Shown here piece after piece: positions 1 to 64,000 of a stretch of 64,000 nt of DNA. Position numbers and translations under genes: made by a program. The notes beneath the pieces were generated by a model. The model ran no database searches. It saw only the letters and a list, made by a program, of their open reading frames with translations, and was not told where the DNA came from. Source of the stretch: Acidobacteriota bacterium (GTDB lineage: Bacteria > Acidobacteriota > UBA6911). The stretch lies in the NCBI GenBank assembly GCA_012729555.1, contig JAAYCX010000010.1:62001-126000 (forward strand). The letters run 5' to 3'. The first letter of the stretch is position 1, and each line of letters begins with the position of its first letter.

Positions 1-1846
1 TGATGAAGTCCCACTCCCCGGGCTTGTCGGGGTCGCCGTATTCGGCCATCCAGGAGGCCCCCGCCAGCAGCTTCGAATAGCGCTTCATGTCGAGCAGCGG
101 GACCTGGCAGACGATGGCGCCGAAGAGGCGGGGGTAGAGGGTGATCATGTTCCCCATCAGCAGGCCGCCGTTGCTCCCCCCCATGGCGCCGAGCCGGTCG
201 GGGGAGGTCAGCTTGCGCGCGAAAAGGTCCTCGGCCACCGCGGCGAAGTCCTCGTAAGCCCTGAGGCGCTTCTCCTTGAGCGCGGCCTGGTGCCACCGGG
301 GGCCGTATTCGCCCCCGCCGCGGATATTGGCCACGACGTAGACCCCACCGCGCTGGAGCCACGCCAGCCCGACCCTCGGGTTGTAGTCCGGGGTCATGGA
401 GATCTCGAACCCGCCGTAGCCATAGAGGAGGGTGGGGCGCCGGCCGTCGAGCGCGATCCCCTTGCGGGCCACCTGGAAGTAGGGGATCCGGGTGCCGTCC
501 CGGCTGACGGCGAAATGCTGGCTGACCTCCAGCCCCGAGGCGTCGAAGAAGGCGGGGAGCTCCTTCAGCTTTTCCGGCGCGCGGCCGATCGTTCCGTACA
601 GGAGGGTCGTGGGGGTGAGATACCCGCTGGTCGTCATGAGAAAGTCGTCGCTCTCGTCCGGGTCGACCCCTCCGGCCGACACCGTGGCGAAGCCGGGCGC
701 CCCCGCCAGGGGGCGGCTCGTCCACTCCCCCCGCGACGGGGTGAGGACCGTGAGGCGGTTCTTGACGTCCTCGAGGACGTTCAGGATGAGGTGGTTGCGC
801 GTCCAGGAGGCGCCCGCGAGCGAGGTGCGGTCCGTCGGCTCGAACAGCGGGGTCAGCGCGCGCTTCCCCTTCATGTAGTCGTCGAACCGGGAAACCAGGA
901 GCGACCCGGCCGGATAGGTCTTCGACCCCACGGTCCAGGGAGTGCGCAGTTCGATGAGGAGCCACTCGCGGTGGAAACCGGCGTTCGAGTCCAGGGGCAC
1001 ATCCACCCTGCGCGGTTTTCCCCTTTCGAGGAGGTAGACCTCGGTCTCGTAGAATCCGGGCGAACGGTAGGCGAAGTGCCGCCCAAACCCGGGAGTATCG
1101 TCGAAGAACGCGCCCGCGGCGACGTCGGTCTCCTTCCCCTCGAATACCGTGGAGGCGCTCGCGAGCGGGGTGCCGCGCCGCCAGCGCTTGCCGATCCGGG
1201 GGTAGCCCGAGGTCGTCATCGAGCCCGGGCCGAAATCGGTGTTGACGTAGATGTGGTCCCGATCGATCCATGAGACCTCGCTCTTGGCTTCCGGCAGTTC
1301 GAACCCCCCCTTGACGAAGGAGCGGTCCTCGATGTCGAACTCCCGCACCACGACCGCGTCCGACCCTCCGGGCGACAGGCTCACCAGGGCGCGGCGCCAC
1401 CCCCCCGCGCGGAGAATCTGGGCGCCGCCCCAGACCCAGTTGCGCCCCTCCGCCTTGCCCAGGGCGTCCAGGTCGAGCACCACCTCCCATTGCGGGTCCG
1501 GTTTCCGGTATTCGTCGAGGGTGGTGCGCCTCCAGAGTCCGCGCGGGTTCTTCTCGTCGCGCCAGAAATTATAGAACCAGCGGCCCGCCTTGGAGATCGA
1601 GGGGATGCGGTCCTTCGAGTCGAGGATCTCGAGGATGCCGCGCTCGAGTCCGGCGAACGCGGGCGCCCCGGCGAGCTCCTTCTCGCTCTCGGCGTTGCGG
1701 GCCCGGACCCATGCGAGCGCCTTCTCCCCCGTGATCTCCTCGAGCCAGAGATAGGGGTCTTCGGTCCCGGACGGTTCCTCCGTACGGGCGGCGAAAACCC
1801 AGGTCAGGATCAGGCTCAGCATGGCGATGACGACGAGCGGTTTCAT
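1..1846 (-). CDS. Prolyl oligopeptidase family serine peptidase (S9A), 3' end outside window
   Basis: Serine peptidase of the prolyl oligopeptidase family, expected to cleave short peptides after proline. It begins with a hydrophobic leader (MKPLVVIAMLSLILTWVFAA), so it is probably exported. The frame is open from the ATG at 1846 to the window edge, at least 615 residues. The nucleophile motif GGSNGGLLMGN places Ser at about residue 558, close to Ser554 of the mammalian enzyme, and is followed by the family block LLAGASWMAEYGDPDKPGEW. The N-terminal part would be the seven-bladed propeller. The catalytic Asp and His lie downstream of the serine and fall outside the window, so completeness cannot be judged. 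It is read away from the methyltransferase gene on the same strand. Family assignment is strong; the natural substrate is unknown. Confidence 0.93.
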   Translation of the reverse strand, partial: MKPLVVIAMLSLILTWVFAARTEEPSGTEDPYLWLEEITGEKALAWVRARNAESEKELAGAPAFAGLERGILEILDSKDRIPSISKAGRWFYNFWRDEKNPRGLWRRTTLDEYRKPDPQWEVVLDLDALGKAEGRNWVWGGAQILRAGGWRRALVSLSPGGSDAVVVREFDIEDRSFVKGGFELPEAKSEVSWIDRDHIYVNTDFGPGSMTTSGYPRIGKRWRRGTPLASASTVFEGKETDVAAGAFFDDTPGFGRHFAYRSPGFYETEVYLLERGKPRRVDVPLDSNAGFHREWLLIELRTPWTVGSKTYPAGSLLVSRFDDYMKGKRALTPLFEPTDRTSLAGASWTRNHLILNVLEDVKNRLTVLTPSRGEWTSRPLAGAPGFATVSAGGVDPDESDDFLMTTSGYLTPTTLLYGTIGRAPEKLKELPAFFDASGLEVSQHFAVSRDGTRIPYFQVARKGIALDGRRPTLLYGYGGFEISMTPDYNPRVGLAWLQRGGVYVVANIRGGGEYGPRWHQAALKEKRLRAYEDFAAVAEDLFARKLTSPDRLGAMGGSNGGLLMGNMITLYPRLFGAIVCQVPLLDMKRYSKLLAGASWMAEYGDPDKPGEWDFI

Positions 1847-1869
1847 GGGGCCTCCGTAGGTATCGGGTT

Positions 1870-2886
1870 TCAGGCTTTGGCGTTGCGGGACTGGGGCCGG
1901 CGCGCCTCGACGACGGCGTCCATCTGGTCCCCCTCGCACAGGAGGCGGATACCGGCGAACCCCGCACTCTCGAGGCCGGCCTCGATCTCCCCGAAGGTGT
2001 AGGTGCCCCCCCCGGAGGTCCCCACCAGCATGTTGATCGCGAAAATCGCGCCGTCCCGGGGCCGCGTCCGGTCGGGGCTCATGACGTGGTCCCGGATCAG
2101 AATGCGCCCCCCCGGTTTGAGCGCGCGGAACACCCTCCGGTAGAGGTTCAGGTTTTCCTCGGGGCTGTTGGAGTGGATGATGGCGGAGATCAGGGCCAGG
2201 TCATGCCCCCCCGGGAAATCGTCGTGGTGAAAGTTCCCGGCGACCAGCGTGGTGCGCTCGAGCACCCCCTCCTCCGAAAGGCGTTCCCGGGCCATTTCGA
2301 TCACGGCGGGGAGGTCGAACAGGGTCGACCGCATTTCCGGGACGGCGCGCAGGAAGGCGATCGTGTAGGTGCCCGAGCCGCCCCCCACATCCAGCAGCGT
2401 CCGGGCCGTCCCGGCATCGACCGCGGCCACGATGCGCGCGGCCAGGGGGGTGCCGATCGAGTGCATGGCGCCGATGAAGGCCCGCAGTTCCGCGGTGTTG
2501 CGCGCCATGTCGAGCTTTTCCTTGGCCGGGGGGTGCCCCTTGACGATGGCCGTGAGGCGCGACCAGCGGGGCCAGAGGCCCGCCATATGGTGCACCATCG
2601 GGAGCACGGTTTCGGGGGAATCCTCCCCCAGCCAGCGCGCGACGCCGGGGGGGCAAAAATAGCCCGCCTCCGTTTTCGCGACGAGGCCCATGGCGGCCAG
2701 CGCGTCGACCAGCGCGGTCAGGGCCCGGAGGTCCGTGCCCGTCCTCTGCGCGATGTCCCGGGCCTCCATCGGGGCCTCCCGGAGGAGGGTGAACAGGTTC
2801 AGTTCGGCGGCCGAGAGCAGGATCCGGCTTTCCATGAACCCGCGCGCGAGCTGCAGCAGCTTTCCAGGACTGTACTCTTCGGTCAT
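1870..2886 (-). CDS. SAM-dependent O-methyltransferase (Methyltransf_2 type)
   Basis: Predicted class I methyltransferase of 338 residues, of the group that includes hydroxyindole and small-molecule O-methyltransferases. The N-terminal half is a winged-helix dimerisation region (LLSAAELNLFTLLREAPM and onward). The SAM site is LLDVGGGSGTYTIAFL near residue 168, and the C-terminal part has IIHSNSPEENLNLYRRVF, with a His in the place of the usual catalytic base, then ALKPGGRILIRDHVM. I chose the ATG at 2886 because AGGAGG lies 7 bases upstream; the frame stays open further upstream but without a good ribosome site. The acceptor cannot be read from the sequence. It lies 23 bases upstream of the prolyl oligopeptidase start on the same strand, so the two could be cotranscribed. 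Confidence 0.85.
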   Translation of the reverse strand: MTEEYSPGKLLQLARGFMESRILLSAAELNLFTLLREAPMEARDIAQRTGTDLRALTALVDALAAMGLVAKTEAGYFCPPGVARWLGEDSPETVLPMVHHMAGLWPRWSRLTAIVKGHPPAKEKLDMARNTAELRAFIGAMHSIGTPLAARIVAAVDAGTARTLLDVGGGSGTYTIAFLRAVPEMRSTLFDLPAVIEMARERLSEEGVLERTTLVAGNFHHDDFPGGHDLALISAIIHSNSPEENLNLYRRVFRALKPGGRILIRDHVMSPDRTRPRDGAIFAINMLVGTSGGGTYTFGEIEAGLESAGFAGIRLLCEGDQMDAVVEARRPQSRNAKA

Positions 2887-3023
2887 GAGCGCCTCCTGTT
2901 CCGATCGGGCCGTCCCGCGGCGGGCTTCCGCCGGATATAATCCAAGATTATCATACTTCAATGGCCGCCCGGGGCGGGCGAAAAATCGGGCGATTCTTGA
3001 TGCGGCGGGGCCCCGTTTTTCTG

Positions 3024-3029
3024 TATACT
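3024..3029 (+). promoter_or_regulatory. Possible -10 element of the Yip1 gene
   Basis: TATACT sits about 45 bases upstream of the GTG start at 3075, in a short AT-richer stretch. No convincing -35 element is spaced correctly, so this is a weak prediction. Confidence 0.3.
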
Positions 3030-3074
3030 GCCTTCGTTTCTTTTGACCCCAATCAAAAATGCTAAGGAGGGACC

Positions 3075-3857
3075 GTGGAACCTGAATCCGTCCGTGAACC
3101 CCTGGGCGCGGAAGGGGGGGCGCCCCCCCCGGCCCGGAATTTCTTCAGCCGTCTCGGCGGGGTGTACACCGCACCCGGGGAGGCCTTTGCCGAGATCGGG
3201 AGGGCCCCCCGGCTGCTCGTGCCCATCATCGTGGCGGTGATCCTGGGCCTGGGCAGCACCTGGTATATCACCCGGAAGGTCGACCTGCAGGCGGCCATGG
3301 AGGCGCAGCTCGAAGACGCGGTGGCGCAGGGGAGGATCACCGCGGAGCAGATGGAGCAGCAGCTGGCGCTGATGTCGAACGTGGTGGGCAAGGGCACCAT
3401 CGTGATGGGGGGGGTGTCGACCATCCTCCTCTGCCTCGTCATCGCCGGGTTCACGAAGCTGTTCAGCCTCTTCGTCGGCGCCGAGAACCGGTTCAGGCCG
3501 CTGCTGGCCGTCTCCCTGTACGCCACGATCGCGGTCTCGATCGTGACGACGATCCTGATGGCGGTGGTCCTGCAGTTCAAGCAGCCGGGCGAAGTGGCCG
3601 CGACCGACCTCCGGTCGGTGATCACCTCCAACCTCGGTTCCCTGCTCGAGGGGGTCCTCGAGCCGGGCGTCCTGCCGGAGTTCGTCATGGGCCTGGCCCG
3701 GGGCGTCGACATCTTCAACATCTGGATGATCGCGCTGCTGGCCATCGGCGCCGCGGCGGTCTCGCGCAAGCTCAAGACCTCCACGGCCGCCCTCTGGCTC
3801 GGCGGCGCCTACGCCGTCATCATCGCGGTCACGGCCGCCATCGGCTCGCTGCGGTGA
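3075..3857 (+). CDS. Yip1-family integral membrane protein
   Basis: A 260-residue membrane protein with the Yip1 layout: a soluble N-terminus (about 45 residues, containing FFSRLGGVYTAPGEAFAEI, a typical bacterial Yip1 lead-in) followed by about five hydrophobic segments (near residues 47-65, 110-135, 145-168, 213-230 and 238-258). A charged, Gln/Glu-rich stretch between the first two segments is probably extramembrane. The start is GTG at 3075, 8 bases after AAGGAGG. The molecular role of bacterial Yip1 proteins is not established; a role in the envelope is only an inference from topology. It converges on the next gene with no space between the two stop codons. Confidence 0.8.
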   Translation: MEPESVREPLGAEGGAPPPARNFFSRLGGVYTAPGEAFAEIGRAPRLLVPIIVAVILGLGSTWYITRKVDLQAAMEAQLEDAVAQGRITAEQMEQQLALMSNVVGKGTIVMGGVSTILLCLVIAGFTKLFSLFVGAENRFRPLLAVSLYATIAVSIVTTILMAVVLQFKQPGEVAATDLRSVITSNLGSLLEGVLEPGVLPEFVMGLARGVDIFNIWMIALLAIGAAAVSRKLKTSTAALWLGGAYAVIIAVTAAIGSLR

Positions 3858-4736
3858 CTAATTTTTCGCGAGGCTCCGGTAGACCAGCTCCAGCCACTGG
3901 GCCGTGTTCAAAAAGCCGCGGGTCCAGGGCTCGAAACGGAGAGGCAGCCCGGCGTTTTTGACCTGGTCCAGGGTGGCCCCTTTCTGGATCCGCTGACCCA
4001 CGATCTCGGCCGACTCCGCCAGCATGTTGCGGAAGGCGACCAGGTCCGCGACCGTGGCCAGGGGTCCGTGCCCGGGGATGATGCGTGCGTCGGCCGGCAG
4101 CTTGGACACGATGTCGTCCAGGTGGCGCACCCAGCTTTCGATGTCGCCGCCGTTGTCGATGTCGAGGAAGGGGAAGAGGCCGTTGAAGAACAGGTCCCCC
4201 ATGTGCACCGCCTTGTAGCGGTCGACGAAGACGACCGTGTCCCCGTTCGTGTGCGCTCCCGCGTAATGCACGAGGCGGACCGGGATGTCCCCGGCGTACA
4301 GCGTCAGCCGCTCCGAAAAGGTGACCGACGGGAGGGCCCCGGCCGGCGCCGCGGCGATCGTCTGTCCCATCAGGTTCTGGGGCCGGCCGAGGAGCGGCCG
4401 GACCCGGTCGTGGGCGACGATGACGGCTTCGGGGCCCAGCGCCCGGTTGCCGTCGGTGTGGTCGTTGTGCCAGTGGGTGTTGACGAGAAAGCGGATCTTC
4501 CCTCCGCCCGGGAGCACGTCGAGGGCGGCGCGCACCCCGTCGGCCGACGCCGCCATCCCGGCGTCGATCACGACGGCGCCGTCGGGGTGGGCGATCACGC
4601 CGATGTTGCCCGCCCCCTGCCCCTCGATCATGTGCACCGGGCCGGCGACCGGGACCGCGGCGGCCGCCTCCTGGGCCCGGAGCGGGACGGGGGCGCAGAA
4701 GAGGGCGCAAAGACAAACGAAGAATGTTCTGGACAT
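3858..4736 (-). CDS. Exported metallo-beta-lactamase-fold hydrolase
   Basis: A 292-residue MBL-fold enzyme with a clear signal peptide ([21 protein letters not shown], cut near AQ). The zinc motif is intact: HWHNDH gives H88, H90, D92 and H93, a third ligand His lies in the YAGAHTNGD stretch, an Asp ligand in [17 protein letters not shown], and IIPGHGPL carries the last His. HTNGD together with GDLFFN is typical of the subclass B3/SoxH-like quinoprotein-relative group. The fold and metal site are well supported, but the substrate is not; a beta-lactamase is possible but not implied. It is transcribed divergently from tyrS. Confidence 0.88.
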
Positions 4737-4782
4737 CGGTTCCTCCCTGGCGGCGGCGCACCGGGACCGGCGGCAGCCATGA

Positions 4783-4791
4783 TGTTATACT
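4783..4791 (+). promoter_or_regulatory. Possible extended -10 promoter of tyrS
   Basis: TGTTATACT matches the extended -10 form (TG, one base, TATACT) and lies about 60 bases before the tyrS ATG at 4850. No T-box-like leader is visible in the short 5' region. Confidence 0.4.
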
Positions 4792-4849
4792 AGCAGCCGC
4801 GGGGCGGATCGGGTATGTTTTCCGCTTGGATCATGGAGAGGGGCGGACG

Positions 4850-6127
4850 ATGAAGCAGAGCGCGTTTGAGGAACTGTCGTGGCGGGGCCTGGTGTACGGG
4901 AACACCGAGAGCGTGCCGGAGATGCTCTCCGGCGGCGCCGTGCGGGCCTACAACGGGTTCGACGCGACGGCCGACAGCCTGCACGTCGGGCACCTGGTGC
5001 CGCTGATGGCCCTGGCCCGGCTGCAGCGCTTCGGCCACGTCCCGATCGCGGTGGCCGGCGGGGGGACGAGCATGATCGGCGACCCGAGCGGCCGCTCCGA
5101 CGAGCGCCTGCTGCTGTCGCGCGAGGCGATCGAGGCCAATATCGAGGCCATCAAGCGCCAGCTGGCCCACTTCCTCGATTTCGAGGTGAAGGGCAACCCC
5201 GCGCTGCTCGTCAACAACGCCGACTGGCTCCTGGGGCTGAACCTGGTCGACTTCCTGCGTGACGTCGGCAAGCACTTCACCGTCAATTACATGATCGCCA
5301 AGGACTCGGTCCGGATGCGGCTGGAGCGCGAGGACGGGATCTCCTTCACCGAGTTCAGCTACATGCTGCTGCAGTCGTACGATTTCCTCCACCTGCACGA
5401 CCACTTCGGCTGCACCCTGCAGACCGGGGGGAGCGACCAGTGGGGCAACATCACCGCCGGCGTGGAGCTGATCCGGCGGATGCGGGGCAAGAGCGCGGGC
5501 GCGCTGGTCTACCCCCTGATCACCAAGGCGGACGGGACCAAGTTCGGCAAGACCGCTTCGGGCGCCGTATGGCTCTCGCCCGGGCGGACATCCCCCTACC
5601 GTTTCTACCAGTTCTGGCTGAATACCGACGACCGCGACGTCATCCCCTACCTGCGCTTTTTCACCTGGCTCGACCGCGGCGAGATCGGGGCGCTGGAGGA
5701 TGCCGTGGGCCGCAGTCCCGAGCAGCGCGAAGCGCAGCGCCGGCTGGCGCGCGAGATGACGCGGATGGTGCACGACGAAACGGCCCTGGCAAAGGCGGAG
5801 CAGGCCTCCCAGGTGCTTTTCGGCGGCGAGGTCTCGGGGCTCACGGGAGGCGAGGTGGCCGATATCTTCGCCGAGGTGCCTTCGGGAGAAATCGCCGGGG
5901 CGCGCCTCGAGGGGGACGGGCTGGCGGTCGCCGATTTCCTGGTGGAGTGCGGGGCGCTCGCGTCGAAGGGGGAGGCGCGGCGCGCCGTGGAGGGCGGGGG
6001 GATCTACCTGAACAACCGGCGCGTGGCCGACACCGCGCGCCGGGTGGCGGCCTCCGACATGCTCGACGGGCGTTTTCTCGTGGTGCGCCACGGGCGCAGG
6101 AACTACCGGCTGGTGCGGGTGTCCTGA
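4850..6127 (+). CDS. tyrS: Tyrosyl-tRNA synthetase
   Basis: Class I aminoacyl-tRNA synthetase charging tRNA-Tyr, 425 residues, the normal length of the bacterial TyrRS that carries a C-terminal S4 domain. Visible signatures are the tyrosine pocket [15 protein letters not shown], with the HIGH-type motif HVGH at 45-48, GGSDQWGNI in the middle, the KMSKS-type loop as KFGKT at 231-235, and an S4 RNA-binding domain over the last 65 or so residues. The start is the ATG at 4850 after GGAGAGGGGCGG; the frame is open further upstream without a comparable site. It stands alone, divergent from the MBL gene. Confidence 0.97.
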
Positions 6128-6170
6128 TCCGAGGGCCCTGCAATTCCGTAGGGCCATTTATCAATAATAC

Positions 6171-6310
6171 AATAATGTAGTTTCATCTCCCGATGGGGGG
6201 CGATCGCTCCCCGCCGCGGCGGCCGGGGTTTTCCCCGCAGGCGGGTGTGTCCCCTTTTGGCTTACATATATGTAAGTAAAACCCCAATGTAGAAACAATA
6301 ATGTAGTTTC
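6171..6310 (+). repeat. Short AT-rich direct repeats and palindrome upstream of amtB
   Basis: The 379-base gap between tyrS and amtB is unusually AT-rich in parts. The 14-mer AATAATGTAGTTTC occurs exactly twice (6171-6184 and 6297-6310), with a related piece, CAATGTAGAAAC, at 6285. Between them is the perfect 16-base palindrome CTTACATATATGTAAG at 6261-6276. These lie about 110-250 bases upstream of the sigma-54 promoter at 6397, the range in which enhancer-binding proteins usually bind. That they are regulator sites is inference. Confidence 0.5.
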
Positions 6311-6396
6311 GCCCCCCTGGGGCCCGTGCCCCCTACGGGAAGATTAAGTGTAGACAAGACAATTAAATAGGGCTATCGGAGTCCACCCCCGTTTTC

Positions 6397-6412
6397 TGGC
6401 ATGCCGCGTGCA
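6397..6412 (+). promoter_or_regulatory. Sigma-54 (-24/-12) promoter of amtB
   Basis: TGGCATGCCGCGTGCA matches the sigma-54 consensus TGGCAC-N5-TTGCA with the invariant GG and GC dinucleotides at exactly the required 12-base register. Transcription would start near 6424, about 80 bases before the amtB ATG. Nitrogen-regulated ammonium transporters are classic sigma-54 targets, and a sigma-54 activator is encoded next door. Confidence 0.8.
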
Positions 6413-6506
6413 GTATCGGATCCCGGTGCCGGCCTGCCGGCGAAGGGAGGGGCGATCCGGAAGCGGGTCTCCTGAGGCCGAATCTTACAGGACAGGGGTA
6501 TTGCAC

Positions 6507-7919
6507 ATGATTCGAAATCGTCTGTTGGTGATAGGGGTGGCCGCGGGCCTGCTGCTGTTGGGAGGGCTGGCCCTGGCGCAGCCCGGCACGGCGCCGGAGC
6601 CGGGGAGCGGCATGGACGAGCGCATAGCCGCGCTCGAGGCCGAGGTGGCGCAGGCCAGGACTTCGGGCGACAACAGCTGGCTGCTGGTGAGTTCCGCGCT
6701 GGTGCTCATGATGACGGGCCCCGGCCTTGCCCTGTTCTACGGGGGGCTCGTGCGCAAGAAGAACGTGCTGGCCACCATGATGCAGAGTTTCGGGCTGATG
6801 GCCCTGGTGAGCGTGCTCTGGGCCCTGGTCGGGTTCAGCCTGGCGTTCGCGCCCGGGAACGCGTACTGGGGCGGCTTCGACCACCTGTTCCTGCAGGGGG
6901 TCGGCGGTGCGCCCGACCCCGAGTACGCGGGCACCGTCCCCTTCCAGACGTTCATGATTTTCCAGATGATGTTCGCCATCATCACGCCCGCCCTGATCAC
7001 CGGCGCCTTCGCGGAACGGATGAAATTCAGCGCCATGGTCGCGTTCACGGTCCTCTGGTTTTTCATCATCTACACCCCCCTGGCGCACATGGTGTGGGGG
7101 AAGGGGGGGCTGCTGAACGCGTTCCTGGGGGGACGGATCCCGACCCTCGATTTCGCGGGAGGCACGGTGGTCCACATCTCCTCGGGCGTCAGCGCGCTGG
7201 TATGCGCCCTCTTTGTAGGGAAGCGGCTAGGGTACCCGCGGGAGCCGATGCCGCCGCACAGCGTGGTCCTGAGCGTGATCGGCGCCTGCCTGCTCTGGGT
7301 GGGATGGTTCGGGTTCAACGCGGGGAGCGCCCTTTCGAGCGGGGCCCTGTCCACCAGCGCTTTCGTGACCACCCACCTGAGCGCGGCCGCCGCCGCCCTG
7401 GCATGGGCCGCCGCGGAATGGATCCGCAACGGGAAGGCGAGCGCGCTGGGCGCCATATCGGGCTCTGTGGCCGGGCTGGTCGCCATCACCCCGGCCGCCG
7501 GGTTCGTCGGTCCGATGTCGGCCCTCCTCATCGGGCTGATCTCCGGCGTCGTCTGTTATTACATGGTCTCCCGGGTCAAGGGAGTGCTCGGCTACGACGA
7601 TTCTCTGGACGCCTTCGGCATTCACGGCGCCGGCGGCACCCTCGGCGCGCTGCTGACCGGGATCTTCGCCACAAGCGCCGTCAACCCGGTCTTCAGCGAC
7701 TCCGGCGGGAACCCCCTTCCGGTGGGGCTGATCGACGGAAATTTCCAGCAGTTCTTCAACCAGGGCGCGGGGGCGCTGATTGCGTGGGTGATCGCCGGCG
7801 CCGGGACCTGGCTGATCCTGAAGCTGGTCGACAAGGTGATCGGCCTGCGGGTCACCCGCGAGGAGGAGATCCTCGGCCTGGACCTGAGCCAGCACGGCGA
7901 GGAGGGTTACAACCTTTAG
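6507..7919 (+). CDS. amtB: Ammonium transporter (Amt/MEP/Rh family)
   Basis: Ammonium channel/transporter of 470 residues in the inner membrane. It has a signal-sequence-like first segment (residues 1-25) ending in ALAQ, a short charged helix (MDERIAALEAEVAQAR), then the Amt core beginning DNSWLLVSSALVLMMTGPG and FYGGLVRKKN. The two pore histidines are present as H223 (GGTVVHISSG) and H373 (DAFGIHGAGG). The C-terminal cytoplasmic tail, which PII proteins normally bind, is retained (GLRVTREEEILGLDLSQHGE). The ATG at 6507 precedes the leader. It is preceded by a sigma-54 promoter and followed by a hairpin repeat and the gene for a sigma-54 activator, pointing to nitrogen-limitation control. Confidence 0.96.
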   Translation: MIRNRLLVIGVAAGLLLLGGLALAQPGTAPEPGSGMDERIAALEAEVAQARTSGDNSWLLVSSALVLMMTGPGLALFYGGLVRKKNVLATMMQSFGLMALVSVLWALVGFSLAFAPGNAYWGGFDHLFLQGVGGAPDPEYAGTVPFQTFMIFQMMFAIITPALITGAFAERMKFSAMVAFTVLWFFIIYTPLAHMVWGKGGLLNAFLGGRIPTLDFAGGTVVHISSGVSALVCALFVGKRLGYPREPMPPHSVVLSVIGACLLWVGWFGFNAGSALSSGALSTSAFVTTHLSAAAAALAWAAAEWIRNGKASALGAISGSVAGLVAITPAAGFVGPMSALLIGLISGVVCYYMVSRVKGVLGYDDSLDAFGIHGAGGTLGALLTGIFATSAVNPVFSDSGGNPLPVGLIDGNFQQFFNQGAGALIAWVIAGAGTWLILKLVDKVIGLRVTREEEILGLDLSQHGEEGYNL

Positions 7920-7926
7920 CCCACTC

Positions 7927-8025
7927 ATGGACAGGCACCCTTTGAACGAATCATGGACATCCACCATTTGAACCGATAGGTGGATGTCCATGATTTTTTG
8001 AACCGATAGGTGGATGTCCATGATT
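7927..8025 (+). repeat. REP-like palindromic repeat cluster, possible amtB terminator
   Basis: A perfect 17-base inverted repeat occupies 7949-7965 and 7979-7995 (13-base loop), followed by a run of T. A 28-base unit, TTGAACCGATAGG plus TGGATGTCCATGATT overlapping it, is present twice in tandem (7968-7995 and 7998-8025). An imperfect relative beginning TGGACAGGCACCC lies at 7929. The same GGACAGGCACC core recurs near 29956 and 29995, so this appears to be a dispersed family. In function it would end amtB transcription just before the activator gene. Confidence 0.7.
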
Positions 8026-8042
8026 CTGCTAACATGGGGGCC

Positions 8043-9848
8043 ATGACGGGAGAATACCGACCCACCACCGGTATCGCCGAGGTGGACAGGGCGATCGGCG
8101 GCGTGATCAGCGGCGACAACCTGGTCTGGGAGATCGATTCCGGCGTCGCCGGGGATCATTTCATCTCCAATTTCGTCGAAGCCTGCGAGGAGGGGGGGGT
8201 TCCCGTCGTCTATGTCAGTTTCAACCGCTCCCCCCAGACGATCGCCTCCAAATATGCCAAATTGATGACCTCGGGGCGATTCTCGCTCATCGATTGCTTT
8301 TCTTCCGGGAAGGGCAACTCCGACGAGGTGTTTCTGAAGTTTTTTGACGATCCCGCCCGGGATGCCGTGCATGCCCCGGTTCACATCGCCGATCCTGCGG
8401 ATCCCGCGCGCCTGGAACAGGCGATCGTCGAAGTCGGCACCCGCGGGGGGCAGTCGGCCAACTACATTTTCGATTCCCTCACGGGAATGCTCGATCTGTG
8501 GGGGGACGAAAACCGGGTAGTCCGCCTTTTCGGGCACCTCTGCCCGCGGCTCTACGACCTGAACACCCTCGCCTGCTGGCTCATTGAAAAGGAAGCCCAT
8601 ACCGAGGCGTTTCTCGCCAAGGTGCGCCACATCACCCAGGTGGTCATGGAGGTGTCGCTGCTCAACGGTCAGCGGGCGCTCACGGTCCGCAAGGCCGCCG
8701 GCCGCAACGCCGCGATCGGCATCCCCCAGCCCCTGGATTTCGACGAGAGCCGTTTCATCCAGGACGGCGAATTCCGGGGAGGGCGCCACGTCGACCGGAT
8801 GACGCGGCGCGGGGAGGCGCTGCGGCGTACTTACCGCGTCGACAGTATCGTGGGCGGGAGCGCGGCGATCCGGCGGCTGTTGGGACTGGCGGCGACCGCG
8901 GCTCGTTCGCGTTCCTCGGTTCTGATTACGGGCGAGACCGGAACCGGCAAGGAGCTGATCGCCAACGTGGTCCACTACAACAGCGACCGCGCCGCCGGCC
9001 CCCTGGTCAAGGTCAACTGCGGCGCGCTTCCCGAAAGCCTCCTGGAATCGGAGCTTTTCGGACACGTGAAGGGGGCCTTTACCGGAGCCGTCAGGGATTA
9101 CGAGGGGCGCTTCCGCGCGGCCGAAGGGGGGACCCTCTTCCTCGACGAGGTCAGCGAGATGAGCCCGCGGCTGCAGGTGAAGCTGCTGCGCGTGCTGCAG
9201 GAGCGGCAGCTGGAACCGGTCGGTTCCAGCCGGACCCTGGCGGTAGATGTCCGCATCGTCGCGGCCACCGGGATGGATCTGCGCGCCGAGATCAAGGCGG
9301 GGCGCTTCCGACAGGACCTGTTCTATCGACTGAACGTGATTCCCGTCCGCATTCCCCCGCTGCGCGAGCGGCGCGAGGATATCCCGCTGCTTGCGGACCA
9401 CTTTCTCGAAAAGTACAACCGCGAGGCCGGCCGGCGGGTCGGCCATATACCCAGAGAGGTCCTGGCCGTCATGCTCGCCCATGCCTGGCCGGGGAATGTC
9501 CGCGAACTGGAGAACTGTATCGAGCGGGCGGTGGTCATGAGCCCGGATGACACGATATCCCTGGACCTGCTCCCCGAGGAGATCAGGGAGAGCGTGCCCC
9601 CGGGTTCCGGGGGCGAGGCGGAATCCTCCCCGGATCCCCGATCCGAATTGCGCCGGGCGGTTCTGCAGTTCCTCGCCTCCCGCAAGGATCCCGCCGGTGT
9701 GCGTGCCCTCCTGCTGGAAACGGTTGAAGAGGCTTTGCTTCGGCGCCTGGTGGAATCGAATCTCTACAGCCAGCGTGAACTGGCCCAGATGCTTGACCTC
9801 AGCCGCGTAACGCTCCGAAAAAAACTGGCTCACTACGGGATCTCCTGA
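8043..9848 (+). CDS. Sigma-54-dependent transcriptional activator with degenerate KaiC/RecA-like N-terminal domain
   Basis: Enhancer-binding protein of about 601 residues. Residues 1-240 resemble a KaiC/RecA-type domain ([34 protein letters not shown]), but the Walker A position reads [11 protein letters not shown] and lacks the GKT/S, so nucleotide hydrolysis there is unlikely. The central AAA+ domain is complete: Walker A GETGTGKE (297-304), GAFTGA loop (344-349, contacts sigma-54), and Walker [10 protein letters not shown]. The C-terminus carries a Fis-type helix-turn-helix ([20 protein letters not shown]). The ATG at 8043 is preferred; an ATG at 8034 and a GTG at 8010 are alternatives, the latter inside the repeat. 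It lies between two sigma-54 promoters that it probably serves. The N-terminal domain presumably senses a ligand or partner, but which one is unknown. Confidence 0.9.
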
Positions 9849-9946
9849 AGCCACCGCTCCACAGCCCGCATCCCCCCCCAGTGATAAAACTCATTTTTTT
9901 AACAACTTAATCCGATTGGGCCGCCGAAGCATCGGTGGAAATTAAT

Positions 9947-9962
9947 TGTCCTGATTGGGACA
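9947..9962 (+). promoter_or_regulatory. Candidate enhancer (activator-binding) site
   Basis: The inverted repeat TGTCC-N6-GGACA lies about 130 bases upstream of the sigma-54 promoter at 10079, in an AT-rich region, at a typical distance for an enhancer-binding protein. The link to the neighbouring activator is inference. Confidence 0.35.
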
Positions 9963-10078
9963 TAATCTATACCAAATCTCTCCCGGGTCGGCTCGAATGA
10001 TATTGAAGGGCGTTATCATAAAATATGTATGTGTTGACTTGTAACGGATAAAAAAATTAACAACGGGATTCCTGTTTC

Positions 10079-10094
10079 TGGCACGCCCATTGCA
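10079..10094 (+). promoter_or_regulatory. Sigma-54 (-24/-12) promoter of the glutamate-synthase/Hdr/MetFV cluster
   Basis: TGGCACGCCCATTGCA is a perfect match to the sigma-54 consensus, including spacing. Transcription would start near 10106, about 33 bases before the ATG at 10139. The 290-base region between the activator gene and this operon is markedly AT-rich compared with its surroundings and holds no gene. Confidence 0.88.
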
Positions 10095-10138
10095 ATGCAA
10101 TTTGCGGTGTATGTTCACCCTGGCGAAAGGAAACTGCA

Positions 10139-10471
10139 ATGACGGATAAGCTTGCCTATCGAGGGCTTTGCGAGACCTGCGAGCATGACGCCACGTGCAT
10201 GCTGCACAGAAGCTCTCGGCTGGAAATCATTCAGTGCGAGGAGTTTTCCACCCGCCCGGCCGCAAGCCGCCCCCGTTCCCCCCTTGAGACCGGCGCGATC
10301 GAAGACCCGATGGACGCCTTCCGGATGGGGCTGTGCGCCAACTGTCTGAATGTGGCCGGCTGCGGATTTCCGAATGCGTGCAAAGGAGTCCTGCAGTGTG
10401 AGGAATACATCCTGGATGAGGCCGGAGCGGTCCCGCAGGCGAAGGCGGAAAATTCCAGGTCGGCGGCCTAG
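10139..10471 (+). CDS. Small protein with two tandem Cys4 motifs
   Basis: A 110-residue soluble protein and the first gene of the sigma-54-driven operon, with GAAAGGA before the ATG. It consists of two copies of the pattern C-x2-C-x5-C-x11/12-C-E-E-[F/Y]: first CETCEHDATC and later IIQCEEF, second CANCLNVAGC and later VLQCEEY, joined by a Pro/Arg/Ser-rich linker. Each unit could bind one zinc or iron-sulfur centre. I know similar small Cys proteins only as uncharacterised neighbours of redox genes in anaerobes. A scaffold, electron-carrier or redox-sensor role for the complex encoded downstream is inference from position. Confidence 0.8.
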   Translation: MTDKLAYRGLCETCEHDATCMLHRSSRLEIIQCEEFSTRPAASRPRSPLETGAIEDPMDAFRMGLCANCLNVAGCGFPNACKGVLQCEEYILDEAGAVPQAKAENSRSAA

Positions 10472-10493
10472 GTTCTGGATGGAGGAGGGGCGG

Positions 10494-11063
10494 TTGTCAA
10501 CCACCCGGGAAACCGATCGAATTGCATTGTTTGTGTGCGCCAATTGCGCGCGTCCCGGCAGGAAACCCACATCGGCTGAACGGGCTCGGCCGGTGATCCC
10601 GGGTTTCAACCTGCCGGGACGCGTGGATCGGGTGGTCCTCCCCTGCGCCGGGAGGCTCCAGCCCGAGCATGTCCTGAAGGCGTTCGAAGCCGGGTGCCGC
10701 GTCGTCAGCGTGGTGGCCTGCGAAGAACAGAACTGCCATCACGCCGAGGGAAGCCGCCGCTGCAGCCTGCGTGTGCAGTACGTCCGGTCGCTGCTGGAGG
10801 AAATCGGGTTGGGGGAGGGGCGGCTGGTCCTGGCGCATCTCCCCGGGTCGGCCCTGGAGGACCTGAAGGTGTCCGCAGGGAGGCCGGCGGCGGGGATATC
10901 CCCGGACGGCCCGGCCGCCCGCCTCGAGGGGATCCGGAAGGCAATCCTCGAGGCGCTCGGCGACTCCCCCCCGAATCCGCTCGCCGAGCCGGAGCCCGGC
11001 AGCGGGGCCGGCGCCGCGCGGGCGGAATCGCTCCCCCCCGGCGGGGGGGTGCGGCATGAATAG
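10494..11063 (+). CDS. MvhD/FlpD-like hydrogenase iron-sulfur subunit family protein (first copy)
   Basis: Protein of about 189 residues resembling MvhD, the small [2Fe-2S] subunit that passes electrons to HdrA in methanogens and in Hdr-linked complexes. It has the N-terminal CANC motif after a beta strand (ALFVCANCARPG), a second cysteine in VVLPCAGRLQPEHVLKAFEAG, and CEEQNCHH ... RRC, followed by YVRSLLEEIGLGEGRL, typical of the family. The C-terminal tail (about 45 residues) is low complexity. The TTG at 10494 is chosen because GGAGGAGGGG ends 3 bases before it; an in-frame ATG at 10479 overlaps that ribosome site. It overlaps the MetF-like gene by 8 bases, so the two are translationally coupled. 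Confidence 0.82.
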   Translation: MSTTRETDRIALFVCANCARPGRKPTSAERARPVIPGFNLPGRVDRVVLPCAGRLQPEHVLKAFEAGCRVVSVVACEEQNCHHAEGSRRCSLRVQYVRSLLEEIGLGEGRLVLAHLPGSALEDLKVSAGRPAAGISPDGPAARLEGIRKAILEALGDSPPNPLAEPEPGSGAGAARAESLPPGGGVRHE

Positions 11064-11970
11064 GTTCGGCAGGGCGCTCCTTTCGGGCCGGACGCTGGTG
11101 ACGGCCGAGTGCCTCCCTCCCCGGGGAGCCGACGCGGACGTCATGAGGGAGCTTTCCGCCTCGCTCCCCCGGGAACTGGACGGGATCGTGGTGCCGGACA
11201 ATCCCGACCGGGTGCGCGCATCGGCCCTTTCCTGCGGCGCCCTGCTGGCCAGGGAAAGGGGGAGGAGCGTCATCATGGCGATGACGTCGCGCGACCGGAA
11301 CCGCATCGGGCTGGTAAGCGACGCGCTCGGCGCCGCCGCCCTGGATATCGAGGCCATCCTGTGCCTGGGAGGGCGGCACCAGTCCTCGGGAATCGCGCCC
11401 GAGGCCGCTGCGGCCCGCGACCTCGACTCGATCCAGCTGACGCAGGCCCTGAAGAAAATGGCCCTCTACGGTTCCAGCATGAACGGCCGGAAACTGGAGC
11501 CCGAAATCAAGCTGCAGATCGGGGCGACGGCGAACCCCTACCTGCGCCCCCTGGACCTGAACCTGCTTCGGGTCAGGATGAAGGTCCACATCGGCGCGGA
11601 CTTCCTCTTTACCCACGCCGTCTTCGACCTGGACGGCTTCGGGCAATGGCTGGACGCCGTGCGCTCCCTGGGCCTGGACAAGCGCACCGCCATCATCGCG
11701 AGCGTGCTGCCGCTCGGAAGCGTGGAGCGGGCGCGCGAGCTCGACCGGAGCGGGATCTACGGCCCGGTCGGGGAAGGGGTGATCGCAAGGCTCGCCCGTT
11801 CGGCCGACCCCGTCAGGGAAGGAATCCTCATCGCCGCCGAGGTGGCGAAGAAACTGAAGGAACTCCCCGGCATCCGGGGGATCCACATCCTCTCGGGGGG
11901 AGCGGAGTCCCGGGCGGCCGAGGTCATGCGGCAGGCTGGGCTCCCGATGGTCCCGAGCCCCGCGAACTGA
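11056..11970 (+). CDS. Methylenetetrahydrofolate reductase-like protein (MetF family)
   Basis: A 304-residue flavin TIM-barrel protein of the MetF family, which reduces 5,10-methylene-THF to 5-methyl-THF in one-carbon metabolism. Seen in the sequence: LVTAECLPPRG with the conserved Glu (E18), MAMTSRDRNRIGL, AARDLDSIQLTQALKKM, and ADFLFTHAVFDLDGF near residue 195. The segment ILCLGGRH (102-109) carries Arg107 where MetF proteins usually have the folate-protonating Asp (Asp120 in E. coli; alignment from memory), so activity on the usual substrate is uncertain. In acetogens MetF pairs with MetV and Hdr/MvhD proteins, and all of these are encoded in this operon. Confidence 0.82.
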   Translation: MNRFGRALLSGRTLVTAECLPPRGADADVMRELSASLPRELDGIVVPDNPDRVRASALSCGALLARERGRSVIMAMTSRDRNRIGLVSDALGAAALDIEAILCLGGRHQSSGIAPEAAAARDLDSIQLTQALKKMALYGSSMNGRKLEPEIKLQIGATANPYLRPLDLNLLRVRMKVHIGADFLFTHAVFDLDGFGQWLDAVRSLGLDKRTAIIASVLPLGSVERARELDRSGIYGPVGEGVIARLARSADPVREGILIAAEVAKKLKELPGIRGIHILSGGAESRAAEVMRQAGLPMVPSPAN

Positions 11971-11981
11971 AGAGAGCCGGA

Positions 11982-13436
11982 ATGCCCGATCGCTACCACA
12001 TCCATACTGTTCCGACCCCGGGAAGGTTTTACCGGACCGGCAAGTTCGGCGGCATCGACTGGCGCGAGGACTGCTCGCGTTGCGCCAACTGCGTCAAGCT
12101 CCGCTGCTGCTTCGACGTGTACGCCCACGAGGGGGTCCATAACCGGGATCCGCTGGCGCCCATCGGGACCCTGAACGAATGCAAGGCGTGTTTCTCCTGC
12201 GTCCAGGGGTGTACGAAAGGGCTGCTCAGCCTCTCGGTCAACCCGGAATTCCTGGAGATGGGAGACGATTACTGGACGCCCGATATCCTCCTCTCCACCT
12301 GGAACCAGGCCGATTCCGGCAAGATCCCGGTTTCCGGAGCGGGATATCGCGGGCGGTTTCACGGTCCCGGGTTCGATTCCATCTGGACCGACATGTCCGA
12401 AATCGTCCGCCCGACGCGCGACGGCATCCACGGCCGGGAGTATATCTCGACCTCGGTAGACATCGGCCCGAAGCCGATGCGCCTCTGCTTCTCCCCCGAG
12501 GGCAGGCTGCTTTCGCCGCCCGCCGAGCTGCTGGAGCTGCAGCTCCCCGCCGTCCTGGACCTCGATCCCCGGATCGATTCGAATTCGCGTCTGGCGCGCG
12601 CGCGCGCCATGGCCGCCAGGGATCTCAGGACCGTCGCGATGGTCGCCGCCGCGGAAGCGGCGGGACTGAGTCCCGATCTCCGGCCCTTCGTGGTCCCCGT
12701 CTTCCGTGGCGGGGACGCGCCGGAGCTCGGGGCGATCGAAGCCGTGGACAGGATGGCGGAACTCGTCGACGGGCCGGGCCTCATAGCCCTGGCCGAGGCG
12801 GTCCGCGCGGCGACGCCCGGGGCGATTCTCTCGATCCGCCTCCGGCTGGCTCCCGGAACCGGCGATCGGGTCATGGCCCTTTTCCGCGCGGGGTTCCGGG
12901 TATTCCATCTCTCGGCGGACCTGCACGGGCGCATGCAGGGGGAGGACGGTTCCGCCGGTCCGCATATCAAGGACGCGCTCCGCGTCATCCATGGGGACCT
13001 GGTCGGCGCGGGGGTGCGCGACGAGGTCACCCTGATCGTTTCCGGGGGGATCGCGCTGGCCGAACATATGGCCAAATCGATCCTGTGCGGCGCGGATCTC
13101 GTGGGCGTGGATACGGCGCTCTCCGTTGCCCTCGGCTGCCGGGTCTGCCGCGGAAACGGTCCGCTCCAGGGGGAGGCGGGGGGGGACGGTGCCGCTTCGT
13201 CCTGCAGCCGGTGCCCGGCGGGGATCGACGGGGCGGATGCCGCCTACGCCGCCCGGCGGATGGTCAACCTGATGGGCGCCTGGCACAGCCAGCTGATCGA
13301 GGTGCTGGGGGCCATGGGGATCCGGGAGGTGCGCCGCCTGCGGGGGGAGATGGGGCGCGCCATCTTCATGGAGGAGATTGAAAAGGAGGCCTTCGGCGAC
13401 CTGCTGCGCGTCACCGGAGGGCAGGGCGTCGCATGA
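11982..13436 (+). CDS. Divergent glutamate-synthase FMN-domain paralogue with N-terminal 2x[4Fe-4S] ferredoxin module
   Basis: A 484-residue protein. Residues 31-43 (CSRCANC ... CC) and 67-77 (CKACFSCVQGC) form two ferredoxin-like cysteine sets. The C-terminal third matches the end of the GltS FMN barrel (DEVTLIVSGGIALAEHMAKS, CGADLVGVDTALSVALGC, then a Cys-rich stretch and MVNLMGAWHSQLIEVLGAMG). The middle, however, lacks the NSFSCTGEGG and GSYGGTGA loops that its neighbour has for FMN and substrate. It shares the WTPDILLSTWNQA block with that neighbour, so the two are paralogues. It is probably a non-catalytic, electron-transferring partner. The ATG at 11982 lies 11 bases after the metF-like stop. 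Confidence 0.75.
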   Translation: MPDRYHIHTVPTPGRFYRTGKFGGIDWREDCSRCANCVKLRCCFDVYAHEGVHNRDPLAPIGTLNECKACFSCVQGCTKGLLSLSVNPEFLEMGDDYWTPDILLSTWNQADSGKIPVSGAGYRGRFHGPGFDSIWTDMSEIVRPTRDGIHGREYISTSVDIGPKPMRLCFSPEGRLLSPPAELLELQLPAVLDLDPRIDSNSRLARARAMAARDLRTVAMVAAAEAAGLSPDLRPFVVPVFRGGDAPELGAIEAVDRMAELVDGPGLIALAEAVRAATPGAILSIRLRLAPGTGDRVMALFRAGFRVFHLSADLHGRMQGEDGSAGPHIKDALRVIHGDLVGAGVRDEVTLIVSGGIALAEHMAKSILCGADLVGVDTALSVALGCRVCRGNGPLQGEAGGDGAASSCSRCPAGIDGADAAYAARRMVNLMGAWHSQLIEVLGAMGIREVRRLRGEMGRAIFMEEIEKEAFGDLLRVTGGQGVA

Positions 13437-13506
13437 CCGAAGGGTCCTGCGTCGGTTGGATGCCCCCGGTCCCGGGCGGTTCGCGGGGCCTTCGGCATCA
13501 TCGGGC

Positions 13507-13678
13507 ATCCTTACAGGGCGGATGGCTTTGCCGGAATCGACATCAGATGCCTCGCCGGCTCGAGCTATTTCCCGGACCGTTCAGGGTCAGCTCCTTCCTG
13601 AACCGGCGGGGGAAAATAGCCGGGCGCGAGCCGGCGAGCCGCTGCTGGCGGGCGGCAGGCCAAATGCCCTGTAAGGAT
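13507..13678 (+). repeat. 172-base imperfect hairpin with 13-base terminal inverted repeats
   Basis: This fills most of the 315-base gap inside the operon (13437-13751). The ends are exact inverted repeats (ATCCTTACAGGGC at 13507-13519; complement at 13666-13678). Inside are further nested pairs: CTCGCCGGCTCG (13551-13562) with 13627-13638, GCTATTTCCC (13564-13573) with GGGAAAATAGC (13610-13620), and CCGTTCAGG with CCTGAACCGG around an apical loop near 13590. It could be a MITE-like insertion or a structured leader/attenuator before the next gene. No convincing coding sequence is present. Confidence 0.7.
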
Positions 13679-13751
13679 CCGGGGGCCCCGGCATCCCGCG
13701 CGTGCGGATCGTCGGGGCCCTTCAAGAGTAATGTTTAGCACAGGTGAGGGT

Positions 13752-15344
13752 ATGACGACAACCATTGCCGAAGCCAGGATACCCCGCGAGCCGTATCCCG
13801 CGGAATCTCCCGCCGGTTATCCCCGGGAGAAGGTCTCCCGCGAGGTGCGTCCCGCCCCCGAGCGCTACCGCAACGCCATCGGCAAATACCGGATCACGCG
13901 CTCGGCGGGCTGCGACTCCTGCGGGCTGTGCGTGGAAGCCTGTGCCCGCGGGGTTCACATCAAGCCGGAGGCGTATGCCCTGGTCTGGCGGCCGGAGGAC
14001 CACCGCTGCATCGGGCCCTCCTGTGCGGAGAGCGGGGATTCGTGCATCAGCCGCTGCCCGAGGCAGGCGCTGTCGCTTCGGCTGAACCCTGACGTGGAGT
14101 GCCTCGGAGATCCGCGCTGGACCGCCGACCTGATCCTTTCCACCTGGCACCAGGCGGAAACCGGCCACCGCCCCCCGGCCCACCTCGAGTACCGCCACGG
14201 CGACTCGGGCGGGGGATTCGACCGGATCCGCTTCCGCTTCGAGGTGCCGGGGGCCGCCCCGGGCGGATCCCTCCGTGCGGCCGAAGGGAACTCCGACGGC
14301 GCGGCGCCGGCGGGCCGCCGGATCGATCTCGGCCTGGACCTGAACCGCCGCGGCGACGGCCGCCCGCAGGTCCACGTCGACATCCCCGTCTACGGCGGGG
14401 GGATGAGCTTCGGATCGGTGAGCATCCACACGATCCTGGCCAAGGCGCGCGCGGCCGCGGCCTGGAACAGCTTCAGCTGCACCGGCGAGGGGGGGTACCC
14501 GGACCGCCTCCACCCCTACGACGACCACATGATCACCCAGGTGGCGACGGGTCTTTTCGGCGTGCGCGAGGAGACCATCCAGAGGGTGCGCATAGTGGAG
14601 TTCAAGTACGCCCAGGGGGCCAAGCCGGGGCTGGGAGGCCACCTCCTCGGGGACAAGAACACCCCGGCCGTGGCCCGCATGCGCGGTGCGGTCCCCGGAA
14701 ACGCCCTGTTCAGCCCGTTTCCGTTTCACAGTGTCTACAGCGTGGAGGACCACAAGAAGCACCTGGACTGGATCAAGGAGATGAATCCCTGCTGCCTGGT
14801 CAGCGTCAAGGTGTCCACCCCCACCGACGTGGACATGGTGGCGGTGGGGAGCTACTATGCCGGGGCCCACATCATCCATCTCGACGGCAGCTACGGCGGG
14901 ACCGGCGCCGCGCCCGACATCGCCAAGAAGAACATCGCCATGCCGATCGAGTACGCGATCCCCAAGGTCCACAGGTTCCTCGTCGATGAGGGGATCCGGG
15001 AGAAGGTGACCCTCATCGCCTCCGGCGGTATCCGCACGGCCCACGACTGCCTGAAGGCCATCGCCCTGGGGGCCGACGGGGTGGTGATCGGAACCGCCGA
15101 AATGGTGGCCCTCGGCTGTGTCCGCTGCGCCTGCTGCGAAAGCGGGCGCGGGTGCCCGCGCGGGATCGCCCCCACCGACCCGGAACTCGTCGGGCTGGTG
15201 GATCCCGACTGGGCGACGCAGAGGCTCGTCAACCTCCAGAACGCATGGCACGAAGAGATGCTGGCCGTCCTGGGACGGCTGGGCATGGCCTCGATCCGCG
15301 ACCTGCGCGGACGGAGCGACCTCCTCTGCCTTCTCTCGGATTGA
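13752..15344 (+). CDS. Glutamate synthase central/FMN domain protein with ferredoxin module (archaeal-type GltB)
   Basis: A 530-residue catalytic subunit candidate for glutamate synthase (2-oxoglutarate plus ammonia to glutamate on FMN). The N-terminus has C54, C57, C60 and C64 and a second set at C86, C91, C98 and C102. The FMN barrel is complete: VYGGGMSFGSVS, NSFSCTGEGGYPDRL, LVSVKVSTPTDVDMVAVG, DGSYGGTGAAPDIAKKN, TLIASGGIRTAHD, ADGVVIGTAEMVALGC, followed by the Cys-rich CVRCACCESGRGCPRGI that matches the 3Fe-4S site. It lacks amidotransferase and GXGXG domains, which are supplied by the next gene. The ATG at 13752 follows AGGTGAGGG; an upstream in-frame ATG at 13731 is less likely. Confidence 0.9.
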   Translation: MTTTIAEARIPREPYPAESPAGYPREKVSREVRPAPERYRNAIGKYRITRSAGCDSCGLCVEACARGVHIKPEAYALVWRPEDHRCIGPSCAESGDSCISRCPRQALSLRLNPDVECLGDPRWTADLILSTWHQAETGHRPPAHLEYRHGDSGGGFDRIRFRFEVPGAAPGGSLRAAEGNSDGAAPAGRRIDLGLDLNRRGDGRPQVHVDIPVYGGGMSFGSVSIHTILAKARAAAAWNSFSCTGEGGYPDRLHPYDDHMITQVATGLFGVREETIQRVRIVEFKYAQGAKPGLGGHLLGDKNTPAVARMRGAVPGNALFSPFPFHSVYSVEDHKKHLDWIKEMNPCCLVSVKVSTPTDVDMVAVGSYYAGAHIIHLDGSYGGTGAAPDIAKKNIAMPIEYAIPKVHRFLVDEGIREKVTLIASGGIRTAHDCLKAIALGADGVVIGTAEMVALGCVRCACCESGRGCPRGIAPTDPELVGLVDPDWATQRLVNLQNAWHEEMLAVLGRLGMASIRDLRGRSDLLCLLSD

Positions 15345-15394
15345 CGGCGCGGCCGGTCCGCGCCGGGAAAACGGATTATGGGAAGGAAACGTCA

Positions 15395-18004
15395 GTGAAA
15401 GATACAGCCCGACAGCTGCTGGCCACACGGTCGAGGATCTACCGCGGCCCCGGGTCCCCCCGTCCGGTCAAATCGGCCGAAGAGGGGGGATGCGGTGTGA
15501 CCGGTTTCGCCTGCACCGAGCCGCTGGCGGGACGCTTCATCTACGAGCCTTCAGCCCAGATGCAGAACCGGGGGAACGGCAAGGGAGGGGGAATCGCCGC
15601 CGTCGGCCTGACCCCCGAACAGATGGGGGTCCCGCGTGCGGTGCTGGACGAAGCCTACCTGCTGCAGCTCGCGCTCATCGATCCCGGCTGCCACGCGGAC
15701 CTCGAACGGCGCTTCGTCCTGCCGAATTTCGACGTCCTCCTCTCCGTCCGGCAGCCGCACCTGGACGATTACCGCGACGTCCCGGGACTGGAGGTGCGCC
15801 CGCCGGACGTGCACCGCTACGTCGTGCGCCCGAAACCCCTCCTGCTCGCGGAGTTCGCGCGGCAGAACGGCCTGGAAGCGCTGGCACCGCGCGACCTCGA
15901 GGACGAGTTCGTCTGGCGCAACTCCTACCGCATCAACGATGAATACTATGCCTCGCTCGGGGAGAAGCGCGCCTTCGTGCTGTCGCACGGCAGGGACCTG
16001 CTGGTTTTCAAGCTGGTCGGATACGCCGAGCAGAATGTCGAGTATTACCGGCTCCGGGATTTCAAGGCCCACGCGTGGATCGCACACCAGCGCTATCCCA
16101 CGAAAGGGCGGGTATGGCACCCCGGCGGCGCGCACCCGTTCGTGGGGGTCAACGAGGCCCTGGTCCACAACGGCGACTTCGCCAATTACTGGTCCGTCAG
16201 CGAATACCTGCGCCAGCGCAACATCCGCCAGCAGTTTCTGACCGACACCGAAGTATCGGCGCAGCTCTTCGATCTCTGGGACCGCGTCTACAAGTACCCG
16301 CTGGAATACATCATCGAGGCCCTGGCGCCCACCTCGGAGCTCGACTTCGACGAGCTGCCGCCCGAGAAGCAGGCCATCTACCGGCAGATCCAGGCGGCGC
16401 ACATCCATGCATCGCCCGACGGCCCCTGGTTTTTCATCATCGCCCGCAGCCAGCCGGATCGGAAGAGGGTCCAGCTGCTCGGCATCACCGACACCGCGAT
16501 GCTCCGGCCTCAGGTGTTCGCCCTCTCGGACAACGATGACGTCCAGATCGGCCTGATCTGCTCGGAGAAGCAGGCGATCGACGCCACACTGCGGAGCCTT
16601 GCCCGGGAGGACGCGCGCTTCTGCCCGGTGGCGGACAGGTACTGGAACGCGCGGGGCGGGTCGAGCACCGACGGCGGCGCCTTCATCTTCTCGGTCGATT
16701 CGGACGGCGACGGGGGGCGGCGGCTCACCTGCGCCGACAAATTCGGCCGGCCGGTCGAACTCCGCACCGGCCGGGTGCGGTGTGACCTCCTTACCCCGGA
16801 AGAGGACTCCCGGCCCGCCCCCGAAGCCCTGCGGGAACTGGTGTCCCGGTACCTGCAGAAGGGGGACGTCGAGGCGCTCTGGTCCCACGTCCTGGACCTC
16901 CCCACCTGGTCGCCCGGGGACCTCAAGCGCTTCTGCGGCCTCGTCGTCGAAGGGGCGGATACGGCCAAGGCGCGCATGACGGCCGTCCGGCTCCTCACCC
17001 TCCTGCGGGACCGGCGGTTCGACACGGGTGACAAGCGCCGCGCCGGCGTGATCCAGGTCGCGGACCGGTCGCTGGAGGCGCTGTTCGATTCCGCCCCCCT
17101 TTTCGGCCGTCCGGCCAGCCGCTACTGGCGCCGCGTCGACCGGGCGACGCGCCACCTCCTTGCCCCCCCGAGGGCGGGGGAGGAGGTCCTGGTCGTCGAC
17201 AGTGAAGGTTTCCCCCCCGAGGGGGACGATTGCGACGCCCTCCTGCTGCGCGAGGCCTACCAGGCCGGCTGGAGGCGCTTTGTCGTCTACCGCCTGCGCG
17301 GCCAGCGCTTTCACGGCGCCGGTTTCGGGCCGGGCACGGACGGGGTGAGGATCGACCTGTACGGGTCCTCCGGCGACTACACCTCGAGCGGGATGGACGG
17401 GATGGAGATCCATATTCACGGCAACGCCCAGGACCAGGTGGCGCAGATCGCCAAGGGGGGGCGGCTGGTGATCCACGGCGACGTGGGGCAGACCTTCATG
17501 TACGGCGCCAAGGGGGGGGAGGTGTTCGTGCTCGGCAACGCCGCCGGGAGGCCCCTGATCAACGCCGTGGGGAGCCCCCGCGTGGTCATCAACGGGACCT
17601 GCCTCGATTTCCTGGCCGAGTCTTTCATGGCGGGGGACCCCCTCACCGGCGGGGGCTTCGTCGTTCTCAACGGCATGGAGTTCGACGCCCGCGCGCGTCT
17701 CGTCCCGCAAAGGACCCCTTATCCCGGGGGCAACCTCTTTTCGCTCGCCAGCGGCGGCGCCATCTACATCCGGGACCCCGGACGCCGGATCATCGAACGG
17801 CAGCTCAACGGGGGGGGGATCGCACCGATCGACGACCGCGACTGGAGTCTGATCCTGCCCTTCCTGGAGGAAAACGAGGCGCTTTTCGGAGTTCGCGTGC
17901 GGGACCTGCTGACGGTGGACGGCCGGGAGCGGGCCCCGCGGGACGTGTACCGCAAGGTCAGCGCCGTGCGGCTTTCGGTCCTGGCCGGATCGAAAGCCAG
18001 GTGA
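15395..18004 (+). CDS. Class II glutamine amidotransferase - GXGXG (glutamate synthase alpha C-terminal) fusion
   Basis: An 869-residue protein that supplies the missing parts of the glutamate synthase. The N-terminal class II amidotransferase domain has EEGGCGVTGF with the nucleophile candidate Cys33, AHQRYPTKGRVWHP, and FVGVNEALVHNGDFANYW. The C-terminal GXGXG beta-helix has GMEIHIHGNAQDQV, LVIHGDVGQTFMYGAKGG and VFVLGNAAGRPLINAVG. The middle 300 residues link the two. Class II enzymes need an N-terminal Cys, so a 32-residue propeptide would have to be removed if this is an active glutaminase. GTG at 15395 follows GGAAGGA. The predicted role is to release ammonia from glutamine and channel it to the FMN subunit encoded upstream. 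Confidence 0.88.
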   Translation: MKDTARQLLATRSRIYRGPGSPRPVKSAEEGGCGVTGFACTEPLAGRFIYEPSAQMQNRGNGKGGGIAAVGLTPEQMGVPRAVLDEAYLLQLALIDPGCHADLERRFVLPNFDVLLSVRQPHLDDYRDVPGLEVRPPDVHRYVVRPKPLLLAEFARQNGLEALAPRDLEDEFVWRNSYRINDEYYASLGEKRAFVLSHGRDLLVFKLVGYAEQNVEYYRLRDFKAHAWIAHQRYPTKGRVWHPGGAHPFVGVNEALVHNGDFANYWSVSEYLRQRNIRQQFLTDTEVSAQLFDLWDRVYKYPLEYIIEALAPTSELDFDELPPEKQAIYRQIQAAHIHASPDGPWFFIIARSQPDRKRVQLLGITDTAMLRPQVFALSDNDDVQIGLICSEKQAIDATLRSLAREDARFCPVADRYWNARGGSSTDGGAFIFSVDSDGDGGRRLTCADKFGRPVELRTGRVRCDLLTPEEDSRPAPEALRELVSRYLQKGDVEALWSHVLDLPTWSPGDLKRFCGLVVEGADTAKARMTAVRLLTLLRDRRFDTGDKRRAGVIQVADRSLEALFDSAPLFGRPASRYWRRVDRATRHLLAPPRAGEEVLVVDSEGFPPEGDDCDALLLREAYQAGWRRFVVYRLRGQRFHGAGFGPGTDGVRIDLYGSSGDYTSSGMDGMEIHIHGNAQDQVAQIAKGGRLVIHGDVGQTFMYGAKGGEVFVLGNAAGRPLINAVGSPRVVINGTCLDFLAESFMAGDPLTGGGFVVLNGMEFDARARLVPQRTPYPGGNLFSLASGGAIYIRDPGRRIIERQLNGGGIAPIDDRDWSLILPFLEENEALFGVRVRDLLTVDGRERAPRDVYRKVSAVRLSVLAGSKAR

Positions 18005-18033
18005 ACGGGCCCGGCATGCGTACGGAGGAATCG

Positions 18034-21000
18034 ATGATGGGGAGCGGTCGCGCGCGGCCCGGGGGCGTGGGGGCGGTGCTGGTCTGGGGCTCGGGCGGCG
18101 CCGGGATCCAGGCGGCGCTCGACCTGGCCGAAAGCGGTTTCCGGACGGTTCTGGTCGAAGCGGGCGCCGCCATCGGCGGCCGCGCGGCCCGGTCCGACGA
18201 CACGCTGTCGGGGGGCGATTGCGCCATGTGCCTTCTTTCCCCCAGGCTGGCGGAATGCGCCCGGAACCGGAACATCGAGATCCTCACCCTCGCCGACGTC
18301 CTGGAGGTTTCGGGGGAGCCGGGGCGCTTCCGGGTCAGGATCCGCCGGAACCCCCGCTGCGTGGACTCGGAGAAATGCGACGGTTGCGGCAACTGCGCCG
18401 CCGTCTGCCCCGTGACCCTTCCCGCGGCGCCGGGGGAGGAGGCGCTCAAGGCGATTTGGCGCCCGTGGCCTCAGGCGATCCCCAACGTCTTTTCGATCTC
18501 CCGGGTCGAGGGTGCCGCCCCCTGCAGGGCCGCCTGCCCGGCGGGGGTCAATGTCCCGGGATTCCTCTCGCTCTTCGGGGCCGGAAGGCTCGAGGCGGCG
18601 CACGCGCTGCTGCTCGACCGGTGCCCCTTTCCGGGCACGAGCGGCCGCATCTGTCGGCGCCCCTGTGAAAAAGCATGCCGCCGCGGCGGGGGGGACGGCG
18701 CGGTGACCGTCGGCGACCTGGAGCGATCGGTGGCCGACGCCGTGGCCTCCGCGGAGAGGGCACCGTCGCCGGCGGCGCCTTCGCCGGTGGGGGAAGGGGC
18801 GGCCGGGACCCGGGCGCGGGTGGCCGTCATCGGGGGCGGGCCGGCGGGCCTGGTCGCCGCCCGGGACCTTGCGCTCGCCGGCTACCGGGTGACCCTGTTC
18901 GAGGCGCAGCCCCTTCTGGGCGGGATGCTGCGTTACGGGGTCCCCCCGTTCCGGTTGCCGCGGGAGGTTCTCGACCGGGAAATCGGCGCCCTCCTCCCGC
19001 CGGGGCTCGAGGTGCGTCCCTCCACCCGGATCGACAAACCCGCCGGGCTGCTGGCCGCGCGGGGCGGGGCCTTCGGCGCCGTCTTCCTGGCCTGCGGCGC
19101 CTGGGGCGGGCGCAGGATGGGTATTCCGGGCGAGGGGGCGGAGGGGGTGTGGCAGGCGGTGGACTACCTGCGGGCTTCGAATTCGGGATCCCCGGCCGCC
19201 ATCGGTCCCGGCGTGCTGGTGATCGGCGCTTCCGACCTGGCCCTGGACGCGGCCCGCACCGCCCTGCGGGCGCCGGGGGTGCGGACCGTCACCCTGGCGT
19301 GCCTGCACGGGCGGGGGGAGGTTCCGGTCGACGGCGGGAGGCTTGCGCTGGCGGCAGGGGAAGGGGTGAGGGTGGAGTACGGGCTCGGCCCGACGCGGGT
19401 GAACACCCTTGAGGGAAGGGTGGTCTCGGTCTCCTTCCGGGCCTGCACCAGCGTCTTCGACGAGCATGGGAGTTACGACCCGCTTTACGACGACGCCGCG
19501 ACGCGCACCCTCGGCGCCGATACCGTCATCCTGGCTTCCGGGCGCGGGGTGGAGGCCGCGGGATACGCTCTCGAGCGGCGTCCCGGGGGGCGCCTGCTGG
19601 CGGACCCGGTGACGGGCGCCACCCCTGTCCAGGGGATCTTCGCCGGGGGGGACGCGGTCCTGGGACCCGCTTCGCTGCCGGAAGCGATCGCCCAGGGGAG
19701 GCGCGCGGCCGAGAGCATGGACGCCTGGCTGAGGCGGAACGCCCCGATCCGGGAGGCCGACGCCGTGGGGCTTGCCGGAGCGGGCCAGCGGCATCCCCTT
19801 CCGATGGCGCCGGGCCCCGCGCCGGCCGGCCCGCGGGCCGGGAGCCGGGAGGCGGAGGAGGCGCGCCGTTGTTTGAACTGCGGATCCTGCAGCGAATGCG
19901 GGCTTTGCATCGCCGCCTGTTCGGCGGGGGCGATCGACCTTTTCCAGGCGCCGTCCGAATCGGAAATCGAGGTGGGGGGTGTGATCGTCGCCCCTGAAGA
20001 AACCGAAGCGCCGGCGTGGAAGGAACTGGCCGCGCGGATCGGCCTGGACCCCGACATCCCCGGACTCCCGGCCGAACCCGTGCGGACCCGGCTGCCGGGA
20101 GTCTACGCGGCCGTCGGCCGGGGGAGGGAGATCGCCGCGGCCGTCACCCGGGGCTCCGCGGCCGCCGCCTGCGCCATGGAGCAGCTGGCTTCCGTGCGGG
20201 GCACCCTGGCCCGGCCGCGCTCCTACCCATGGGAGCGGGACGTGACCGACGAGGAGGCGCGCATCGGGGTCTTTGTCTGCCGGTGCGGGCACCAGGTCGC
20301 CCGGGCGGTCGATGTGGCCGAAGTGTGCCGGTCCGTTTCCGCCCTCGAGGGGGTGCGGTGCGTCGAGGCGCTCGAATATTCCTGTTCCGACTCCGGCCTG
20401 CGGAGGATCAAGCGCAGGATCGGCGAGCACCGCCTGAACCGGGTGGTGGTGGCTTCCTGCTCCTCCCGGACCTACGAGGCCCTGTTCCAGGAGGTTCTCC
20501 GCGAGAGCGGGCTGAACCGGTGCCTCCTGGCGACGGCCAACATCCGGGAAGAATGCGCCTGGGTCCACGGGGGGGATGGCGGAGCCACCCGGAAGGCGGT
20601 CGACCTGGTGACGATGGCGGCGGCCCGGGCCCGGCATCTGCACCCCCTGCCGCCGGTGGGACTTCCGGTGACGGCCTCCGCCCTGGTGCTCGGGGGAGGG
20701 CGCTCCGGGATGACGGCGGCCCTGAGCCTCGCGGACCAGGGATTCGGCGTCCACCTCGTGGAGCGGTCGGGCGCCCTGGGAGGGGGGGCGCGACGCCCCG
20801 GCCCGGGAGAGGGGGCCGCCGGCGACCGGGTGAGCGGGCTGGTCGACCGGGTGACGGCGCACCCCGGGATCACCCTCCACCTCGACTCGGAGCTCGCGGC
20901 GATAGCGGGGCAGGCGGGGGATTTCACCTGCCGCCTGACCGTTTCCGGCTGGGGGAGGGTGACGCTCGCGGCCGGGGCGGTGATCGTGGCCACGGGTCCG

Positions 21001-21468
21001 GGGGGGGAGAACGGGGCCCTTGCCGCGAAGCTCCGCGTGGCGCTCGGGGAAGACGGCGGTTTCCGGCCGGCGCACCCGGTGCTGCGGCCGGTGGACCTGG
21101 TCAACGAGGGACAGTTTTTCTGCACCGCGCCGCACCCGTCCCCGGTCCGGGAGAGGGTGCTCCGGGCGCGGGCCGCGGCGTCGCGCGCGGCCACGATCCT
21201 GTCGAAGCCGCAGCTGGAAATCGCCGGGCATGCGGCCTCGGTGAATCCCGTCTTCTGCGTCGCCTGCGGCACGTGTGTCCAGCTCTGCCCCTACGGCGCA
21301 CCCGTTATCGGCGAAGGGCGCAAGGCCGCCGTCCAGGGGGTCAAATGCGCCGGGTGCGGCAGTTGCGTGGCCTGCTGCCCCCGGCGCGCCATCACCCTGC
21401 GGCGGGAGGAGAGCGGGACGGTGACGGCGATGCTCGACCAGTTGCTGGCCGCGGGAGGGGGGTATTGA
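18034..21468 (+). CDS. HdrA-type flavoprotein with GltD (glutamate synthase small subunit) module nested inside
   Basis: A 1144-residue iron-sulfur flavoprotein. Order: HdrA-like FAD domain (VLVWGSGGAGIQAALDLAES, about 13-32) with the first ferredoxin set C115-C125; GltD-type N-terminal Cys domain (APCRAACPAGVNVPGF, about 162); GltD FAD domain (VAVIGGGPAGLVAARDLALA, about 262) and pyridine-nucleotide domain (VLVIGASDLALDAARTAL, about 395, altered from GGGD); ferredoxin set from C613 (CLNCGSCSECGLCIAAC); HdrA core again (IGVFVCRCG near 744, VVASCSSRTYEALF near 806, ALVLGGGRSGMTAALSLADQ near 883); two C-terminal clusters (CVACGTCVQLCP, CAGCGSCVACCP). GGAGG at 18024 supports the ATG at 18034. 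It probably moves electrons between NAD(P)H, ferredoxin and the GltS and MetFV partners; whether it bifurcates is untested. Its stop overlaps the next start. Confidence 0.88.
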   Translation: MMGSGRARPGGVGAVLVWGSGGAGIQAALDLAESGFRTVLVEAGAAIGGRAARSDDTLSGGDCAMCLLSPRLAECARNRNIEILTLADVLEVSGEPGRFRVRIRRNPRCVDSEKCDGCGNCAAVCPVTLPAAPGEEALKAIWRPWPQAIPNVFSISRVEGAAPCRAACPAGVNVPGFLSLFGAGRLEAAHALLLDRCPFPGTSGRICRRPCEKACRRGGGDGAVTVGDLERSVADAVASAERAPSPAAPSPVGEGAAGTRARVAVIGGGPAGLVAARDLALAGYRVTLFEAQPLLGGMLRYGVPPFRLPREVLDREIGALLPPGLEVRPSTRIDKPAGLLAARGGAFGAVFLACGAWGGRRMGIPGEGAEGVWQAVDYLRASNSGSPAAIGPGVLVIGASDLALDAARTALRAPGVRTVTLACLHGRGEVPVDGGRLALAAGEGVRVEYGLGPTRVNTLEGRVVSVSFRACTSVFDEHGSYDPLYDDAATRTLGADTVILASGRGVEAAGYALERRPGGRLLADPVTGATPVQGIFAGGDAVLGPASLPEAIAQGRRAAESMDAWLRRNAPIREADAVGLAGAGQRHPLPMAPGPAPAGPRAGSREAEEARRCLNCGSCSECGLCIAACSAGAIDLFQAPSESEIEVGGVIVAPEETEAPAWKELAARIGLDPDIPGLPAEPVRTRLPGVYAAVGRGREIAAAVTRGSAAAACAMEQLASVRGTLARPRSYPWERDVTDEEARIGVFVCRCGHQVARAVDVAEVCRSVSALEGVRCVEALEYSCSDSGLRRIKRRIGEHRLNRVVVASCSSRTYEALFQEVLRESGLNRCLLATANIREECAWVHGGDGGATRKAVDLVTMAAARARHLHPLPPVGLPVTASALVLGGGRSGMTAALSLADQGFGVHLVERSGALGGGARRPGPGEGAAGDRVSGLVDRVTAHPGITLHLDSELAAIAGQAGDFTCRLTVSGWGRVTLAAGAVIVATGPGGENGALAAKLRVALGEDGGFRPAHPVLRPVDLVNEGQFFCTAPHPSPVRERVLRARAAASRAATILSKPQLEIAGHAASVNPVFCVACGTCVQLCPYGAPVIGEGRKAAVQGVKCAGCGSCVACCPRRAITLRREESGTVTAMLDQLLAAGGGY

Positions 21469-21956
21469 TGCCGCCGGACCGGCTGGAGCGTCGAGACGGA
21501 GAAACCCGGACGGTGCAGCCGCCAGGCTGGGAGCCGGAGATCCTCGCCTTCTGCTGCAGTTACTGCGCCTCGGCCGCGGCCGCGGAGGCGGGAGCCGTCC
21601 GGCTGCGGTACCCGGCGGGCACCCGCATCCTGTCCACCCCCTGTACCGGCGCGATCGAAATGGAGCATCTGCTCGAGGCTTTCGAGAAGGGGGCCGACGG
21701 GGTCCTGGTCATCGGGTGTCCCGAGGGGGGGTGCCATTTCGTGGAAGGAAACCGGCGGGCGCTCAGGCGGCTGGAAAGGGTCCGGGAGCTGCTGGACGAG
21801 ATCGGCCTGGGCGGCGGGCGGCTGCGGAGGGCCCAACTCTCCGATTCCATGGCCTCGGCGTTCGCGGGGCAGATGCGGGAGATCACCGAAACAGTCCGGG
21901 CGATGGGGCCGAATCCCCTGAAGCCCGCAAGAAAAGAAAGCGCAGGGAGATCATGA
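21468..21956 (+). CDS. MvhD/FlpD-like iron-sulfur subunit family protein (second copy)
   Basis: A 162-residue member of the MvhD-like family, paralogous to the protein encoded at 10494-11063. It shows EILAFCCSYCASAAAAEAG, then ILSTPCTGAIEMEHLLEAFEKG, VLVIGCPEGGCHFVEGN and RVRELLDEIGLGGGRL. The cysteines CSYC, C(T), C(P) and C(H) are those expected to hold the [2Fe-2S] cluster. The start ATG shares its first base with the upstream stop (TGATG), and its own stop overlaps the metV-like start (ATGA), so the HdrA-GltD, MvhD and MetV proteins are translationally coupled and likely form one complex. In known systems MvhD contacts HdrA. Confidence 0.87.
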   Translation: MPPDRLERRDGETRTVQPPGWEPEILAFCCSYCASAAAAEAGAVRLRYPAGTRILSTPCTGAIEMEHLLEAFEKGADGVLVIGCPEGGCHFVEGNRRALRRLERVRELLDEIGLGGGRLRRAQLSDSMASAFAGQMREITETVRAMGPNPLKPARKESAGRS

Positions 21957-22621
21957 TCGTCGCTTCACCCAAATCGATAACGGAGCTCAAAACCATCCTC
22001 GCCGGCCACCGGAAGGTCCTCTTCGTGGGATGCGGCACCTGCGTGACGGTGTGCCTGGCCGGGGGGGAACGGGAGGTCGGCATCCTCGCCTACGCGATGC
22101 GCATGGCGCGCCGCCTCGACAAGAACCCGGTCGAGATCTCCCAGGTCACCATCGAGCGCCAGTGCGACAACGAGTTCCTGAAGGACCTGGCCGAACCGGC
22201 ATCCGGGGTGGAGGCCATCGTCTCCTTCGGTTGCGGCGCCGGGGTCCAGGCCATCGCGGAGCGGTTTCCGGACAAGCCGGTCTACGCCGGGCTCGACACC
22301 CAGTTCCTCGGGATCCTGGAGGGTCAGGCGGTCTGGACCGAGAAGTGCCTCGGGTGCGGCAGCTGCATGCTGGCGCATTTCGGCGGCATCTGCCCCATCA
22401 CCCGGTGCGCCAAGCGGCTGCTCAACGGCCCCTGCGGCGGTTCGCTCGAGGACCGCTGCGAGGTCGACCCGGAAAAGCCGTGCGCCTGGCAGCTGATTTA
22501 TAAAAGGCTCAAGGCCATCGGCCAGCTCGACCGCCTCGAGGAGATCGTTCCCCCCAAGGACTGGAGCACCGCCTGGTACGGCGGCGCGCGCAGGGTCGTG
22601 CGCCGCGACCACCAGGTCTAG
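21953..22621 (+). CDS. MetV-like protein (methylenetetrahydrofolate reductase C-terminal domain family)
   Basis: A 222-residue Cys-rich protein of the family that partners MetF in acetogens (MetV) and links it to an electron-donating complex. It has VLFVGCGTCVTVCLAGGERE at residues 20-40, VSFGCGAGVQAIAERFPDKP in the middle, then KCLGCGSCMLAHFGGICP and CAKRLLNGPCGGSLEDRC, the zinc/iron-sulfur ligand block of the family, ending CAWQLIYKRLKAIGQL. It begins within the preceding gene (ATGA overlap). It is the last gene of the sigma-54 operon; its stop overlaps the stop of a convergent gene. The presence of MetV together with a MetF-like gene supports a real MetFV-type unit. Confidence 0.87.
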   Translation: MIVASPKSITELKTILAGHRKVLFVGCGTCVTVCLAGGEREVGILAYAMRMARRLDKNPVEISQVTIERQCDNEFLKDLAEPASGVEAIVSFGCGAGVQAIAERFPDKPVYAGLDTQFLGILEGQAVWTEKCLGCGSCMLAHFGGICPITRCAKRLLNGPCGGSLEDRCEVDPEKPCAWQLIYKRLKAIGQLDRLEEIVPPKDWSTAWYGGARRVVRRDHQV

Positions 22622-23937
22622 CTGATCCGCGGTCTTCCACGGAACACGAGGATCGCGAGCCAGAACAGCCACGCGATAAGGCCGGCGTTGCGGGCGATGA
22701 GGACCATGGTGGCGGCGGGGGTGAGGCCGTTGCGCATGAAAAGGCCGGAGTACCCGTAGGGAAAGACGAGCGACGTGAGCGCACCGAGCAGGAGGAGGGC
22801 GCCGGCGAGCTGGAGCGCGAGGCGGCGGTTCCGACGGCGCGCGCGGCCGGGTTCGAGCAGGCCGCCGGCGATCAGCAGCGCGGCCATCGGGCCGCCGAGC
22901 CAGAGAAGATACTGGGGAGAGAGTGTCTTGTTCGTCGCGATCAGGGTCGTGACGGCGAGCAGCGCGGCGAGCTGACCCGGGAAAGGGGAGGCTTGCCGCC
23001 GGTGGAACCAGTGCCCGTATGCCAGGGCGACGAGGATGAACCCGGCGATCATCGATGCGTCCGCCGCCGCCAGGGCTTCCCGGCGGCCGGAACCGTAGAT
23101 CTCAAAGGAGTTGAACTCCGATAGCCGCACAATGAAGCGCCCGGGCTCGAGCCATCGTCCGAGCATGAGGGGCGTCGCCCAGATCGATTCGATCTGCAGG
23201 CCGCGGTCCGACTGCCATGCGAGCGGTGACAGGAGCCGGTCCCATCCGGCATACAGCCACGAAAGAACCGCAAGCACAATACCGGCGGAGAGGAACTCCG
23301 CGGTGATGCCGATACGGCGCCGGCGGAGTCCGGCGGGCGTCAGCCCGCCGGTGTCGGCCAGCAGCGCCGGCCAGAGGATTGCCGGGACGAGCTTGCTGGC
23401 TGCGCCCGCGGCCAGAGTCGACCCGGCACCCGCCGGAAAACGCTGGAGAGCCAGGAGCAGGCCCGCTCCCGACAGCACGGCGGGGATCAGGTCGAAGCGG
23501 AACCAGACGACGGGTCCAAGGAGCCAGAGAAAGAGGATCCAGAACCCCGATGCCCGCCTCCCGTCCCGCCCGCCGAGGCGATGGAGTCCCCAGGTGAACA
23601 GCCCGTCGAGGAGGAGCATCGTTCCGGCGAAGGCCGCGAGGAAGCCGATCCGGTGCCCGCCCAATGCGGAGTGCAGCAAACCGAAAAACCAGAGCATCGG
23701 AGCCGGGTACTCGGGCATCAAGCCGCCCGGGCCGGTGACGGCGATCCGTGTCATGCTTTCCCAGTAATAAGAGACGTCGCCGTGGATATCCAGTCCGAGC
23801 AGCCGCCACTGCAACAGGCTCACGGTCCGCGTGAGAGCCCATGCGACCAGCAGTGGCCTGCCGCCGCCCCAGCGCGGTTTCGCTTCCGGTGCTGTTGCCG
23901 CGCTCGGTTCGGATATTTCCGTCGCCGGGGTCTCCAC
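22618..23937 (-). CDS. Polytopic membrane glycosyltransferase (GT-C type, GT87/DUF2029-like)
   Basis: A 439-residue integral membrane protein with about ten hydrophobic segments. An early loop reads LLGLDIHGDVSYYWESMTRI, with an acidic residue in the first periplasmic loop as in GT-C polyprenyl-phosphate-sugar transferases, followed by PGGLMPEYPAPMLWFF. NKTLSPQYLLWLGG near residue 345 is a recurrent motif in GT87-like mannosyltransferases. Donor and acceptor are unknown. The first 25 residues are soluble and Ala/Pro/Glu-rich. It converges on the Hdr operon with overlapping stops and is divergent from another membrane glycosyltransferase gene, suggesting a surface-glycan locus. Confidence 0.75.
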   Translation of the reverse strand: METPATEISEPSAATAPEAKPRWGGGRPLLVAWALTRTVSLLQWRLLGLDIHGDVSYYWESMTRIAVTGPGGLMPEYPAPMLWFFGLLHSALGGHRIGFLAAFAGTMLLLDGLFTWGLHRLGGRDGRRASGFWILFLWLLGPVVWFRFDLIPAVLSGAGLLLALQRFPAGAGSTLAAGAASKLVPAILWPALLADTGGLTPAGLRRRRIGITAEFLSAGIVLAVLSWLYAGWDRLLSPLAWQSDRGLQIESIWATPLMLGRWLEPGRFIVRLSEFNSFEIYGSGRREALAAADASMIAGFILVALAYGHWFHRRQASPFPGQLAALLAVTTLIATNKTLSPQYLLWLGGPMAALLIAGGLLEPGRARRRNRRLALQLAGALLLLGALTSLVFPYGYSGLFMRNGLTPAATMVLIARNAGLIAWLFWLAILVFRGRPRIS

Positions 23938-24123
23938 TGCCCTCCGCCTCCTCTGTCGCCGCTCCCCTGGATTCCGGTCTGTGATGATACACCAGGGCGA
24001 AACCGATCCGGACCGGTTTCGGGGCGGGTGGCTCCGTGCGCCGGCCCGGGCGATATGCTATGGTACGCGGGACGGAGAGAGGCGGTCGTCCTCTTAGGCC
24101 GGTATCGGAAAGGGATCGGTTTC

Positions 24124-25797
24124 GTGACGCAGGAGCCCGATGTCAGGAAAGTTTCGAAAAAGAAGGATGGGGTTTCGGCCGCTGTCGCGAGGCTCCGGGG
24201 CCGTTTCGGCCGAATCGCCGGCCGGGTCACGCGCCTGGCGGTTTTCTCCGCCGCCCTGCTGATGATGGCCGTGACCCTGGCCGACACGATGGTCACGGCG
24301 ATGAGTTACGGGGAGGCGGGATTTCCCGACAGTTACATCCTTCATGACGCCCGGAGGTATGCCGCGACCGGGGTCCTCTACAAGGATCTGTCCGAGCCTC
24401 CCTATAACGCGACCCTCTACGGTCCCCCGCTCTACTGGTTGCTGGCCAGAACCGTGGATTGGGGTGAAAATCCCTTTACGGGACCGCGGATCGCCCTTTT
24501 TGCGGGCTGGAGCGCCTGCATCGCGCTCGTGGGTTATCTCACATCCCTCTGGGTCCGGGTTCGGCATGCCGGTCTGCTGGGGATGATGCTGGCCGCCGGA
24601 ATTCCGGCCGTGGCCCCCTGGATCCTCCAGCTTCGGCCCGATTTCTTCGGGACCCTTTTCGGCCTGCTGGCCATTGTCCTCCTTCATCGCGGGGGTCGGG
24701 CGGGGATTCTCCTGGCCGGCTGTTGCGCCGGGGTGACGGTGACCTTCAAGGTGACGATGGTCGCGGCCCTCGCCGCAGGCGCGCTCTGGCTCCTGCTGCG
24801 CCGCGACTTCCGGGGTCTGGCGCATTTTGCCTGTGGGGCAATTCTCGCCCTCGGGGCTGTTTTGGGCGGATTCCTGATGTCTGAACCGCGGATGCCCGGG
24901 CAGATGGCGGCCCTTCGGCAGATCATCCCTGAATTCAGGGGGGCCCTGGGAGCCCTGCAGACGGCCTCCGCCCAGCCGGTTGCCCTGCTCGGACTCGCGG
25001 CGTTTCCCTTTGTCCTCAGGAAGGGGTCGGGCCGCCGCGCCCTCCTGCCGCTTTATGCGGGCCTTTCCTGGGCCGCCGCCGCCGTGACCGTCGTCCAGGC
25101 GGGAGGCAATGTGAACTATTTCATCGAGGGGCTATGGGCCATGGTGCCGTTGGCCACGACGGCGGTCCTGCTGTCGTTGAGAGTCCTGCGCCGTTTTCCA
25201 GTCGTCGACCTGGGGCTTGGCCTGGCGATCGCGGTGTTTTTCCTGGGGGGGGCGGCTCGGAGCGCCGGTCGGATTCCGGGAAGGCTGGCCGAAATCAGCG
25301 ATTACAACCGGGAACTGCGGTGCATGCAAAGCCTGGTGAAGGGCGCGTCGGTCATGACCACGATTCCGCGGCTCGCCCTGATGACGCCGGAGCCGGCGAT
25401 CACCGAGCCGTACATGGTTTCCTATCAGCTGAAAAACGATGGCCGCCGCTATTCACGTCTGCGTGCACGTTTGCGTCAGGGAGAATTCGACCTGGTGGTT
25501 ACGGACATCGCCGACAGGGAATACCGGGGGATCCCCTTTCTGGCGGCGCCGATCCGGGCGGCCATGGCGGAGGGGGGCTATGCCGCGTTCTGTGGGAACA
25601 GTTTTGCTCTGGTGTACATGAGAAACGGGGATCCGGAAGGCGGCGGGATGGCTCAGAGCCTGACGGCTTCCGGCTGCAGGCCGATGCGGAGTGCCGGAGA
25701 GGGCGCGGAATTATGGCCCGGCAGGTCCGGGAGCGGTGTAGAATCAGGGTGGCAAATCGCGCGGATCCGGAGCGAGGATCCGCCTGCGGGGGAGTGA
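24124..25797 (+). CDS. Polytopic membrane protein, putative glycosyltransferase (GT-C/GT39-like)
   Basis: About 557 residues with some ten hydrophobic segments and a short basic N-terminus. The first extracytoplasmic loop holds FPDSYILHDARRYAATGVLY and YGPPLYWLLART, like the acidic-motif loop and helix of ArnT/GT-C-type transferases. The C-terminal 130 residues are soluble and contain LVVTDIADREYRGIPF. The start is uncertain: GTG at 24124 is given; the frame is open upstream with an ATG at 24055 and no strong ribosome site for either. The final 40 or so residues look unstructured. It probably acts on a lipid-linked sugar, but this is inferred only from topology and motif. Confidence 0.65.
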   Translation: MTQEPDVRKVSKKKDGVSAAVARLRGRFGRIAGRVTRLAVFSAALLMMAVTLADTMVTAMSYGEAGFPDSYILHDARRYAATGVLYKDLSEPPYNATLYGPPLYWLLARTVDWGENPFTGPRIALFAGWSACIALVGYLTSLWVRVRHAGLLGMMLAAGIPAVAPWILQLRPDFFGTLFGLLAIVLLHRGGRAGILLAGCCAGVTVTFKVTMVAALAAGALWLLLRRDFRGLAHFACGAILALGAVLGGFLMSEPRMPGQMAALRQIIPEFRGALGALQTASAQPVALLGLAAFPFVLRKGSGRRALLPLYAGLSWAAAAVTVVQAGGNVNYFIEGLWAMVPLATTAVLLSLRVLRRFPVVDLGLGLAIAVFFLGGAARSAGRIPGRLAEISDYNRELRCMQSLVKGASVMTTIPRLALMTPEPAITEPYMVSYQLKNDGRRYSRLRARLRQGEFDLVVTDIADREYRGIPFLAAPIRAAMAEGGYAAFCGNSFALVYMRNGDPEGGGMAQSLTASGCRPMRSAGEGAELWPGRSGSGVESGWQIARIRSEDPPAGE

Positions 25798-25799
25798 CG

Positions 25800-26648
25800 A
25801 TGCACGAAGCGGGAAAACCAGCCATCCTCATCACGAAGGCTTCGGGGGAGCAGGAGCCGTTCCGGATCGAAAAGCTCAAGGAATCGCTGCGCCGGTCGGG
25901 CGCGGGGCGCGACATCATCGAGCAGGTGGCCGGGGACATCGAGGCCTGGCTCGTCGAAGGGGTGTCCACCCGGAAGATCTACGCCCGCGCCTTCTCCCTG
26001 CTGCGAAAAAAGAAGAAGCAGGTGGCCTCGCGCTACAAGCTGAAGCAGGCGATCATGGAGATGGGACCCACGGGCTATCCCTTCGAGCGCCTGGTCGGGA
26101 AGGTGATCGAGCGGCAGGGGTACGCGGTGGAGGTGGGACAGATCGTCCAGGGGCGCTGCGTGAGCCACGAGGTGGACGTGGTGGCCGTGCGCGATCATCA
26201 CCGGCTCTTCGTGGAATGCAAGTACGGCCTGAGCGCGGAGAAGACGGTGAACGTCCAGGTGCCGCTCTACGTCCGTTCGCGGGTGAACGACATCATCGAC
26301 CGGCTGAAGGAATCGGGGGAGCATTCCGGGACCACCTTCGGCGGGGGGGTGGCCACCAACACCCGGTTCACGAGCGACGCCATCGACTACGGGACCTGCA
26401 GCGGCCTTTTCATGCTGAGCTGGGACTACCCGGCGGGCGACGGGCTGAAGGACATCATCGACCGCGAAAGGCTCTACCCGATCACGGTGCTGCACAGCCT
26501 GACGAAACAGCAGAAGCAGGACCTGCTCGGGCGCGGGATCGTCGTCTGCCGGCAGATCCTCGAGGACCGGGGGGTCCTCTCCCCTTTCAGACTCGCCAAG
26601 AACAGGTACCAGGCGCTGATGAGGGAACTGGACGACATCCTGAATTGA
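25800..26648 (+). CDS. ATP-cone domain fused to Mrr-like restriction endonuclease
   Basis: A 282-residue two-domain protein. Residues 5-90 are an ATP-cone (ILITKASGEQEPFRIEKLKE, STRKIYARAFSLLRKK), the nucleotide-sensing module best known from ribonucleotide reductases and NrdR. Residues 95-190 form a PD-(D/E)xK nuclease core of the Mrr type: GYPFERLVGKVIERQGY, then SHEVDVVAVR and LFVECKYG, giving the D...ECK active site. The C-terminal part (LSPFRLAKNRYQALMREL) is helical. No methylase accompanies it, so this is not a classical restriction system; a nucleotide-gated DNase is an inference from architecture. The ATG at 25800 lies just after the upstream stop. Confidence 0.82.
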   Translation: MHEAGKPAILITKASGEQEPFRIEKLKESLRRSGAGRDIIEQVAGDIEAWLVEGVSTRKIYARAFSLLRKKKKQVASRYKLKQAIMEMGPTGYPFERLVGKVIERQGYAVEVGQIVQGRCVSHEVDVVAVRDHHRLFVECKYGLSAEKTVNVQVPLYVRSRVNDIIDRLKESGEHSGTTFGGGVATNTRFTSDAIDYGTCSGLFMLSWDYPAGDGLKDIIDRERLYPITVLHSLTKQQKQDLLGRGIVVCRQILEDRGVLSPFRLAKNRYQALMRELDDILN

Positions 26649-26666
26649 ACGACGGGCGGTGATGTT

Positions 26667-27695
26667 TTGCAGGCGGGAACAGGGAACGCGCTCGAGGACA
26701 GTTTCGAAAGGCAACGGGAGCGTTGCGAGGTGTGCGCCGTCCATCTCCGCGTGGCGGGAGTCGTCATCCGCCTCGAGTGCGCCCGGGAAGGCCCCGCCGG
26801 GGTCCTGCTCCCCTCCCTGCAGGAGAACCGGATCCCCGTGCCGTCCGGGGAGGCCGACTTCGCGGTCGCCGTCTGGGAGGACGCGGGATTCTTTGCCCAC
26901 TCGCCGGTGATCGGCGCCCTTCGGCGGCACCGCGACCGCGTCTCGGTTTCCCATCAGGGGAACCGGCATCTCTTCTACAATCCCGAGGGGGAGATCTTCT
27001 GCTTCGTCGATACGGACCTCGGGCGCGCCTGGTATTGCGTCGCCGACAGGTCCACCCTCCCCGATTACGAGGTCTGCACCCCGATGCGGTTCCTGATGCA
27101 CTGGATCCTCGCGGCGCGGGGCCTGATCTTCACGCACGCCGCGGGCGTGGGCCGAAACGGCAGGGGCGTGCTCCTGGTCGGGCGCAGCGGGTCGGGAAAA
27201 TCCACCACGGCCCTCGCCTGCCATCTGAACGGGCTGGAGTTCCTGGGTGACGATTACGTGGCGGTCGCGCCTGACTCCCCCGCGCGCGCGTTTCATGTCT
27301 ACCGCGGCGCCAAGCTCACCGACGACACTCTCCCGCGTTTCCCGGAACTCGCCCGCCGCCTCCACCCGGCCAACAGGACGCAGAACAAGAACGTGGTCAT
27401 AGTCTCGGGATCGGACGGGCCCATCGTCCGCTCGCTCCCCGTCGCGGCTGTTCTCCGCCCCCGGATCGCGGGCCCCGGGCGGACGACGATTTCCCCGGCG
27501 GCGCCCTCGGCCCTCCTCATGGAGATGGCGACGAGCACGGTGCTGCAGGCCCAGGGGGGCGGCCAGCACATCCTGTCGGGCCTCGCCGCCCTTTGTCGCG
27601 GCGTGCCCTGCTACGATCTCGCGCTCGGCGGGGATTTCGGGGAGATTTCCCGCAGTATCGGCCTGTTCATCGACTCGGCGGGAGCGAGGGGCTGA
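26667..27695 (+). CDS. HPr kinase-like P-loop protein of PqqD-associated type
   Basis: A 342-residue protein with a C-terminal kinase-like domain resembling HPr kinase: Walker A LLVGRSGSGKSTTALACHL (near residue 172-190) and LEFLGDDYVAV, as in the HPrK-like proteins that sit beside PqqD genes in peptide-modification and lasso-peptide loci. The N-terminal 150 residues are a mostly beta domain typical of these proteins (FYNPEGEIFCFVDTDLG). The start is TTG at 26667; no in-frame ATG or GTG is near. Its stop overlaps the next ATG, and with the following two genes it forms a kinase, nucleotidyltransferase and PqqD trio. The phosphorylated target is unknown. Confidence 0.78.
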   Translation: MQAGTGNALEDSFERQRERCEVCAVHLRVAGVVIRLECAREGPAGVLLPSLQENRIPVPSGEADFAVAVWEDAGFFAHSPVIGALRRHRDRVSVSHQGNRHLFYNPEGEIFCFVDTDLGRAWYCVADRSTLPDYEVCTPMRFLMHWILAARGLIFTHAAGVGRNGRGVLLVGRSGSGKSTTALACHLNGLEFLGDDYVAVAPDSPARAFHVYRGAKLTDDTLPRFPELARRLHPANRTQNKNVVIVSGSDGPIVRSLPVAAVLRPRIAGPGRTTISPAAPSALLMEMATSTVLQAQGGGQHILSGLAALCRGVPCYDLALGGDFGEISRSIGLFIDSAGARG

Positions 27696-28930
27696 TGGGT
27701 ATTCCGGCGTCCTATCGCTTTGGTGCGCACCACTCCCTGAAGGCGGGGCACCTCCGGATGCTGAAGGCGATCGTGTGCCTCGGGGAGGAGGGGGGGCGTG
27801 CGCTTTCGGAATGGGAGGAGGGGGTCGAGTTCGACGAGATCGACTACCTGGCGCAGACCCTGGCCCCGGCGCTGTACATGGCGGCCGGGGAGGCCGGGTA
27901 CGAGGGCCCCCTGCGCCCCCGGCTCAAGAGCCTATACACCTTTTTTTTCACCAAGACCTCGCTCCTGCTCTCGGCCATCGCCCCCGTGCTCGAAGACCTC
28001 CACCGGCAGGGGATCGACGCCGTCCTGATGAAGGGTGCGGGGGTCAGCGCCGCCCTCCGCCTGCCGCCGGGCCGGAGGCCGATGCACGACGTGGACCTGC
28101 TGGTCGCGGACACGGAGGCGGGCCGGGCGCTGGGCATCCTGTCGGCGCGCGGGTTCCATCCCGTCTGGAAGACGGAGGCGCAGCGCCTCTACCGGAGCCC
28201 CCACAGTTACGATTGCGAGAACGGGCGGCGTCACCGGATCGACCTGCATATCGCCGCCCTCTACGAGCACATCGGCCCCGGTTTCGACGACGGCCTGCGC
28301 GCCCGCGCAGTGACGGGGAGTTTCCTGGGCGCCGCCGTCCGGGTCCCCTGCCCCGAGGACCAGCTGCTCCTCGCCTTGGTCAACGGGGTCCGCGCGCCCC
28401 TGGTCTTCGACGAGACCTATCCGGACGGCCTGCTCTGGATCCTGGACGCCGCGAGCCTGATCCGCGGCGCCACGATCGACTGGGGGCTGTTTGCCGCCAC
28501 CGCGGAGTCCAGGGGCGTTTCCTACAACGCCCGCTACGCGCTGCGCTACCTGCAGTCGGTCGATGGGGGACTGGTTCCCGCGGGCGTCATGGAGGGGCTG
28601 CGGGAAAACCTGGACTACGGGTCCTTTTACGTGGAGCGCGCGCTGAGGGTCCACACGAGGTACCACCGCAGGAAACGGGCGATCGAGCGGCGCATCGCCT
28701 CGGGCGGCCCCCGGGACTTCAGTCCGAGGCGCATCTGGGACCGCCACCGGATCGAAAGGCTCGACGAGTCCTTCGCCAGCTCCCTATTATCTTTTCCAGG
28801 GCATCTCAAGCTGGCCTGGGGGCTCGGGCATGTCTGGCAGCTGCCCGGCCACGCCCTGCGCCTGTTGCTGAAGAAAAAGGAGACACGGAAATGTACGAGG
28901 TCAACGAACCGCGCATCATCCACGAAGTGA
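27695..28930 (+). CDS. Nucleotidyltransferase family protein (NTP_transf_5 type)
   Basis: A 411-residue protein of the uncharacterised nucleotidyltransferase group often found with PqqD and HPrK-like genes. The active-site region reads IDAVLMKGAGVSAALRLPPG then RPMHDVDLLVADTEAG (about 110-150), giving the D-x-D metal pair; RIDLHIAALYEH adds another acidic residue. The remainder is helical. The start ATG overlaps the kinase stop, and its own end overlaps pqqD-like by 40 bases, so translation is coupled. Which substrate is nucleotidylated or sugar-modified is not known. Confidence 0.78.
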   Translation: MGIPASYRFGAHHSLKAGHLRMLKAIVCLGEEGGRALSEWEEGVEFDEIDYLAQTLAPALYMAAGEAGYEGPLRPRLKSLYTFFFTKTSLLLSAIAPVLEDLHRQGIDAVLMKGAGVSAALRLPPGRRPMHDVDLLVADTEAGRALGILSARGFHPVWKTEAQRLYRSPHSYDCENGRRHRIDLHIAALYEHIGPGFDDGLRARAVTGSFLGAAVRVPCPEDQLLLALVNGVRAPLVFDETYPDGLLWILDAASLIRGATIDWGLFAATAESRGVSYNARYALRYLQSVDGGLVPAGVMEGLRENLDYGSFYVERALRVHTRYHRRKRAIERRIASGGPRDFSPRRIWDRHRIERLDESFASSLLSFPGHLKLAWGLGHVWQLPGHALRLLLKKKETRKCTRSTNRASSTK

Positions 28931-29307
28931 TCGAGGGGAACGCCGTCATCATCGACGGAGAGAAGGGGCTGTATTACGCCCTGAATCCGGTGGGCACATG
29001 CCTCTTTTCCGCCTTCGCCGGGGGGGCGTCCCCCGACGCCGTTCTGGAGGCGCTCTCCCGCGAGGTCGAGGAGCGTGGTTGGGATGCGGGGGAGGAGGTT
29101 GCGCGTTTCCTGGCCGAGATGGTTCGCCGGGAGATCCTGCGACCGGGGGGAGGCGGGAACGGGGTATACGATCCCGCCCTTCTGTCCGGGGTCGCGGGAG
29201 AAGCTCCCACGCTTACCTGCTTCGAAGACCTGCAGGAGCTGCTGCTGATAGATCCGATCCACCAGGTTGACATTTCGGAAGGGTGGCCGGTTGAACGCAA
29301 CGATTAG
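28891..29307 (+). CDS. PqqD-like peptide-chaperone family protein with C-terminal extension
   Basis: 138 residues. Residues 1-85 have the PqqD/RiPP-recognition fold pattern (MYEVNEPRIIHEVIEGNAVI, GLYYALNPVGTCLFSAFAGG, EEVARFLAEMVRREILR). After a Gly-rich linker, the C-terminal 30 residues read LTCFEDLQELLLIDPIHQVD and then ISEGWPVERND. I recall similar DPIH-x-VD ... GWP tails in short proteins near HPrK/PqqD genes, where they may be precursor-like or docking segments; this is from memory. AAGGAG lies 8 bases before the ATG. The gene lies in a row with HPrK-like, nucleotidyltransferase and GT2 genes. Confidence 0.75.
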   Translation: MYEVNEPRIIHEVIEGNAVIIDGEKGLYYALNPVGTCLFSAFAGGASPDAVLEALSREVEERGWDAGEEVARFLAEMVRREILRPGGGGNGVYDPALLSGVAGEAPTLTCFEDLQELLLIDPIHQVDISEGWPVERND

Positions 29308-29977
29308 CGTGATTATCCCGGCCCGGAACGCCGGGCGGACGATCAGGGAAACCCTGGCAAGCGTGGGCCGTCAGACGCGGAAGCCAAACGAGGTGATCCT
29401 GGTAGATGACGGCTCGACAGACGACACGGTCGAGGCCGCGGTCGGGGCCCTTCCGGAGATCCGGGTCCTCGGGCAGCCCCCGTCCGGTGTTTCCCGGGCC
29501 CGTAACAGGGGAGCGGAGGTCGCGAGCGGCGTCTTCGTGGCCTTCCTGGACGCGGACGACCTGTGGGAACCCACCAAGCTGGAGAAACAGCTTGAGCAGG
29601 CCTCGGTGGCCGACGCCCCGCATGTCATCCTCTGCAAGATGCGGAATTTTCTCAGCCCCGAACTGGTTGGGGGACAGGGTGGGAGCGGCGGGGACGGGGA
29701 AATCCGGACCGGTTACCACGCCGGGTGCGTTTTCCTGGCCCGGACCGATTTCCTGGAGACCGGGGGATTCCGCGAGGACCGCGAGTTTTACGAAACCGTG
29801 GAATGGTTCGAACGGGCGCGCAAACGGGGATACCGGGAAAAGGTTGTGGACGAAGTGCTCATGCTGCGGAGGATCCATGCGCGCAACACCATGGTCCTCC
29901 GTCGCGACGAGGCCCGCGCGGCCTGCCTGCGCATGATCTCGGAGCGGTTGAAGGGGGACAGGCACCGGTGTCCCTAA
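29291..29977 (+). CDS. Family 2 glycosyltransferase, C-terminus formed by a REP-like element
   Basis: A 228-residue GT-A fold transferase that adds a sugar from a nucleotide donor. It shows ISVIIPARNAGRTIRETLAS, PNEVILVDDGSTDDT, GVSRARNRGAEVASG and FVAFLDADDLWEP (the DxD site), then TGYHAGCVFLARTDFLETGG and EFYETVEWFERARKRGY. The start is TTG at 29291, with GGAAGGGTGG upstream and 17 bases of overlap with the pqqD-like gene. The last seven residues (GDRHRCP) are encoded by the palindromic repeat beginning at 29953, so the original end was probably replaced by repeat insertion. Confidence 0.85.
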   Translation: MNATISVIIPARNAGRTIRETLASVGRQTRKPNEVILVDDGSTDDTVEAAVGALPEIRVLGQPPSGVSRARNRGAEVASGVFVAFLDADDLWEPTKLEKQLEQASVADAPHVILCKMRNFLSPELVGGQGGSGGDGEIRTGYHAGCVFLARTDFLETGGFREDREFYETVEWFERARKRGYREKVVDEVLMLRRIHARNTMVLRRDEARAACLRMISERLKGDRHRCP

Positions 29978-30038
29978 GTGGATGAGGAATTGGTGGACAG
30001 GCATCGGTGTCCCCTTGGGGACACCGGTGCCTGTCCCC
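29953..30038 (+). repeat. REP/BIME-like palindromic cluster (GGACAGGCACC family)
   Basis: Three related units: 29953-29974 (GGGGGACAGGCACCGG and on), 29991-30014 (a variant with GGCATCGG) and an inverted copy at 30017-30038. The first and third are exact reverse complements over 21 bases and could form a large stem, followed on the plus strand by TTATTTTTT. The core is shared with the repeat at 7929. It separates the GT2 gene from the convergent S1-domain gene and may terminate both. Such elements are often mobilised by REP-associated tyrosine transposases; none is encoded in this window. Confidence 0.8.
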
Positions 30039-31463
30039 TTATTTTTTCAGGGCCGCGCGGAGCTTGTCGGCCATCGAGCCGGTGCCTTCGGGGGAGGGGG
30101 CCTGGCGTTCCTTCCACTCCCGCACCTCCTCGGCCTCGAGCGCGTCGGCCACGGCCTTCGCGCTCAGGCGGATGCGCCGGCCGGAGGGATCCGTTTCGAG
30201 GACGATGACCTCGACCTCCCCGCCGACGGGGAAGGCGCGCGCGAGATCGCCCTCCCGGGCGACCCCCGTTTCGCCGATCGGGATCAGCCCGGTCCGGCCG
30301 GGCGCCAGGAAGACGAAGACCCCGAACTTCTCGATCTTCTCGACCTTTCCCCGCAGGCGCGCACCCGCGACGATGCCGGGCGTGCCGGGGGCGCCGGCGG
30401 CCGCAGGCGCCGATCCCTCCCCCTGGAGAGCGACCCCGATCCGTTTCTTTTCGAGGTCGAGGGAGAGGATCTCGAACGTCCCCGTCATCCCCGGGGTGAC
30501 GCCGCTCGACCACCCCCCCGGGGAGGAGGGGGGGAAGGTGGAGGCATGGGCGAGGGCTTCGATCCCGGGCTCGAGTTCCACGAAGGCGCCGAACTCGGCG
30601 ACGCGGGTGACCCGGCCGGGCCGGCGCTGCCCCACGGCGTAGGCCTCCCCCGCTCTCAGCCAGGGGTCGCCCGACAGCTGTTTCAGCCCCAGCGAAATCC
30701 TCCCCTTTTCCTCGTCCACCCCGAGCACCTTGACGGTGATCTCCTCCCCCGGCGAGACGACCTCGGCGGGGGAACCCACGCGGGCCCACGACATCTCGGA
30801 CACGTGCAGCAGACCCTGGACCCCCGCGCCCAGGTCGACGAAGGCTCCGAAGTGGCGGATGGAGGCGACGCGGCCGGTGAGGACGGCGCCGGGGACCACG
30901 GTTTTCCGGACCTCAGCGGCCTCGGCCTCCCGCTGCTCCTCGAGCAGCGCGCGGCGCGAGAGGACAATGTTCGAACCCCCGTCCCGGAATTCGATGACGC
31001 GGAAGGCGTAGACGTTCCCGGCGTGGTCGACGGGGGCGGCGCCCCGGACATCGATCTGGGAGCCGGGGCAGAAGGCGCGGCTGCGGCCGACCTTCACCTC
31101 GTATCCCCCCTTGATCTCCCGCTCGACCCTCCCCTCCACGGGCAGGCCGCTACGGAAGGCGTCCTCGATCTGGCGGTTGCTCGCGGCCGTCGCCAGCAGT
31201 TTCCGGGAGAGCTTCACCCCCCCGGCGGTGGACACCACCGTCGCCTCGATGCGGTCCCCGACGGCGAATTCCAGCTCCCCCTCGGGGTTTTTCAGCTCGT
31301 CGACATCGATGACGGCCTCCCCCTTCCCCCCGACATCGACCAGGGCCGCTTCGGGGCCGATGGCGACGATGCTCCCCTGGACGGGATCCCCCTTTTCGAG
31401 CCGCTTCACCTCGAGCGAGGCTTCGAACATCGCGGCAAAATCTTCCTCCGGTTCTTCGCTCAC
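30039..31463 (-). CDS. Multi-S1-domain RNA-binding protein (ribosomal protein S1-like)
   Basis: 474 residues with at least five S1/OB repeats: KGDPVQGSIVAIGPEAALVD, LPVEGRVEREIKGGYEVKVG, PGAVLTGRVASIRHFGAFVD with GLLHVSEMSW, GRVTRVAEFGAFVELEPGIE, and ARLRGKVEKIEKFGVFVFLA. This is the layout of bacterial ribosomal protein S1 and its relatives, which bind mRNA at the ribosome. The length is shorter than the six-domain E. coli form (557). The start is GTG at 31463 (SEEPEEDFAAMFEASL). Whether it is the sole S1 or a paralogue cannot be said from the window. The 3' end abuts the REP cluster. Confidence 0.85.
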   Translation of the reverse strand: MSEEPEEDFAAMFEASLEVKRLEKGDPVQGSIVAIGPEAALVDVGGKGEAVIDVDELKNPEGELEFAVGDRIEATVVSTAGGVKLSRKLLATAASNRQIEDAFRSGLPVEGRVEREIKGGYEVKVGRSRAFCPGSQIDVRGAAPVDHAGNVYAFRVIEFRDGGSNIVLSRRALLEEQREAEAAEVRKTVVPGAVLTGRVASIRHFGAFVDLGAGVQGLLHVSEMSWARVGSPAEVVSPGEEITVKVLGVDEEKGRISLGLKQLSGDPWLRAGEAYAVGQRRPGRVTRVAEFGAFVELEPGIEALAHASTFPPSSPGGWSSGVTPGMTGTFEILSLDLEKKRIGVALQGEGSAPAAAGAPGTPGIVAGARLRGKVEKIEKFGVFVFLAPGRTGLIPIGETGVAREGDLARAFPVGGEVEVIVLETDPSGRRIRLSAKAVADALEAEEVREWKERQAPSPEGTGSMADKLRAALKK

Positions 31464-31613
31464 TGTACGCTCCTCCGCATATCGGTCGGTACCCGGCGCC
31501 CGTCCCGGTCGGGCGCGGACGCGGGGCCGGGCTGATTGTATCAACCGGCCCCGGTCCCGGGAAGCGCTAAGTGCGGCCGCTCGGGGCGGGGCTCCGTATC
31601 GACCCCTTTTCTG

Positions 31614-31622
31614 TGCTATTCT
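31614..31622 (+). promoter_or_regulatory. Possible extended -10 promoter of the DUF5661 gene
   Basis: TGCTATTCT (TG, one base, TATTCT) lies about 50 bases before the ATG at 31672. There is no clear -35 element. Confidence 0.3.
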
Positions 31623-31671
31623 GGAATCCATGCCGGCAGACCCCGGCAAACACACGATGCGAGGAGGAGAG

Positions 31672-32115
31672 ATGAAGCTGCCTGAATACGTCACGACCGA
31701 GGAAGTGAAGAGGGTGTGCAGGGAACTCAAGATCCGCGACTGGACCAGACTCCGGGAGGCCAAGATCCCCCCTGCGGAGGCGAAGAAGATCCTGGCCAGT
31801 GTGAATGCCTCCAAGATGAAGATCGCGCTGGAGGACTTCCGGGCCGGGCTCGAAGTGGAGCTCGAGCACGGGCTGCGGTTCAAGGACGCCAACGTCACCA
31901 ACAACCACCCGATCCTCACGGGGCTGATCGCGCTCGCCCATTTCAAGGAATCGCTCGATTACTACAAGCTCCTGGAGGTGGCGGAACTGGAAGGGGACCT
32001 CGTGAAGGCGGTGGCGGCGGGGAACATGGAGAAGGTGAAGAAATACTACCGGCGGCTGGCCGCGGCGCGGATCGCGCTCCGCCAGGCGGAGCTGAAGCGC
32101 CTCGGCTCGAGATAG
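31672..32115 (+). CDS. DUF5661 family protein
   Basis: A 147-residue soluble, helix-rich protein with GAGGAGGA before the ATG. It opens with MKLPEYVTTEEVKRVCRELK and contains FRAGLEVELEHGLR followed by DANVTNNHPILTGLIALAHF and ESLDYYKLLEVAELEGDL, the pattern I associate with DUF5661, whose members are conserved near E-x-E-H-G and N-x-T-x-N-x-P. No function is known. It converges on the cyclophilin gene across a GC-rich hairpin. Confidence 0.75.
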   Translation: MKLPEYVTTEEVKRVCRELKIRDWTRLREAKIPPAEAKKILASVNASKMKIALEDFRAGLEVELEHGLRFKDANVTNNHPILTGLIALAHFKESLDYYKLLEVAELEGDLVKAVAAGNMEKVKKYYRRLAAARIALRQAELKRLGSR

Positions 32116-32133
32116 ACGGTCGCGGGCGGAAAC

Positions 32134-32171
32134 GGGGGGCGGGATTCCGCGCGCCGCGGGTCCCGCCCCCC
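32134..32171 (+). terminator. Hairpin between convergent genes
   Basis: The 11-base perfect stem GGGGGGCGGGA / TCCCGCCCCCC (32134-32144 with 32161-32171) with a 16-base loop lies in the gap between the DUF5661 gene and the convergent cyclophilin gene. It has no T-tract; a bidirectional terminator is likely. Confidence 0.55.
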
Positions 32172-32197
32172 ATTTGCCTGCCGGCCTCGATGGCGCG

Positions 32198-32839
32198 TTA
32201 CGGGGCGACGATGGTGGCCGACTTTACGAAATCGAGGTTGGGGAATTCCTTCTGCAGGTAGGAGTTCCCCACCATCTGGATCTTCGCCTGGTCCGGCTTT
32301 TCGCCGTATTCGGCGTTGATGGCGTCGACGATGTCCATCCCCTCGACCACCTTCCCGAAGGGGGCGAAGCCCTGGCCGTCGAGGAAGGTGTTGTCGGCGT
32401 AGTTGATGAAGATCTGGGTCGTGCGCGAATTGGGGGCCGAGGACATGGCGAAGGTGACGTACCCCTTCTTGTTCGATTGCTTGACCGGGTCGTCCTTGGT
32501 GGTGGTCCGGTTCCAGACCTTGTTGATCCCGGGGTCGCCGTTGATGCCGAACTGGACCATGAAGCGTTTGACCACGCGGAAGAAGCGGCAGTCGTCGTAG
32601 TAGCCGTTCTTCACCAGGTTATAGAAGCGGTCGGCGCCGTTGGGGGACCATGCGCGGGTGACCTCGATGACGAAGTCCCCCCTGGAGGTGGTAAATCTGG
32701 CCCGGAACTTCTCGGGCGCGGTTTCGGTCATGGAAGCGGGCTTCGACAGTTTCCCCCGATCGGTCTGGGCGGCGGCCGTTCCGGGCAGGACCATCAGAAG
32801 CAAAGCGGCAACGGTAAAAGCGATAGCGGTCAAGCGCAT
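32198..32839 (-). CDS. Exported cyclophilin-type peptidyl-prolyl cis-trans isomerase
   Basis: 213 residues: a signal peptide (MRLTAIAFTVAALLLMVLPG to AAAQ), then a cyclophilin domain with RFTTSRGDFVIEVTRAWSPN, CRFFRVVKRFMVQFGINGDP (the FxRVVxxFMxQxG core), YVTFAMSSAPNSRTTQIFIN, and FAPFGKVVEGMDIVDAI. It would accelerate proline isomerisation in periplasmic proteins. The ATG at 32839 is preferred to the ATG at 32845 because AAGGAGA is 8 bases from the former and too close to the latter. Confidence 0.94.
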   Translation of the reverse strand: MRLTAIAFTVAALLLMVLPGTAAAQTDRGKLSKPASMTETAPEKFRARFTTSRGDFVIEVTRAWSPNGADRFYNLVKNGYYDDCRFFRVVKRFMVQFGINGDPGINKVWNRTTTKDDPVKQSNKKGYVTFAMSSAPNSRTTQIFINYADNTFLDGQGFAPFGKVVEGMDIVDAINAEYGEKPDQAKIQMVGNSYLQKEFPNLDFVKSATIVAP

Positions 32840-33027
32840 GGACATTCTCCTTTTCCTTGAAAAGACACGCCTGAAAGTTTCCTTCCTCGGGGGGCAAAAC
32901 TCAAGAGAAAATGGAGGCGCCCCCCGTTCCCCGGCCCGTCCGCGCCCCCCCCTTTCCTTCCCGGTTGATCCCCGCCCGCCCCGTGAGTATGATGAAGCCC
33001 ACCTGTTCACAACCATGGAGGGGAAAA

Positions 33028-34119
33028 ATGCGATCGAAAACCATCAGCGGGATTTTTGTCGTTCTTGTGCTCTTTACCGCCGCCTGCCGGAAGACCGATG
33101 CCCCCGGGGCGGGGGCGGGGGCGGAAACCGTCGCGGCGGAGTGCGACCGGGCCTGCCTCGAAGGGTACGTGAACCGGTACCTGGACGCGATGCTGGAGCA
33201 TGAGGCGACCCCGGAACTGTTCGCGCCCGGCTGCCGCTTCACCGAGAACGGGGTCCAGCTGCCGCTCGGGGAGGGGTTGTGGGCCAGCATGGTGGGGAAG
33301 GGGACCTACGAGTTCTACGTTCCGGACGTGGTGACGCAGCAGGTGGCCTTCATCGGCACGGCCCGCGAGGAAGCCCCGCGCAACCAGCCCCCCTCGTCCG
33401 TGGCCCTCGCCCTGCGGCTGAAGGTCCGGGACGGGCTGATCACGGAGGCCGAACAGCTGGTGATCCGGCCGGAGAGCAACCTGCTCGACCCGGGCCGCCC
33501 CCCCTCCCCCTCGGCCGCCGACGCGATCGAGAAGCTCGGCTCCCCCCACCCGGTCTACGCCGAGGAGATTCCCGAGGCGGGACGCCCCTCCCGGGAGGAG
33601 ATGATCCAGACGGCCAACGCCTACTTCACCGGGATGCAGAAGAACGACGGCAAGGGGTACTACCCCTTCACCGACGACTGCCACCGGATCGAAAACGGCA
33701 ACCCGGCCACCAACGTGCCGCTCGCGCCGGGGCAGGAGATGCCCGACCCCCGTACCTCGACGGTGTATTCGAGCCACTGGGGCTGCAAGCAGCAGTTCGA
33801 GTCGGGGCTGATCTATTTCGTGACGCGGATCCGGGACCGCCGCTTCGTGGCCGTGGACCAGGAGCGCGGGGTGGTGTTCAGCTTCTGCTTCTTCGATCAC
33901 GCGGCCGGCAAATCGCGCTATTTCAAGACCCCCGACGGCCGCGACGTCGTCGAGGGCCCGACGGAGCCCTGGACCTGGCAGGTCGCGGAGCTCTTCAAGG
34001 TCGAGAACGGCCTCATCCGCCGGATCGAGGCGGTGCTGCAGCGCTCCCCCTACGGGATGAACTCCGGCTGGAGCACCTACGAGCAGGGGATGTCGGACGA
34101 GATCCAGGTCATCCGCTGA
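33028..34119 (+). CDS. Putative lipoprotein with SnoaL-like domains (paralogue of 58823-59938)
   Basis: A 363-residue exported protein. The leader MRSKTISGIFVVLVLFTAAC ends in a plausible lipobox Cys. Then CDRACLEGYVNRYLDAMLEH, RFTENGVQLPLGEGLW, and in the second half SREEMIQTANAYFTGMQKND and CHRIENGNPATNVPL suggest two SnoaL/NTF2-like alpha-beta cones. The C-terminus reads YGMNSGWSTYEQGMSDEIQ. It is closely similar along its whole length to the lipoprotein encoded on the other strand near 59 kb, differing mainly in the first 50 residues. No function is known; small-molecule binding is only an inference from the fold guess. Confidence 0.8.
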   Translation: MRSKTISGIFVVLVLFTAACRKTDAPGAGAGAETVAAECDRACLEGYVNRYLDAMLEHEATPELFAPGCRFTENGVQLPLGEGLWASMVGKGTYEFYVPDVVTQQVAFIGTAREEAPRNQPPSSVALALRLKVRDGLITEAEQLVIRPESNLLDPGRPPSPSAADAIEKLGSPHPVYAEEIPEAGRPSREEMIQTANAYFTGMQKNDGKGYYPFTDDCHRIENGNPATNVPLAPGQEMPDPRTSTVYSSHWGCKQQFESGLIYFVTRIRDRRFVAVDQERGVVFSFCFFDHAAGKSRYFKTPDGRDVVEGPTEPWTWQVAELFKVENGLIRRIEAVLQRSPYGMNSGWSTYEQGMSDEIQVIR

Positions 34120-34140
34120 CGGCGGATGCGGCCCGCTTCG

Positions 34141-34168
34141 CCGGCCGGGGGCGCACGCCCCCGGCCGG
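34141..34168 (+). terminator. Strong bidirectional hairpin terminator
   Basis: A 13-base perfect stem (CCGGCCGGGGGCG with its complement, 2-base loop) fits exactly between the lipoprotein stop and the stop codon of the convergent MutS-like gene. Confidence 0.65.
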
Positions 34169-35977
34169 TCAGACCTCAAGCCCGACCGAGCGCATCAGCT
34201 CCAGGGCGTTGCTTTTCCGGATGACGCCCGGCTTCAGGCGGTAGTCGAAGGTGATGCGGCCATTGACGATGCGGTCCTCGAAATGCACGTTCAAGGCGCG
34301 CGGGGGCATGTTTTCGGCGATGCGGGCCAGGGCGAGATCGTGCGTGGTGACGAGGCCGACGGCGCCCCGGCCGACCAGCCCCCTCACGATCGCCTCCGCC
34401 CCGATGCGCCGGTCGTGGGAGTTGGTCCCGCCCAGCAGCTCATCGAGCAGGAAGAGCAGCGGGACCGGGCCTTCGGCCAGGAGGACCAGTTGCTTCAGCC
34501 GCGTAATTTCGGCGTAGAAGCGGGAAGTCCCCTCCTCGAGTGAGTCGTGGATCCGGATCGACGCCCCCAGAGCCATGGGCGAGATGCACAGACGGCGAGC
34601 GCGCACGGGCCCCCCGGCCAGGGCGAGCACGGCGTTGACCCCCACCGTCCGGAGCAGGGTGCTCTTTCCCGACATGTTGGAGCCGCTCACCAGGAGCACC
34701 CGGGTCTCTGCGCCGAGCCTGATGTCGTTCGGCACGCAGCGGGACGCGCCGAGGAGCGGGTGTCCCAGGTTCTCCGCTTCGAAACAGGGAGCCCGGTCGC
34801 ACAGCTCCGGGAAGGGGTCGCCGGGGTGTTCGTAGGCGTATCCGGCCAGCGATGACAGCGCCTCCAGCTCCGATACCGCGTCGAGCCAGCCGGGGATCGA
34901 GGGCCCGAATCGGCGGCGCCAGTCTTCGATAAAGTAGGCGAGCTGGATGTCCCACAGCAGGATGAAGGCGAACGGAGCGAAGAGCTGGTTGCGCCGCGAG
35001 TCGACCAGGACGACCAGCCGGTCGAGCCGGGCGATGATTTTCGAGGGGGGCGCCCCCCTGCGGTCCATGGCCGCGCGCAGCCGGCGGAGGCGCCGCGAAT
35101 GGAACTCCTCCCGCTCCAGCCGCCCCAGCAGGCGCGCCAGGAGGGCGAGATCCCTGCAGGCCTTCTCCGCTTCCATGATGACGGGACCGACCGAACGGCG
35201 CAGGCGGTAGACCAGCACCAGTTCCGAGAGCAGCATCAGGAAAAACCAGAGGGCCTCTCCCCGGATCCCCCAGATCCCGAGCGAAACGGCGGTCAGGATT
35301 GCGAGCACCGGGGCCAGGATCCGCGCCGGCCCCGGTGCGAGCCGCCGCCCGGCGCGGGCCCATGCCACCAGAAGATCCGGGTGGACGGCCGCGCCCGTGT
35401 CCGCGCCGAACAGCGCCAGGTCTTCCCGCAGGTCCACCCCGGCGCGCAGTTCCCGCACCGCCGCCTGCCGGGACAGGATTTCCTCGAGCGGGGCGGGGGT
35501 CTTGAGCCAGGCGGCGAGGGTGCGCTCGCCGCCGAGGGTGCGGGCGCCCGACAGGAGCTGGAACAGCGACTTCCTGCCGAACAGGTCCAGGTCGCGCGCG
35601 TAGGGGTGGGAATCGTCGTCGTAGCGGTCCCCCGGCTCCCCCTGGTCCCCCCAGCGCTCCTCGATGCGGGCGAGGCCCCTTTCATAAAACGCGGCGGCTC
35701 TTTGAAAACGTTCCAGGTTCCGGAGCACGCGCCCGTGCCAGAGCACCAGGAACCCGAAGGCGAACGCCGGTAGGAGCAGCGTCCACGGGGAAACGGCCCG
35801 GGGCCCGAAGGCCAGCCAGGCAAGGGCCGCGGCCGACAAAAACAGCGCCAGGCGCGCGTTCCCGATGCGGTGATGCAGGCGGCGGCAGCGGGCGGACTCG
35901 GATCGCCTGCGGGCGCCCCGGCGCGCGTATTCGTCGCGGGGATGGATGGTTTCGGGGACTCTTTCCTCCAGCGCCAT
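34169..35977 (-). CDS. Membrane-associated MutS-like ATPase
   Basis: 602 residues with the MutS C-terminal ATPase: Walker A SGSNMSGKSTLLRTVG near 437-450, LFLLDELLGGTNSHDR (Walker B and signature) and VGLVTTHDLALARIAE. Unlike MutS or MutS2 it has two hydrophobic segments near 45-90 (LALFLSAAALAWLAFGPRA and following) and a second pair near 235-275, with no mismatch-recognition domain. I know this as the MutS-related membrane protein family of uncertain function. The ATG at 35977 is preferred over open upstream frame. It lies divergent from the flavodoxin-type gene. Confidence 0.85.
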   Translation of the reverse strand: MALEERVPETIHPRDEYARRGARRRSESARCRRLHHRIGNARLALFLSAAALAWLAFGPRAVSPWTLLLPAFAFGFLVLWHGRVLRNLERFQRAAAFYERGLARIEERWGDQGEPGDRYDDDSHPYARDLDLFGRKSLFQLLSGARTLGGERTLAAWLKTPAPLEEILSRQAAVRELRAGVDLREDLALFGADTGAAVHPDLLVAWARAGRRLAPGPARILAPVLAILTAVSLGIWGIRGEALWFFLMLLSELVLVYRLRRSVGPVIMEAEKACRDLALLARLLGRLEREEFHSRRLRRLRAAMDRRGAPPSKIIARLDRLVVLVDSRRNQLFAPFAFILLWDIQLAYFIEDWRRRFGPSIPGWLDAVSELEALSSLAGYAYEHPGDPFPELCDRAPCFEAENLGHPLLGASRCVPNDIRLGAETRVLLVSGSNMSGKSTLLRTVGVNAVLALAGGPVRARRLCISPMALGASIRIHDSLEEGTSRFYAEITRLKQLVLLAEGPVPLLFLLDELLGGTNSHDRRIGAEAIVRGLVGRGAVGLVTTHDLALARIAENMPPRALNVHFEDRIVNGRITFDYRLKPGVIRKSNALELMRSVGLEV

Positions 35978-36002
35978 GGTTTCCTTGTGCCGGCGCGGCG
36001 GA

Positions 36003-36008
36003 TATAAT
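36003..36008 (+). promoter_or_regulatory. Possible -10 element upstream of the flavodoxin-type reductase
   Basis: TATAAT in the intergenic region, 90 bases before the ATG at 36098; the same sequence could instead serve the divergent strand. Confidence 0.25.
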
Positions 36009-36097
36009 TCCTCCGCGTGCGGCCTCTTCAAGGTTAGCGGCGGGGAGGGGCGAATGCAACCGGAACCGGGAATGAAAATAGGAATTTGGAGGCCGGC

Positions 36098-36667
36098 ATG
36101 AAAGTACTGGGCATTGTGGGCAGCCCGCGCCGAGGGGGCAACACCGAGATCCTGATGGAGGAGGTGCTGAAGACGGCCCGGGGGACGGGGTGCGGGACGG
36201 AAAGCTTCCTGATGTCCGAACGGCGGGTGGCCCCTTGCGACGCCTGCGGGGGATGCGTCCAAACGGGCGCCTGCGTGGTCGAGGACGACATGCAGGAGCT
36301 CTACGCCATGATGGAGCGGGCGGACGGAATCGTGTTCGGCAGCCCGGTCTATTTCGGCTCCGTCAGCGCCCAGCTGAAGGCGGTGATGGACCGGACCTTC
36401 GCGCAGTTGCAGCGGCGTTCGCTCAAGGGGAAGGTGGCCGGGGCGCTGGTGGTCACCCGCAGGGTGGGCGCGATCCAGGCGCGCTCCCTGATTTACGCGT
36501 TTTCGATCGCCCAGGGGATGCTGGTGGCGGGCGGAGCGATCGGCTACGGCCGGGAGCCGGGGGACGTGCGGACCGGGACCGGGGGGGGCATCGGCCTGTC
36601 GGCCCTGGACGAAGCCCGGCTGCTCGGGGCCGACGTCGCCGCGCTCTCGCGGAGGCTGCGCGCCTGA
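36098..36667 (+). CDS. Flavodoxin-fold NAD(P)H-dependent FMN oxidoreductase
   Basis: 189 residues of the iron-sulfur flavoprotein/FMN-reductase family. The FMN phosphate loop is VLGIVGSPRRGGNTEILMEE; the cysteine motif CDACGGCVQTGAC (about 46-58) is the compact [4Fe-4S]-type arrangement of the Isf relatives; ADGIVFGSPVYFGSVSAQLK and VMDRTFAQ follow. GGAGG lies 6 bases before the ATG at 36098. It could serve redox-stress electron transfer; the partner is unknown. Confidence 0.85.
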   Translation: MKVLGIVGSPRRGGNTEILMEEVLKTARGTGCGTESFLMSERRVAPCDACGGCVQTGACVVEDDMQELYAMMERADGIVFGSPVYFGSVSAQLKAVMDRTFAQLQRRSLKGKVAGALVVTRRVGAIQARSLIYAFSIAQGMLVAGGAIGYGREPGDVRTGTGGGIGLSALDEARLLGADVAALSRRLRA

Positions 36668-36680
36668 ATCCCCTTCCGGG

Positions 36681-38147
36681 TCAGGGCAGGCGGCACTCGA
36701 AGTTTTCCGCGTCGTTGACGCTGCCGATCCCCTTGTAGTGCGCCGTCCGGGGGTAGGGGCAGAGGGGGCGCGACATCTCGACGCGGTTGCCGGTCACGCG
36801 GTAGGCCGTGATCCGCTCCGGGCTCTCCCCCCCCTCGCGCCAGCGTTCCAGCGCCGCCATGAAACCGGCCTGATCGGGGCCGTCGCCGCCGCTGCAGTGC
36901 CCCATTCCCGGGACCATGAAGAGACGCAGCCAGTCCCCCTGGTCCGGTCCCAGGGCGGACACTACGCTTTCGTAATACTCGATCGTGTTGCCGGGGGCGA
37001 TGCCGGTGTCGTTCCAGCCGTGGTAAAGCAGCAGCTTCCCCCCGCGGGCCTTGAACCTGCCGAGATCGGGGTCGACGGCGTTGATGAACCCCGTCCTTTC
37101 CTCGGCCAGGCGCGTGTCCCGGCCGGCGTCGAAGGTGCGCCAGTCCCAGTCCCCGTCCTGGTAGGTCAGCTGGAAGGTGCCGACTGAGATGGGCGAGGGG
37201 GCTTCGGCCCCCGCCATGTACCAGGCCGATTCGCTCCCGGGCGCCTTGCCGGGGAAGACCGTCCCGCCCCCCGGCGTCCTGACGGGGGCGTACATCTTCC
37301 GGACCGTCTCGACCTGGGCCTCCGTGAGGCAGGCGTCCCCCTCTTCCCCCCGGCACTGCAACACGGCGGGGTCGAAACGGCATTTCCGCGGGTCCTCGAG
37401 GAGCCCGTCCCGGACCCCGTCGAGAGCGTCGCAGGCGGCGAGCACCGCCCGGTGGAGCATCGGGAGTTTCGACGCCGGGATTTTCCCGGCCGGATGGCGC
37501 AGCAGCTCGACCGTCAGGGCCATGTCGGAGGCGTGCAGCCGGCTGTGGGCGTTGGCGGGCGCCCCGGCGACGATGCCGTCGAAATCCTCGGGGTAGCGCT
37601 GGGCCGACATGAGAGCCTGCCGGCCGCCGGTGGAGCAGCCGTTCCAGTAGGAAAGCGCGGGCGGGCGTCCGTAGTGGGCCGTGATCAGGGCTTTCGATCG
37701 GACCGTCATCTCGTGGACCGCGCGGTAGGCGTAGTCGACGACCTTCTCCGGGTGGCCGATCCCGAAGAGGGCGTTTCCCCCCCGGTGCCCCGTGTCGGTG
37801 GAGGCGGTGGCGTATCCCTCGCGGAGGGCCGAGGCCATGGCCGGGGTGCTGATCGTCCCGGCCCAGCCGCCGTTGCCCACCGCCTGGAACTTCCCGTTCC
37901 AGTCGTCGGCGGGGAGCCAGAGCTCCATTTCGATATGGGAGTCGGGCGACGGCGCGAGGACCGCCGCGACGCGGCAGTGGGCCGGGAGCGAAGCCGGGGC
38001 CTGCCCCGGGGCGCCGGCCGGCGGCGGGCCGGCCGGCCGGAGCTCCGCCGCGGTGATGGTGACGCCGGGGAGATCGATGTTCCCGAGGCTTTCGCACGGG
38101 ACCGGGGCGGCGGCGGCCGCAAACAGCAGGGCGAGATGGGCGATCAT
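36681..38147 (-). CDS. Tannase/feruloyl esterase family protein (first copy)
   Basis: A 488-residue secreted esterase with a leader (MIAHLALLFAAAAAPVPCES). The catalytic motif is GCSTGGRQALMSAQRYPEDF with Ser172; Cys171 beside it should pair with the Cys in GMGHCSGG, which also holds the catalytic His; the acid is likely in ALDGVRDGLLEDP or the WNDTG region. A CDALDGV ... C-rich calcium-type loop and the C-terminal SRPLCPYPRTAHYKG are family hallmarks. Tannase and feruloyl esterases release phenolic acids from plant esters. A second member lies at 56176-57819. Confidence 0.9.
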   Translation of the reverse strand: MIAHLALLFAAAAAPVPCESLGNIDLPGVTITAAELRPAGPPPAGAPGQAPASLPAHCRVAAVLAPSPDSHIEMELWLPADDWNGKFQAVGNGGWAGTISTPAMASALREGYATASTDTGHRGGNALFGIGHPEKVVDYAYRAVHEMTVRSKALITAHYGRPPALSYWNGCSTGGRQALMSAQRYPEDFDGIVAGAPANAHSRLHASDMALTVELLRHPAGKIPASKLPMLHRAVLAACDALDGVRDGLLEDPRKCRFDPAVLQCRGEEGDACLTEAQVETVRKMYAPVRTPGGGTVFPGKAPGSESAWYMAGAEAPSPISVGTFQLTYQDGDWDWRTFDAGRDTRLAEERTGFINAVDPDLGRFKARGGKLLLYHGWNDTGIAPGNTIEYYESVVSALGPDQGDWLRLFMVPGMGHCSGGDGPDQAGFMAALERWREGGESPERITAYRVTGNRVEMSRPLCPYPRTAHYKGIGSVNDAENFECRLP

Positions 38148-38268
38148 GGCGCAATCCTCCAGAGGGGTTCGAGCTTAGCAAAGGAACGGTCCCGGATCCA
38201 CGAATTCCGAGGTGAAAAGGGGCGGGCGGGGGCCGACGGTTTCTGTAGGGGATTCGAAAGCGTCGGAT

Positions 38269-38274
38269 TATAAT
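38269..38274 (+). promoter_or_regulatory. Possible -10 element of the exported methyltransferase gene
   Basis: TATAAT lies about 107 bases before the ATG at 38381, at the edge of a locally AT-rich spot; no -35 was recognised. Confidence 0.3.
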
Positions 38275-38380
38275 CGCCTCTTCCGGCAGCCGCAGGGCGC
38301 CCGGGGTTCCATCGGGGCGATCGGGTCCCGAAGCGGGGAACCGCGGGAGGTCGCGGGCCGATGGACAAGGAGCCGCAACG

Positions 38381-39196
38381 ATGAAGCGATCGCCTTTCAG
38401 TTATGGATGGACCGTGGTGTTCGGGCTCTGCCTCGCGGTGACCGGGGCGCTGGCCCAGACAAAGGACTACGCGCCCCAGGTGGGGCAGGCGGGGAAGGAC
38501 GTGGTCTGGGTCCCGACCGACCAGGCGCTGGTCGACATCATGCTCGACCTGGCGAAGGTCACCCCCGCGGACTACGTGATCGACCTGGGTTCGGGGGACG
38601 GCCGTACGGTGATCACGGCCGCGAAACGCGGGGCGCGGGCGCTCGGGATCGAGTACAACCCCGACATGGTCGCGCTCTCCCTCCGCAGCGCCGAAAAGGA
38701 GGGGGTGAGCGGCAGGGCCAGCTTCAGGAAAGCGGACCTCTTCGAAACCGACCTGTCCGAGGCCACGGTCATCACCATGTTCCTCCTCCCCAGCATCAAC
38801 CTGAAGCTGCGCCCCACGCTGCTGGGCCTCAGGCCCGGCACCCGGATCGTTTCCAACAGCTTCACCATGGAGGAGTGGAAGGCGGACCAGACGGCCAGCC
38901 TCCCGGAGAGCTGCATCACCTGGTGCACGGCCTATCTCTGGATCGTCCCGGCCGCGGTCCAGGGGATATGGGAGATGGACGGGGGGCGGCTGGAACTGGG
39001 GCAGGACTTCCAGATGGTCACCGGGTCGCTCCGCGCGGGGCACCTCGACACCCTGGTCTCGGGAAAGGTCGCGGGCGACCGGATCGATTTCGACGCCGCG
39101 GGCGTTCACTACACCGGGCGGGTCGAGGGGGACGCGATGTCGGGCACCCGGACATCGGCGGGCCAAAGCGCCCCCTGGAAGGCGGTGAGGCGGTGA
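38381..39196 (+). CDS. Class I SAM methyltransferase with an apparent signal peptide
   Basis: 271 residues. The N-terminus is a classic export signal (basic MKRSPFSYGW, hydrophobic TVVFGLCLAVTGALA, cut at AQT), followed by WVPTDQALVDIMLDLAKVTP and the SAM motif YVIDLGSGDGRTVITAAKRG, then ALGIEYNPDMVALS. Cytoplasm-only SAM makes export puzzling. The last 100 residues form a beta-rich domain (WEMDGGRLELGQDFQMVTG and so on). It overlaps the next gene by four bases (GTGA), so the two are coupled. The substrate is unknown. Confidence 0.8.
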   Translation: MKRSPFSYGWTVVFGLCLAVTGALAQTKDYAPQVGQAGKDVVWVPTDQALVDIMLDLAKVTPADYVIDLGSGDGRTVITAAKRGARALGIEYNPDMVALSLRSAEKEGVSGRASFRKADLFETDLSEATVITMFLLPSINLKLRPTLLGLRPGTRIVSNSFTMEEWKADQTASLPESCITWCTAYLWIVPAAVQGIWEMDGGRLELGQDFQMVTGSLRAGHLDTLVSGKVAGDRIDFDAAGVHYTGRVEGDAMSGTRTSAGQSAPWKAVRR

Positions 39197-39879
39197 CGTC
39201 CACGAGGCTGTTTGCCGACCGGGAACTGGAGGAGATGGGAGCCCGGACCCTCGACCTGCTGCTCGAGGCCATCGACGCGGGGGACAAGGAGAAAGCCCGC
39301 ACGCTCGCGGGGCGGATGTACCGGGAGTTCGGCCTGCTGCACGACGGCTCCATGTTCTGGATCGCGGGGCTCCAGACCTACATCTATCGCAGGCTGGGGG
39401 TCGGGGCGCTGGAGGAGGCGGAGCGGGAGGCGCACGCGGCCGAAGCGAAGACCGTCTTCAAACCGCCGGAAAAAACCGACCTGAAGTCCCAGGTGGAGCA
39501 CCTGGCCTCCACCCTGCGGGGGCACCTGCAGCCGGTGCGCGTCACGGAGGACGACCGGACGATCTCGCTGACCATGCAGCCGTGCGGCTCGGGGGAGCGC
39601 ATCATCCGCAAGGGGGGGTACTCGCCCGAGGTGGGCCTGGCCCGGATCCCGGGCCCCCACCCCATCACCTGGGGGATGCGCGATTTCCCCATCTACTGCG
39701 TTCACTGCCCCGTCCTCGAACAGATGCAGGTGGAGGCCCTCGGGCGCCTGGGCGCCTGCCGCATCGTGTCGGAACCACCGGGGGAGGGGGGGTGCCGCTT
39801 CGTCTTCTACAAGGACCCCGCCGACATCCCCGAAGAGTTCTACTCCCGGATCGGGAAGCGGAAGCCGGATTCCGTGTAA
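39193..39879 (+). CDS. Conserved hypothetical protein with Cys-x2-Cys motif
   Basis: 228 residues, not recognised. The first 90 are helical with many Glu/Arg (LEEMGARTLDLLLEAIDAGD); the second half contains ITWGMRDFPIYCVHCPVLEQ and a further Cys pair (LGACRIVSE, GEGGCRFVFYKDPADIPEEF). Four conserved-looking cysteines could bind a metal, and GCRFVFYKDP is the only phrase that looks family-like. The GTG start overlaps the stop of the exported methyltransferase gene, and the two are probably cotranscribed, but this one has no signal peptide. Confidence 0.65.
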   Translation: MTSTRLFADRELEEMGARTLDLLLEAIDAGDKEKARTLAGRMYREFGLLHDGSMFWIAGLQTYIYRRLGVGALEEAEREAHAAEAKTVFKPPEKTDLKSQVEHLASTLRGHLQPVRVTEDDRTISLTMQPCGSGERIIRKGGYSPEVGLARIPGPHPITWGMRDFPIYCVHCPVLEQMQVEALGRLGACRIVSEPPGEGGCRFVFYKDPADIPEEFYSRIGKRKPDSV

Positions 39880-39936
39880 AACCGATTTCCATTCTGGTAG
39901 AATGCGGCGCAACCGAAGCTGCGGGCGGGGGAAACG

Positions 39937-40485
39937 ATGATCGATGTCCTATCGGCATTCGGATTGAGTGCGGCCACGGGGCTCAACGCCTACCTCCCGC
40001 TCCTCGTCGTGGGGCTGCTGGCGCGGTTCACCGGCCTCATCACCCTCAGCGCCCCCTGGAGCGCCCTGGAAAACAGCTGGGTGCTGGCGCTCCTGGCGGC
40101 GCTCCTGCTCCTCGAGACGGCGGCGGGGCGGGTGCCCGCGGCGGCCGCCGTCCTCGAGCGGATCCGCACCCTGGCCCGTCCCGCCGCGGGCGCCATCCTC
40201 TTCGCCGCCGCCAGCCACGTCATCAGCGGGGTGAGTCCCGTGCTCGCCATGATCTGCGGGATCCTGGTGGCCGGGGGGGTGCAGGCCGCCCGGGCCTCTG
40301 CCCGGCGCGCGCCCGGCGCGGGGAAGGCAAACCGCACCGCCGCCCCGGGCGTTCCGGAGACGGCCGCTTCCGGGGTCGCGGCGCTGCTGGCGGTCCTGCT
40401 CCCCCTGCCCATGGCCGCCCTGGTCCTGGCGTTTCTGGGGCTCTGGGCCTGGCGGGGGGTTCAAGGCCGACGCCGGCGGGCGTGA
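39937..40485 (+). CDS. DUF4126 domain membrane protein
   Basis: 182 residues with four or five hydrophobic segments. The start MIDVLSAFGLSAATGLNAYL followed by PLLVVGLLARF is the characteristic opening of DUF4126 proteins, and the C-terminus ends in LPMAALVLAFLGLWAW. A charged loop (GKANRTAAPG) interrupts the helices. No function is established. Confidence 0.8.
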   Translation: MIDVLSAFGLSAATGLNAYLPLLVVGLLARFTGLITLSAPWSALENSWVLALLAALLLLETAAGRVPAAAAVLERIRTLARPAAGAILFAAASHVISGVSPVLAMICGILVAGGVQAARASARRAPGAGKANRTAAPGVPETAASGVAALLAVLLPLPMAALVLAFLGLWAWRGVQGRRRRA

Positions 40486-40491
40486 GGCGGC

Positions 40492-41553
40492 ATGCGGGTC
40501 GGAATCAATTACCCCTGGGTCGATTATGGCTGGGATTTCGGCCCTCCGCCCGAGGCGTGGGTCCCACCCGAAAGGGCGGCCGATTGGCGCGCCTCCCGGA
40601 GGGAACGGGTCGCGGAGGATTTCCGCGCCTTCGCCGCCCAGGGGTTTTTCGCCGTCCGCTGGTTCCTGCTCGGTGACGGGTTGAACTACGGGACCGGGGA
40701 ATGCGCGCCGCGCCTGGAGGGAGGGGAGTGGATTTTCGACCCCCTCCCGCCGGAACACCCCTTCCACCCCCGCCTCCTGGACGATTTCGCCTTCGTGCTC
40801 GACCTCTGCCGCTCGAGCGGACTGAAGCTCTTTCCCGTGCTCCTCGACTGCAGCTGGTGTTTCCGGGGCACTCCCGTGGGCGCGCGCCCCGAAATCGTCA
40901 AGGGGGGGAGGTCGGGCGTCATCCGGGACCCCGCCCGGAGAGAGGCCTTCCTGGACCGGGTCCTGGAACCGCTGCTCGACCTTTCCCTGCGCCGCCGGGA
41001 CTCGATCTACGCCTGGGAGGTGATGAACGAGCCGGAGTGGGCCGTCCGGGGATTCTGGAGAAGAGGGCGGCGCCGGACGACGGGGCTCGGCGGGATGAAG
41101 GGATTTCTCGCGGAAGGGGCGCGCCGCATCGCGCTCCGGCGGCTGGAGGACGGGAGGCCGGCGTTCAGGTCCTCCGTCGGGTTCGCCCATTGGGATACCC
41201 TCGAACGCTGGGACGCGGCGGGACTGGGGCTCACGCTGCCGCAGTTCCATTACTACGCGCAGGGGGGGCGCCCCCTGCCCGAGGCCGTGGGTGCGCGCGT
41301 GGTCGGGGAGTTCGCGAGCGCCGAGGAACGGGCGTGGCCCGACCTGCGGCTGCGGCGCCAGGCGCAGACGCTGACGAACCGCCTCGAGTGCGTCGAGCGC
41401 AAGGGGTACCCGGAGTGCTTCGTGTGGTCGGCCCGGGCCGTGGACCGGGCCACCCGCTGGACCGAGGTGGAGCGCCGCGAGTTCGCCGCCTACAGCCGCG
41501 GCTCGATCCGCGCGCTCTCGGGCGACGCCGAACCCCCCGCGTCCACCGGCTGA
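40492..41553 (+). CDS. Cellulase-like glycoside hydrolase (clan GH-A type)
   Basis: 353 residues without a signal peptide. It opens MRVGINYPWVDYGWDFGPPP and has IYAWEVMNEPEWAVRG with E180, the acid/base Glu of GH-A enzymes in the NEP motif. A second Glu, for the nucleophile, is probably in ARVVGEFASAEER. LKLFPVLLDCSWCFRGTP and LTLPQFHYYAQGG fit barrel strands. It is likely cytoplasmic or non-classically exported; the substrate is not predictable. It starts 6 bases after the DUF4126 gene. Confidence 0.75.
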   Translation: MRVGINYPWVDYGWDFGPPPEAWVPPERAADWRASRRERVAEDFRAFAAQGFFAVRWFLLGDGLNYGTGECAPRLEGGEWIFDPLPPEHPFHPRLLDDFAFVLDLCRSSGLKLFPVLLDCSWCFRGTPVGARPEIVKGGRSGVIRDPARREAFLDRVLEPLLDLSLRRRDSIYAWEVMNEPEWAVRGFWRRGRRRTTGLGGMKGFLAEGARRIALRRLEDGRPAFRSSVGFAHWDTLERWDAAGLGLTLPQFHYYAQGGRPLPEAVGARVVGEFASAEERAWPDLRLRRQAQTLTNRLECVERKGYPECFVWSARAVDRATRWTEVERREFAAYSRGSIRALSGDAEPPASTG

Positions 41554-41753
41554 TCCGGGGTCTTGCGATTGCGCCACATCCCGAACAGCAGGGTCAGCAG
41601 GGCCAGGCCGATCTCGTCGATGAAGGGGATGATGTCGGGGATGGCGAGGTCGGCCAGCGTGAGCGCCGCCAGGATGGCGACCAGCGTGGGAAAGCGAAAA
41701 TGGAAACGCTCGAGAAGACGGCCGGCGATCGAAACTCCCGAGGTCGTGGTCAT
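41490..41753 (-). CDS. Small membrane protein, DUF6116-like
   Basis: 87 residues with GRLLERFHFRFPTLVAILAA and DLAIPDIIPFIDEIGLALLT, two hydrophobic helices with a conserved P-DxIPFxDE loop, as I remember for DUF6116. Its 3' end overlaps the end of the convergent glycoside hydrolase gene by 64 bases. The ATG at 41753 gives the family-like start MTTTSGVSIAGRLLERF. Confidence 0.7.
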   Translation of the reverse strand: MTTTSGVSIAGRLLERFHFRFPTLVAILAALTLADLAIPDIIPFIDEIGLALLTLLFGMWRNRKTPDQPVDAGGSASPESARIEPRL

Positions 41754-41899
41754 AGGGCAGGTTCTCCGGTTATCCAGTTGTTTCGATGCTCGAAACAGCG
41801 CTATGATCCCATCATAGCATGGGATGCGAAAGCCAGGCAAAACCGCCGGAATCTCCGGGCCGCGTCCCGGGCCGTAACCATAAAACCAAGGGGGGGAGT

Positions 41900-42451
41900 A
41901 TGGATCTGTTGAACATGATCTTGAACCAGGGGAACGGCCGGGCCGTGCGCGAGCTGGCCGGCAATTTCGGCCTCGACGAAAACCAGGCCACGTCGGCGCT
42001 TTCGGGCCTCCTGCCCGTGCTCGCCAAGGGGCTGGCCCGGAACGCCTCCACCCCGGGCGGGCTCGACAGCCTGCTCGGCGCCCTCGGCGGCGGAAATCAC
42101 GCCCGCTACCTCGAGGACCCCTCGATCCTTGCCCGGGAGGAGTCGATCAACGACGGGAACGGGATCCTGGGGCATATCCTGGGGAGCAAGGAAGTCAGCC
42201 GCAAACTGGCCGACCGGACCGCAGAGAGCACGGGGATCGGGGCCGACATCCTCAAAAAGATGCTCCCGATGGTGGCCAGCCTGGCCATGGGGGCCCTCAG
42301 CCAGCAGACGGCCCAGGCGCGGCAGACGCGGGGGGCATCCCCCGCCGACGGCCTCACTGGGATGCTGGGGCAGTTCCTGGACGCGGACCGCGACGGGTCG
42401 GTCGCCGACGACCTGCTGGGGATGGCCGCCCGGTTCCTCCGGAACCGGTAG
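41900..42451 (+). CDS. DUF937 domain protein
   Basis: 183 residues. MDLLNMILNQGNGRAVRELA, FGLDENQATSALSGLLPVLA, then GNGILGHILGSKEVSRKLAD and ADILKKMLPMVASLAMGALS match DUF937, helical proteins with a GHxLGxx repeat. The last 35 residues (GQFLDADRDGSVADDLLG) carry a calcium-type D-x-D-x-DG loop. No enzymatic role is known. The ATG at 41900 follows GGGGGGAGT. Confidence 0.85.
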   Translation: MDLLNMILNQGNGRAVRELAGNFGLDENQATSALSGLLPVLAKGLARNASTPGGLDSLLGALGGGNHARYLEDPSILAREESINDGNGILGHILGSKEVSRKLADRTAESTGIGADILKKMLPMVASLAMGALSQQTAQARQTRGASPADGLTGMLGQFLDADRDGSVADDLLGMAARFLRNR

Positions 42452-42478
42452 GGTCCGGACGATTGCCGCGGGGACGAA

Positions 42479-42514
42479 CCCGCCCGGTGCCGGCGCGCGC
42501 CGGCACCGGGCGGG
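42479..42514 (+). terminator. 36-base perfect GC palindrome between convergent genes
   Basis: CCCGCCCGGTGCCGGCGC followed directly by its own complement. It lies 28 bases after the DUF937 stop and just before the stop of the convergent GlsB-like gene; it probably terminates transcription from both sides. Confidence 0.7.
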
Positions 42515-42519
42515 AGTGA

Positions 42520-42774
42520 TCACGCCCTTTTTCTTTTGAGCAGCCGGTAGAGAAGGAGCAGGATGACGGCGCCGACGACGGCGCCGATGAAGCCGGCGGA
42601 ATCCCCGGGCTGGTACCAGCCGACGAGCCTGCCGAGCAGGGTGGACAGCAGGGCTCCGGCAATCCCCAGGACGATGGTGACCAGGATGCCGCCCGGATCC
42701 TTCCCCGGCATCAGGAATTTGGCGACCGCACCCGCAATCAGACCGATGACGATAATCCACAACAGGTTCAGCAT
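42520..42774 (-). CDS. GlsB/YeaQ/YmgE family small membrane protein
   Basis: 84 residues with three hydrophobic segments: MLNLLWIIVIGLIAGAVAKF, GGILVTIVLGIAGALLSTLL, and SAGFIGAVVGAVILLLLYRL, and the LMPGKDPGG loop typical of the transglycosylase-associated family. It is commonly linked to stress responses. It overlaps the end of the gamma-carbonic anhydrase gene by 7 bases and is therefore translationally coupled to it. Confidence 0.93.
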   Translation of the reverse strand: MLNLLWIIVIGLIAGAVAKFLMPGKDPGGILVTIVLGIAGALLSTLLGRLVGWYQPGDSAGFIGAVVGAVILLLLYRLLKRKRA

Positions 42775-43358
42775 GTGTCCTCCTTTGCTATGAAAGGGGA
42801 GGAACTCCCCCCCGGATGAGTCCGGTCCCGGGCGGCGAGTCCATCGGCCTGGCGATGGATCCCGAAGAGTTCGATATAGTGGGCGGCGTTCCGCCGGTTG
42901 GCCGCGACCTGCTCCGCGGAGAGCGCCTTGATCCTTCTCGCCGGCATCCCGGCGTACAGGCAGCCGCTTTCGAGCACCTGCCCTTCCAGCACCACGGCGC
43001 CCGCGGCGACGACGGCGTCCCGGCCCACCTCGGCGTTGTCCATGACGATGGAGCCCATCCCGACGAGGCAGCCGTCGCCGAGGATGCACCCGTGCAGCAC
43101 CGCGCCGTGCCCCACCGACACTTCCCGCCCCACCAGGGTCCGGGAACGGTCGGTCGTGCAGTGGACCATGCAGAGGTCCTGGATGTTGCTCCGCTCCCCT
43201 ATTTCAATGGCCCCCACGTCCCCCCGCAGCACCGTCCCGTACCAGATGCTGGCCCCGGCCGCGATGCGGACCTCCCCGATGACGGTCGCGGTTTCGGCCA
43301 CGAAGGCCGAAGGGTCGATGTCGGGCGCGAAACGTCCGAAGGGTCTGATGCACGCCAT
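42768..43358 (-). CDS. Gamma-class carbonic anhydrase family protein
   Basis: 196 residues with the left-handed beta-helix built from hexapeptide repeats (FVAETATVIGEVRIAAGASI, GAVVLEGQVLESGCLYAGMP). The metal histidines are present: MVHCTTD, then VSVGHGAVLHGC. ARRIKALSAEQVAANRRNA is the usual C-terminal helix. It could hydrate CO2 or be a YrdA-like relative; with metal ligands retained, activity is plausible. Confidence 0.92.
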   Translation of the reverse strand: MACIRPFGRFAPDIDPSAFVAETATVIGEVRIAAGASIWYGTVLRGDVGAIEIGERSNIQDLCMVHCTTDRSRTLVGREVSVGHGAVLHGCILGDGCLVGMGSIVMDNAEVGRDAVVAAGAVVLEGQVLESGCLYAGMPARRIKALSAEQVAANRRNAAHYIELFGIHRQADGLAARDRTHPGGSSSPFIAKEDTC

Positions 43359-43376
43359 GGCTTCCCCGCCGCATGT

Positions 43377-43397
43377 CCCGCCGCCGGATGCGGCGGG
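43377..43397 (+). other. Hairpin upstream of the truncated radical SAM gene
   Basis: The 8-base perfect stem CCCGCCGC / GCGGCGGG with loop CGGAT sits in the divergent intergenic region. It is not followed by a T-run, so its role is unclear. Confidence 0.35.
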
Positions 43398-43499
43398 CTG
43401 CCCCTACTATAACCCCGGAGCGGGGAAGACTCGAAGCCCAAAACGGCGGGGTGTACAATCACCGTTTTGAACCTTCCCATCAAGGGCGGCGCAGGAATC

Positions 43500-43808
43500 A
43501 TGGAATACGCTTATCATCACGGGGACCCGGGCCGGCTGTACCTCAACGTGACCAACCGCTGCTCCAACCGGTGCTCCTTCTGCGTGCGCGGGGAAGCCGA
43601 CGGCCTGGAGCAGCTCGGAGAGCGAGGCGGCCCCCCGGTCACGGCGGAGGCGGTGTGGGACTCGGTCCTCGATTTCATCGCGCGCGCTCCCGCGCACTTC
43701 GAGGAGGTGCAGGCGACCGTCGTCGGTCACGCCCTCGCCCCGGGGGAGATCGACGCGTGCCGCACCCTCGCCCTGGCCCTGGGGGCGCACCGGGTCCGGG
43801 TCCGCTAG
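43500..43808 (+). pseudogene. Internally deleted radical SAM protein (TatD-associated type)
   Basis: 102 residues. Residues 1-30 are a true radical SAM opening (GRLYLNVTNRCSNRCSFCVR, Cx3Cx2C). The rest (VWDSVLDFIARAPAHFEEVQ, ATVVGHALAPGEIDACRTLA) matches the C-terminal end of the TatD-linked radical SAM family of roughly 190-200 residues. The intervening core, which should form most of the TIM barrel, is missing without a frame break. It probably cannot bind substrate, so it is either a decaying gene or a miniature Fe-S protein. The family match is from memory. The ATG at 43500 follows GCAGGA. Confidence 0.7.
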
Positions 43809-44248
43809 GCCTTTTTCTCCACCAGCTCGATCGTGATGCCGTCCGGCCCCCTCAGATAGCAGACGCCCCAGGTCCCCGTCCCGTCGTTTCCCGGCGCCCA
43901 GACGGGGGGGTGGATGAAGGTCACCCCCCGGCCGGTAAGCTCCCGGTAGAGGCGCATCACGTCGGACACCTCGAAGGCGATGTGGGCCGCCCCGGGATCG
44001 CACGGCCGGGAGTCGACCGGCTTCCCCTCCGGCCGGACGTACTGGATCAGCTCGATCCGGGAGCCGCCGGGGATGTCCACCAGCGCGATCCGCAGATCCG
44101 CGTCGGGCAGTCCCACGATCCGGCGCACATCGTCGTCCCGCACCTCCATGACCGGGCCCGCGGAGAGGCCGAGTGCGCCGCAGAAGAAATCGAGCGCCGC
44201 GCCGATGTCGGCGACGGTGAAGCTGAAGTGGTCCACAAGTCGGATCAT
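43805..44248 (-). CDS. Glyoxalase/bleomycin-resistance (VOC) superfamily protein
   Basis: 147 residues with two beta-alpha-beta-beta-beta modules. VDHFSFTVADIGAALDFFCG opens the first with a metal His; GAAHIAFEVSDVMRLYRELT opens the second; the C-terminus GVCYLRGPDGITIELVEKKA has the metal Glu. It resembles methylmalonyl-CoA epimerase or glyoxalase-like proteins. It converges on the truncated radical SAM gene with a 4-base overlap. Confidence 0.88.
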   Translation of the reverse strand: MIRLVDHFSFTVADIGAALDFFCGALGLSAGPVMEVRDDDVRRIVGLPDADLRIALVDIPGGSRIELIQYVRPEGKPVDSRPCDPGAAHIAFEVSDVMRLYRELTGRGVTFIHPPVWAPGNDGTGTWGVCYLRGPDGITIELVEKKA

Positions 44249-44432
44249 GGGGCACCTTCCCGCGCGCTGTTTGCGGCCGGGACCTTTCGGTCCCAGTATA
44301 GCAGCCCGCGCCGCCGCCGGCACGGGCCGCCGAAAGTGAACCTTTGTCCGCCCCGGGGCGGTCCAATGAAAGGGACCCTGTCCCGCGGCGGGGTTCTGTG
44401 ATAATTTTCGGGCCATGGAAGGGAGGACGCCT

Positions 44433-45407
44433 GTGAACACCGGCCGCTGGGTGCTGTGGACCCTCCTCCTGGCGCTCCTCTGCCTCCCCTGCGCCCTCCC
44501 CCTCGGCGGGGAAGCGGACGGGGAAAAGGGGCGGGTCCTGGTGCTGACCGACGGGTCCCGGGAACGGGTCCGAGGCTACTCCATCGAGGGGGAGCGCGTC
44601 CGCTACTACAGCGCCGAGCGCAACGAGTGGGAGGAGATGCCCGCGGACCTCGTCGACTGGCCGGCCACGGAGCGTCAGGCGCGGCGGGAGGTGGATGAAG
44701 CGGCGGAACGGTCGGCCGCCGCGGGGGAGAGCGCCCGGCGGCAGCGGGAGGAGGATGAGGCACGGGCCCCGCAGGTCGCCCCCGGAATGCGCCTCCCCGC
44801 CCCCGGCCGGGTCTGCCTGGTCGACCTCTACGAGGGGGAACCCGTGCTGGTGCCGCTCGGGCAGAGCGGCGGGCAGCTCCACAAGAACACGAAAAGCAAT
44901 ATCCTTCGGGGCATCCTCAACCCGGTCGCCAGTTCCCGGCAGACGATCGAACTCGAAGGCAGCCGCGCCGCCGTCCGGGCCCATGCGCCGGTTCCGGAGA
45001 TCTATTTCCCGGTCGAGGCCGGGGGGGGGATTGGGGGCGGCGACGGCGCGGAAGGGGGGGCGCGGCTCCGGCTGGTCTCCTGCGAGGAACGGAAGGGGAA
45101 CCGGGTGGTGTTCAGCTATAATATCGCCGTGTACGGACGCGTGAGCGTCCGCGCCCGGTACGTGGAGACCGACGTGGAGCCGGTCAGCGACTACTGGGTG
45201 AAGGTCACCCCCGCCGCGCCGCTCGACCCGGGGGAATACGCCCTCGTCGAGTTCGACCGGGAGGGGGCGCCGAACGAATTCGTCTGGGACTTCGCCGTCG
45301 ACCCCCTGGCGCCCCCCAACACCGCGGTGCGGCCGGGGGAGGCTGACAGGGGGGAGCCGGTCCTGATCCGAAAGCCGGCGGCAGGCCGGGAGAAGGAGGC
45401 CCGATGA
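44433..45407 (+). CDS. Exported hypothetical protein
   Basis: About 324 residues, not recognised. A signal peptide-like start (RWVLWTLLLALLCLPCALPL) is followed by a beta-type segment (VLVLTDGSRERVRGYSIEGE), a Glu/Arg/Ala-rich helix likely to be a coiled coil (about residues 75-110), and a C-terminal beta domain (VVFSYNIAVYGRVSVRARYV) ending in a charged tail. GTG at 44433 has GGGAGG upstream; an ATG at 44415 is the alternative. Its stop overlaps the arfB start. Confidence 0.7.
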   Translation: MNTGRWVLWTLLLALLCLPCALPLGGEADGEKGRVLVLTDGSRERVRGYSIEGERVRYYSAERNEWEEMPADLVDWPATERQARREVDEAAERSAAAGESARRQREEDEARAPQVAPGMRLPAPGRVCLVDLYEGEPVLVPLGQSGGQLHKNTKSNILRGILNPVASSRQTIELEGSRAAVRAHAPVPEIYFPVEAGGGIGGGDGAEGGARLRLVSCEERKGNRVVFSYNIAVYGRVSVRARYVETDVEPVSDYWVKVTPAAPLDPGEYALVEFDREGAPNEFVWDFAVDPLAPPNTAVRPGEADRGEPVLIRKPAAGREKEAR

Positions 45408-45814
45408 CGCCGATCGAGATTCCCCCGGACGAAATCGAGTTCGAGTTCACCCGCGCCTCGGGCCCGGGGGGGCAGAACGTGAACAAGGTCGCCACCGCGG
45501 TGCAGCTCCGCTATGCCGCCGCCCGTTCGCGCATCCTGGAGCCCGGGGTGCGGGAGCGGCTCCTGCGGCTGGCGGGACGGAGGGTGAACGCCGCGGGCGA
45601 GATCGTCATCGAGGCCCGGCGCTACCGCACGCAGCAGCGCAACCGCGAGGACGCCATCGAACGGCTCACGGCGCTGATTGAAAAGGCGGCGATTCCTCCG
45701 AAAACCCGGCGCCGGTCGCGCCCGACCGCGGCGTCGCGCCGCCGGCGGCTGGAGGAGAAAAAGCGCCACTCGGGGGTCAAGAGGCTCCGGTCTAGGGTGA
45801 AGGATGACGATTGA
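45404..45814 (+). CDS. arfB: Alternative ribosome-rescue factor ArfB/YaeJ family
   Basis: 136 residues with GPGGQNVNKV, in which the GGQ (22-24) triggers release of peptidyl-tRNA on stalled ribosomes. Preceding residues EFEFTRASGPGG and following AVQLRYAA are family-typical. The basic tail (RRRLEEKKRHSGVKRLRSR) enters the empty mRNA channel in the known proteins. It starts within the previous gene (ATGA). Confidence 0.93.
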   Translation: MTPIEIPPDEIEFEFTRASGPGGQNVNKVATAVQLRYAAARSRILEPGVRERLLRLAGRRVNAAGEIVIEARRYRTQQRNREDAIERLTALIEKAAIPPKTRRRSRPTAASRRRRLEEKKRHSGVKRLRSRVKDDD

Positions 45815-45820
45815 CGGGGA

Positions 45821-46162
45821 TCAGAGCTGCCGCAGGAAACGGTTCCGCTCGTCGACGAGGATGATGCTGGGGGTGATCGGGCCGGACGCCAGTTCGAAGC
45901 CCATGATGATGATCTCCTCCCCGCGCTTGATCGTGTGGGCGGCGGCCCCGTTCATGCAGATTTCGCCGGACCCCCGCTGGCCCTCGATCACGTAGGTCTC
46001 CAGCCTCTGGCCGCTGGTGTTGCTGACGACCAGGACCTTTTCCCCGGGCCAGAGCCCCACCCGGTCCATGAGGTCCTCGTCGATGGTGATGCTGCCGACG
46101 TAGTGCACGTCCGCCTCGGTCACCGTCGCCTTGTGAATCTTCGATTTCAATACCCAGCGCAT
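45821..46162 (-). CDS. panD: Aspartate 1-decarboxylase
   Basis: 113 residues. The proenzyme cleaves itself between Gly23 and Ser24 ([14 protein letters not shown]) to form the pyruvoyl group and then makes beta-alanine for pantothenate and coenzyme [40 protein letters not shown] and [17 protein letters not shown] are all diagnostic. Length and position of the cleavage site are normal. It converges on arfB. Confidence 0.97.
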
Positions 46163-46345
46163 AGTATTCCGTCCAATCCATCGAAATAATGCACCAAACG
46201 CCTTCCCCCGTCCACCCCATAACGGATTCGGCGTCATCGCTCCCCCCGGCCCGCGGGACGTGATACACTGGAGACTCGATGGGAGTCGAGTGCCCGGGGT
46301 CCGGTTGCGTGTCGGGTCCGGGCGGGTTCGGTTCGGGGAGCGGTT

Positions 46346-47137
46346 ATGGGAATGTGGGAAATCCTGGCGCAATCGGAGCGGCGGCTCTGCTCGCGGTTCG
46401 AAAACAGATTCAGCCAGGAGATGATGCAGAAGCTGTCGGAAATCCGGCGCCAGGTCCTGGAACAGGTGGACTCCAGGTTCGTCGACGAATCCTCCGGGAA
46501 ATCCTTCCCCTACGGGAAGATCTCGATCCTCCTCTGCCCCCGGTCGGACGAGCTGCGGGAGGCCTACAGCGCCGCCTTTCTCGAGGGGGAGTCGCTCAAG
46601 GGGGACATCCTGCAGATGCTCGAGGAGGCACAGCTCCGCCTCCCCGGACCGGTGGAGATCTCGGTGGCCTCCGAACCGACCCCCGACTCCGATCCCCTGC
46701 CGCTGGCGGTCTATAAAATGGAGTTCGTCAAGCGCGGCCTGCCCGGGAGGAGGGAGGCGCCCGCGCTGACGCTGACCGTGACCAGGGGGGGCGCGCAGAC
46801 GCCCGCGTACCATCTTCAGAAGGAGCGGATCCTGGTGGGGCGCTCCCCCGAGGTGACCGATCGAGAAGGGCGGGTGATCCGCAAGAACGATCTCGTCTTC
46901 CTCGACGACGGAAGCGAGATCAATGCCACCGTGAGCTACGCGCACGCCAGGATCTGGTGGGACCGCGAAAGCCAGGAATACCTGGTCATGGACGAGGTCA
47001 GCCGCTACGGGACCAGCATCGTGAGGGAGGGGAGGTCCCTGGAGGTGCCCTCGGGGAACCCCTGCGGCATCCGCCTCCAGTCCGGGGACGAGGTCATCTG
47101 CGGGCAGGCGCGCTTCCGCTTCGAGCCGGGGCCGTGA
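46346..47137 (+). CDS. FHA-domain protein with N-terminal DUF3662-like domain
   Basis: 263 residues. The first 125 resemble the FhaA N-terminal region ([39 protein letters not shown]). The FHA module spans about 150-260: [49 protein letters not shown], binding phosphothreonine peptides. No kinase gene is adjacent. The ATG at 46346 is followed by an in-frame ATG at 46352, and either could be used. Confidence 0.8.
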
Positions 47138-47173
47138 CCCGGTTCCGGGCGCACCCGGGAGGTCCTGGGCGGA

Positions 47174-48145
47174 TCAGCCCGCGGCCTGGCGGGAAACCGC
47201 ACGGGACCGGTTCCAGAAGGGGACCAGCTTGAGCGTGCGGTAGGTGCGTTCGATCGATTCCCGCGTTCCCCAGTCGCTCCACCCCACGCCGGTGACCTCC
47301 ACTACCAGCAGGTGCCGGGGGATCCGGGCCAGGAAATGGGTCGAAAAGTTCCAGGCCCTCAGCGAGGCGTAGATGTCGGCCGCCTTTTCGGGCGCATCGC
47401 GCAGCGCGAGCATGGGGCCGAACCCCTCGGGCGCGAAGCGGGCGAGCAACTCCATCATCCGCGACAGCCGGAAGACCATGACGAAGGTATTCCATACCCC
47501 CCCCCGGGCGATGATGGCGCCGGCCGCCGGCAGGTCGGGTTTTTCGGTGAACGCTTCGACGTTGAAGATCCCTTCCCCCATCCCCGCGGCCCCGGCGGGG
47601 AGGATGTAGCCGTAGCCGGTCTCGGGCCGGTCCGGGGCCGCGCCCAGGACCGCGATCCGGTCGGGCATGCGCGCGATCGCCGCGGCGGCCCGCCGGACGT
47701 ACCGGATGAAGGCCCCGTCGTCCTCCACGTAGTGGTCGGTCGGGAACGCGGCGACGACGGCGTCGGGCGTGGAGCGCTCGATCTGCAGGAGCGAAAAGAG
47801 GAGCCCCGGGCCCGTGTCCAGGTTGTGCGGCTGGATGAAGATGCTGTCCTCCGGGAGGTCCCTGAGCTGCTCCCGGGCCAGCTCCAGGTGATCGTGGTTG
47901 ATGACGACGCGGATGTCCGCGCGGGTGGAAAAGCGCCGGGCCCGGGCCAGGGTGGCCTCGAGCAGGGACGAGCCGCGCAGGAGGCGGCAGTACTGTTTCG
48001 GGATCGGCCTCCCCGCGACTTCCCGGGTCAGGTCCCTCAGCCGGGTCCCGTCCCCCCCCGCCAACAGGAGCGCCATGTGCGGAACCGGGGCCGCGCCCCT
48101 CGCCGCGGCCGCCCTGCAGGCCTCCTCCCCCGCGCGCTTCAGCAT
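47174..48145 (-). CDS. Mannose-1-phosphate guanylyltransferase-like nucleotidyltransferase
   Basis: 323 residues. MALLLAGGDGTRLRDLTREV and GRPIPKQYCRL give the G-x-G-x-R and PKQ signatures of sugar-1-phosphate nucleotidyltransferases; VAAFPTDHYVEDDGAFIRYV has the DH motif, PETGYGYILP is the sugar-binding GYGYI motif, and AFTEKPDLPAA follows. It is shorter than bifunctional GMP enzymes. The nucleotide could be GTP or another. GGGGAGGCGC precedes the ATG at 48145. Confidence 0.88.
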   Translation of the reverse strand: MLKRAGEEACRAAAARGAAPVPHMALLLAGGDGTRLRDLTREVAGRPIPKQYCRLLRGSSLLEATLARARRFSTRADIRVVINHDHLELAREQLRDLPEDSIFIQPHNLDTGPGLLFSLLQIERSTPDAVVAAFPTDHYVEDDGAFIRYVRRAAAAIARMPDRIAVLGAAPDRPETGYGYILPAGAAGMGEGIFNVEAFTEKPDLPAAGAIIARGGVWNTFVMVFRLSRMMELLARFAPEGFGPMLALRDAPEKAADIYASLRAWNFSTHFLARIPRHLLVVEVTGVGWSDWGTRESIERTYRTLKLVPFWNRSRAVSRQAAG

Positions 48146-48337
48146 GGTCGGTGCGCCTCCCCTGGATCGAAGATGATGACAAAAAGGATAACAAAAATCC
48201 TTTTGGTATTTGTATCTTCCGGCCGGGGGTTGTTCAATCCGTAGAAATACCCAAACCGGCATGCGGTCAATACCCAGAAGGGGGCGCTCCCCCGCAAAAA
48301 AGCAAAATATCCCGGGGCGCGGACTCCCCGATGCGGG

Positions 48338-48343
48338 TACAAT
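48338..48343 (+). promoter_or_regulatory. Possible -10 element of glnB
   Basis: TACAAT 38 bases before the ATG at 48381. No sigma-54 consensus is visible here, in contrast with amtB. Confidence 0.3.
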
Positions 48344-48380
48344 GCAGGGGGAAGCGGTCCACGTTTGCGGGAGTCCATGC

Positions 48381-48719
48381 ATGAAACTCATTGTTGCGAT
48401 CATCCGTCCCCATCGGCTCGAGGAGGTCCGGCGGACCCTGAACGAAATCGGTGTCGGCGGGATGACGGTGTCCGAGGTCAGGGGCGCCGGGAGGCAGAAG
48501 GGCCAGGTCGAGCGCTACCGAGGTTCGGAGTACACCGTCGACCTGCTCGCCAAGTGCAAGCTGGAGGTCGCCGTCCCCGACGAGCTGTGCGAAGAGGCGG
48601 TCGGGGCGATCTCCAGGGGGGCCTCCACCGGTGAAATCGGCGACGGCAAGATCTTCATCCTCCCGCTCGAGGACGCGGTGCGCATCCGCACGGGCGAACG
48701 GGGCGGGGATTCCCTCTAG
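48381..48719 (+). CDS. glnB: Nitrogen regulatory protein PII
   Basis: 112 residues. PII senses 2-oxoglutarate and ATP/ADP and controls AmtB and uridylylation-linked targets. MKLIVAIIRPHRLEEVRRTL opens it; the T-loop is RYRGSEYTVD with Tyr51, the site uridylylated by GlnD; VGAISRGASTGEIGDGKIFI carries the ATP-binding B-loop. It is immediately followed by glnD. The gene lies 32 kb from the amtB-activator block. Confidence 0.96.
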   Translation: MKLIVAIIRPHRLEEVRRTLNEIGVGGMTVSEVRGAGRQKGQVERYRGSEYTVDLLAKCKLEVAVPDELCEEAVGAISRGASTGEIGDGKIFILPLEDAVRIRTGERGGDSL

Positions 48720-48734
48720 GCGAGTTACCCGGTC

Positions 48735-51281
48735 ATGCACGACGAAATCGAGCGCCTGCGGCGAAAGCTGCGTGAGGGGAGGAGTGGGCTCTTCGGCCGC
48801 GTCCGATGGGACGCGCCCGGCCGGGATCTGCCCGCCGCGCACTCCGACCTGATAGACGGGTTGCTGGGAGAGATCTACGCCGTGTCGTGCGAGGCCGCGG
48901 ACCGGGAAGCGGCGCGCGCACCCGGCTCCGGCCTGGCCGTCGTGGCCACGGGGGGCTACGGGCGCCGGGAACTCCACCCCTTTTCCGATATCGACATCGC
49001 CTTCATCCCGTCCGAGGAGGAGGACCCCTGGGTGGAGGCGGCGGTCCACACGGCCTTCAGGCTGGTGATGGACGTCTTCCTGTCGCTCCGGGAGGTCCAC
49101 GTGGGGTACGCCTTCCGCCCCGTGGTCGAGGCGGGCTCGTGGGACGTGCCCACCCGGACGGCGCTCCTCGACCTGCGCCCCGTCTGCGGCGCCCCTGAGC
49201 TGGTTGCAGCGATGGAGCGCCGCGTCAGGGAAACCCTCTCCCCGCTCGACATCATGCTCGAGTCCCCGCCGGGGGGGACTCCCGTGGGGCGGGAGCGCTC
49301 CCTCTACGAAATCGAGCCGAACCTCAAGGAGGGTCCGGGGGGGCTGCGCGAGCTGCATCGCGCCCGCTGGATCTTCCAGCTGCTGCTGGGGGTCCGGGGC
49401 GTGGACCTGGAGAGGGAGCTTGCCGCGCGCGGGCTGCTCGCGCCGGCGCGGCTCGCCGAAATCCGCGCGGCCGCCGACTGGTTCTGGCGCGCGCGCAGCT
49501 GGCTGCACCTGGCCGCCGGGAGGCGCGCGGAGGTGCTGATGACGAATTACCAGGACCGGATCGCGCGCGAACTTGCGGGCACGGCGGCCCAGGACTGGCT
49601 CGCGCGGCACCTCGGGCACGCCGAGACCCTCCACCGGTTCCGGGAGACGGCGGCACTCGCCCTCCTCGCCGGGCCCCGGGCCGTCGACGGCGCCCTCCTC
49701 GAGGAGGGGGTCCTGTCCCGGAGGCCGGGGGACACCGGCCCCGGGGCGGCCGTCGACCTCTTACGGGCCTCCCAGCGCTACGGGATCCCTGTCGGAGTGC
49801 GGGAACTCGAGCGGCTGGACGCTTCCCCCGCGCCGGCGGGGGAGGGGGAGCCGTCCGACGGGGAGATCCGCGCCTTCATGGACATCCTCGGGGAAGGCCG
49901 CGGGGTGGAACCCGCCCTGAGGCAGCTGCTGCGCTGCGGCCTGCTCGACCGGTTCCTCCCTGGGTTCTCCGAGGTCATGCGCTTCGTCCCGCCCGATCCC
50001 GCCCACCGCTACACCGTGGGGGAGCATTCGATCCGGATGGTGGCCCATCTCGGGCGGTTGCGCGCCGGGGAGGACCCCAGGGGGGGATGGTTCGCCGACC
50101 TGCTCGGCCGGTGCGCCCACTTCGACCTGCTCTGCCTCGCGGCCCTGCTGCACGACGCGGGCAAGCTCTCCCCTTCCGGGGACCACGCCGAGGCCGGAGC
50201 GGTCCTGGCCGCCGGCGTGGCCCGCCGCCTGAGGCTGGCCCCCGAAAAGCGGAAGTTGCTCGACCTCCTCGTCCGTCACCACCTGCTGCTGGTGCGCACG
50301 GCGCGCCTGCACGACCTCCAGTCCCCCCACGTCATCCAGATGGTGGCCGAGCGGGTGCCCGATCCCGAGGCCCTCGGCCACCTCGAGGTCCTGACCTATG
50401 TCGACACCGTGGCGGTCGGGGAGAACAACTGGACCTCCATGGATTTCCGGGACCTCGAGGACCTCCACAGGAGGATGCAGGAGCATTACGCCCGCGCCGA
50501 GGCCGAGACCCGCGAGGACGGGGGGACGGGGGACGACAAGGTGGTGGTGCGGCGCAAGCTGGAAGCTCTGCAAGCCAAGAACGAAGCTTCCGTCATGAAA
50601 CACTGCGGGACCATGCCGTCGGGCTACGTCCTGAACACGCCGCTCGAGGAGATCGCGTTCCACCTCCAGCTCCTGGAGCGGCTCGAGGCCGAGACGGTGG
50701 TGCTCGACGTCTACAACCGCCCCGGGGACGACTATTCCGAGCTCACGATCTGCGCGCCCGACGACCCGCAGCCCGGGATGCTGGCGAGGATCACGGGCGT
50801 CCTCTACGGGTGCGGCGTCGACATCCACCGGGCCCGGGCCTTTACCATGCCGAGGGAGCGGCCGGTCCTCCTGGATACGCTCCGGGTCCGCTCCCACCGG
50901 ATGCAGATCTCGGAAAGCCGCGCGCGCCGCATCCGGTCGGCCCTCGTGGGGGTGCTCGCCGGGGGGGAGGACGTCGAGGCGTTCCTCACCCGGTCGGGCA
51001 AAAGCCCGGCCGGCGGGGTCATGATCGACGCCATCGACCTGCGCAACGACCTGTCGGAAGAGCACACCGTGGTCCACATCGTGGCGCCCGACCTCCAGGG
51101 GCTCCTCTACCTCATGACGCGCGCGCTGTCACGCTGCGGTCTGCACATTCACTCGGCCAAGGTGGCCACCTGGAACGGGCGCGCGGAAAACAATTTCTAC
51201 GTCACCGCCGGCGCCGGCCCGATCCCCGACGCCGAACTCGACCGGTGGACCGGCCGGCTCCGCGCCGAACTGGCCGGATAG
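48735..51281 (+). CDS. glnD: PII uridylyltransferase/uridylyl-removing enzyme
   Basis: 848 residues with the GlnD order: nucleotidyltransferase domain near 73-90 (TGGYGRRELHPFSDIDIAFI, carrying the GG...DxD site), an HD domain near 470-490 (CLAALLHDAGKLSPSGDHAE) and two C-terminal ACT domains (ELTICAPDDPQPGMLARITG and TVVHIVAPDLQGLLYLMTRA) that sense glutamine. It modifies PII when glutamine is low and demodifies it when glutamine is high. It starts 15 bases after the glnB stop, so the two are one operon. Confidence 0.96.
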   Translation: MHDEIERLRRKLREGRSGLFGRVRWDAPGRDLPAAHSDLIDGLLGEIYAVSCEAADREAARAPGSGLAVVATGGYGRRELHPFSDIDIAFIPSEEEDPWVEAAVHTAFRLVMDVFLSLREVHVGYAFRPVVEAGSWDVPTRTALLDLRPVCGAPELVAAMERRVRETLSPLDIMLESPPGGTPVGRERSLYEIEPNLKEGPGGLRELHRARWIFQLLLGVRGVDLERELAARGLLAPARLAEIRAAADWFWRARSWLHLAAGRRAEVLMTNYQDRIARELAGTAAQDWLARHLGHAETLHRFRETAALALLAGPRAVDGALLEEGVLSRRPGDTGPGAAVDLLRASQRYGIPVGVRELERLDASPAPAGEGEPSDGEIRAFMDILGEGRGVEPALRQLLRCGLLDRFLPGFSEVMRFVPPDPAHRYTVGEHSIRMVAHLGRLRAGEDPRGGWFADLLGRCAHFDLLCLAALLHDAGKLSPSGDHAEAGAVLAAGVARRLRLAPEKRKLLDLLVRHHLLLVRTARLHDLQSPHVIQMVAERVPDPEALGHLEVLTYVDTVAVGENNWTSMDFRDLEDLHRRMQEHYARAEAETREDGGTGDDKVVVRRKLEALQAKNEASVMKHCGTMPSGYVLNTPLEEIAFHLQLLERLEAETVVLDVYNRPGDDYSELTICAPDDPQPGMLARITGVLYGCGVDIHRARAFTMPRERPVLLDTLRVRSHRMQISESRARRIRSALVGVLAGGEDVEAFLTRSGKSPAGGVMIDAIDLRNDLSEEHTVVHIVAPDLQGLLYLMTRALSRCGLHIHSAKVATWNGRAENNFYVTAGAGPIPDAELDRWTGRLRAELAG

Positions 51282-51295
51282 CGGCGGAGGGCGGC

Positions 51296-51766
51296 TCAGC
51301 GGCGCAGGGTGGCCGCGAGCCTCCGGGGGTGAAGCAGCAGGTCCAGCCCGCAGCGGATGTCGCGCACCGCCACGGGCGCCGCGAGCAGGGCGGCGGTGGC
51401 CGCGCCTTCCGGCCCTAGGACGGCGATCCCCAGGGCCGCGCGCTCGAGCATCAGCGCGTCGTTGGCCCCGTTGCCGACGGCGGCGACGGCGTCCGCCCCC
51501 AGCCGCTCGACATAGGCCAGCTTCGCCTCCGCCTGCCCCCCCGGGGGGATGAGGGTCGAGGGGAGCCCGAGCGCCCGGGCGATGGCGCCGGTCGTTCCGA
51601 AGGTGTCGGCCGTCACCAGGTGGACCTCGACCCCCCCGGCCAGCCGCCGGAGCCGCTCCCCGACCCCCTCGATCAGCCCCCCGTCCAGGGCGAGGGTCCC
51701 GTTGACGTCCAGGACCAGGTGGCGCAGGCGCAGGGGGCCCAGTCCCGGAATATCGATCTCGATCAT
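51296..51766 (-). CDS. HAD-superfamily hydrolase, soluble P-type-ATPase-like
   Basis: 156 residues. LRHLVLDVNGTLALDGGLIE is the first HAD motif with Asn in the second acidic place, as in the COG4087-type soluble P-type-ATPase relatives; VAAVGNGANDALMLERAALG is motif IV with the GNGxND pattern. It probably dephosphorylates a small molecule. It converges on glnD with a 14-base gap. The ATG at 51766 follows GAGGAGG. Confidence 0.85.
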   Translation of the reverse strand: MIEIDIPGLGPLRLRHLVLDVNGTLALDGGLIEGVGERLRRLAGGVEVHLVTADTFGTTGAIARALGLPSTLIPPGGQAEAKLAYVERLGADAVAAVGNGANDALMLERAALGIAVLGPEGAATAALLAAPVAVRDIRCGLDLLLHPRRLAATLRR

Positions 51767-52087
51767 GCGCGTCCTCCTCGGGCAAAATCCCCGGCGAAAT
51801 GCGGCGGGCGGCAGAGTAACCGATGCCGGCGCCGAAAACAATCGGCGCCCCGTTACAGAATCCATCGCCCCGACCAGCCCGTGCCTCATTGGACAGAGAG
51901 CCGGGAGGTCCGGCAAGGTCGCCGCCGGGGGGGGTGCGCGTGCCCTGCAACAAATCCCGGTGCGTCAAAAATCCAAACCGATCGCCGCGATCTTCGGTTA
52001 CAATGCCACCATAGTCAAGAGGGTGCTTTCGCAGCCGATATGCGGCAGGGTCATGCCCGGCACTTTTTCATCATAAGGAGAAGAGGG
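51767..52087 (+). other. Gene-free gap of 321 bases before the carboxylesterase
   Basis: It holds a perfect 8-base hairpin, GGCGCCGA / TCGGCGCC with loop AAACAA (51828-51849), and a possible -10 TACAAT at 51999-52004, about 84 bases before the ATG. Base composition shifts to lower GC within this gap, which marks the left edge of the hydrolase island. Nothing else is seen. Confidence 0.45.
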
Positions 52088-53683
52088 ATGCTATCAAAGC
52101 GTTCAGGCTGTTTTTTTGCGTTAATGGTGGCTGTTCTATTTGCCGTCGCATGCAGTTCGCCGCCCCTGAAAACGACCGTTGAGGTGACCGGAGGCACCAT
52201 CGAAGGTGTCGAACGGGAGGGAATTTTTGCGTACAAGGGAATTCCGTTTGCAGCCCCTCCGGTCGGCGATCTGCGCTGGAAGGCTCCGAAGCCGGTGGAG
52301 GCATGGACGGGTGTAAAAGATGCGGATGCATACGCCTGCGGATGCATGCAGGACGCGAGCATGGCCGCGATGACGGGCGCTCCCGCGAATTTCAGCGAGG
52401 ACTGCCTGTACCTGAACATCTGGACCGGAGCCAGGAAGGTCGATGAAAGGCGGCCGGTAATGGTTTGGATTCACGGCGGCGCGTTTGTCGGTGGAATGAC
52501 GGGCACGCCGATGTTCGACGGAACAAAATTCGCCCAAAAAGGGGTGGTTCTTGTAAGCCTCGCCTATCGGCTCGGCGTCTTCGGATTCATGGCGCACCCG
52601 GAGCTCAGCGGTGAAAGCGGCCGGGGATCCGGAACCTATGGACTTCAGGATATGATAGCCGGACTCCAGTGGGTAAAGGACAATATCGGCCGGTTCGGAG
52701 GTGACCCGTCGCGCGTAACGATTTTCGGCGAATCCGCGGGAGGAATCGCGGTGGGCATGCTGGCCGCCGCGCCCCCCGCCAAAGGGCTGTTCCAGCGTGC
52801 CATTTCCGAAAGCGGCGGCTCTTTTGCTCCGCCGCGGGTCGTAGAGGGAGCGGGAATGAATGTTCCCTCGCTGAAGCTGGCGGAATCGGATGGAGAGAGC
52901 TTTCTGAAGAAACTCGGCGTCGACGGCATCGAGGCCGCGCGGGCTCTGCCGGCCGAACGGATCCAGGAGTCCGCCGGAGGAGGAATGGGCGGCGGCGCGA
53001 GTTTCTGGCCCGTGGCCGATGGATATGTCATCCCGGGAGACCCTTACGAACTGTATACAAGAGGGGAGTTCAACGACACCCCGATCCTGGCAGGCACCAA
53101 TTCCAATGAAGGCGGATTGTTCATGCGGGGTCCTGCTACCCCTGACCGGTTCGAGCAACAGATCCGATCCGGTTATGGAGAACGGGCGGATGTCATCCTG
53201 GAAGCCTATCCCCATGCGACCGACGCCGAGGCGGCCCGTGCCTCGGCCGATGTCTTCCGCGAATTCGCCTTTTCCTGGCCTACCTGGGCCTGGGCCCGGC
53301 TTCAATCCCGGATGGGGAAGGGCAAGGTGTTTCTCTACTATTATGACCATCGGACGCCGAGATCCCCCGACGGCGCCAATCATGCAGACGAGGTCCCCTA
53401 TGTGTTCGGGAATTTTGGAGGCTTGGGCGGCGAGCCCCGACCGGAAGATCTGGCTCTTTCCGAAATGATTCAGGCTTACTGGATTCATTTTGCCGATAAG
53501 GGAGACCCGAACGGACCCGGCCTGCCGGATTGGCCCAACTTCACCGAGGAAGACCAGAAGGTACTGCATTTCGATGATGCCGCCGCCGCCAGACCGGTCC
53601 CGAACCTGGAAAAGCTGAAGGCCTATGATGCGTATTATACATGGCGCAGGGAACAGGCCGGGAAGAACCGCCCAGAGCAGTAA
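52088..53683 (+). CDS. Type B carboxylesterase (lipid-anchored or exported)
   Basis: 531 residues. The leader ends in a likely lipobox (VLFAVACSS). It has GIPFAAPPVGDLRWKAP, EDCLYLNIWTG, VMVWIHGGAFVGGM (oxyanion hole), TIFGESAGGIAVG with Ser216 as nucleophile, EGGLFMRGPATPDR supplying the acidic residue, and NHADEVPYVFG with the catalytic His. These are all diagnostic of the cholinesterase/carboxylesterase family. It begins the lower-GC island and is followed by another hydrolase gene. Confidence 0.93.
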   Translation: MLSKRSGCFFALMVAVLFAVACSSPPLKTTVEVTGGTIEGVEREGIFAYKGIPFAAPPVGDLRWKAPKPVEAWTGVKDADAYACGCMQDASMAAMTGAPANFSEDCLYLNIWTGARKVDERRPVMVWIHGGAFVGGMTGTPMFDGTKFAQKGVVLVSLAYRLGVFGFMAHPELSGESGRGSGTYGLQDMIAGLQWVKDNIGRFGGDPSRVTIFGESAGGIAVGMLAAAPPAKGLFQRAISESGGSFAPPRVVEGAGMNVPSLKLAESDGESFLKKLGVDGIEAARALPAERIQESAGGGMGGGASFWPVADGYVIPGDPYELYTRGEFNDTPILAGTNSNEGGLFMRGPATPDRFEQQIRSGYGERADVILEAYPHATDAEAARASADVFREFAFSWPTWAWARLQSRMGKGKVFLYYYDHRTPRSPDGANHADEVPYVFGNFGGLGGEPRPEDLALSEMIQAYWIHFADKGDPNGPGLPDWPNFTEEDQKVLHFDDAAAARPVPNLEKLKAYDAYYTWRREQAGKNRPEQ

Positions 53684-53714
53684 AGAGCGCAAATGTGAAG
53701 AAGGGAGGCTGTCC

Positions 53715-54701
53715 ATGATTATGCGTGCCGCAAACCGCCTGATAACCCTCATGGTGCTGGCCGGCGCTCTGCTCGGCGCGCGGGCGGTCACCGCCCAGCA
53801 GCCGCCCGCGTCCCGCGGCGGTGGGCCCGATCGGGCGGCGATGGGTCCGCCGGGATCGGGGCAGAACAACGTACCGGACACCCCGGGGACCGGCGACTAC
53901 CCGGCGATGAAGGAGGAGATTCCCGAGCTCCCACGGCACGTGGTGTATCGACCGGCCAACCTGGCGGCGATGGGTTCGCAAAAGCTGGGCGTGGTCGCGT
54001 GGGGAAACGGAGGCTGTTCGGACGACGGGGCCAGCACCCGCTTCCATCTGCTCGAGCTGGCGTCCCATGGTTACCTGGTGATCGCGTCCGGTCGCATACT
54101 CAGCGGCCCGGGAGCCCATGCGCCCGCGGCGGGGCAAAAGCCCTTCCCGCGCACCGAAACATCGGATCTCACCAAGGCCATCGACTGGGCGCTGGCCGAG
54201 AACACCCGTCAGGGGAGCGCGTATTTCGGGCGCATCGATCCGCGGCAGGTCGCCGTCTCGGGATTCAGTTGTGGAGGCCTGCAGGCGGCCCTGGTCGCCG
54301 GGGACCCGCGCGTGAAGACCCTGATCATGCAGAACACGGGCACCTATGACGGTGAGCGCGCCACCATGCCCGGCTTCAAGGTGCCCAAGTCGACGGTCAA
54401 GACCTATCACACGCCCGTTCTCTACATACTGGGCGGACCGACCGACGTCGCCTATGAGAATGGCATGGAAGACTTCCGGTTGATCGACCATGTCCCCGTG
54501 GCGGTAGCAAACCTGCCGGTAGGTCATGGCGGCACCTACCACCAGCCAAACGGCGGTGCCGCCGCGCAGGTGGCGGTGGACTGGCTGAACTGGCAATTAC
54601 AGGGTGATGCGAAGGCGGCTGCCCGTTTCGTGGGTGACCAATGCGGCCTGTGCACCGATGAGGACTGGACCATCGAACGGAAGAATTTTCCGGCGCGGTG
54701 A
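53715..54701 (+). CDS. Exported alpha/beta hydrolase
   Basis: 328 residues with a leader (IMRAANRLITLMVLAGALLG to VTAQ), a Pro/Gly-rich stretch, then VVAWGNGGCSDDG (oxyanion region) and VAVSGFSCGGLQAALVAG with Ser185. The catalytic His is likely in NLPVGHGGTYHQPN. It resembles chlorophyllase or dienelactone-hydrolase-like secreted esterases; the substrate is unknown. The start is the ATG at 53715 behind GGGAGG, 31 bases after the carboxylesterase stop. Confidence 0.83.
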   Translation: MIMRAANRLITLMVLAGALLGARAVTAQQPPASRGGGPDRAAMGPPGSGQNNVPDTPGTGDYPAMKEEIPELPRHVVYRPANLAAMGSQKLGVVAWGNGGCSDDGASTRFHLLELASHGYLVIASGRILSGPGAHAPAAGQKPFPRTETSDLTKAIDWALAENTRQGSAYFGRIDPRQVAVSGFSCGGLQAALVAGDPRVKTLIMQNTGTYDGERATMPGFKVPKSTVKTYHTPVLYILGGPTDVAYENGMEDFRLIDHVPVAVANLPVGHGGTYHQPNGGAAAQVAVDWLNWQLQGDAKAAARFVGDQCGLCTDEDWTIERKNFPAR

Positions 54702-54735
54702 ACGGGAGATGAAAACCGCTCCCGGCGGGCGTCCT

Positions 54736-56088
54736 CTAGCGGGAAGTGATTTCCTCCTGCATGCGAAGGACCTGCCTGTCGTCCAGGCGGTACCCGAAGT
54801 AGAAAATCGCGGCCGCGAGGATACACGCGGCCGCCGGGATCAGCGTTATCATGGAACTGATGCCGCTGACCACAAACGGGGTCGGGGCCGTGTTCGCCAC
54901 GAAACCGATCGCGGCCAGGCCGACGCTCAGGATGACGCTGCGGAGAAACACGCCTACCTTGATCGGGACATTCATCAGGGCCATGGTGAACGCGCGGATG
55001 TTTTTTCCCGTTTTCCACTCCCCGTAGATGACCGTATCGGAAAAGATCGCCGTGAGCATGGATACGGCGATCGAGTACACCATCATGGCCAGACTGATCA
55101 TGAGGGTGAATCCCCAGGAAGTGCCGCCGGTCAGCCTGGCGAGGGAATAGAGGAGCCCCGCCAGCAGGAGAAACATCCAGTAGCACTTGCGCTTGCCGAT
55201 CCTGACGCCGATCCAGCTCGCGACGAGCGTGCCGGCGAACCGTCCGACGCTGGTGACGAGGATGAACATGGAAACGAACGACGGGTCGCTGCGGACATAG
55301 GTGAAGTAATAGACCGCGAGCGCCGACACCATGAACAGGCTGGTGATGTTGAAGGTCTGGGCGATGATCAGGTGGAGCAGGGGGGGGTTTTTGAATACCA
55401 GGCCGACGATTTCACGAAGCGGCTGTCCGGCGCCTCGGGCGCCGGCGGCCGCTTCGTCATACGGGTCCCTGCCGGCGGTGAGGCGGTAGATGTACAGGTA
55501 GCCGAGGATGGTCGCCGCCCCGAATACGGCCGTCGCGAGTGTGAAGCCGCTGATGGGATCGGTCAGGCGGCCGAAGTAGACGATGAGGGGCATGCCGGTG
55601 AACGAAAAGAGCAGTCCGGCCGCGGCCATCCCCTGCGCCCGGCTGCTCGAAAGTATCGTCCTCTCATCCGGAAGGGTGCTCAGCCGTCCCACCATCGACC
55701 CGTTCGCGGCGGAAACGACGTTCCACAGGAGATGGCTGGTTACGAAGCCGAAAATGATGAAGGCGGATGCGGTGAAATCGGTGCCGATTTTCGTGAACTG
55801 CAGAACCGACAGGGGAAGAAACAGGAGCGGCCCTATCAGGAACCATGAGCGGTATTTCCCCCCGAACCTGAGGGTGACTCTCTGCAGGATGACCCCTCCG
55901 GCCAGGGCGCAGACGATGTCGGCCAGGCTCGTGATCGTGAGGATCCTGCCGAAGACGGCCAGCGAGAAACCGGCGTGGTCGGTCAGGAACGCCGCGAAGA
56001 AATAGACCTCCACGCTGGTCAGCATGACGAAAAACAGATCGGCGATTCCATAGCTGTAAAGCAACGGCCTGCCCAGTCGTCCATCCAT
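54736..56088 (-). CDS. MFS transporter, glycoside-pentoside-hexuronide symporter-like
   Basis: 450 residues with about 12 membrane segments. The N-terminus RPLLYSYGIADLFFVMLTSV followed by FLTDHAGFSLAVFGRILTIT is close to the GPH family start, and IFSDTVIYGEWKTGKNIRAF is its signature C-half loop (D-x-V-x-Y-x-E-x-K-T-G). It probably imports a sugar or uronide with cation. It converges on the alpha/beta hydrolase gene. Confidence 0.9.
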   Translation of the reverse strand: MDGRLGRPLLYSYGIADLFFVMLTSVEVYFFAAFLTDHAGFSLAVFGRILTITSLADIVCALAGGVILQRVTLRFGGKYRSWFLIGPLLFLPLSVLQFTKIGTDFTASAFIIFGFVTSHLLWNVVSAANGSMVGRLSTLPDERTILSSSRAQGMAAAGLLFSFTGMPLIVYFGRLTDPISGFTLATAVFGAATILGYLYIYRLTAGRDPYDEAAAGARGAGQPLREIVGLVFKNPPLLHLIIAQTFNITSLFMVSALAVYYFTYVRSDPSFVSMFILVTSVGRFAGTLVASWIGVRIGKRKCYWMFLLLAGLLYSLARLTGGTSWGFTLMISLAMMVYSIAVSMLTAIFSDTVIYGEWKTGKNIRAFTMALMNVPIKVGVFLRSVILSVGLAAIGFVANTAPTPFVVSGISSMITLIPAAACILAAAIFYFGYRLDDRQVLRMQEEITSR

Positions 56089-56175
56089 TCGGGGACACTC
56101 CTTTTCCTCGGTCTTGCCGCCCCGGAGATACCGCCATTCTGTATCGCAACGGCCCGGCCCGCAACATTGCCCGCG

Positions 56176-57819
56176 CTATTCGGTGCACCTGAAACTGTCG
56201 GCGCTGTTCACGTCACCCCCCTTGTAGCGCGCCACCAGAGGGTACGGGCAAAGCGGCCGGGACACGCCCGGAAAAGAGACGCCTGTCGCGATGATGCGAT
56301 CCGGCGCCATTCCCTTCTCCACCCACGCCATGATCGTTTCGAGCTTGTCGAACCGGTCCGTGGCCTGCCCGCCGTCGCAATGGCACATGCCGGGAATGAA
56401 AAACAGCCGCACGGAATCGCGGATCGATTCGCCGTTGACTTTTACTACCTCGTCGTACCAGTCGGCAAGCACGCTGGAGGCCATGCCTTGATCGGAAAGA
56501 CCGTTATAGACAATCATTTTCCCGTGAAGGGCGAACGTAGACAGGAACGGCGAGTCGGCATCGCTCATCGCTGCGGTATGGCGGGTACGTTCCACATCCC
56601 GGTCAAAATCAAAATCCATGGGATCCAGGTCCGGATCCGGGGGCGTCAGTTGATAGAAACGGATGTTGCTCAAACCGAGTGTCGCATCCGCCGCGTCCCA
56701 TTCCCCGGTACCCGACGAGCCGATGTGCATGGCGCGCCAGGCAGGACCGCCGATGCCGGTGTCATAATTATAGGAGTTATAAAGCGGCGTCCCGTCACTC
56801 GCGCGCGGGCCGGAGTACATGTCCCGCAGGGCGCCCACCTGCGCATCGGAGAGGCAGGTGTCCGTTTTATCTCCCTGGCAGGTCAGCACGCCGGGGTCAA
56901 AGTCGCACCTCTGCCAGTCATGGATCATCCCGTCTGCAAGGCCGTCCAGGGCGTCACAACGCTTAAGAACCCCTTCTGCAACCAGGCGCAAGTCACCGTC
57001 CGAAAAGGAACGGGAAATGACGGGGCGCCCTTTTTCATCCCTGGGTGCAATACGGGCCGGCACCTGGAGGTTCCACATCTGATCCACGGCCACCCTGGAG
57101 AACCGGATGGACGGATCGCCGGCGACGATACCATCAAAATAGAGCGGGAAGCGTTGAGAAGCCATGAGCCCCTGTCGCCCCCCGTTTGAACAGCCCAACA
57201 GGTAAGAGTACTCCGGCGCGGCGCCGTAATAGCGTTCGATCAGTTCCTTGGCTTTCAGGGTCACCTTGTCCAGTGCGTTGTAGGCGTAATCGATCCGGGC
57301 CTGCTGGTCGACGCCGTAAGAGGCGTCCATCATCGAGCCGCGATGTCCGCCATCCGTGCCGACAACGGCAAAACCACGCGCTAACGCGGAGGGCTTGATC
57401 GATCCGAAAATATCACCCAAAGCGGGGGGTAATTCGCCGTCCATTCCGCCGCCGCCCTGGAAAACAAAGCGGTGGTTCCAATCCGTGGGCATGCGCAGGT
57501 CAAAACCGATGCCGAACTCGCGGCCCCCTGCACCGATGCGGGGATTCAGCGTACCCTGAACCAGACAATGCTCGGGAAGATTCTCCCGGATGCCCGTTTG
57601 CCCCGGCAAAGGCCCGGCCGGAACCATCTCCGCCCTATGGACCAGGAAATCGGGCCCCGCGAGTTCCGCAATCGCTTTGCAGGCACGAGGATTGGCAGCC
57701 TTGTCGGATCCGCGGGTCCTCTCAATGAAGGGCGCGGTTGCCAGGAGTGAGAGGAACAACCCGGCCACCATGGGGGGCCGGCAGAACACTCTTTTGATGA
57801 CTTCGGTTCTCAATAACAT
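56176..57819 (-). CDS. Tannase/feruloyl esterase family protein (second copy)
   Basis: 547 residues. The leader MLLRTEVIKRVFCRPPMVAG continues into a hydrophobic stretch. The catalytic block is LLGCSNGGRQGLMASQRF with Ser211, flanked by the paired Cys; CDALDGLADGMIHDWQRCDF is the calcium-type loop; FIPGMCHCDGGQ has the catalytic His and the partner Cys; SRPLCPYPLVARYKG closes it. It is the second family member in the window (other at 36681-38147) but clearly divergent from it. GGGAGGAT precedes the ATG at 57819. Confidence 0.92.
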   Translation of the reverse strand: MLLRTEVIKRVFCRPPMVAGLFLSLLATAPFIERTRGSDKAANPRACKAIAELAGPDFLVHRAEMVPAGPLPGQTGIRENLPEHCLVQGTLNPRIGAGGREFGIGFDLRMPTDWNHRFVFQGGGGMDGELPPALGDIFGSIKPSALARGFAVVGTDGGHRGSMMDASYGVDQQARIDYAYNALDKVTLKAKELIERYYGAAPEYSYLLGCSNGGRQGLMASQRFPLYFDGIVAGDPSIRFSRVAVDQMWNLQVPARIAPRDEKGRPVISRSFSDGDLRLVAEGVLKRCDALDGLADGMIHDWQRCDFDPGVLTCQGDKTDTCLSDAQVGALRDMYSGPRASDGTPLYNSYNYDTGIGGPAWRAMHIGSSGTGEWDAADATLGLSNIRFYQLTPPDPDLDPMDFDFDRDVERTRHTAAMSDADSPFLSTFALHGKMIVYNGLSDQGMASSVLADWYDEVVKVNGESIRDSVRLFFIPGMCHCDGGQATDRFDKLETIMAWVEKGMAPDRIIATGVSFPGVSRPLCPYPLVARYKGGDVNSADSFRCTE

Positions 57820-57900
57820 GGGGATATCCTCCCTGCAGGTTGCGGCCATCCGGTTCGTACTTTTAAGGGCTTTTGCCCGATCCACCGCTTTGCGGCCGGC

Positions 57901-58725
57901 CTACGGGTCCTCTCGCCCGGCCTGGACTCCACGGACGTAATCCATCCACCCCCGCCACTGCGGCGGGCCGACCCGCTCCATCCAGTCGTTGTGTCCGGCG
58001 CCTTGAACGATCCACATCCGTTTGTCGCCGGTGCGGGACTCATAGAGAGCCCTTGCGTGCCTGATCGGAACGATGTCGTCCTTTTCCGCGCCGACGACGC
58101 CGACCCTGCCCGGGTAGGCTTTCAGATTTCGGACGGTGTCGTATTTGTCTCTCAGAAGGAGCCCGAGCGGCGCCCACGGGAAATGGTGTTTGGCCGCGGC
58201 CAGGAGCGTATCCCACGGCGTGATCAGGAGCACGCCGTCGATCGGGAGGGATCCGTCCCCGGCCAGTCCCGCCGCCACCCCGCAGCCCAGGGATTCCCCG
58301 AGCAGGAAGACCGGGCTTCCATATCGCCCGGACACCAGCCGGAGGGTCGCTTTCGCATCGCTGACGAACGACGCTTCGCCCAACTTCCCCTCCCGTTTGC
58401 CGTACCCGGGATATTCGGCCAGGATGACGCGATAGCCGAGCGGGGCCAACGCATCGACGTAGTAGCCCCGGTCCGCGGCCGTCCCCGCGTTGCCGTGGAA
58501 GACGATGACGGTTCCCTTCGGATCCGCGACCCCGGCAGCGCCGATGAAACCGCGATAGGCCGCAGGTCCGGCAGGCCAGAAACGGAGATTCAGCGCGGCC
58601 AGTTCCCCGGTCGTCGGCAGGCGCCGGTCCGGATAGTAGAGAAAACGATTTTGCACGGAGCATCCCGCCGATAACACGATGGCCCCCGCCATCATGACGA
58701 TCCCTGCGGCGTTTCCGAGATTCAT
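57901..58725 (-). CDS. Lipoprotein alpha/beta hydrolase (Bem46/ABHD13-like)
   Basis: 274 residues with a lipoprotein leader (MNLGNAAGIVMMAGAIVLSA followed by GC). TVIVFHGNAGTAADRGYYVD holds the oxyanion HGNAG motif of the Bem46 group, VILAEYPGYGKREGK follows, VFLLGESLGCGVAAG has the nucleophile Ser, GAEKDDIVPIRHA the acid, and VQGAGHNDWMERV the His. The substrate is unknown. The ATG at 58725 carries MNLGN. Confidence 0.88.
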   Translation of the reverse strand: MNLGNAAGIVMMAGAIVLSAGCSVQNRFLYYPDRRLPTTGELAALNLRFWPAGPAAYRGFIGAAGVADPKGTVIVFHGNAGTAADRGYYVDALAPLGYRVILAEYPGYGKREGKLGEASFVSDAKATLRLVSGRYGSPVFLLGESLGCGVAAGLAGDGSLPIDGVLLITPWDTLLAAAKHHFPWAPLGLLLRDKYDTVRNLKAYPGRVGVVGAEKDDIVPIRHARALYESRTGDKRMWIVQGAGHNDWMERVGPPQWRGWMDYVRGVQAGREDP

Positions 58726-58822
58726 GGGGCTTTCCCCTCTTTTCTCCGGTCATTCCCGGGAAATGGCGGCATGACCATCCCCTTTCTACGGCGCAGGGAG
58801 AGGGGGCGGAGTTTCTCCAGGC

Positions 58823-59938
58823 TCACTCCCTTATGTCCTGGATCTCCTCCGACAAACCCTGCTCGTAGGTGCTCCATCCGGAGTTCATCCCGTACGGGCA
58901 TCGCTGCAGAACCGCTTCGATCCGGCGGATGTTCCCCTTCTCTATCTTGAACAGTTCCGCCTGCTGCCAGGTCCATGGTTCGGTGGGCCCGGCGACCAGG
59001 TCGCGGCCGTCGGGCGATTGGAATCGCCGGGTTTTACCCGCGGCATGATCGAAGAAATTGAAGGTGAAAACGATTCCGCGTTCGCGGTCCACCGCCACGA
59101 AGCGGCGATCGCGTATGCGCGAAACAAAATGCATGAGGCCCGATTGGAACTGTTCCTTGCAGCCCCAGGCGCTCGAATAGGAGACCTCGGTGAGCGGGTC
59201 CGGCCTTTTCTGCCCCGGTCTGAGCGGAACGTTGGTGGCGCGTCCCCCGTTCTCATAGCGATCGCAGTCGTCGGAGAAGGGGTACTCGCCTTTCCCGTCG
59301 TTGCGCTGTAATCCCGAGAAATACATATTGGCGATCCGGATCATCTCCTCGCGCGAAGGTCGTTCTTCGGGCGGAATCACCTCGAGGTAGACGGGATGCG
59401 GACGGCCCATTTTTTCGATATTTTCGGCAGCCGACGGCGGTCGCTTGCGGCCGGGGTCGAGCAGGTTGCTCTCCGGCCGCACGACGATCTGCTCCGCTTG
59501 CGTAATCAGGCCGCCCCGGATCTTCAGGCGAAGCGCGACCGCGACGGGGTTGCCCTCCCCGGGTTTGGCCGTTTCTTCCCGGGCGGTCCCGATAAAGGCG
59601 ACCTGCTGCGTTTCCACATCGGGGACATAGAATTTATAGGTGCCTTTGCCGACCATGGTGGACCAAAGGCCCTCGTTGCCGAGCGGCAGTTGCACGCCGT
59701 TCTCGGTGAACCTGCAGTCGGCGTCAAAAAGGGTCCTGGCCGGGTCGTGCGCGAGCATGGCGTCCATATATCTGTCGACGTAACCTTCCAGGCAGGCACG
59801 GTCGCACGCGCTCGAAGGTTCGGCGCCATCGGTCACGGCGCTCTTGAGAGCGGCCTTTTCCGGGCCTCCGGATTGACAGGCCGCGACAACCAAAAGCAGG
59901 AACGCCATCATGGCGATCGCCAATAACTTGGTCCGCAT
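58823..59938 (-). CDS. Putative lipoprotein with SnoaL-like domains (paralogue of 33028-34119)
   Basis: 371 residues. Leader MRTKLLAIAMMAFLLLVVAA with C next as lipobox. It has CDRACLEGYVDRYMDAMLAH, RFTENGVQLPLGNEGLWSTM, REEMIRIANMYFSGLQRNDG and YGMNSGWSTYEQGLSEEIQD, matching the lipoprotein at 33-34 kb domain for domain. The two differ in the loop after the leader and at the C-terminus. Function unknown; paired copies in one window suggest duplication. Confidence 0.82.
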   Translation of the reverse strand: MRTKLLAIAMMAFLLLVVAACQSGGPEKAALKSAVTDGAEPSSACDRACLEGYVDRYMDAMLAHDPARTLFDADCRFTENGVQLPLGNEGLWSTMVGKGTYKFYVPDVETQQVAFIGTAREETAKPGEGNPVAVALRLKIRGGLITQAEQIVVRPESNLLDPGRKRPPSAAENIEKMGRPHPVYLEVIPPEERPSREEMIRIANMYFSGLQRNDGKGEYPFSDDCDRYENGGRATNVPLRPGQKRPDPLTEVSYSSAWGCKEQFQSGLMHFVSRIRDRRFVAVDRERGIVFTFNFFDHAAGKTRRFQSPDGRDLVAGPTEPWTWQQAELFKIEKGNIRRIEAVLQRCPYGMNSGWSTYEQGLSEEIQDIRE

Positions 59939-60179
59939 GAGCTTCTCCTCTTTTCTGGCAAAAAGATCAAGGTTTTGGATATATCGGGGTTATACAGGGC
60001 TAACCTAGCACGGATACGGGATATTGCCAAAGCATTCGCTTTATGGTTTTCCCTTCACGCTTGCGCTGCCGGACGGAAATGCCTATAAAATGTTACCGTG
60101 TCGGGATCAAAGCCTGCAGCTCTCCCCTCAATGATGGCCCCGATCCTCGGGGAGGATTCCCCTCGGGCCAGGAGGAACC

Positions 60180-61343
60180 GTGAAGACATTATCGATATCC
60201 GTTCTGGCGGCCGCTTGTTTCATGATGACGCTGGTAACCTGGGGAAGTGGGAGGCCGGCCGCGGCCCAGGAGCACACGCGGGTGAAGCATCCGGCCGTCC
60301 CGGGGGAACAGGCGCCCCCTGCCGCCCCGGGACAGAAGAACTTCGGCGGGCCGATTCCGGCGCCCGGCGCCGCCGGGCGGAAGCCGGCGGCCGGGGCGCC
60401 GCGCCCCGAACCCCGAATCAGGACCGTTTCCCTCGAGGACCTCTCGATGAGCGATCCCTTCATCTACCCTGACGGGAAGTCGCGCACCTATTACCTGACG
60501 GGCACCGGCGGGCGTCTCTACGAGAGCAAGGACCTCGAGACGTGGACCGGCCCCTATTCCATCATCGATCTCGAGGGGACGTGGATGGAAGGGAACTTCG
60601 TGGCGGCGGCGGAGATCCATCACATCGGGGACAGGTATTACCTGGCGGGCACCTGGAACGATCACGGGCACCTGATCGAAAACATTCCGCGCCGGTACAA
60701 CGTTCCCACCAACCAGACCCAGCTGCTGGTGGCCGACACGCCCGCGGGGCCTTACAAGCCTCTGGTTCCCGAGTTCGAGTTCTGCCTCGGTCCCGGGGAC
60801 TGGGACATTATCGACGGCACGCTCTATCAGGAAGAGGGTACGACCTACATGGTCTTCGTCCACGAGTGGACCCAGATCATCGACGGCACGATCGATTCCA
60901 TGCCGCTCTCGGAGGACCTCACCCGTCGCACCGCCGAGCCCACTACCCTGTTTCGCGCCAGCGAGGCGCCATGGGCGAAGGAGATGAACAGTCTGGGCGA
61001 AGCGACCTTCGGCCTGAAGATGCCGGGGTGGGTGACCGACGGACCCCAGCTGTTCCGGACCCGGACGGGCAGGCTGGGAATGCTGTGGTCGAGTTGGGGC
61101 GAGCACCGCTACGCGCAGGGTATCGCCTATTCGGCGTCGGGAAGCATCCGGGGGCCATGGATGCAGGAGCCGGAGGCCTTCAAGGGGGACAACTCCGGGC
61201 ACGGCATGCTCTTCCGGACATTCGAGGGGAAGCTGCTTTTCCTCCTTCATCACTCGGAAGGGAACGGGCCGCGCAAGCCGCAGCTCTGGAACGTCGACGA
61301 TTCCGGCGACACACTCGTGCTGAAAGACAGGTACCGCTTCTGA
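60180..61343 (+). CDS. Secreted GH43-like five-bladed propeller protein
   Basis: 387 residues. A leader (TLSISVLAAACFMMTLVTWG to AAAQ) precedes a Pro/Gly linker, then SMSDPFIYPDGKSRTYYLTG (the first propeller blade, with the GH43 Asp), VAAAEIHHIGDRYYLAGTWN, IIDGTLYQEEGTTYMVFVHE and GMLWSSWGEHRYAQGIAYSA. This is the layout of GH43 arabinosidase/xylosidase-type enzymes or propeller relatives. GTG at 60180 follows CAGGAGGAACC. The exact activity cannot be predicted. Confidence 0.78.
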   Translation: MKTLSISVLAAACFMMTLVTWGSGRPAAAQEHTRVKHPAVPGEQAPPAAPGQKNFGGPIPAPGAAGRKPAAGAPRPEPRIRTVSLEDLSMSDPFIYPDGKSRTYYLTGTGGRLYESKDLETWTGPYSIIDLEGTWMEGNFVAAAEIHHIGDRYYLAGTWNDHGHLIENIPRRYNVPTNQTQLLVADTPAGPYKPLVPEFEFCLGPGDWDIIDGTLYQEEGTTYMVFVHEWTQIIDGTIDSMPLSEDLTRRTAEPTTLFRASEAPWAKEMNSLGEATFGLKMPGWVTDGPQLFRTRTGRLGMLWSSWGEHRYAQGIAYSASGSIRGPWMQEPEAFKGDNSGHGMLFRTFEGKLLFLLHHSEGNGPRKPQLWNVDDSGDTLVLKDRYRF

Positions 61344-61429
61344 GCCATGCTCAGGAGAGTCCGGTCGTTTTTGGGGCCGGGTTTCGAGACCACCGGCTCC
61401 CAGGTCCGCAATCAGGTGATCGGCCGCGC

Positions 61430-63205
61430 TCAATCCGGGTGGATTACGGGCAACGTGACATAGGATCTGTGGGCGGAATCGCGATGGATCGTCACCTTCG
61501 GAGCGGGATCGAGCCTCGGGGTCGTCCTGTCCGCGAACGTAATCGCCAGCCGTATGCGATGGCCTGCCTTGAAGACCGTCGATATGGGTAGCAGTTCGAA
61601 TTCCAGCTCCACCGGCCGCCCGGGCTCCAGGGGCGCCGCGTCCGCCCCGTAGAAGCGGTGCCAGGGCAACCCGAGGTTGTTATAGGGCGCATCGTGCAGC
61701 TTTCGCAGGGAGGCCCGGAGCCGGCCGTGCACGTTATACGAGGCGGCCGAACCGTCCGGCGCGACATCCTCGATGGCGGCGATGAAATCTCCGTCGGTCG
61801 CGGTGGACGATACCCACAGGCTGACGGCGGGATGCCCGGTGACCTGCAGGTCCGCGCCGAGCGGGGCGGTTTCATATACCAGTCCCCCGGCCGCCGGGTT
61901 ACCGGGCGTGACATCGTAGGCGACGACGGTTTGATCTTTTGAATCCGCCCCCGCCGGCTCTTCCGTGCCCAGCGAGCCCTCTCCCAGGTAGTACCGGGTC
62001 CTTGTTTCCTCGGGCAGGGGCCACCGTTTGGCCGAACGCCACTCGGTGCCGGCCGGAGCGTTGTAGGTGTAATAATAGACGGGATCTTCATCCATGATGC
62101 CGTTGTCGATCCCCTTGAGCCAATAGTCGAAGAAACGGCGCTCCTCGACGGTGATGTCGAATCCGGTCTGGCTCTGGACCGCTAGCCAGCCACAGTGGCC
62201 CGCGGGTCCCACGATCAGTTTCGCCGGGTTGGTCACGTTGTTGAAAGTAAAGAAAGCGCCGTGCTTGGTGGGCCCTTCGTCCCAGTTCGCGGCCAGATAC
62301 ATGGCGATTCCGGAAGAGCGGATCTCCTCCAGGTAGGTGTGGGGGCTGCTCCGGACCCACCACTGCCGGGATGCGGGGTCCGTGATGGCGCCGGCGATGC
62401 TGTCCCGGTAGGGCGCATAGCCGGGATCTTCAACCGTGCCGGCGTGCCCGGCAATGGCTGCACGCAACTGCGACCCGTCCGTATCGCCGTCCACCGGCGC
62501 CGCCGCCGCATCGCGGGCCTGTTGCGTGGACAGGAGCCTCGCGGGAGCGCCCTGGGCACTCGCCATGCCTCCGGGCACGCGAAAGGGATAGACATCGAAT
62601 TCGCAACTCATCGGGAATACGGCCTTCAAATGGGGAGGCGCCGTCGTCACGGCCTGCATCTGGCTGCCGCCGGTGGCCGAACACCCCCACATTCCGATCT
62701 TGCCGTTGCTCCACGGCTGCTGCGCCAGCCATTCCGTGATGTCGTACGCATCGCGGCGCGCCGCAGTCACCCATTCGCCGCGGTTGAACGCCTCGTTATG
62801 CCCGAAGGACGCATAGAGGCCGCGGAAGTCCACGGTGGCGACCACGTAGCCGTATTTCACCAGCCTTCCCGCCGTTCCGGGGTAACTGTCCACCGTCAGG
62901 GCCCCGTCGTTGTTGGAATACCTGCGATTATAGGGCGTATGCATCCACAGGACCGGAAGCGGGGTTTCGACGACATCGCCGGTTGCTGCATCCTTCGGGC
63001 GATACAGGTCCATCGCGAGCCTGGTGCCGTCGCTCACCGGGACATACCGGGATGTCCTCTGGTAATCCTCGCCGTACATGGCGTCGCTGAAGCCGGAATA
63101 TTCGCCCGGCCTGGAGATGCGATGGTCCGTGGATGCGCCCTCGTCACGGCAAGCGAGCGTAAAGGCACAGAAAACCAGGATTGTCAGCAAGGGGTATCGT
63201 TTCAT
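61430..63205 (-). CDS. CocE/NonD-type hydrolase (X-Pro dipeptidyl peptidase S15 family)
   Basis: 591 residues. The leader MKRYPLLTILVFCAFTLACR has a lipobox-like end. SRYVPVSDGTRLAMDLYRPK starts the hydrolase domain; GMWGCSATGGSQMQAV carries the nucleophile Ser, KLIVGPAGHCGWLA the catalytic His. The C-terminal jelly-roll (FKAGHRIRLAITFADRTTP) binds substrate. Relatives are cocaine esterase and secreted peptidases/esterases. AAGGAAACC precedes the ATG at 63205; an ATG at 63223 is also in frame. Confidence 0.92.
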   Translation of the reverse strand: MKRYPLLTILVFCAFTLACRDEGASTDHRISRPGEYSGFSDAMYGEDYQRTSRYVPVSDGTRLAMDLYRPKDAATGDVVETPLPVLWMHTPYNRRYSNNDGALTVDSYPGTAGRLVKYGYVVATVDFRGLYASFGHNEAFNRGEWVTAARRDAYDITEWLAQQPWSNGKIGMWGCSATGGSQMQAVTTAPPHLKAVFPMSCEFDVYPFRVPGGMASAQGAPARLLSTQQARDAAAAPVDGDTDGSQLRAAIAGHAGTVEDPGYAPYRDSIAGAITDPASRQWWVRSSPHTYLEEIRSSGIAMYLAANWDEGPTKHGAFFTFNNVTNPAKLIVGPAGHCGWLAVQSQTGFDITVEERRFFDYWLKGIDNGIMDEDPVYYYTYNAPAGTEWRSAKRWPLPEETRTRYYLGEGSLGTEEPAGADSKDQTVVAYDVTPGNPAAGGLVYETAPLGADLQVTGHPAVSLWVSSTATDGDFIAAIEDVAPDGSAASYNVHGRLRASLRKLHDAPYNNLGLPWHRFYGADAAPLEPGRPVELEFELLPISTVFKAGHRIRLAITFADRTTPRLDPAPKVTIHRDSAHRSYVTLPVIHPD

Positions 63206-63517
63206 GGTGCGGTTTCCTTTCATTCTTCATGTCTCCGATGATGCGTCAGGTCAACGGGACTTGCGGGGTCCATAGTGCGGGATGGCTTCGCCGTGCTCGC
63301 AGGCCCCTAGGCCGGCTGTCGGGCTCCGTGCCCGCGGCAAGGTCCATGCCCGCGTAATCGAGCGGGTCCGATTCGGTGATCACCACGTTGAGCCCGCTCG
63401 ACCTCTTCCATCTTCACCAGGGCGGAAAGGGAGGAAAAGCGCGGCGCCCGGAAAACCGGCCGGGAGACAGGGAAATCCCCGTTGTGGCATGCCCCCCCTC
63501 ATAGAAGCAAAAACCCA
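63206..63517 (-). other. Gene-free gap with a possible decayed coding fragment
   Basis: On the minus strand about 63250-63420 reads LVKMEEVER in one frame and SGLNVVITESDPLDYAGMD in another, which together look like the broken end of a protein. The product is not recognised. The rest of the gap contains nothing that I can support. Confidence 0.3.
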
Positions 63518-64000
63518 TCATATCCCGGAACCGGGCAGGTTCCGCCCGAAACCGGGTGGTGCCGGCCGCGCACGTCCCACGCCCATGACGGCAAGGTCCC
63601 AGACGCATCCGCCGGCGCAGTTCCACCCCGCGTACCACAGGTAGGTCGCGCTTCTTTCGGGGATATAGGGATGGATGACGATGCCGGCGTGACGTTTGGC
63701 GACTTCGCCCCACAGGATATAGCTGGAAAAATGTCTCCGGATATCGCCGAAAAGATCGCACCCGTACCGGTCCGCGAACTCACGCCTGGCTTCGGGCCCC
63801 TGCAGCGGTTCGATATGGGTGGAAAGGTCATGCCCGTATTCCCGGGTGAAGCGGTCGATATCCTCCGCCGTTTTCAGGAAGAGTACCCGGGAAAGGTCGA
63901 GAAGGGTGACCTCGTGGAAGAAGCGGAGCCTTTCCGGGCGGAAGCGCGCGGCCTCGCACCACTCCTTCCAGCTGTCGTCCACGTCAAACCAGAAGCCGTT
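63518..64000 (-). CDS. Conserved hypothetical protein, 5' end outside window
   Basis: The open frame continues past the right edge (NGFWFDVDDSWKEWCEAARF), so the true start is not in the window; the GTG at 63982 is internal. Visible are FFHEVTLLDLSRVLFLKTAE, DRYGCDLFGDIRRHFSSYIL and YLWYAGWNCAGGCVWDLAVM, a Trp/Cys-rich ending that I associate only with uncharacterised proteins, some in phage. Not recognised further. Base composition is typical of the lower-GC end of the window. Confidence 0.6.
   Translation of the reverse strand, partial: NGFWFDVDDSWKEWCEAARFRPERLRFFHEVTLLDLSRVLFLKTAEDIDRFTREYGHDLSTHIEPLQGPEARREFADRYGCDLFGDIRRHFSSYILWGEVAKRHAGIVIHPYIPERSATYLWYAGWNCAGGCVWDLAVMGVGRARPAPPGFGRNLPGSGI

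Follow-up and report, generated by a model that had tools for sequence, protein, structure and literature searches.

The electron-carrying parts of the gene cluster analyzed here are otherwise known from acetogens and methanogens. MetFV enzymes of types 2S, 3S, 6S and X were distinguished by Yi et al. 2021, and according to that paper reduced ferredoxin, but not NAD(P)H, donates electrons to the MetFV of C. ljungdahlii (PMC8515935). The fusion of HdrA and GltD is a known protein type, HdrL, which occurs with MvhD in Desulfobacterium autotrophicum HRM2 according to the available sections of its description (PMC2702500). Archaeal-type split glutamate synthases and the putative F420-dependent enzymes FGltS I and II have also been reported (PMC3448663, PMC9012536). 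Glutamate synthesis in anaerobes without GltBD, and the reductant of their enzyme, were little characterized in the literature found.

The window (the whole 64-kb stretch of acidobacterial DNA that was analyzed) contains an operon that appears, judging from the encoded proteins, to represent a known enzyme class in a new combination, namely a glutamate synthase core joined to MetF, MetV, MvhD and Hdr parts. The initial annotation knew of no described system with this combination and, likewise, no description of the cluster was found in the open-access literature, although subscription papers could hold one. The operon probably encodes a second, nitrogen-regulated split glutamate synthase, for which the MetF, MetV, MvhD and HdrA parts would serve as an electron-input platform.

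Operon layout and predicted sigma-54 control

The operon at positions 10079-22621 comprises nine genes, all on the + strand, in the order CysP, MvhD, MetF, GltB1, GltB2, GATase-GXGXG, HdrA/GltD, MvhD and MetV, and the reading frames and the Pfam and NCBIfam matches confirmed this order as first annotated. Every gene assignment was backed by these databases except that of CysP, which matched no Pfam or NCBIfam family and which is kept at the operon head in relatives from the window's genus.

6588..7919, +, AmtB ammonium transporter (Pfam PF00909, E 2e-116; start codon only approximate, the frame is open from 6408)
8010..9848, +, sigma-54-dependent activator (PF00158, E 4e-68; HTH_8)
10079..10094, +, sigma-54 promoter -24/-12, TGGCACGCCCATTGCA (full-consensus match)
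10139..10471, +, CysP, small two-repeat cysteine-rich protein (open frame)
10479..11063, +, MvhD1, FlpD-family iron-sulfur subunit (PF02662, E 5e-21)
11056..11970, +, MetF-like protein with MTHFR fold (PF02219, E 2e-12)
11982..13436, +, GltB1, ferredoxin domain and non-catalytic FMN-domain paralogue (Glu_synthase, E 9e-9, C-terminal part only)
13731..15344, +, GltB2, ferredoxin domains and catalytic glutamate synthase FMN domain (PF01645, E 6e-89)
15395..18004, +, GATase-GXGXG fusion, glutaminase and beta-helix domains (PF13522, GATase_6; PF01493, E 2e-12)
18034..21468, +, reduced HdrL, HdrA with nested GltD at residues ~158-570 (NF040770, E 3e-139, and GltD models)
21468..21956, +, MvhD2, FlpD-family iron-sulfur subunit (PF02662, E 1e-40)
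21953..22621, +, MetV with NGPCGG motif (PF12225, MetV C-terminal domain, E 3e-37)

The genes had been described as mostly overlapping, which holds for three of the eight junctions; the others are four gaps of 7-50 bp and one gap of 294 bp (13437-13730) between GltB1 and GltB2. No terminator-like site was found on the + strand within 9849-22800.

The promoter element at 10079 is the sole full match to the sigma-54 consensus on both strands of the 64 kb, and similar sites lie at about the same position in five sister species (L034, L035, L036, L037 and L040), with a sigma-54-like site in six of the eight operon-bearing genomes of the genus. The upstream activator gene encodes a KaiC/RecA-like N-terminal part, an AAA+ Sigma54_activat domain and a Fis-type HTH; in L034, L035, L036 and L040 an orthologue of it lies ahead of the operon, and a related gene was found in the Planctomycetota loci L097 and L110. 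With both a -24/-12 promoter and an activator gene present, transcription of the operon is predicted to be sigma-54-dependent, in agreement with the initial annotation. Sigma-54 promoters were rejected as a trait of the whole family, as only one weak, distant site (L088) was found outside the window's genus. The dyad TGTCCN6GGACA at 9947, upstream of the operon, was considered as an activator site and rejected because it is not conserved.

The proposed link to nitrogen assimilation was also borne out by the neighboring genes. AmtB lies upstream together with the activator in the window and is near the operon in L034 and L040 as well; AmtB, GlnK or GlnA was found within 13 kb at 16 of the 49 loci having room, and CarA neighbors the glutamate synthase genes at several relative loci. 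The operon would be under nitrogen regulation. Because the host genome also carries canonical GltBD, the glutamate synthase of the operon would be a second one, whose role is read from its regulation and neighbors only.

Gene order in relatives

A scan with one subunit detected at least 525 relatives. The best 80 of these at least 525 loci, in which gene order was read, contain the GltB1-GltB2-GATase/GXGXG triad and span 13 named phyla, so that the gene order, whose conservation the initial annotation had proposed to check, is kept far beyond the window and far above chance, with versions of the cluster in at least 13 bacterial phyla. The recurring partners of the triad in these best 80 of at least 525 loci are MvhD, MetV-MetF and HdrC-HdrB-HdrA/GltD-MvhD-MetV, and AmtB, GlnK or glutamine synthetase is often located beside them. 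Loci with the full HdrC-HdrB-HdrL beside the triad were termed type A and those with an intact MetV-MetF type C. The commonest Hdr-bearing form is the full HdrC-HdrB-HdrL-MvhD-MetV set (about 20 loci), and some forms pair the triad with MvhD alone or with a GlcD-type FAD/4Fe-4S protein.

Canonical GltB (PF04898, E<1e-100) was detected in none of the 20 sampled genomes with non-type-A forms, whose completeness is unreported, and in many genomes no glutamate synthase other than the triad could be detected. The association between canonical GltB and type (Fisher 2e-5) partly reflects shared ancestry, with only 2-3 independent phylogenetic contrasts.

Catalytic core, proposed electron input and alternative explanations

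The features of a split archaeal-type glutamate synthase, i.e. FMN-domain motifs, a class II glutaminase and a GXGXG beta-helix, are present in the operon, and glutamate formation is a prediction from them. Unlike the single-chain canonical GltB, the core is split over three separate chains. No full copy of the canonical GltB central domain PF04898 was found in the operon; the profile matched only weakly and in part, where it overlaps the GltB2 FMN domain. GltB2 matches PDB 2vdc/1ea0 (E 1e-50), and its substrate/flavin motifs GAKPGxGG and GGTGA were found in 75 of 75 relatives. The GATase has an invariant Cys33 (in EGGCG) after a propeptide, a class II glutaminase feature, and the GATase-GXGXG motifs EGGCG, NRGNGKGGG, HxRYPT, HNGDF and TDTE are conserved across relatives; catalytic motifs of both proteins are intact in essentially all relatives. 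GltB1 is a degenerate paralogue of GltB2 (hhalign probability 100, E 2e-48), as both catalytic FMN-domain motifs are missing from 60 of 60 GltB1 sequences. In its predicted fold it corresponds to the FMN domain of A. brasilense GltS (residues 788-1166 of 1ea0; Z 22.5, rmsd 3.3, 302 aligned), and since model and profile both match this domain, the idea that GltB1 replaces the GltS central domain was rejected.

The MetF model (pLDDT 90) has T. thermophilus MTHFR as its top structural match (Z 29.0, rmsd 2.9, 279 aligned), but in the MTHFR active site (E. coli numbering) Asp120 is replaced by Arg and Gln183 by His, with Glu28 kept. These residues were lost while MetV stayed 81-97% identical to other operon copies in the genus. 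Asp120 is gone in 22 of the 25 loci in which MetF is not paired to MetV, and all three residues are fully conserved where MetV-MetF adjoins the triad (many Desulfobacterota, Chloroflexota and others); the association of Asp120 loss with MetV position (Fisher 2e-10) is partly due to shared ancestry, with only 2-3 independent phylogenetic contrasts. As Glu28 is retained, some folate chemistry may still be possible for the window MetF.

The window HdrL has the HdrL arrangement of an HdrA-GltD fusion followed by mvhD, minus both HdrA cores, which are deleted in frame (164 and 156 aa compared with the type A relative L049). It has no counterpart of HdrA residues ~330-505, and the deleted cores include the Cys-rich CVGSR...YCS..CC segment. 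HdrB and HdrC, present in type A relatives, are absent from the operon. Within the genus HdrL forms a reductive series nested within a full-length clade, and three sister species lack the gene entirely. The GltD part of the window protein is drifting, its NAD(P)-binding motif having changed from GGGN/D to GASD, which weakens the proposal of NAD(P)H entry.

In the preferred reading of a second split glutamate synthase with an electron-input platform, the GATase half would hydrolyze glutamine, and GltB2, with FMN and iron-sulfur clusters, would reduce the 2-iminoglutarate that arises when 2-oxoglutarate combines with the ammonia set free, yielding two glutamates, while GltB1 would be a non-catalytic partner that adds iron-sulfur clusters and has a structural role. 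The input platform would consist of MvhD1, MetF and MetV, recruited from a MetVF/HdrABC-MvhD-like complex, and MetF in the window's lineage would be a flavin-carrying or structural subunit, no longer a methylene-THF reductase. Given the use of reduced ferredoxin by the C. ljungdahlii enzyme, MetV/MetF is a plausible ferredoxin port. Of the shortened HdrL, chiefly the GltD-type portion for FAD and NAD(P)H and the ferredoxin domains would remain, and together with MvhD2 it probably provides an entry point for electrons from pyridine nucleotides. Sister species that lack HdrL probably draw on reduced ferredoxin as the donor.

The initial annotation had suggested coupling to one-carbon metabolism and Hdr-type electron transfer, both of which are unlikely at the window given the MetF residue losses, the absence of HdrB and HdrC, the deletion of the HdrA cores and the sister species without HdrL. 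A bifurcating or confurcating glutamate synthase, in which exergonic iminoglutarate reduction drives electrons from NAD(P)H to ferredoxin via HdrA, with HdrBC and MvhD as relays, is suggested by the full Hdr sets beside the triad in type A relatives, by bifurcation by HdrA homologues in methanogens and by its proposal for the Moorella HdrABC-MvhD-MetFV (PMC6085437), but for the window locus, with its missing Hdr parts, it is disfavored and very improbable. Direct one-carbon coupling, with methyl-THF oxidation by MetF feeding the glutamate synthase or MetF electrons passing to methylene-THF, would fit the intact MetV-MetF beside the triad in type C relatives. The methylene-THF/methyl-THF couple lies below the glutamate synthase couple. 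It also sits above NAD+/NADH, at -200 mV in the accessible portion of PMC8515935. There is nevertheless little likelihood of such coupling at the window, where the MetF substitutions, shared in part by most unpaired MetF proteins, argue against it, as do three other MTHFR matches in the host and the lack of a CdhC (acetyl-CoA synthase) match in the 98.9%-complete host genome. Two sister species have a CdhC match; for the host, a Wood-Ljungdahl context was rejected. One-carbon coupling or bifurcation may occur in relatives whose MetVF is intact or whose HdrCBA set is complete. It is possible, if rather doubtful, that type C relatives (by methyl-THF oxidation) or type A relatives (by bifurcation making reduced ferredoxin) couple glutamate synthesis directly, and that the window dismantled this coupling and kept the subunits as a conduit.

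The subunits may share one transcript without forming one complex, and co-location of a split glutamate synthase with a separate MetF/MetV/MvhD/Hdr-derived oxidoreductase used under the same conditions would agree with partners as replaceable as MvhD alone or the GlcD-type protein. The tight, ordered and recurrent linkage in 13 phyla (best 80 of at least 525 loci) and the retention of MetF in the operon despite decayed MTHFR residues, in genomes with other MTHFRs, make this explanation unlikely. The domain set of the triad is identical to the three domains of N-methylglutamate synthase MgsABC, a related amidotransferase-flavin enzyme; that the triad is such an enzyme seems the least probable reading, since it is the sole glutamate synthase candidate in the 20 genomes without canonical GltB, many triads lie beside GlnA, AmtB, GlnK or CarA, and the glutaminase motifs are intact.

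Comparison with known systems

The conserved operon in 13 phyla provides a defined protein set in which a glutamate synthase core is combined with modules of the MetVF and Hdr types, and the gradation among relatives, from complete HdrCBA to partial HdrA to its absence, reveals which parts are dispensable. An annotation of metF, metV or hdrA in such clusters need not mean methylene-THF reduction or heterodisulfide reductase.

The 6S-type methylene-THF reductase HdrABC-MvhD-MetFV of Moorella thermoacetica shares its MetF, MetV, MvhD and HdrA modules with the window, and HdrB and HdrC with type A relatives, but has no glutamate synthase; the window, in turn, has neither HdrB nor HdrC, and it is missing the two HdrA cores as well as the catalytic Asp of MetF. 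MetV-MetF modules on different electron partners, as in this cluster, are described in the accessible portion of Yi et al. 2021, whose classification there contains no glutamate-synthase-linked type (PMC8515935). In the available sections on D. autotrophicum HRM2, HdrL is an HdrA with a glutamate-synthase-small-subunit-type domain followed by mvhD, as in the window, but adjoins redox genes such as dsrABC and no catalytic glutamate synthase subunits (PMC2702500); the window HdrL also lacks the 164 and 156 residues. NADPH-dependent GltBD (A. brasilense, E. coli) has the catalytic FMN domain, glutaminase, GXGXG and GltD-type domain in common with the window, where these are split and rearranged, without the central domain and with MetF, MetV, MvhD and GltB1 added. 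Archaeal-type split GltS and FGltS I/II resemble the window in having a separate FMN-domain subunit and an exchanged electron-input subunit, which is an FrhB-type F420H2 dehydrogenase in FGltS and MvhD/MetF/MetV/HdrL in the window; the window differs further in its fused GATase and GXGXG and its extra, degenerate GltB1.

Operon structure and sigma-54 promoter

The initial annotation had proposed a sigma-54-driven operon running on one strand from CysP to MetV. Both the gene order and the promoter were recovered, the latter as a perfect -24/-12 element with a sigma-54 activator gene upstream.

ends 7919: AmtB, upstream of the operon
8010-9848: sigma-54 activator whose N-terminal part is KaiC-like, upstream of the operon
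10079-10094: -24/-12 sigma-54 site TGGCACGCCCATTGCA, perfect match, 44 bp ahead of the first start codon
10139-22621, + strand: single gene run of CysP, MvhD1, MetF, GltB1, GltB2, GATase-GXGXG, HdrA with nested GltD, MvhD2 and MetV

Scanning of both strands identified TGGCACGCCCATTGCA as the sole full -24/-12 match in the 64 kb, and no terminator-like sites were found on the + strand inside the gene run. A sigma-54-like site just before CysP was present in six of the eight operon-bearing genomes of the genus, including the window.

CysP (10139-10471), which contains two similar Cys-rich repeats (GLCxxCxxxxxC...CEEF/Y), was seen at the operon head in the window's genus only and matched no family in Pfam or NCBIfam. 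The 294-bp spacer between GltB1 and GltB2 (13437-13730) contains a 101-aa frame whose coding status is doubtful; the spacer is about 250 bp in the sister species G004, and the two genes are close or overlapping in G008 of the same genus. Relatives of the KaiC-like activator (phmmer, about 700 bits) are located upstream of the operon in two Planctomycetota loci (L097 and L110), where a sigma-54 site was looked for at the operon and not found.

Probable glutamate synthase core and its distribution

From sequence and genomic context, we infer that the triad GltB1, GltB2 and GATase-GXGXG is a glutamate synthase. All 75 GltB2 sequences carried both GAKPGxGG and GGTGA, and the GATase retained its catalytic Cys and glutaminase motifs. 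Both FMN-domain motifs were missing from GltB1 in all 60 sequences; hhalign (E 2e-48) nevertheless shows it to be a genuine paralogue of GltB2, and its model (pLDDT 80) adopts the fold of the FMN domain of GltS (Z 22.5 and rmsd 3.3 over 302 aligned residues, against 1ea0 residues 788-1166). Residues ~116-157 of GltB1 (12327-12452), where model confidence is low, carry a block near-invariant in the window and all relatives (GAGYRGxFxGxGFDSxWTDMSEIVRPTRDGIHGREYIST), without a counterpart of such form in GltB2.

Following the initial annotation's call to look for this gene order elsewhere, a scan of ~85,000 species with an alignment of GATase-GXGXG as query returned at least 525 relatives; in gene maps, the triad was found in nearly all loci with enough contig, with recurrent partners, and the tree rows, mostly the best 80 of the at least 525 loci, came from 13 named phyla. 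The operon was present in seven of nine other species of the genus, and was patchy in the phylum (17/297 genomes). AmtB, GlnK or GlnA was located within 13 kb in 16 of the 49 loci with room.

Canonical GltB (PF04898, E<1e-100) was detected in 10 of 15 genomes with the type A arrangement, including HdrC-HdrB-HdrL, and in none of 20 sampled genomes with other forms, where PF04898 matches were absent or weak and partial, as the FMN domain itself yields. Absence from non-A genomes is strong as a pattern, not genome by genome, completeness being unreported. The host of the window has a canonical GltB with GltD adjoining.

Partner genes and proposed electron input

The type A order is MvhD-MetF-triad-HdrC-HdrB-HdrL-MvhD-MetV and the type C order is MvhD-MetV-MetF-triad; further arrangements have the triad with MvhD alone or with a GlcD-type FAD/4Fe-4S protein. 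In three loci (L041, L090 and L124) this GlcD-type protein precedes the triad, replacing MvhD/MetVF, and is a different electron-input module. The most complete form seen (L059 and L072) has MetV-MetF upstream of the triad and HdrC-HdrB-HdrL-MvhD-MetV-MetF downstream, and adjoins AmtB-GlnK-GlnA.

The window MetF model (pLDDT 90) folds like MTHFR, matching the T. thermophilus enzyme with Z 29.0 and rmsd 2.9 over 279 aligned residues. Compared with E. coli MetF, Glu28 is retained, Asp120 is replaced by Arg and Gln183 by His. Asp120 matters for folate reduction, as E. coli MTHFR mutants show, and an Asp120Ala structure exists (6pey). MetF paired with MetV retained all three residues, with Asp120 in 22 of 22 loci, and MetF apart from MetV had lost Asp120 in 22 of 25, although few changes on the tree (three in arrangement, five in residue) mean that these are not many independent tests. 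Nearly all type A genomes checked encode another, better-scoring MTHFR; the host has three further MTHFR matches, two adjoining MetV and one fused, and no CdhC was found in its genome.

The window HdrA/GltD is an HdrL-type protein, a name given to the protein in Desulfobacterium autotrophicum (PMC2702500). Relative to the full-length HdrL of the relative L049 (1490 aa, accompanied by HdrC and HdrB), the window protein (1144 aa) has lost two stretches in frame, one of 164 and one of 156 residues, at corresponding positions in its two HdrA halves; residues ~330-505 of solved HdrA have no counterpart in it, and L049 aligns there. An assembly artefact is unlikely to explain the deletions, since identical ones occur in two genomes. 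Within the genus, HdrL is full-length without HdrBC in G001, lacks one core in G008 and both in G004 and the window, and is reduced further in G005; neither HdrL nor MvhD2 was found in the operons of G003, G007 and G009. The genus grouped with type A relatives in the GATase tree (SH-aLRT 99 for the 13 rows), and given its place inside that clade the simplest reading is that a complete type A operon was reduced, although the tree is unrooted.

In the proposed mechanism, the glutaminase would release ammonia for GltB2, and iminoglutarate would be reduced by the FMN and clusters of GltB2; GltB1 would be a partner without catalysis, and MvhD1, MetF and MetV would form a platform for electron input. 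Ferredoxin would be the likeliest donor for forms without HdrL, because C. ljungdahlii MetFV accepts electrons from ferredoxin but not from NAD(P)H (PMC8515935). The GltD part of HdrL would add an entry for NAD(P)H, a less secure route in the window because this part is drifting (GASD where GGGN/D is expected).

Relation to described systems

The claim that no described system has this combination held within the open-access literature, where no description of a triad with a MetVF/Hdr operon was found (subscription papers lay outside the search). The nearest described systems are the Moorella HdrABC-MvhD-MetFV complex, HdrL, the MetFV classification (PMC8515935) and the putative F420-dependent glutamate synthases (PMC3448663); as far as their accessible texts go, catalytic glutamate synthase subunits are linked to MetVF or Hdr in none of them. 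The operon therefore appears to encode a widespread, apparently undescribed variant of glutamate synthase and not a new category.

Follow-up and report, generated by a model that had tools for sequence, protein, structure and literature searches.

Does the reading frame at 18034 to 21468, which carries both HdrA and GltD sequence, encode a single HdrA interrupted by GltD and acting as a redox hub, or a different kind of protein? The frame lies in a 64,000-nucleotide stretch of DNA from an Acidobacteriota bacterium, referred to here in its entirety as the window, and its product is termed P0001. The 1,144 amino acids are encoded without interruption up to the stop at 21468, so the single frame of the original prediction stands, and a second genome of the genus (G004) has a copy that is alike in shape and 90% identical. 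The likeness to HdrA and to NfnA by chance is excluded by E-values of 6e-92 against PDB HdrA and 7e-77 against the PDB NfnA-type chain 9bov_A. The order HdrA-GltD-HdrA has already been published (Moorella HdrA, "HdrL", and archaeal "type III" HdrA), and acetogens and sulfate reducers are known to have iron-sulfur flavoproteins of the P0001 type. The unusual feature of P0001 is what is missing, namely both NAD-like subdomains.

Table 1. Features of the P0001 gene and its operon (positions in the window; res, residues of P0001)
Feature	Position	Strand	Remarks
FlpD/MvhD-like protein	10350..11063	+	first gene of operon
MetF-like protein	11056..11970	+	lacks Asp of GDHQ motif
Second GltB-like protein, diverged	11967..13436	+	N-terminal ferredoxin Cys
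GltB-like FMN synthase core	13731..15344	+	N-terminal ferredoxin Cys
Class II glutaminase and GXGXG protein	15383..18004	+	start codon not fixed
HdrA-GltD-HdrA fusion (P0001)	18034..21468	+	1,144 aa; 90% identical copy in G004
HdrA unit 1, N-terminal FAD lobe, res 12-110	18067..18363	+	GDCAMC (Cys197-type) motif; phmmer to PDB HdrA
HdrA unit 1, first cluster of inserted ferredoxin, res 111-157	18364..18504	+	C115, C118, C121, C125
Nested GltD, res 160-568	18511..19737	+	cut Fer4_20 cluster domain, FAD lobe, NAD(P)H lobe
Nucleotide loop, res 398-401	19225..19236	+	GASD replaces GGGN/GGGD
Inserted ferredoxin, second cluster and return strand, res 610-654	19861..19995	+	C613, C616, C619, C622, C625, C629
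Excision joint 1, unit 1	19996..20025	+	NAD-like/HA2 subdomain absent (~144 aa in paralogue)
Unit 1, end of FAD lobe, to res 725	20026..20208	+	remnant
HdrA unit 2, N-terminal cluster domain, res 735-880	20236..20673	+	C749, C751, C784, C809
HdrA unit 2, FAD lobe, res 881-1062	20674..21219	+
Excision joint 2, unit 2	20995..21003	+	NAD-like/HA2 subdomain absent (~133 aa in paralogue)
C-terminal two-cluster ferredoxin, res 1066-1122	21229..21399	+	8 Cys
FlpD/MvhD-like protein	21462..21956	+
MetV-like protein (DUF5981)	21953..22621	+

Two HdrA units around a nested GltD

The HdrA parts of P0001 have been mapped with phmmer against PDB HdrA. Residues 15-157 correspond to HdrA 150-296 (FAD motif and first ferredoxin cluster), residues 160-568 match GltD and NfnA, and residues 615-654 correspond to HdrA 289-327 (second ferredoxin cluster and return strand). 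In unit 1, GltD separates the first cluster of the inserted ferredoxin domain from the second, close to the predicted position of about 160-600 and nested rather than joined end to end, as had been proposed. The same joints are found in G004, and the homologue search suggested with the prediction recovered the nested order in 56 of the 80 related loci fetched, with 16 more having it around an in-frame TGA; the nested GltD is therefore not an assembly chimera. Residues 1-130 had been assigned to the start of HdrA. They do carry the FAD motif and the first ferredoxin cluster, but the region is the FAD lobe, and unit 1 lacks the HdrA N-terminal domain.

HdrA had been thought to resume at about residue 740. 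Instead, unit 1 already resumes at ~610 and runs to ~725, and a second HdrA unit begins at ~735, since residues 734-892 match HdrA 2-163. This match rules out a single interrupted HdrA, and the "single redox hub" built on one HdrA gives way to two units, with GltD in the first alone. The HA1 (N-terminal cluster) domain is present in unit 2 only, the inserted ferredoxin is present in unit 1, and the C-terminal ferredoxin after unit 2 accounts for the two further clusters predicted at the end.

The AF2 model of P0001, which is confident (pLDDT 83.7, pTM 0.77), places residues 740-1140 on HdrA 2-652 over 401 residues with a Z-score of 30. A model of residues 1-735, likewise confident (pLDDT 83.2, pTM 0.80), was compared with the PDB to see whether unit 1 folds around GltD; matches to the GltD module took up both lists, and in one of them no row covered both HdrA pieces. 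The modelled GltD module aligns to NfnA (9bov_A, Z 43.7) and to GltD (6s6t_E, Z 34.1).

The GltD module is matched by PF14691 (Fer4_20 cluster domain, 6.6e-13) and PF07992 (FAD lobe, 5.4e-30), the former cut at its N-terminus (profile positions 30-110 of 113). Its FAD motifs are intact. In the NAD(P)H lobe, the GxGxxA/G nucleotide loop reads GASDLA, confirming the GASD noted earlier, and YRR, the arginine pair of NADP-type GltD, is missing. All five genus copies have another residue at the second conserved glycine of GxGxxA, supporting the suggestion that nucleotide use may be altered, whereas none of four outside operons does.

Loss of the NAD-like subdomains

In both units, the NAD-like subdomain (HdrA ~328-500) has been excised in frame, along with the HA2 cysteines of the TrxR-like domain and two residues close to the flavin, E356 and K409, which are the E/K bifurcation markers. 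P0001 has no two complete TrxR-like domains, and the second FAD motifs are eroded in both units. In published work, the E/K residues serve to recognise a bifurcating flavin. Electrons reach HdrBC by way of the HA2 cluster, according to the legend of Fig. 7 in PMC9012536. Of the 88 aligned GltD-bearing rows, 80 have both E356 and K409 in unit 1, the columns being placed on E696/K750 in Moorella numbering (M. stamsii, L050); in unit 2 they are one off. An intended electron path between two flavins, as originally envisaged, is not supported for P0001, which has up to three flavin lobes and whose two HdrA units have both lost the E/K residues together with the subdomain that bears the HA2 cluster. 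The gap at HdrA ~328-500 in both units had not been part of the original prediction.

Comparison with known systems

P0001 shares with the HdrA of the Moorella thermoacetica MetVF-HdrBCA-MvhD system, as described in excerpts of PMC9430772, a GltD that interrupts the TrxR-like domain, then a second HdrA unit that lacks the inserted ferredoxin and has a C-terminal ferredoxin, and adjoining MvhD/FlpD and MetV. According to the same excerpts, Moorella HdrA keeps both E/K pairs and has a single NAD(P)H site besides eight [4Fe-4S] clusters and three FAD. Unlike it, P0001 lacks both NAD-like subdomains, the HA2 sites, and the E/K pairs, and its operon lacks hdrBC and includes glutamate-synthase-like genes. 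HdrL is likewise a large Hdr/glutamate-synthase fusion, with an NADH site and followed by mvhD, but two of three HdrL are selenoproteins, and the available passages on HdrL mention no missing TrxR subdomains. In type III HdrA of methane-metabolising archaea (excerpts of PMC12054007), GltD is also inserted beside the inserted ferredoxin domain. There, E356/K409 occur in 9/9 sequences and the protein is otherwise most like type I, with one TrxR domain, whereas P0001 has two HdrA units with neither residue in either.

The best structural match to residues 160-627 is to NfnA/StnC (NfnABC and StnABC; 9bov, 9n5u, 8oh5), in which GltD is also followed by a ferredoxin. In the structural comparison, those chains show no HdrA lobes around GltD, and the P0001 nucleotide loop is altered. 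The bacterial glutamate synthase beta subunit GltD (6s6s/6s6t) has the same fold and FAD motifs, and a GltB-like core is likewise near P0001; on the other hand, the P0001 cluster domain is N-terminally cut, nested in HdrA, and accompanied by the GASD loop. With bifurcating HdrA of the HdrABC-MvhAGD type, P0001 shares the HA1 domain and the inserted and C-terminal ferredoxins, but not E356/K409, the HA2 cysteines, or the HdrB and HdrC partners.

Operon context and variation in the genus

The glutamate synthase of the operon is split, with GltB-like genes adjoining the P0001 gene, and no hdrB or hdrC, the exit served by HA2, is present in the operon. The sole HdrB found in the window genome (G000) belongs to the operon of a paralogue, P0002, on the same contig. 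P0002 has the same domain order with both subdomains kept, and its neighbours are hdrB, hdrC, flpD, metV, and metF. A fuller operon, flpD-metF-gltB2-gltB-GAT/GXGXG-hdrC-hdrB-hdrA-flpD-metV, occurs elsewhere; in four outside loci (L049, L051, L070, and L092), hdrCB separate GAT from hdrA. In the literature searched, no description was found of Hdr linked with glutamate-synthase-like and MetF/MetV proteins.

Graded states have been scored over eight genus genomes, in which hdrBC is missing from this operon. The G001 copy is a full HdrA with both subdomains and no adjacent hdrBC, although three further hdrB genes could serve in trans. One subdomain is lost in G008, and both are lost in G000 and G004 at the same joints; the C-terminal ferredoxin is present in G004. 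The G005 copy lacks the first subdomain, the N-domain, and the C-ferredoxin, and flpD is also missing. In G003, G007, and G009, hdrA and flpD are entirely absent while the glutamate-synthase core is kept; therefore, the core does not need HdrA-GltD.

Proposed function and alternatives

P0001 looks like part of a complex dismantled by evolution, because both subdomains are lost and glutamate-synthase-like genes replace the usual partners. We infer that it is probably a reduced Moorella-type HdrA that functions as a non-bifurcating relay and is left over from a larger Hdr/glutamate-synthase complex. The comparison shows that its operon is of the fuller type found elsewhere, that hdrBC have gone from it in the genus, and that the HA2-bearing NAD-like subdomain has been cut from both units at the fold's own hinges. 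The HdrA units would then be unable to bifurcate or to feed HdrBC, given the absence of HA2 and the E/K pair and the altered nucleotide loop. What remains, predicted to be about six [4Fe-4S] clusters and as many as three flavin lobes, may form a one-track relay that links the GltD flavin with the putative partners FlpD/MetV, which would dock at the C-terminal clusters; the relay would probably serve the glutamate-synthase-like core encoded next to it. The HdrA-GltD module may be dispensable and on its way to loss. Weighing against this reading are the G001 copy, which has both subdomains but no hdrBC beside it, the three genomes with a core and no HdrA-GltD, the low dS between G000 and G004, and the weak node support in the genus tree.

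A rather unlikely alternative is a decaying relic, in which selection ceased after the loss of HdrBC and the gene will vanish as in G003, G007, and G009. Besides that complete loss and the eroded second FAD motifs, omega values, which rest on two genomes (G000/G004), point in this direction: 0.36 (0.28-0.46) for the P0001 gene and 0.48 for FlpD exceed the 0.10-0.21 of core genes (GAT 0.135, MetV 0.10), the paralogue has 0.20 for this genome pair, and omega reaches 1.3 on 71 codons of the unit 1 FAD remnant. However, overall omega is well below 1, falling to ~0.25-0.28 in three regions, namely the flavin part of GltD, the ferredoxin at the C-terminus, and the first FAD/ferredoxin stretch; the frame is free of stops in two genomes, and all 27 ligand-type cysteines invariant in A2 are also kept in G004. 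The gene evolves fast yet is under constraint.

That P0001 still bifurcates, with the flavin in GltD as in NfnB/StnC and not in HdrA, is improbable. The intact GltD FAD motifs would allow it, and the best alignments of GltD with the following ferredoxin are to electron-bifurcating NfnABC/Stn subunits (9bov_A, Z 43.7; 8oh5_C, Z 42.5), but the GASD loop, the missing YRR pair, and the lack of a recognised NfnA/StnA-like partner in the operon argue against it. It is scarcely credible that the fusion or the missing subdomains are assembly errors, even in a draft genome of 98 contigs, given the related single excision in G008 and the fusion order in the 56 loci; a chimera is ruled out by the same joints in the separately assembled, 90% identical G004 copy.

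Returning to the relay reading, a further proposal, which we regard as tentative, is that the full operon of the four outside loci encodes an undescribed Hdr/glutamate-synthase machine, stripped stepwise in the genus of the window. Moorella-type HdrA, HdrBC, FlpD, MetV, and the Asp-less MetF might together couple bifurcation to glutamine-dependent amination. If so, the genus genomes would form a natural series of deletions, from the full protein through loss of one and then both subdomains to loss of the module, and would show which parts of HdrA belong to the HdrBC exit. Electron routing in HdrA to HdrBC and ferredoxin is currently read from few methanogen structures. HdrBC loss coincides with in-frame removal of the subdomain bearing HA2 and E/K, while flavin lobes, GltD, and ferredoxin clusters stay; the division of labour inside HdrA can therefore be tested by comparing close relatives.

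On vertical descent of the entire protein from the outside operons, the two halves differ: the second half of the window's kind of HdrA groups with L049, L051, L070, and L092 (0.993), and its first half is a long branch elsewhere with weak support. Node support in the genus tree is also weak (40 to 61 at three nodes). Between G000 and G005, identity is 49% for P0001 and 77% for the paralogue. Between G000 and G004, dS is 0.157 for the P0001 gene and 0.706 for the paralogue, a far lower value that suggests the locus may have been exchanged between species. A role in a host Wood-Ljungdahl pathway is not supported (no CdhC match in G000, a match in two of nine genus genomes); FTHFS is present in eight of the nine.

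Domain architecture of the HdrA-GltD fusion

The 1,144-residue fusion protein P0001 is encoded by a single open frame and matches PDB HdrA in four pieces (see table). Together with the GltD position, these matches place GltD between cluster motifs 1 and 2 of the inserted ferredoxin of HdrA, which bears out the original prediction of a GltD nested inside HdrA. On the other hand, the sequence from about residue 740, originally read as HdrA resuming, belongs to a second HdrA (unit 2) that has an N-terminal domain of its own and lies downstream of the GltD-bearing unit (unit 1). The whole-protein AF2 model has a pLDDT of 83.7 and a pTM of 0.77; its residues 160–627 align with NfnA 9bov_A (Z 43.7, 2.7 Å, 445 residues) and residues 740–1140 with HdrA 5odc_A (Z 30.0, 3.1 Å, 401 residues). 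A model of residues 1–735 has a pTM of 0.80, and in its structure matches no row spans both unit-1 HdrA pieces; the support for HdrA closing around GltD in unit 1 comes from strand order and model confidence.

Features of the operon and of P0001
Feature	Position	Match or location
FlpD-like gene	10350–11063	upstream of P0001 gene
MetF-like gene	11056–11970	upstream of P0001 gene
Diverged GltB-like gene	11967–13436	upstream of P0001 gene
GltB-like FMN core	13731–15344	upstream of P0001 gene
Glutaminase/GXGXG gene (GAT)	15383–18004	upstream of P0001 gene
P0001 gene	18034–21468 (+)	
FlpD	21462–21956	downstream of P0001 gene
MetV	21953–22621	downstream of P0001 gene
P0001, piece 1	residues 15–157	HdrA 150–296
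P0001, GltD	residues 160–568	
P0001, piece 2	residues 615–654	HdrA 289–327
P0001, piece 3	residues 734–892	HdrA 2–163
P0001, piece 4	residues ~984–1135	HdrA C-terminus
Sigma-54 activator	8010–9848	upstream of operon

Missing TrxR-like subdomains

Both units of P0001 lack a segment that runs from strand VIVAP/VIVATG as far as the distal hinge of the NAD-like subdomain. Its core measures ~144 residues (unit 1) and ~133 residues (unit 2) in P0002, a fuller paralogue on the same contig, C10. The segment is home to the cysteines of the TrxR-domain cluster (HA2) and to the E/K pair, which has been used to separate bifurcating from non-bifurcating flavins (PMC9430772, PMC12054007).

Relatives were collected by one contig scan with a seven-row alignment, and the best 80 loci of 583 were used. 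The nested order was found in 56 of these 80, giving 70 rows of a 94-row alignment. The unit-1 subdomain is absent from only four of the 70 nested rows, those of the source genome (G000), G004, G008, and G005, each of which belongs to this operon in this genus. Both published E/K residues of unit 1 are kept in 80 of 88 GltD-bearing rows; the other eight comprise the same four, L058 with E in place of K, and three in which D replaces E. The unit-2 pair is generally less kept: of the 88 rows, 45 have the E and 62 the K, and each position has 16 gaps, among them proteins with a single HdrA unit.

A further 16 of the best 80 loci show the nested order around an in-frame TGA (NDCAM/NDCSM-TGA) at a Cys197-type site (L044, L046, L052, L083, L084, L099, L102, L104, L106, L108, L109, L111, L112, L113, L115, L116), and the last eight are partial or not resolved. 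The TGA probably encodes selenocysteine, as expected of selenoproteins; HdrL1 and HdrL3 carry this residue (PMC2702500).

The nested architecture itself is already known. P0002 (~1,500 aa; 42% identity over residues 11–654) has the same domain order with both TrxR-like domains complete, and its neighbours are hdrC, hdrB, flpD, metV, and metF, the Moorella layout of PMC9430772. In Moorella HdrA a GltD interrupts a TrxR-like domain, and the protein has eight [4Fe-4S], three FAD, and the E/K pair in each of its two TrxR-like domains (PMC9430772); such fusions have been called HdrL since 2009 (PMC2702500), and archaeal cases are type III HdrA (PMC12054007). With these precedents, the nested fusion is not new.

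Gene content of the operon

At least four of the best 80 loci have this operon with hdrC and hdrB added between GAT and hdrA, and contig ends may conceal others: L049 (Armatimonadota), L051 (Chloroflexi), L070 (Dehalococcoidia, contig-cut), and L092 (a Desulfosudis oleivorans MAG with rotated gene order). The diverged GltB-like protein matches no NCBIfam family and nothing convincingly in the PDB; it occurs in 15 of 297 phylum genomes, eight of them from this genus. Wherever GltB and GAT-like genes are visible on the fetched contig, its gene adjoins them, and HdrA was recognised in none of the fetched stretches from the seven genomes outside the genus (that of L150 is just 4,971 bases).

The MetF-like protein has GRHQ in place of GDHQ. 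The Asp, which corresponds to E. coli MetF Asp120, is absent from all ten aligned operon copies and present in all five MetF of MetFV-HdrABC type loci; by this loss the product may not be a usual MTHFR. GAT carries an EGGCGV motif ~37 residues from its start, kept in 10/10 aligned copies and resembling the propeptide-processed nucleophile Cys of GltB. A separate GltB/GltD-like pair lies elsewhere in the source genome (C15, 61479–64836), so the operon is probably not its only glutamate synthase.

Reduction within the genus and proposed role

None of the eight genus copies of the operon contains hdrBC. G001 has a full HdrA, G008 has one without the first subdomain, and in G000 and G004 both subdomains are missing. 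In G005 the first subdomain, the N-terminal domain, and the C-terminal ferredoxin are missing and the neighbouring flpD is gone. G003, G007, and G009 have lost both hdrA and flpD, with metV directly after GAT. Genus copies group together in a tree from five core proteins, where G003 stands apart from G007+G009, which suggests that hdrA was lost entirely at least twice (inner support 40, 55, and 61 at three nodes). G000, G004, and G005 have one HdrB gene each, a member of the paralogue's operon, while G001 has four and G008 three. The copy with both HA2 sites thus comes from a genome with spare HdrB genes, a correlation across few genomes.

HA2 lies between the HdrA flavin and HdrBC in published electron routes (PMC9012536). 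Once HdrBC is lost, HA2 would no longer be needed, and the operon of P0001 shows both losses. P0001 is most likely an electron relay, whose remaining parts could connect FlpD/MetV with the GltD flavin. That electrons would then pass into the GltB-like core is conjecture based on gene order, and three sister genomes keep this core without HdrA-GltD. Subtracting two HA2 from the published eight gives six clusters.

The main rival is that the gene is a relic on its way out. Constraint on the gene is relaxed but real. Between G000 and G004 its omega is 0.36 (bootstrap 0.28–0.46), compared with 0.48 (0.26–0.96) for FlpD, 0.135 for GAT, 0.208 for GltB, 0.10 for MetV, and 0.20 for the paralogue (0.13 for G000/G006). 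Across the domains, omega is ~0.25–0.30 for the first FAD lobe, the ferredoxin parts, and the flavin part of GltD; it reaches 0.58 in the GltD cluster domain and 1.3 in the FAD remnant of unit 1 (71 codons). G000/G005 identity is 49% for P0001 vs 77% for the paralogue. dS between G000 and G004 is far lower at the P0001 gene (0.157) than at the paralogue (0.706), so exchange of the locus between species is possible, which speaks against a simple reading.

Neither the double excision nor this operon was found in the open-access literature searched (PMC12054007, PMC9430772, PMC9012536, PMC5736913, PMC6085437, PMC2702500, PMC7325909).

GltD nucleotide loop

The altered nucleotide loop of the original prediction, GASD, holds, and all five genus copies with HdrA-GltD depart, the others reading GESD in G004, GGSD in G001 and G008, and GGDD in G005. 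The four operons outside the genus read GGGS (L049), GGGN (L051), GGGN (L070), and GGGD (L092). The change is a trait of the genus and not peculiar to the P0001 gene. Deviant loops also occur in L104 (GVGH) and L106 (GAAH).
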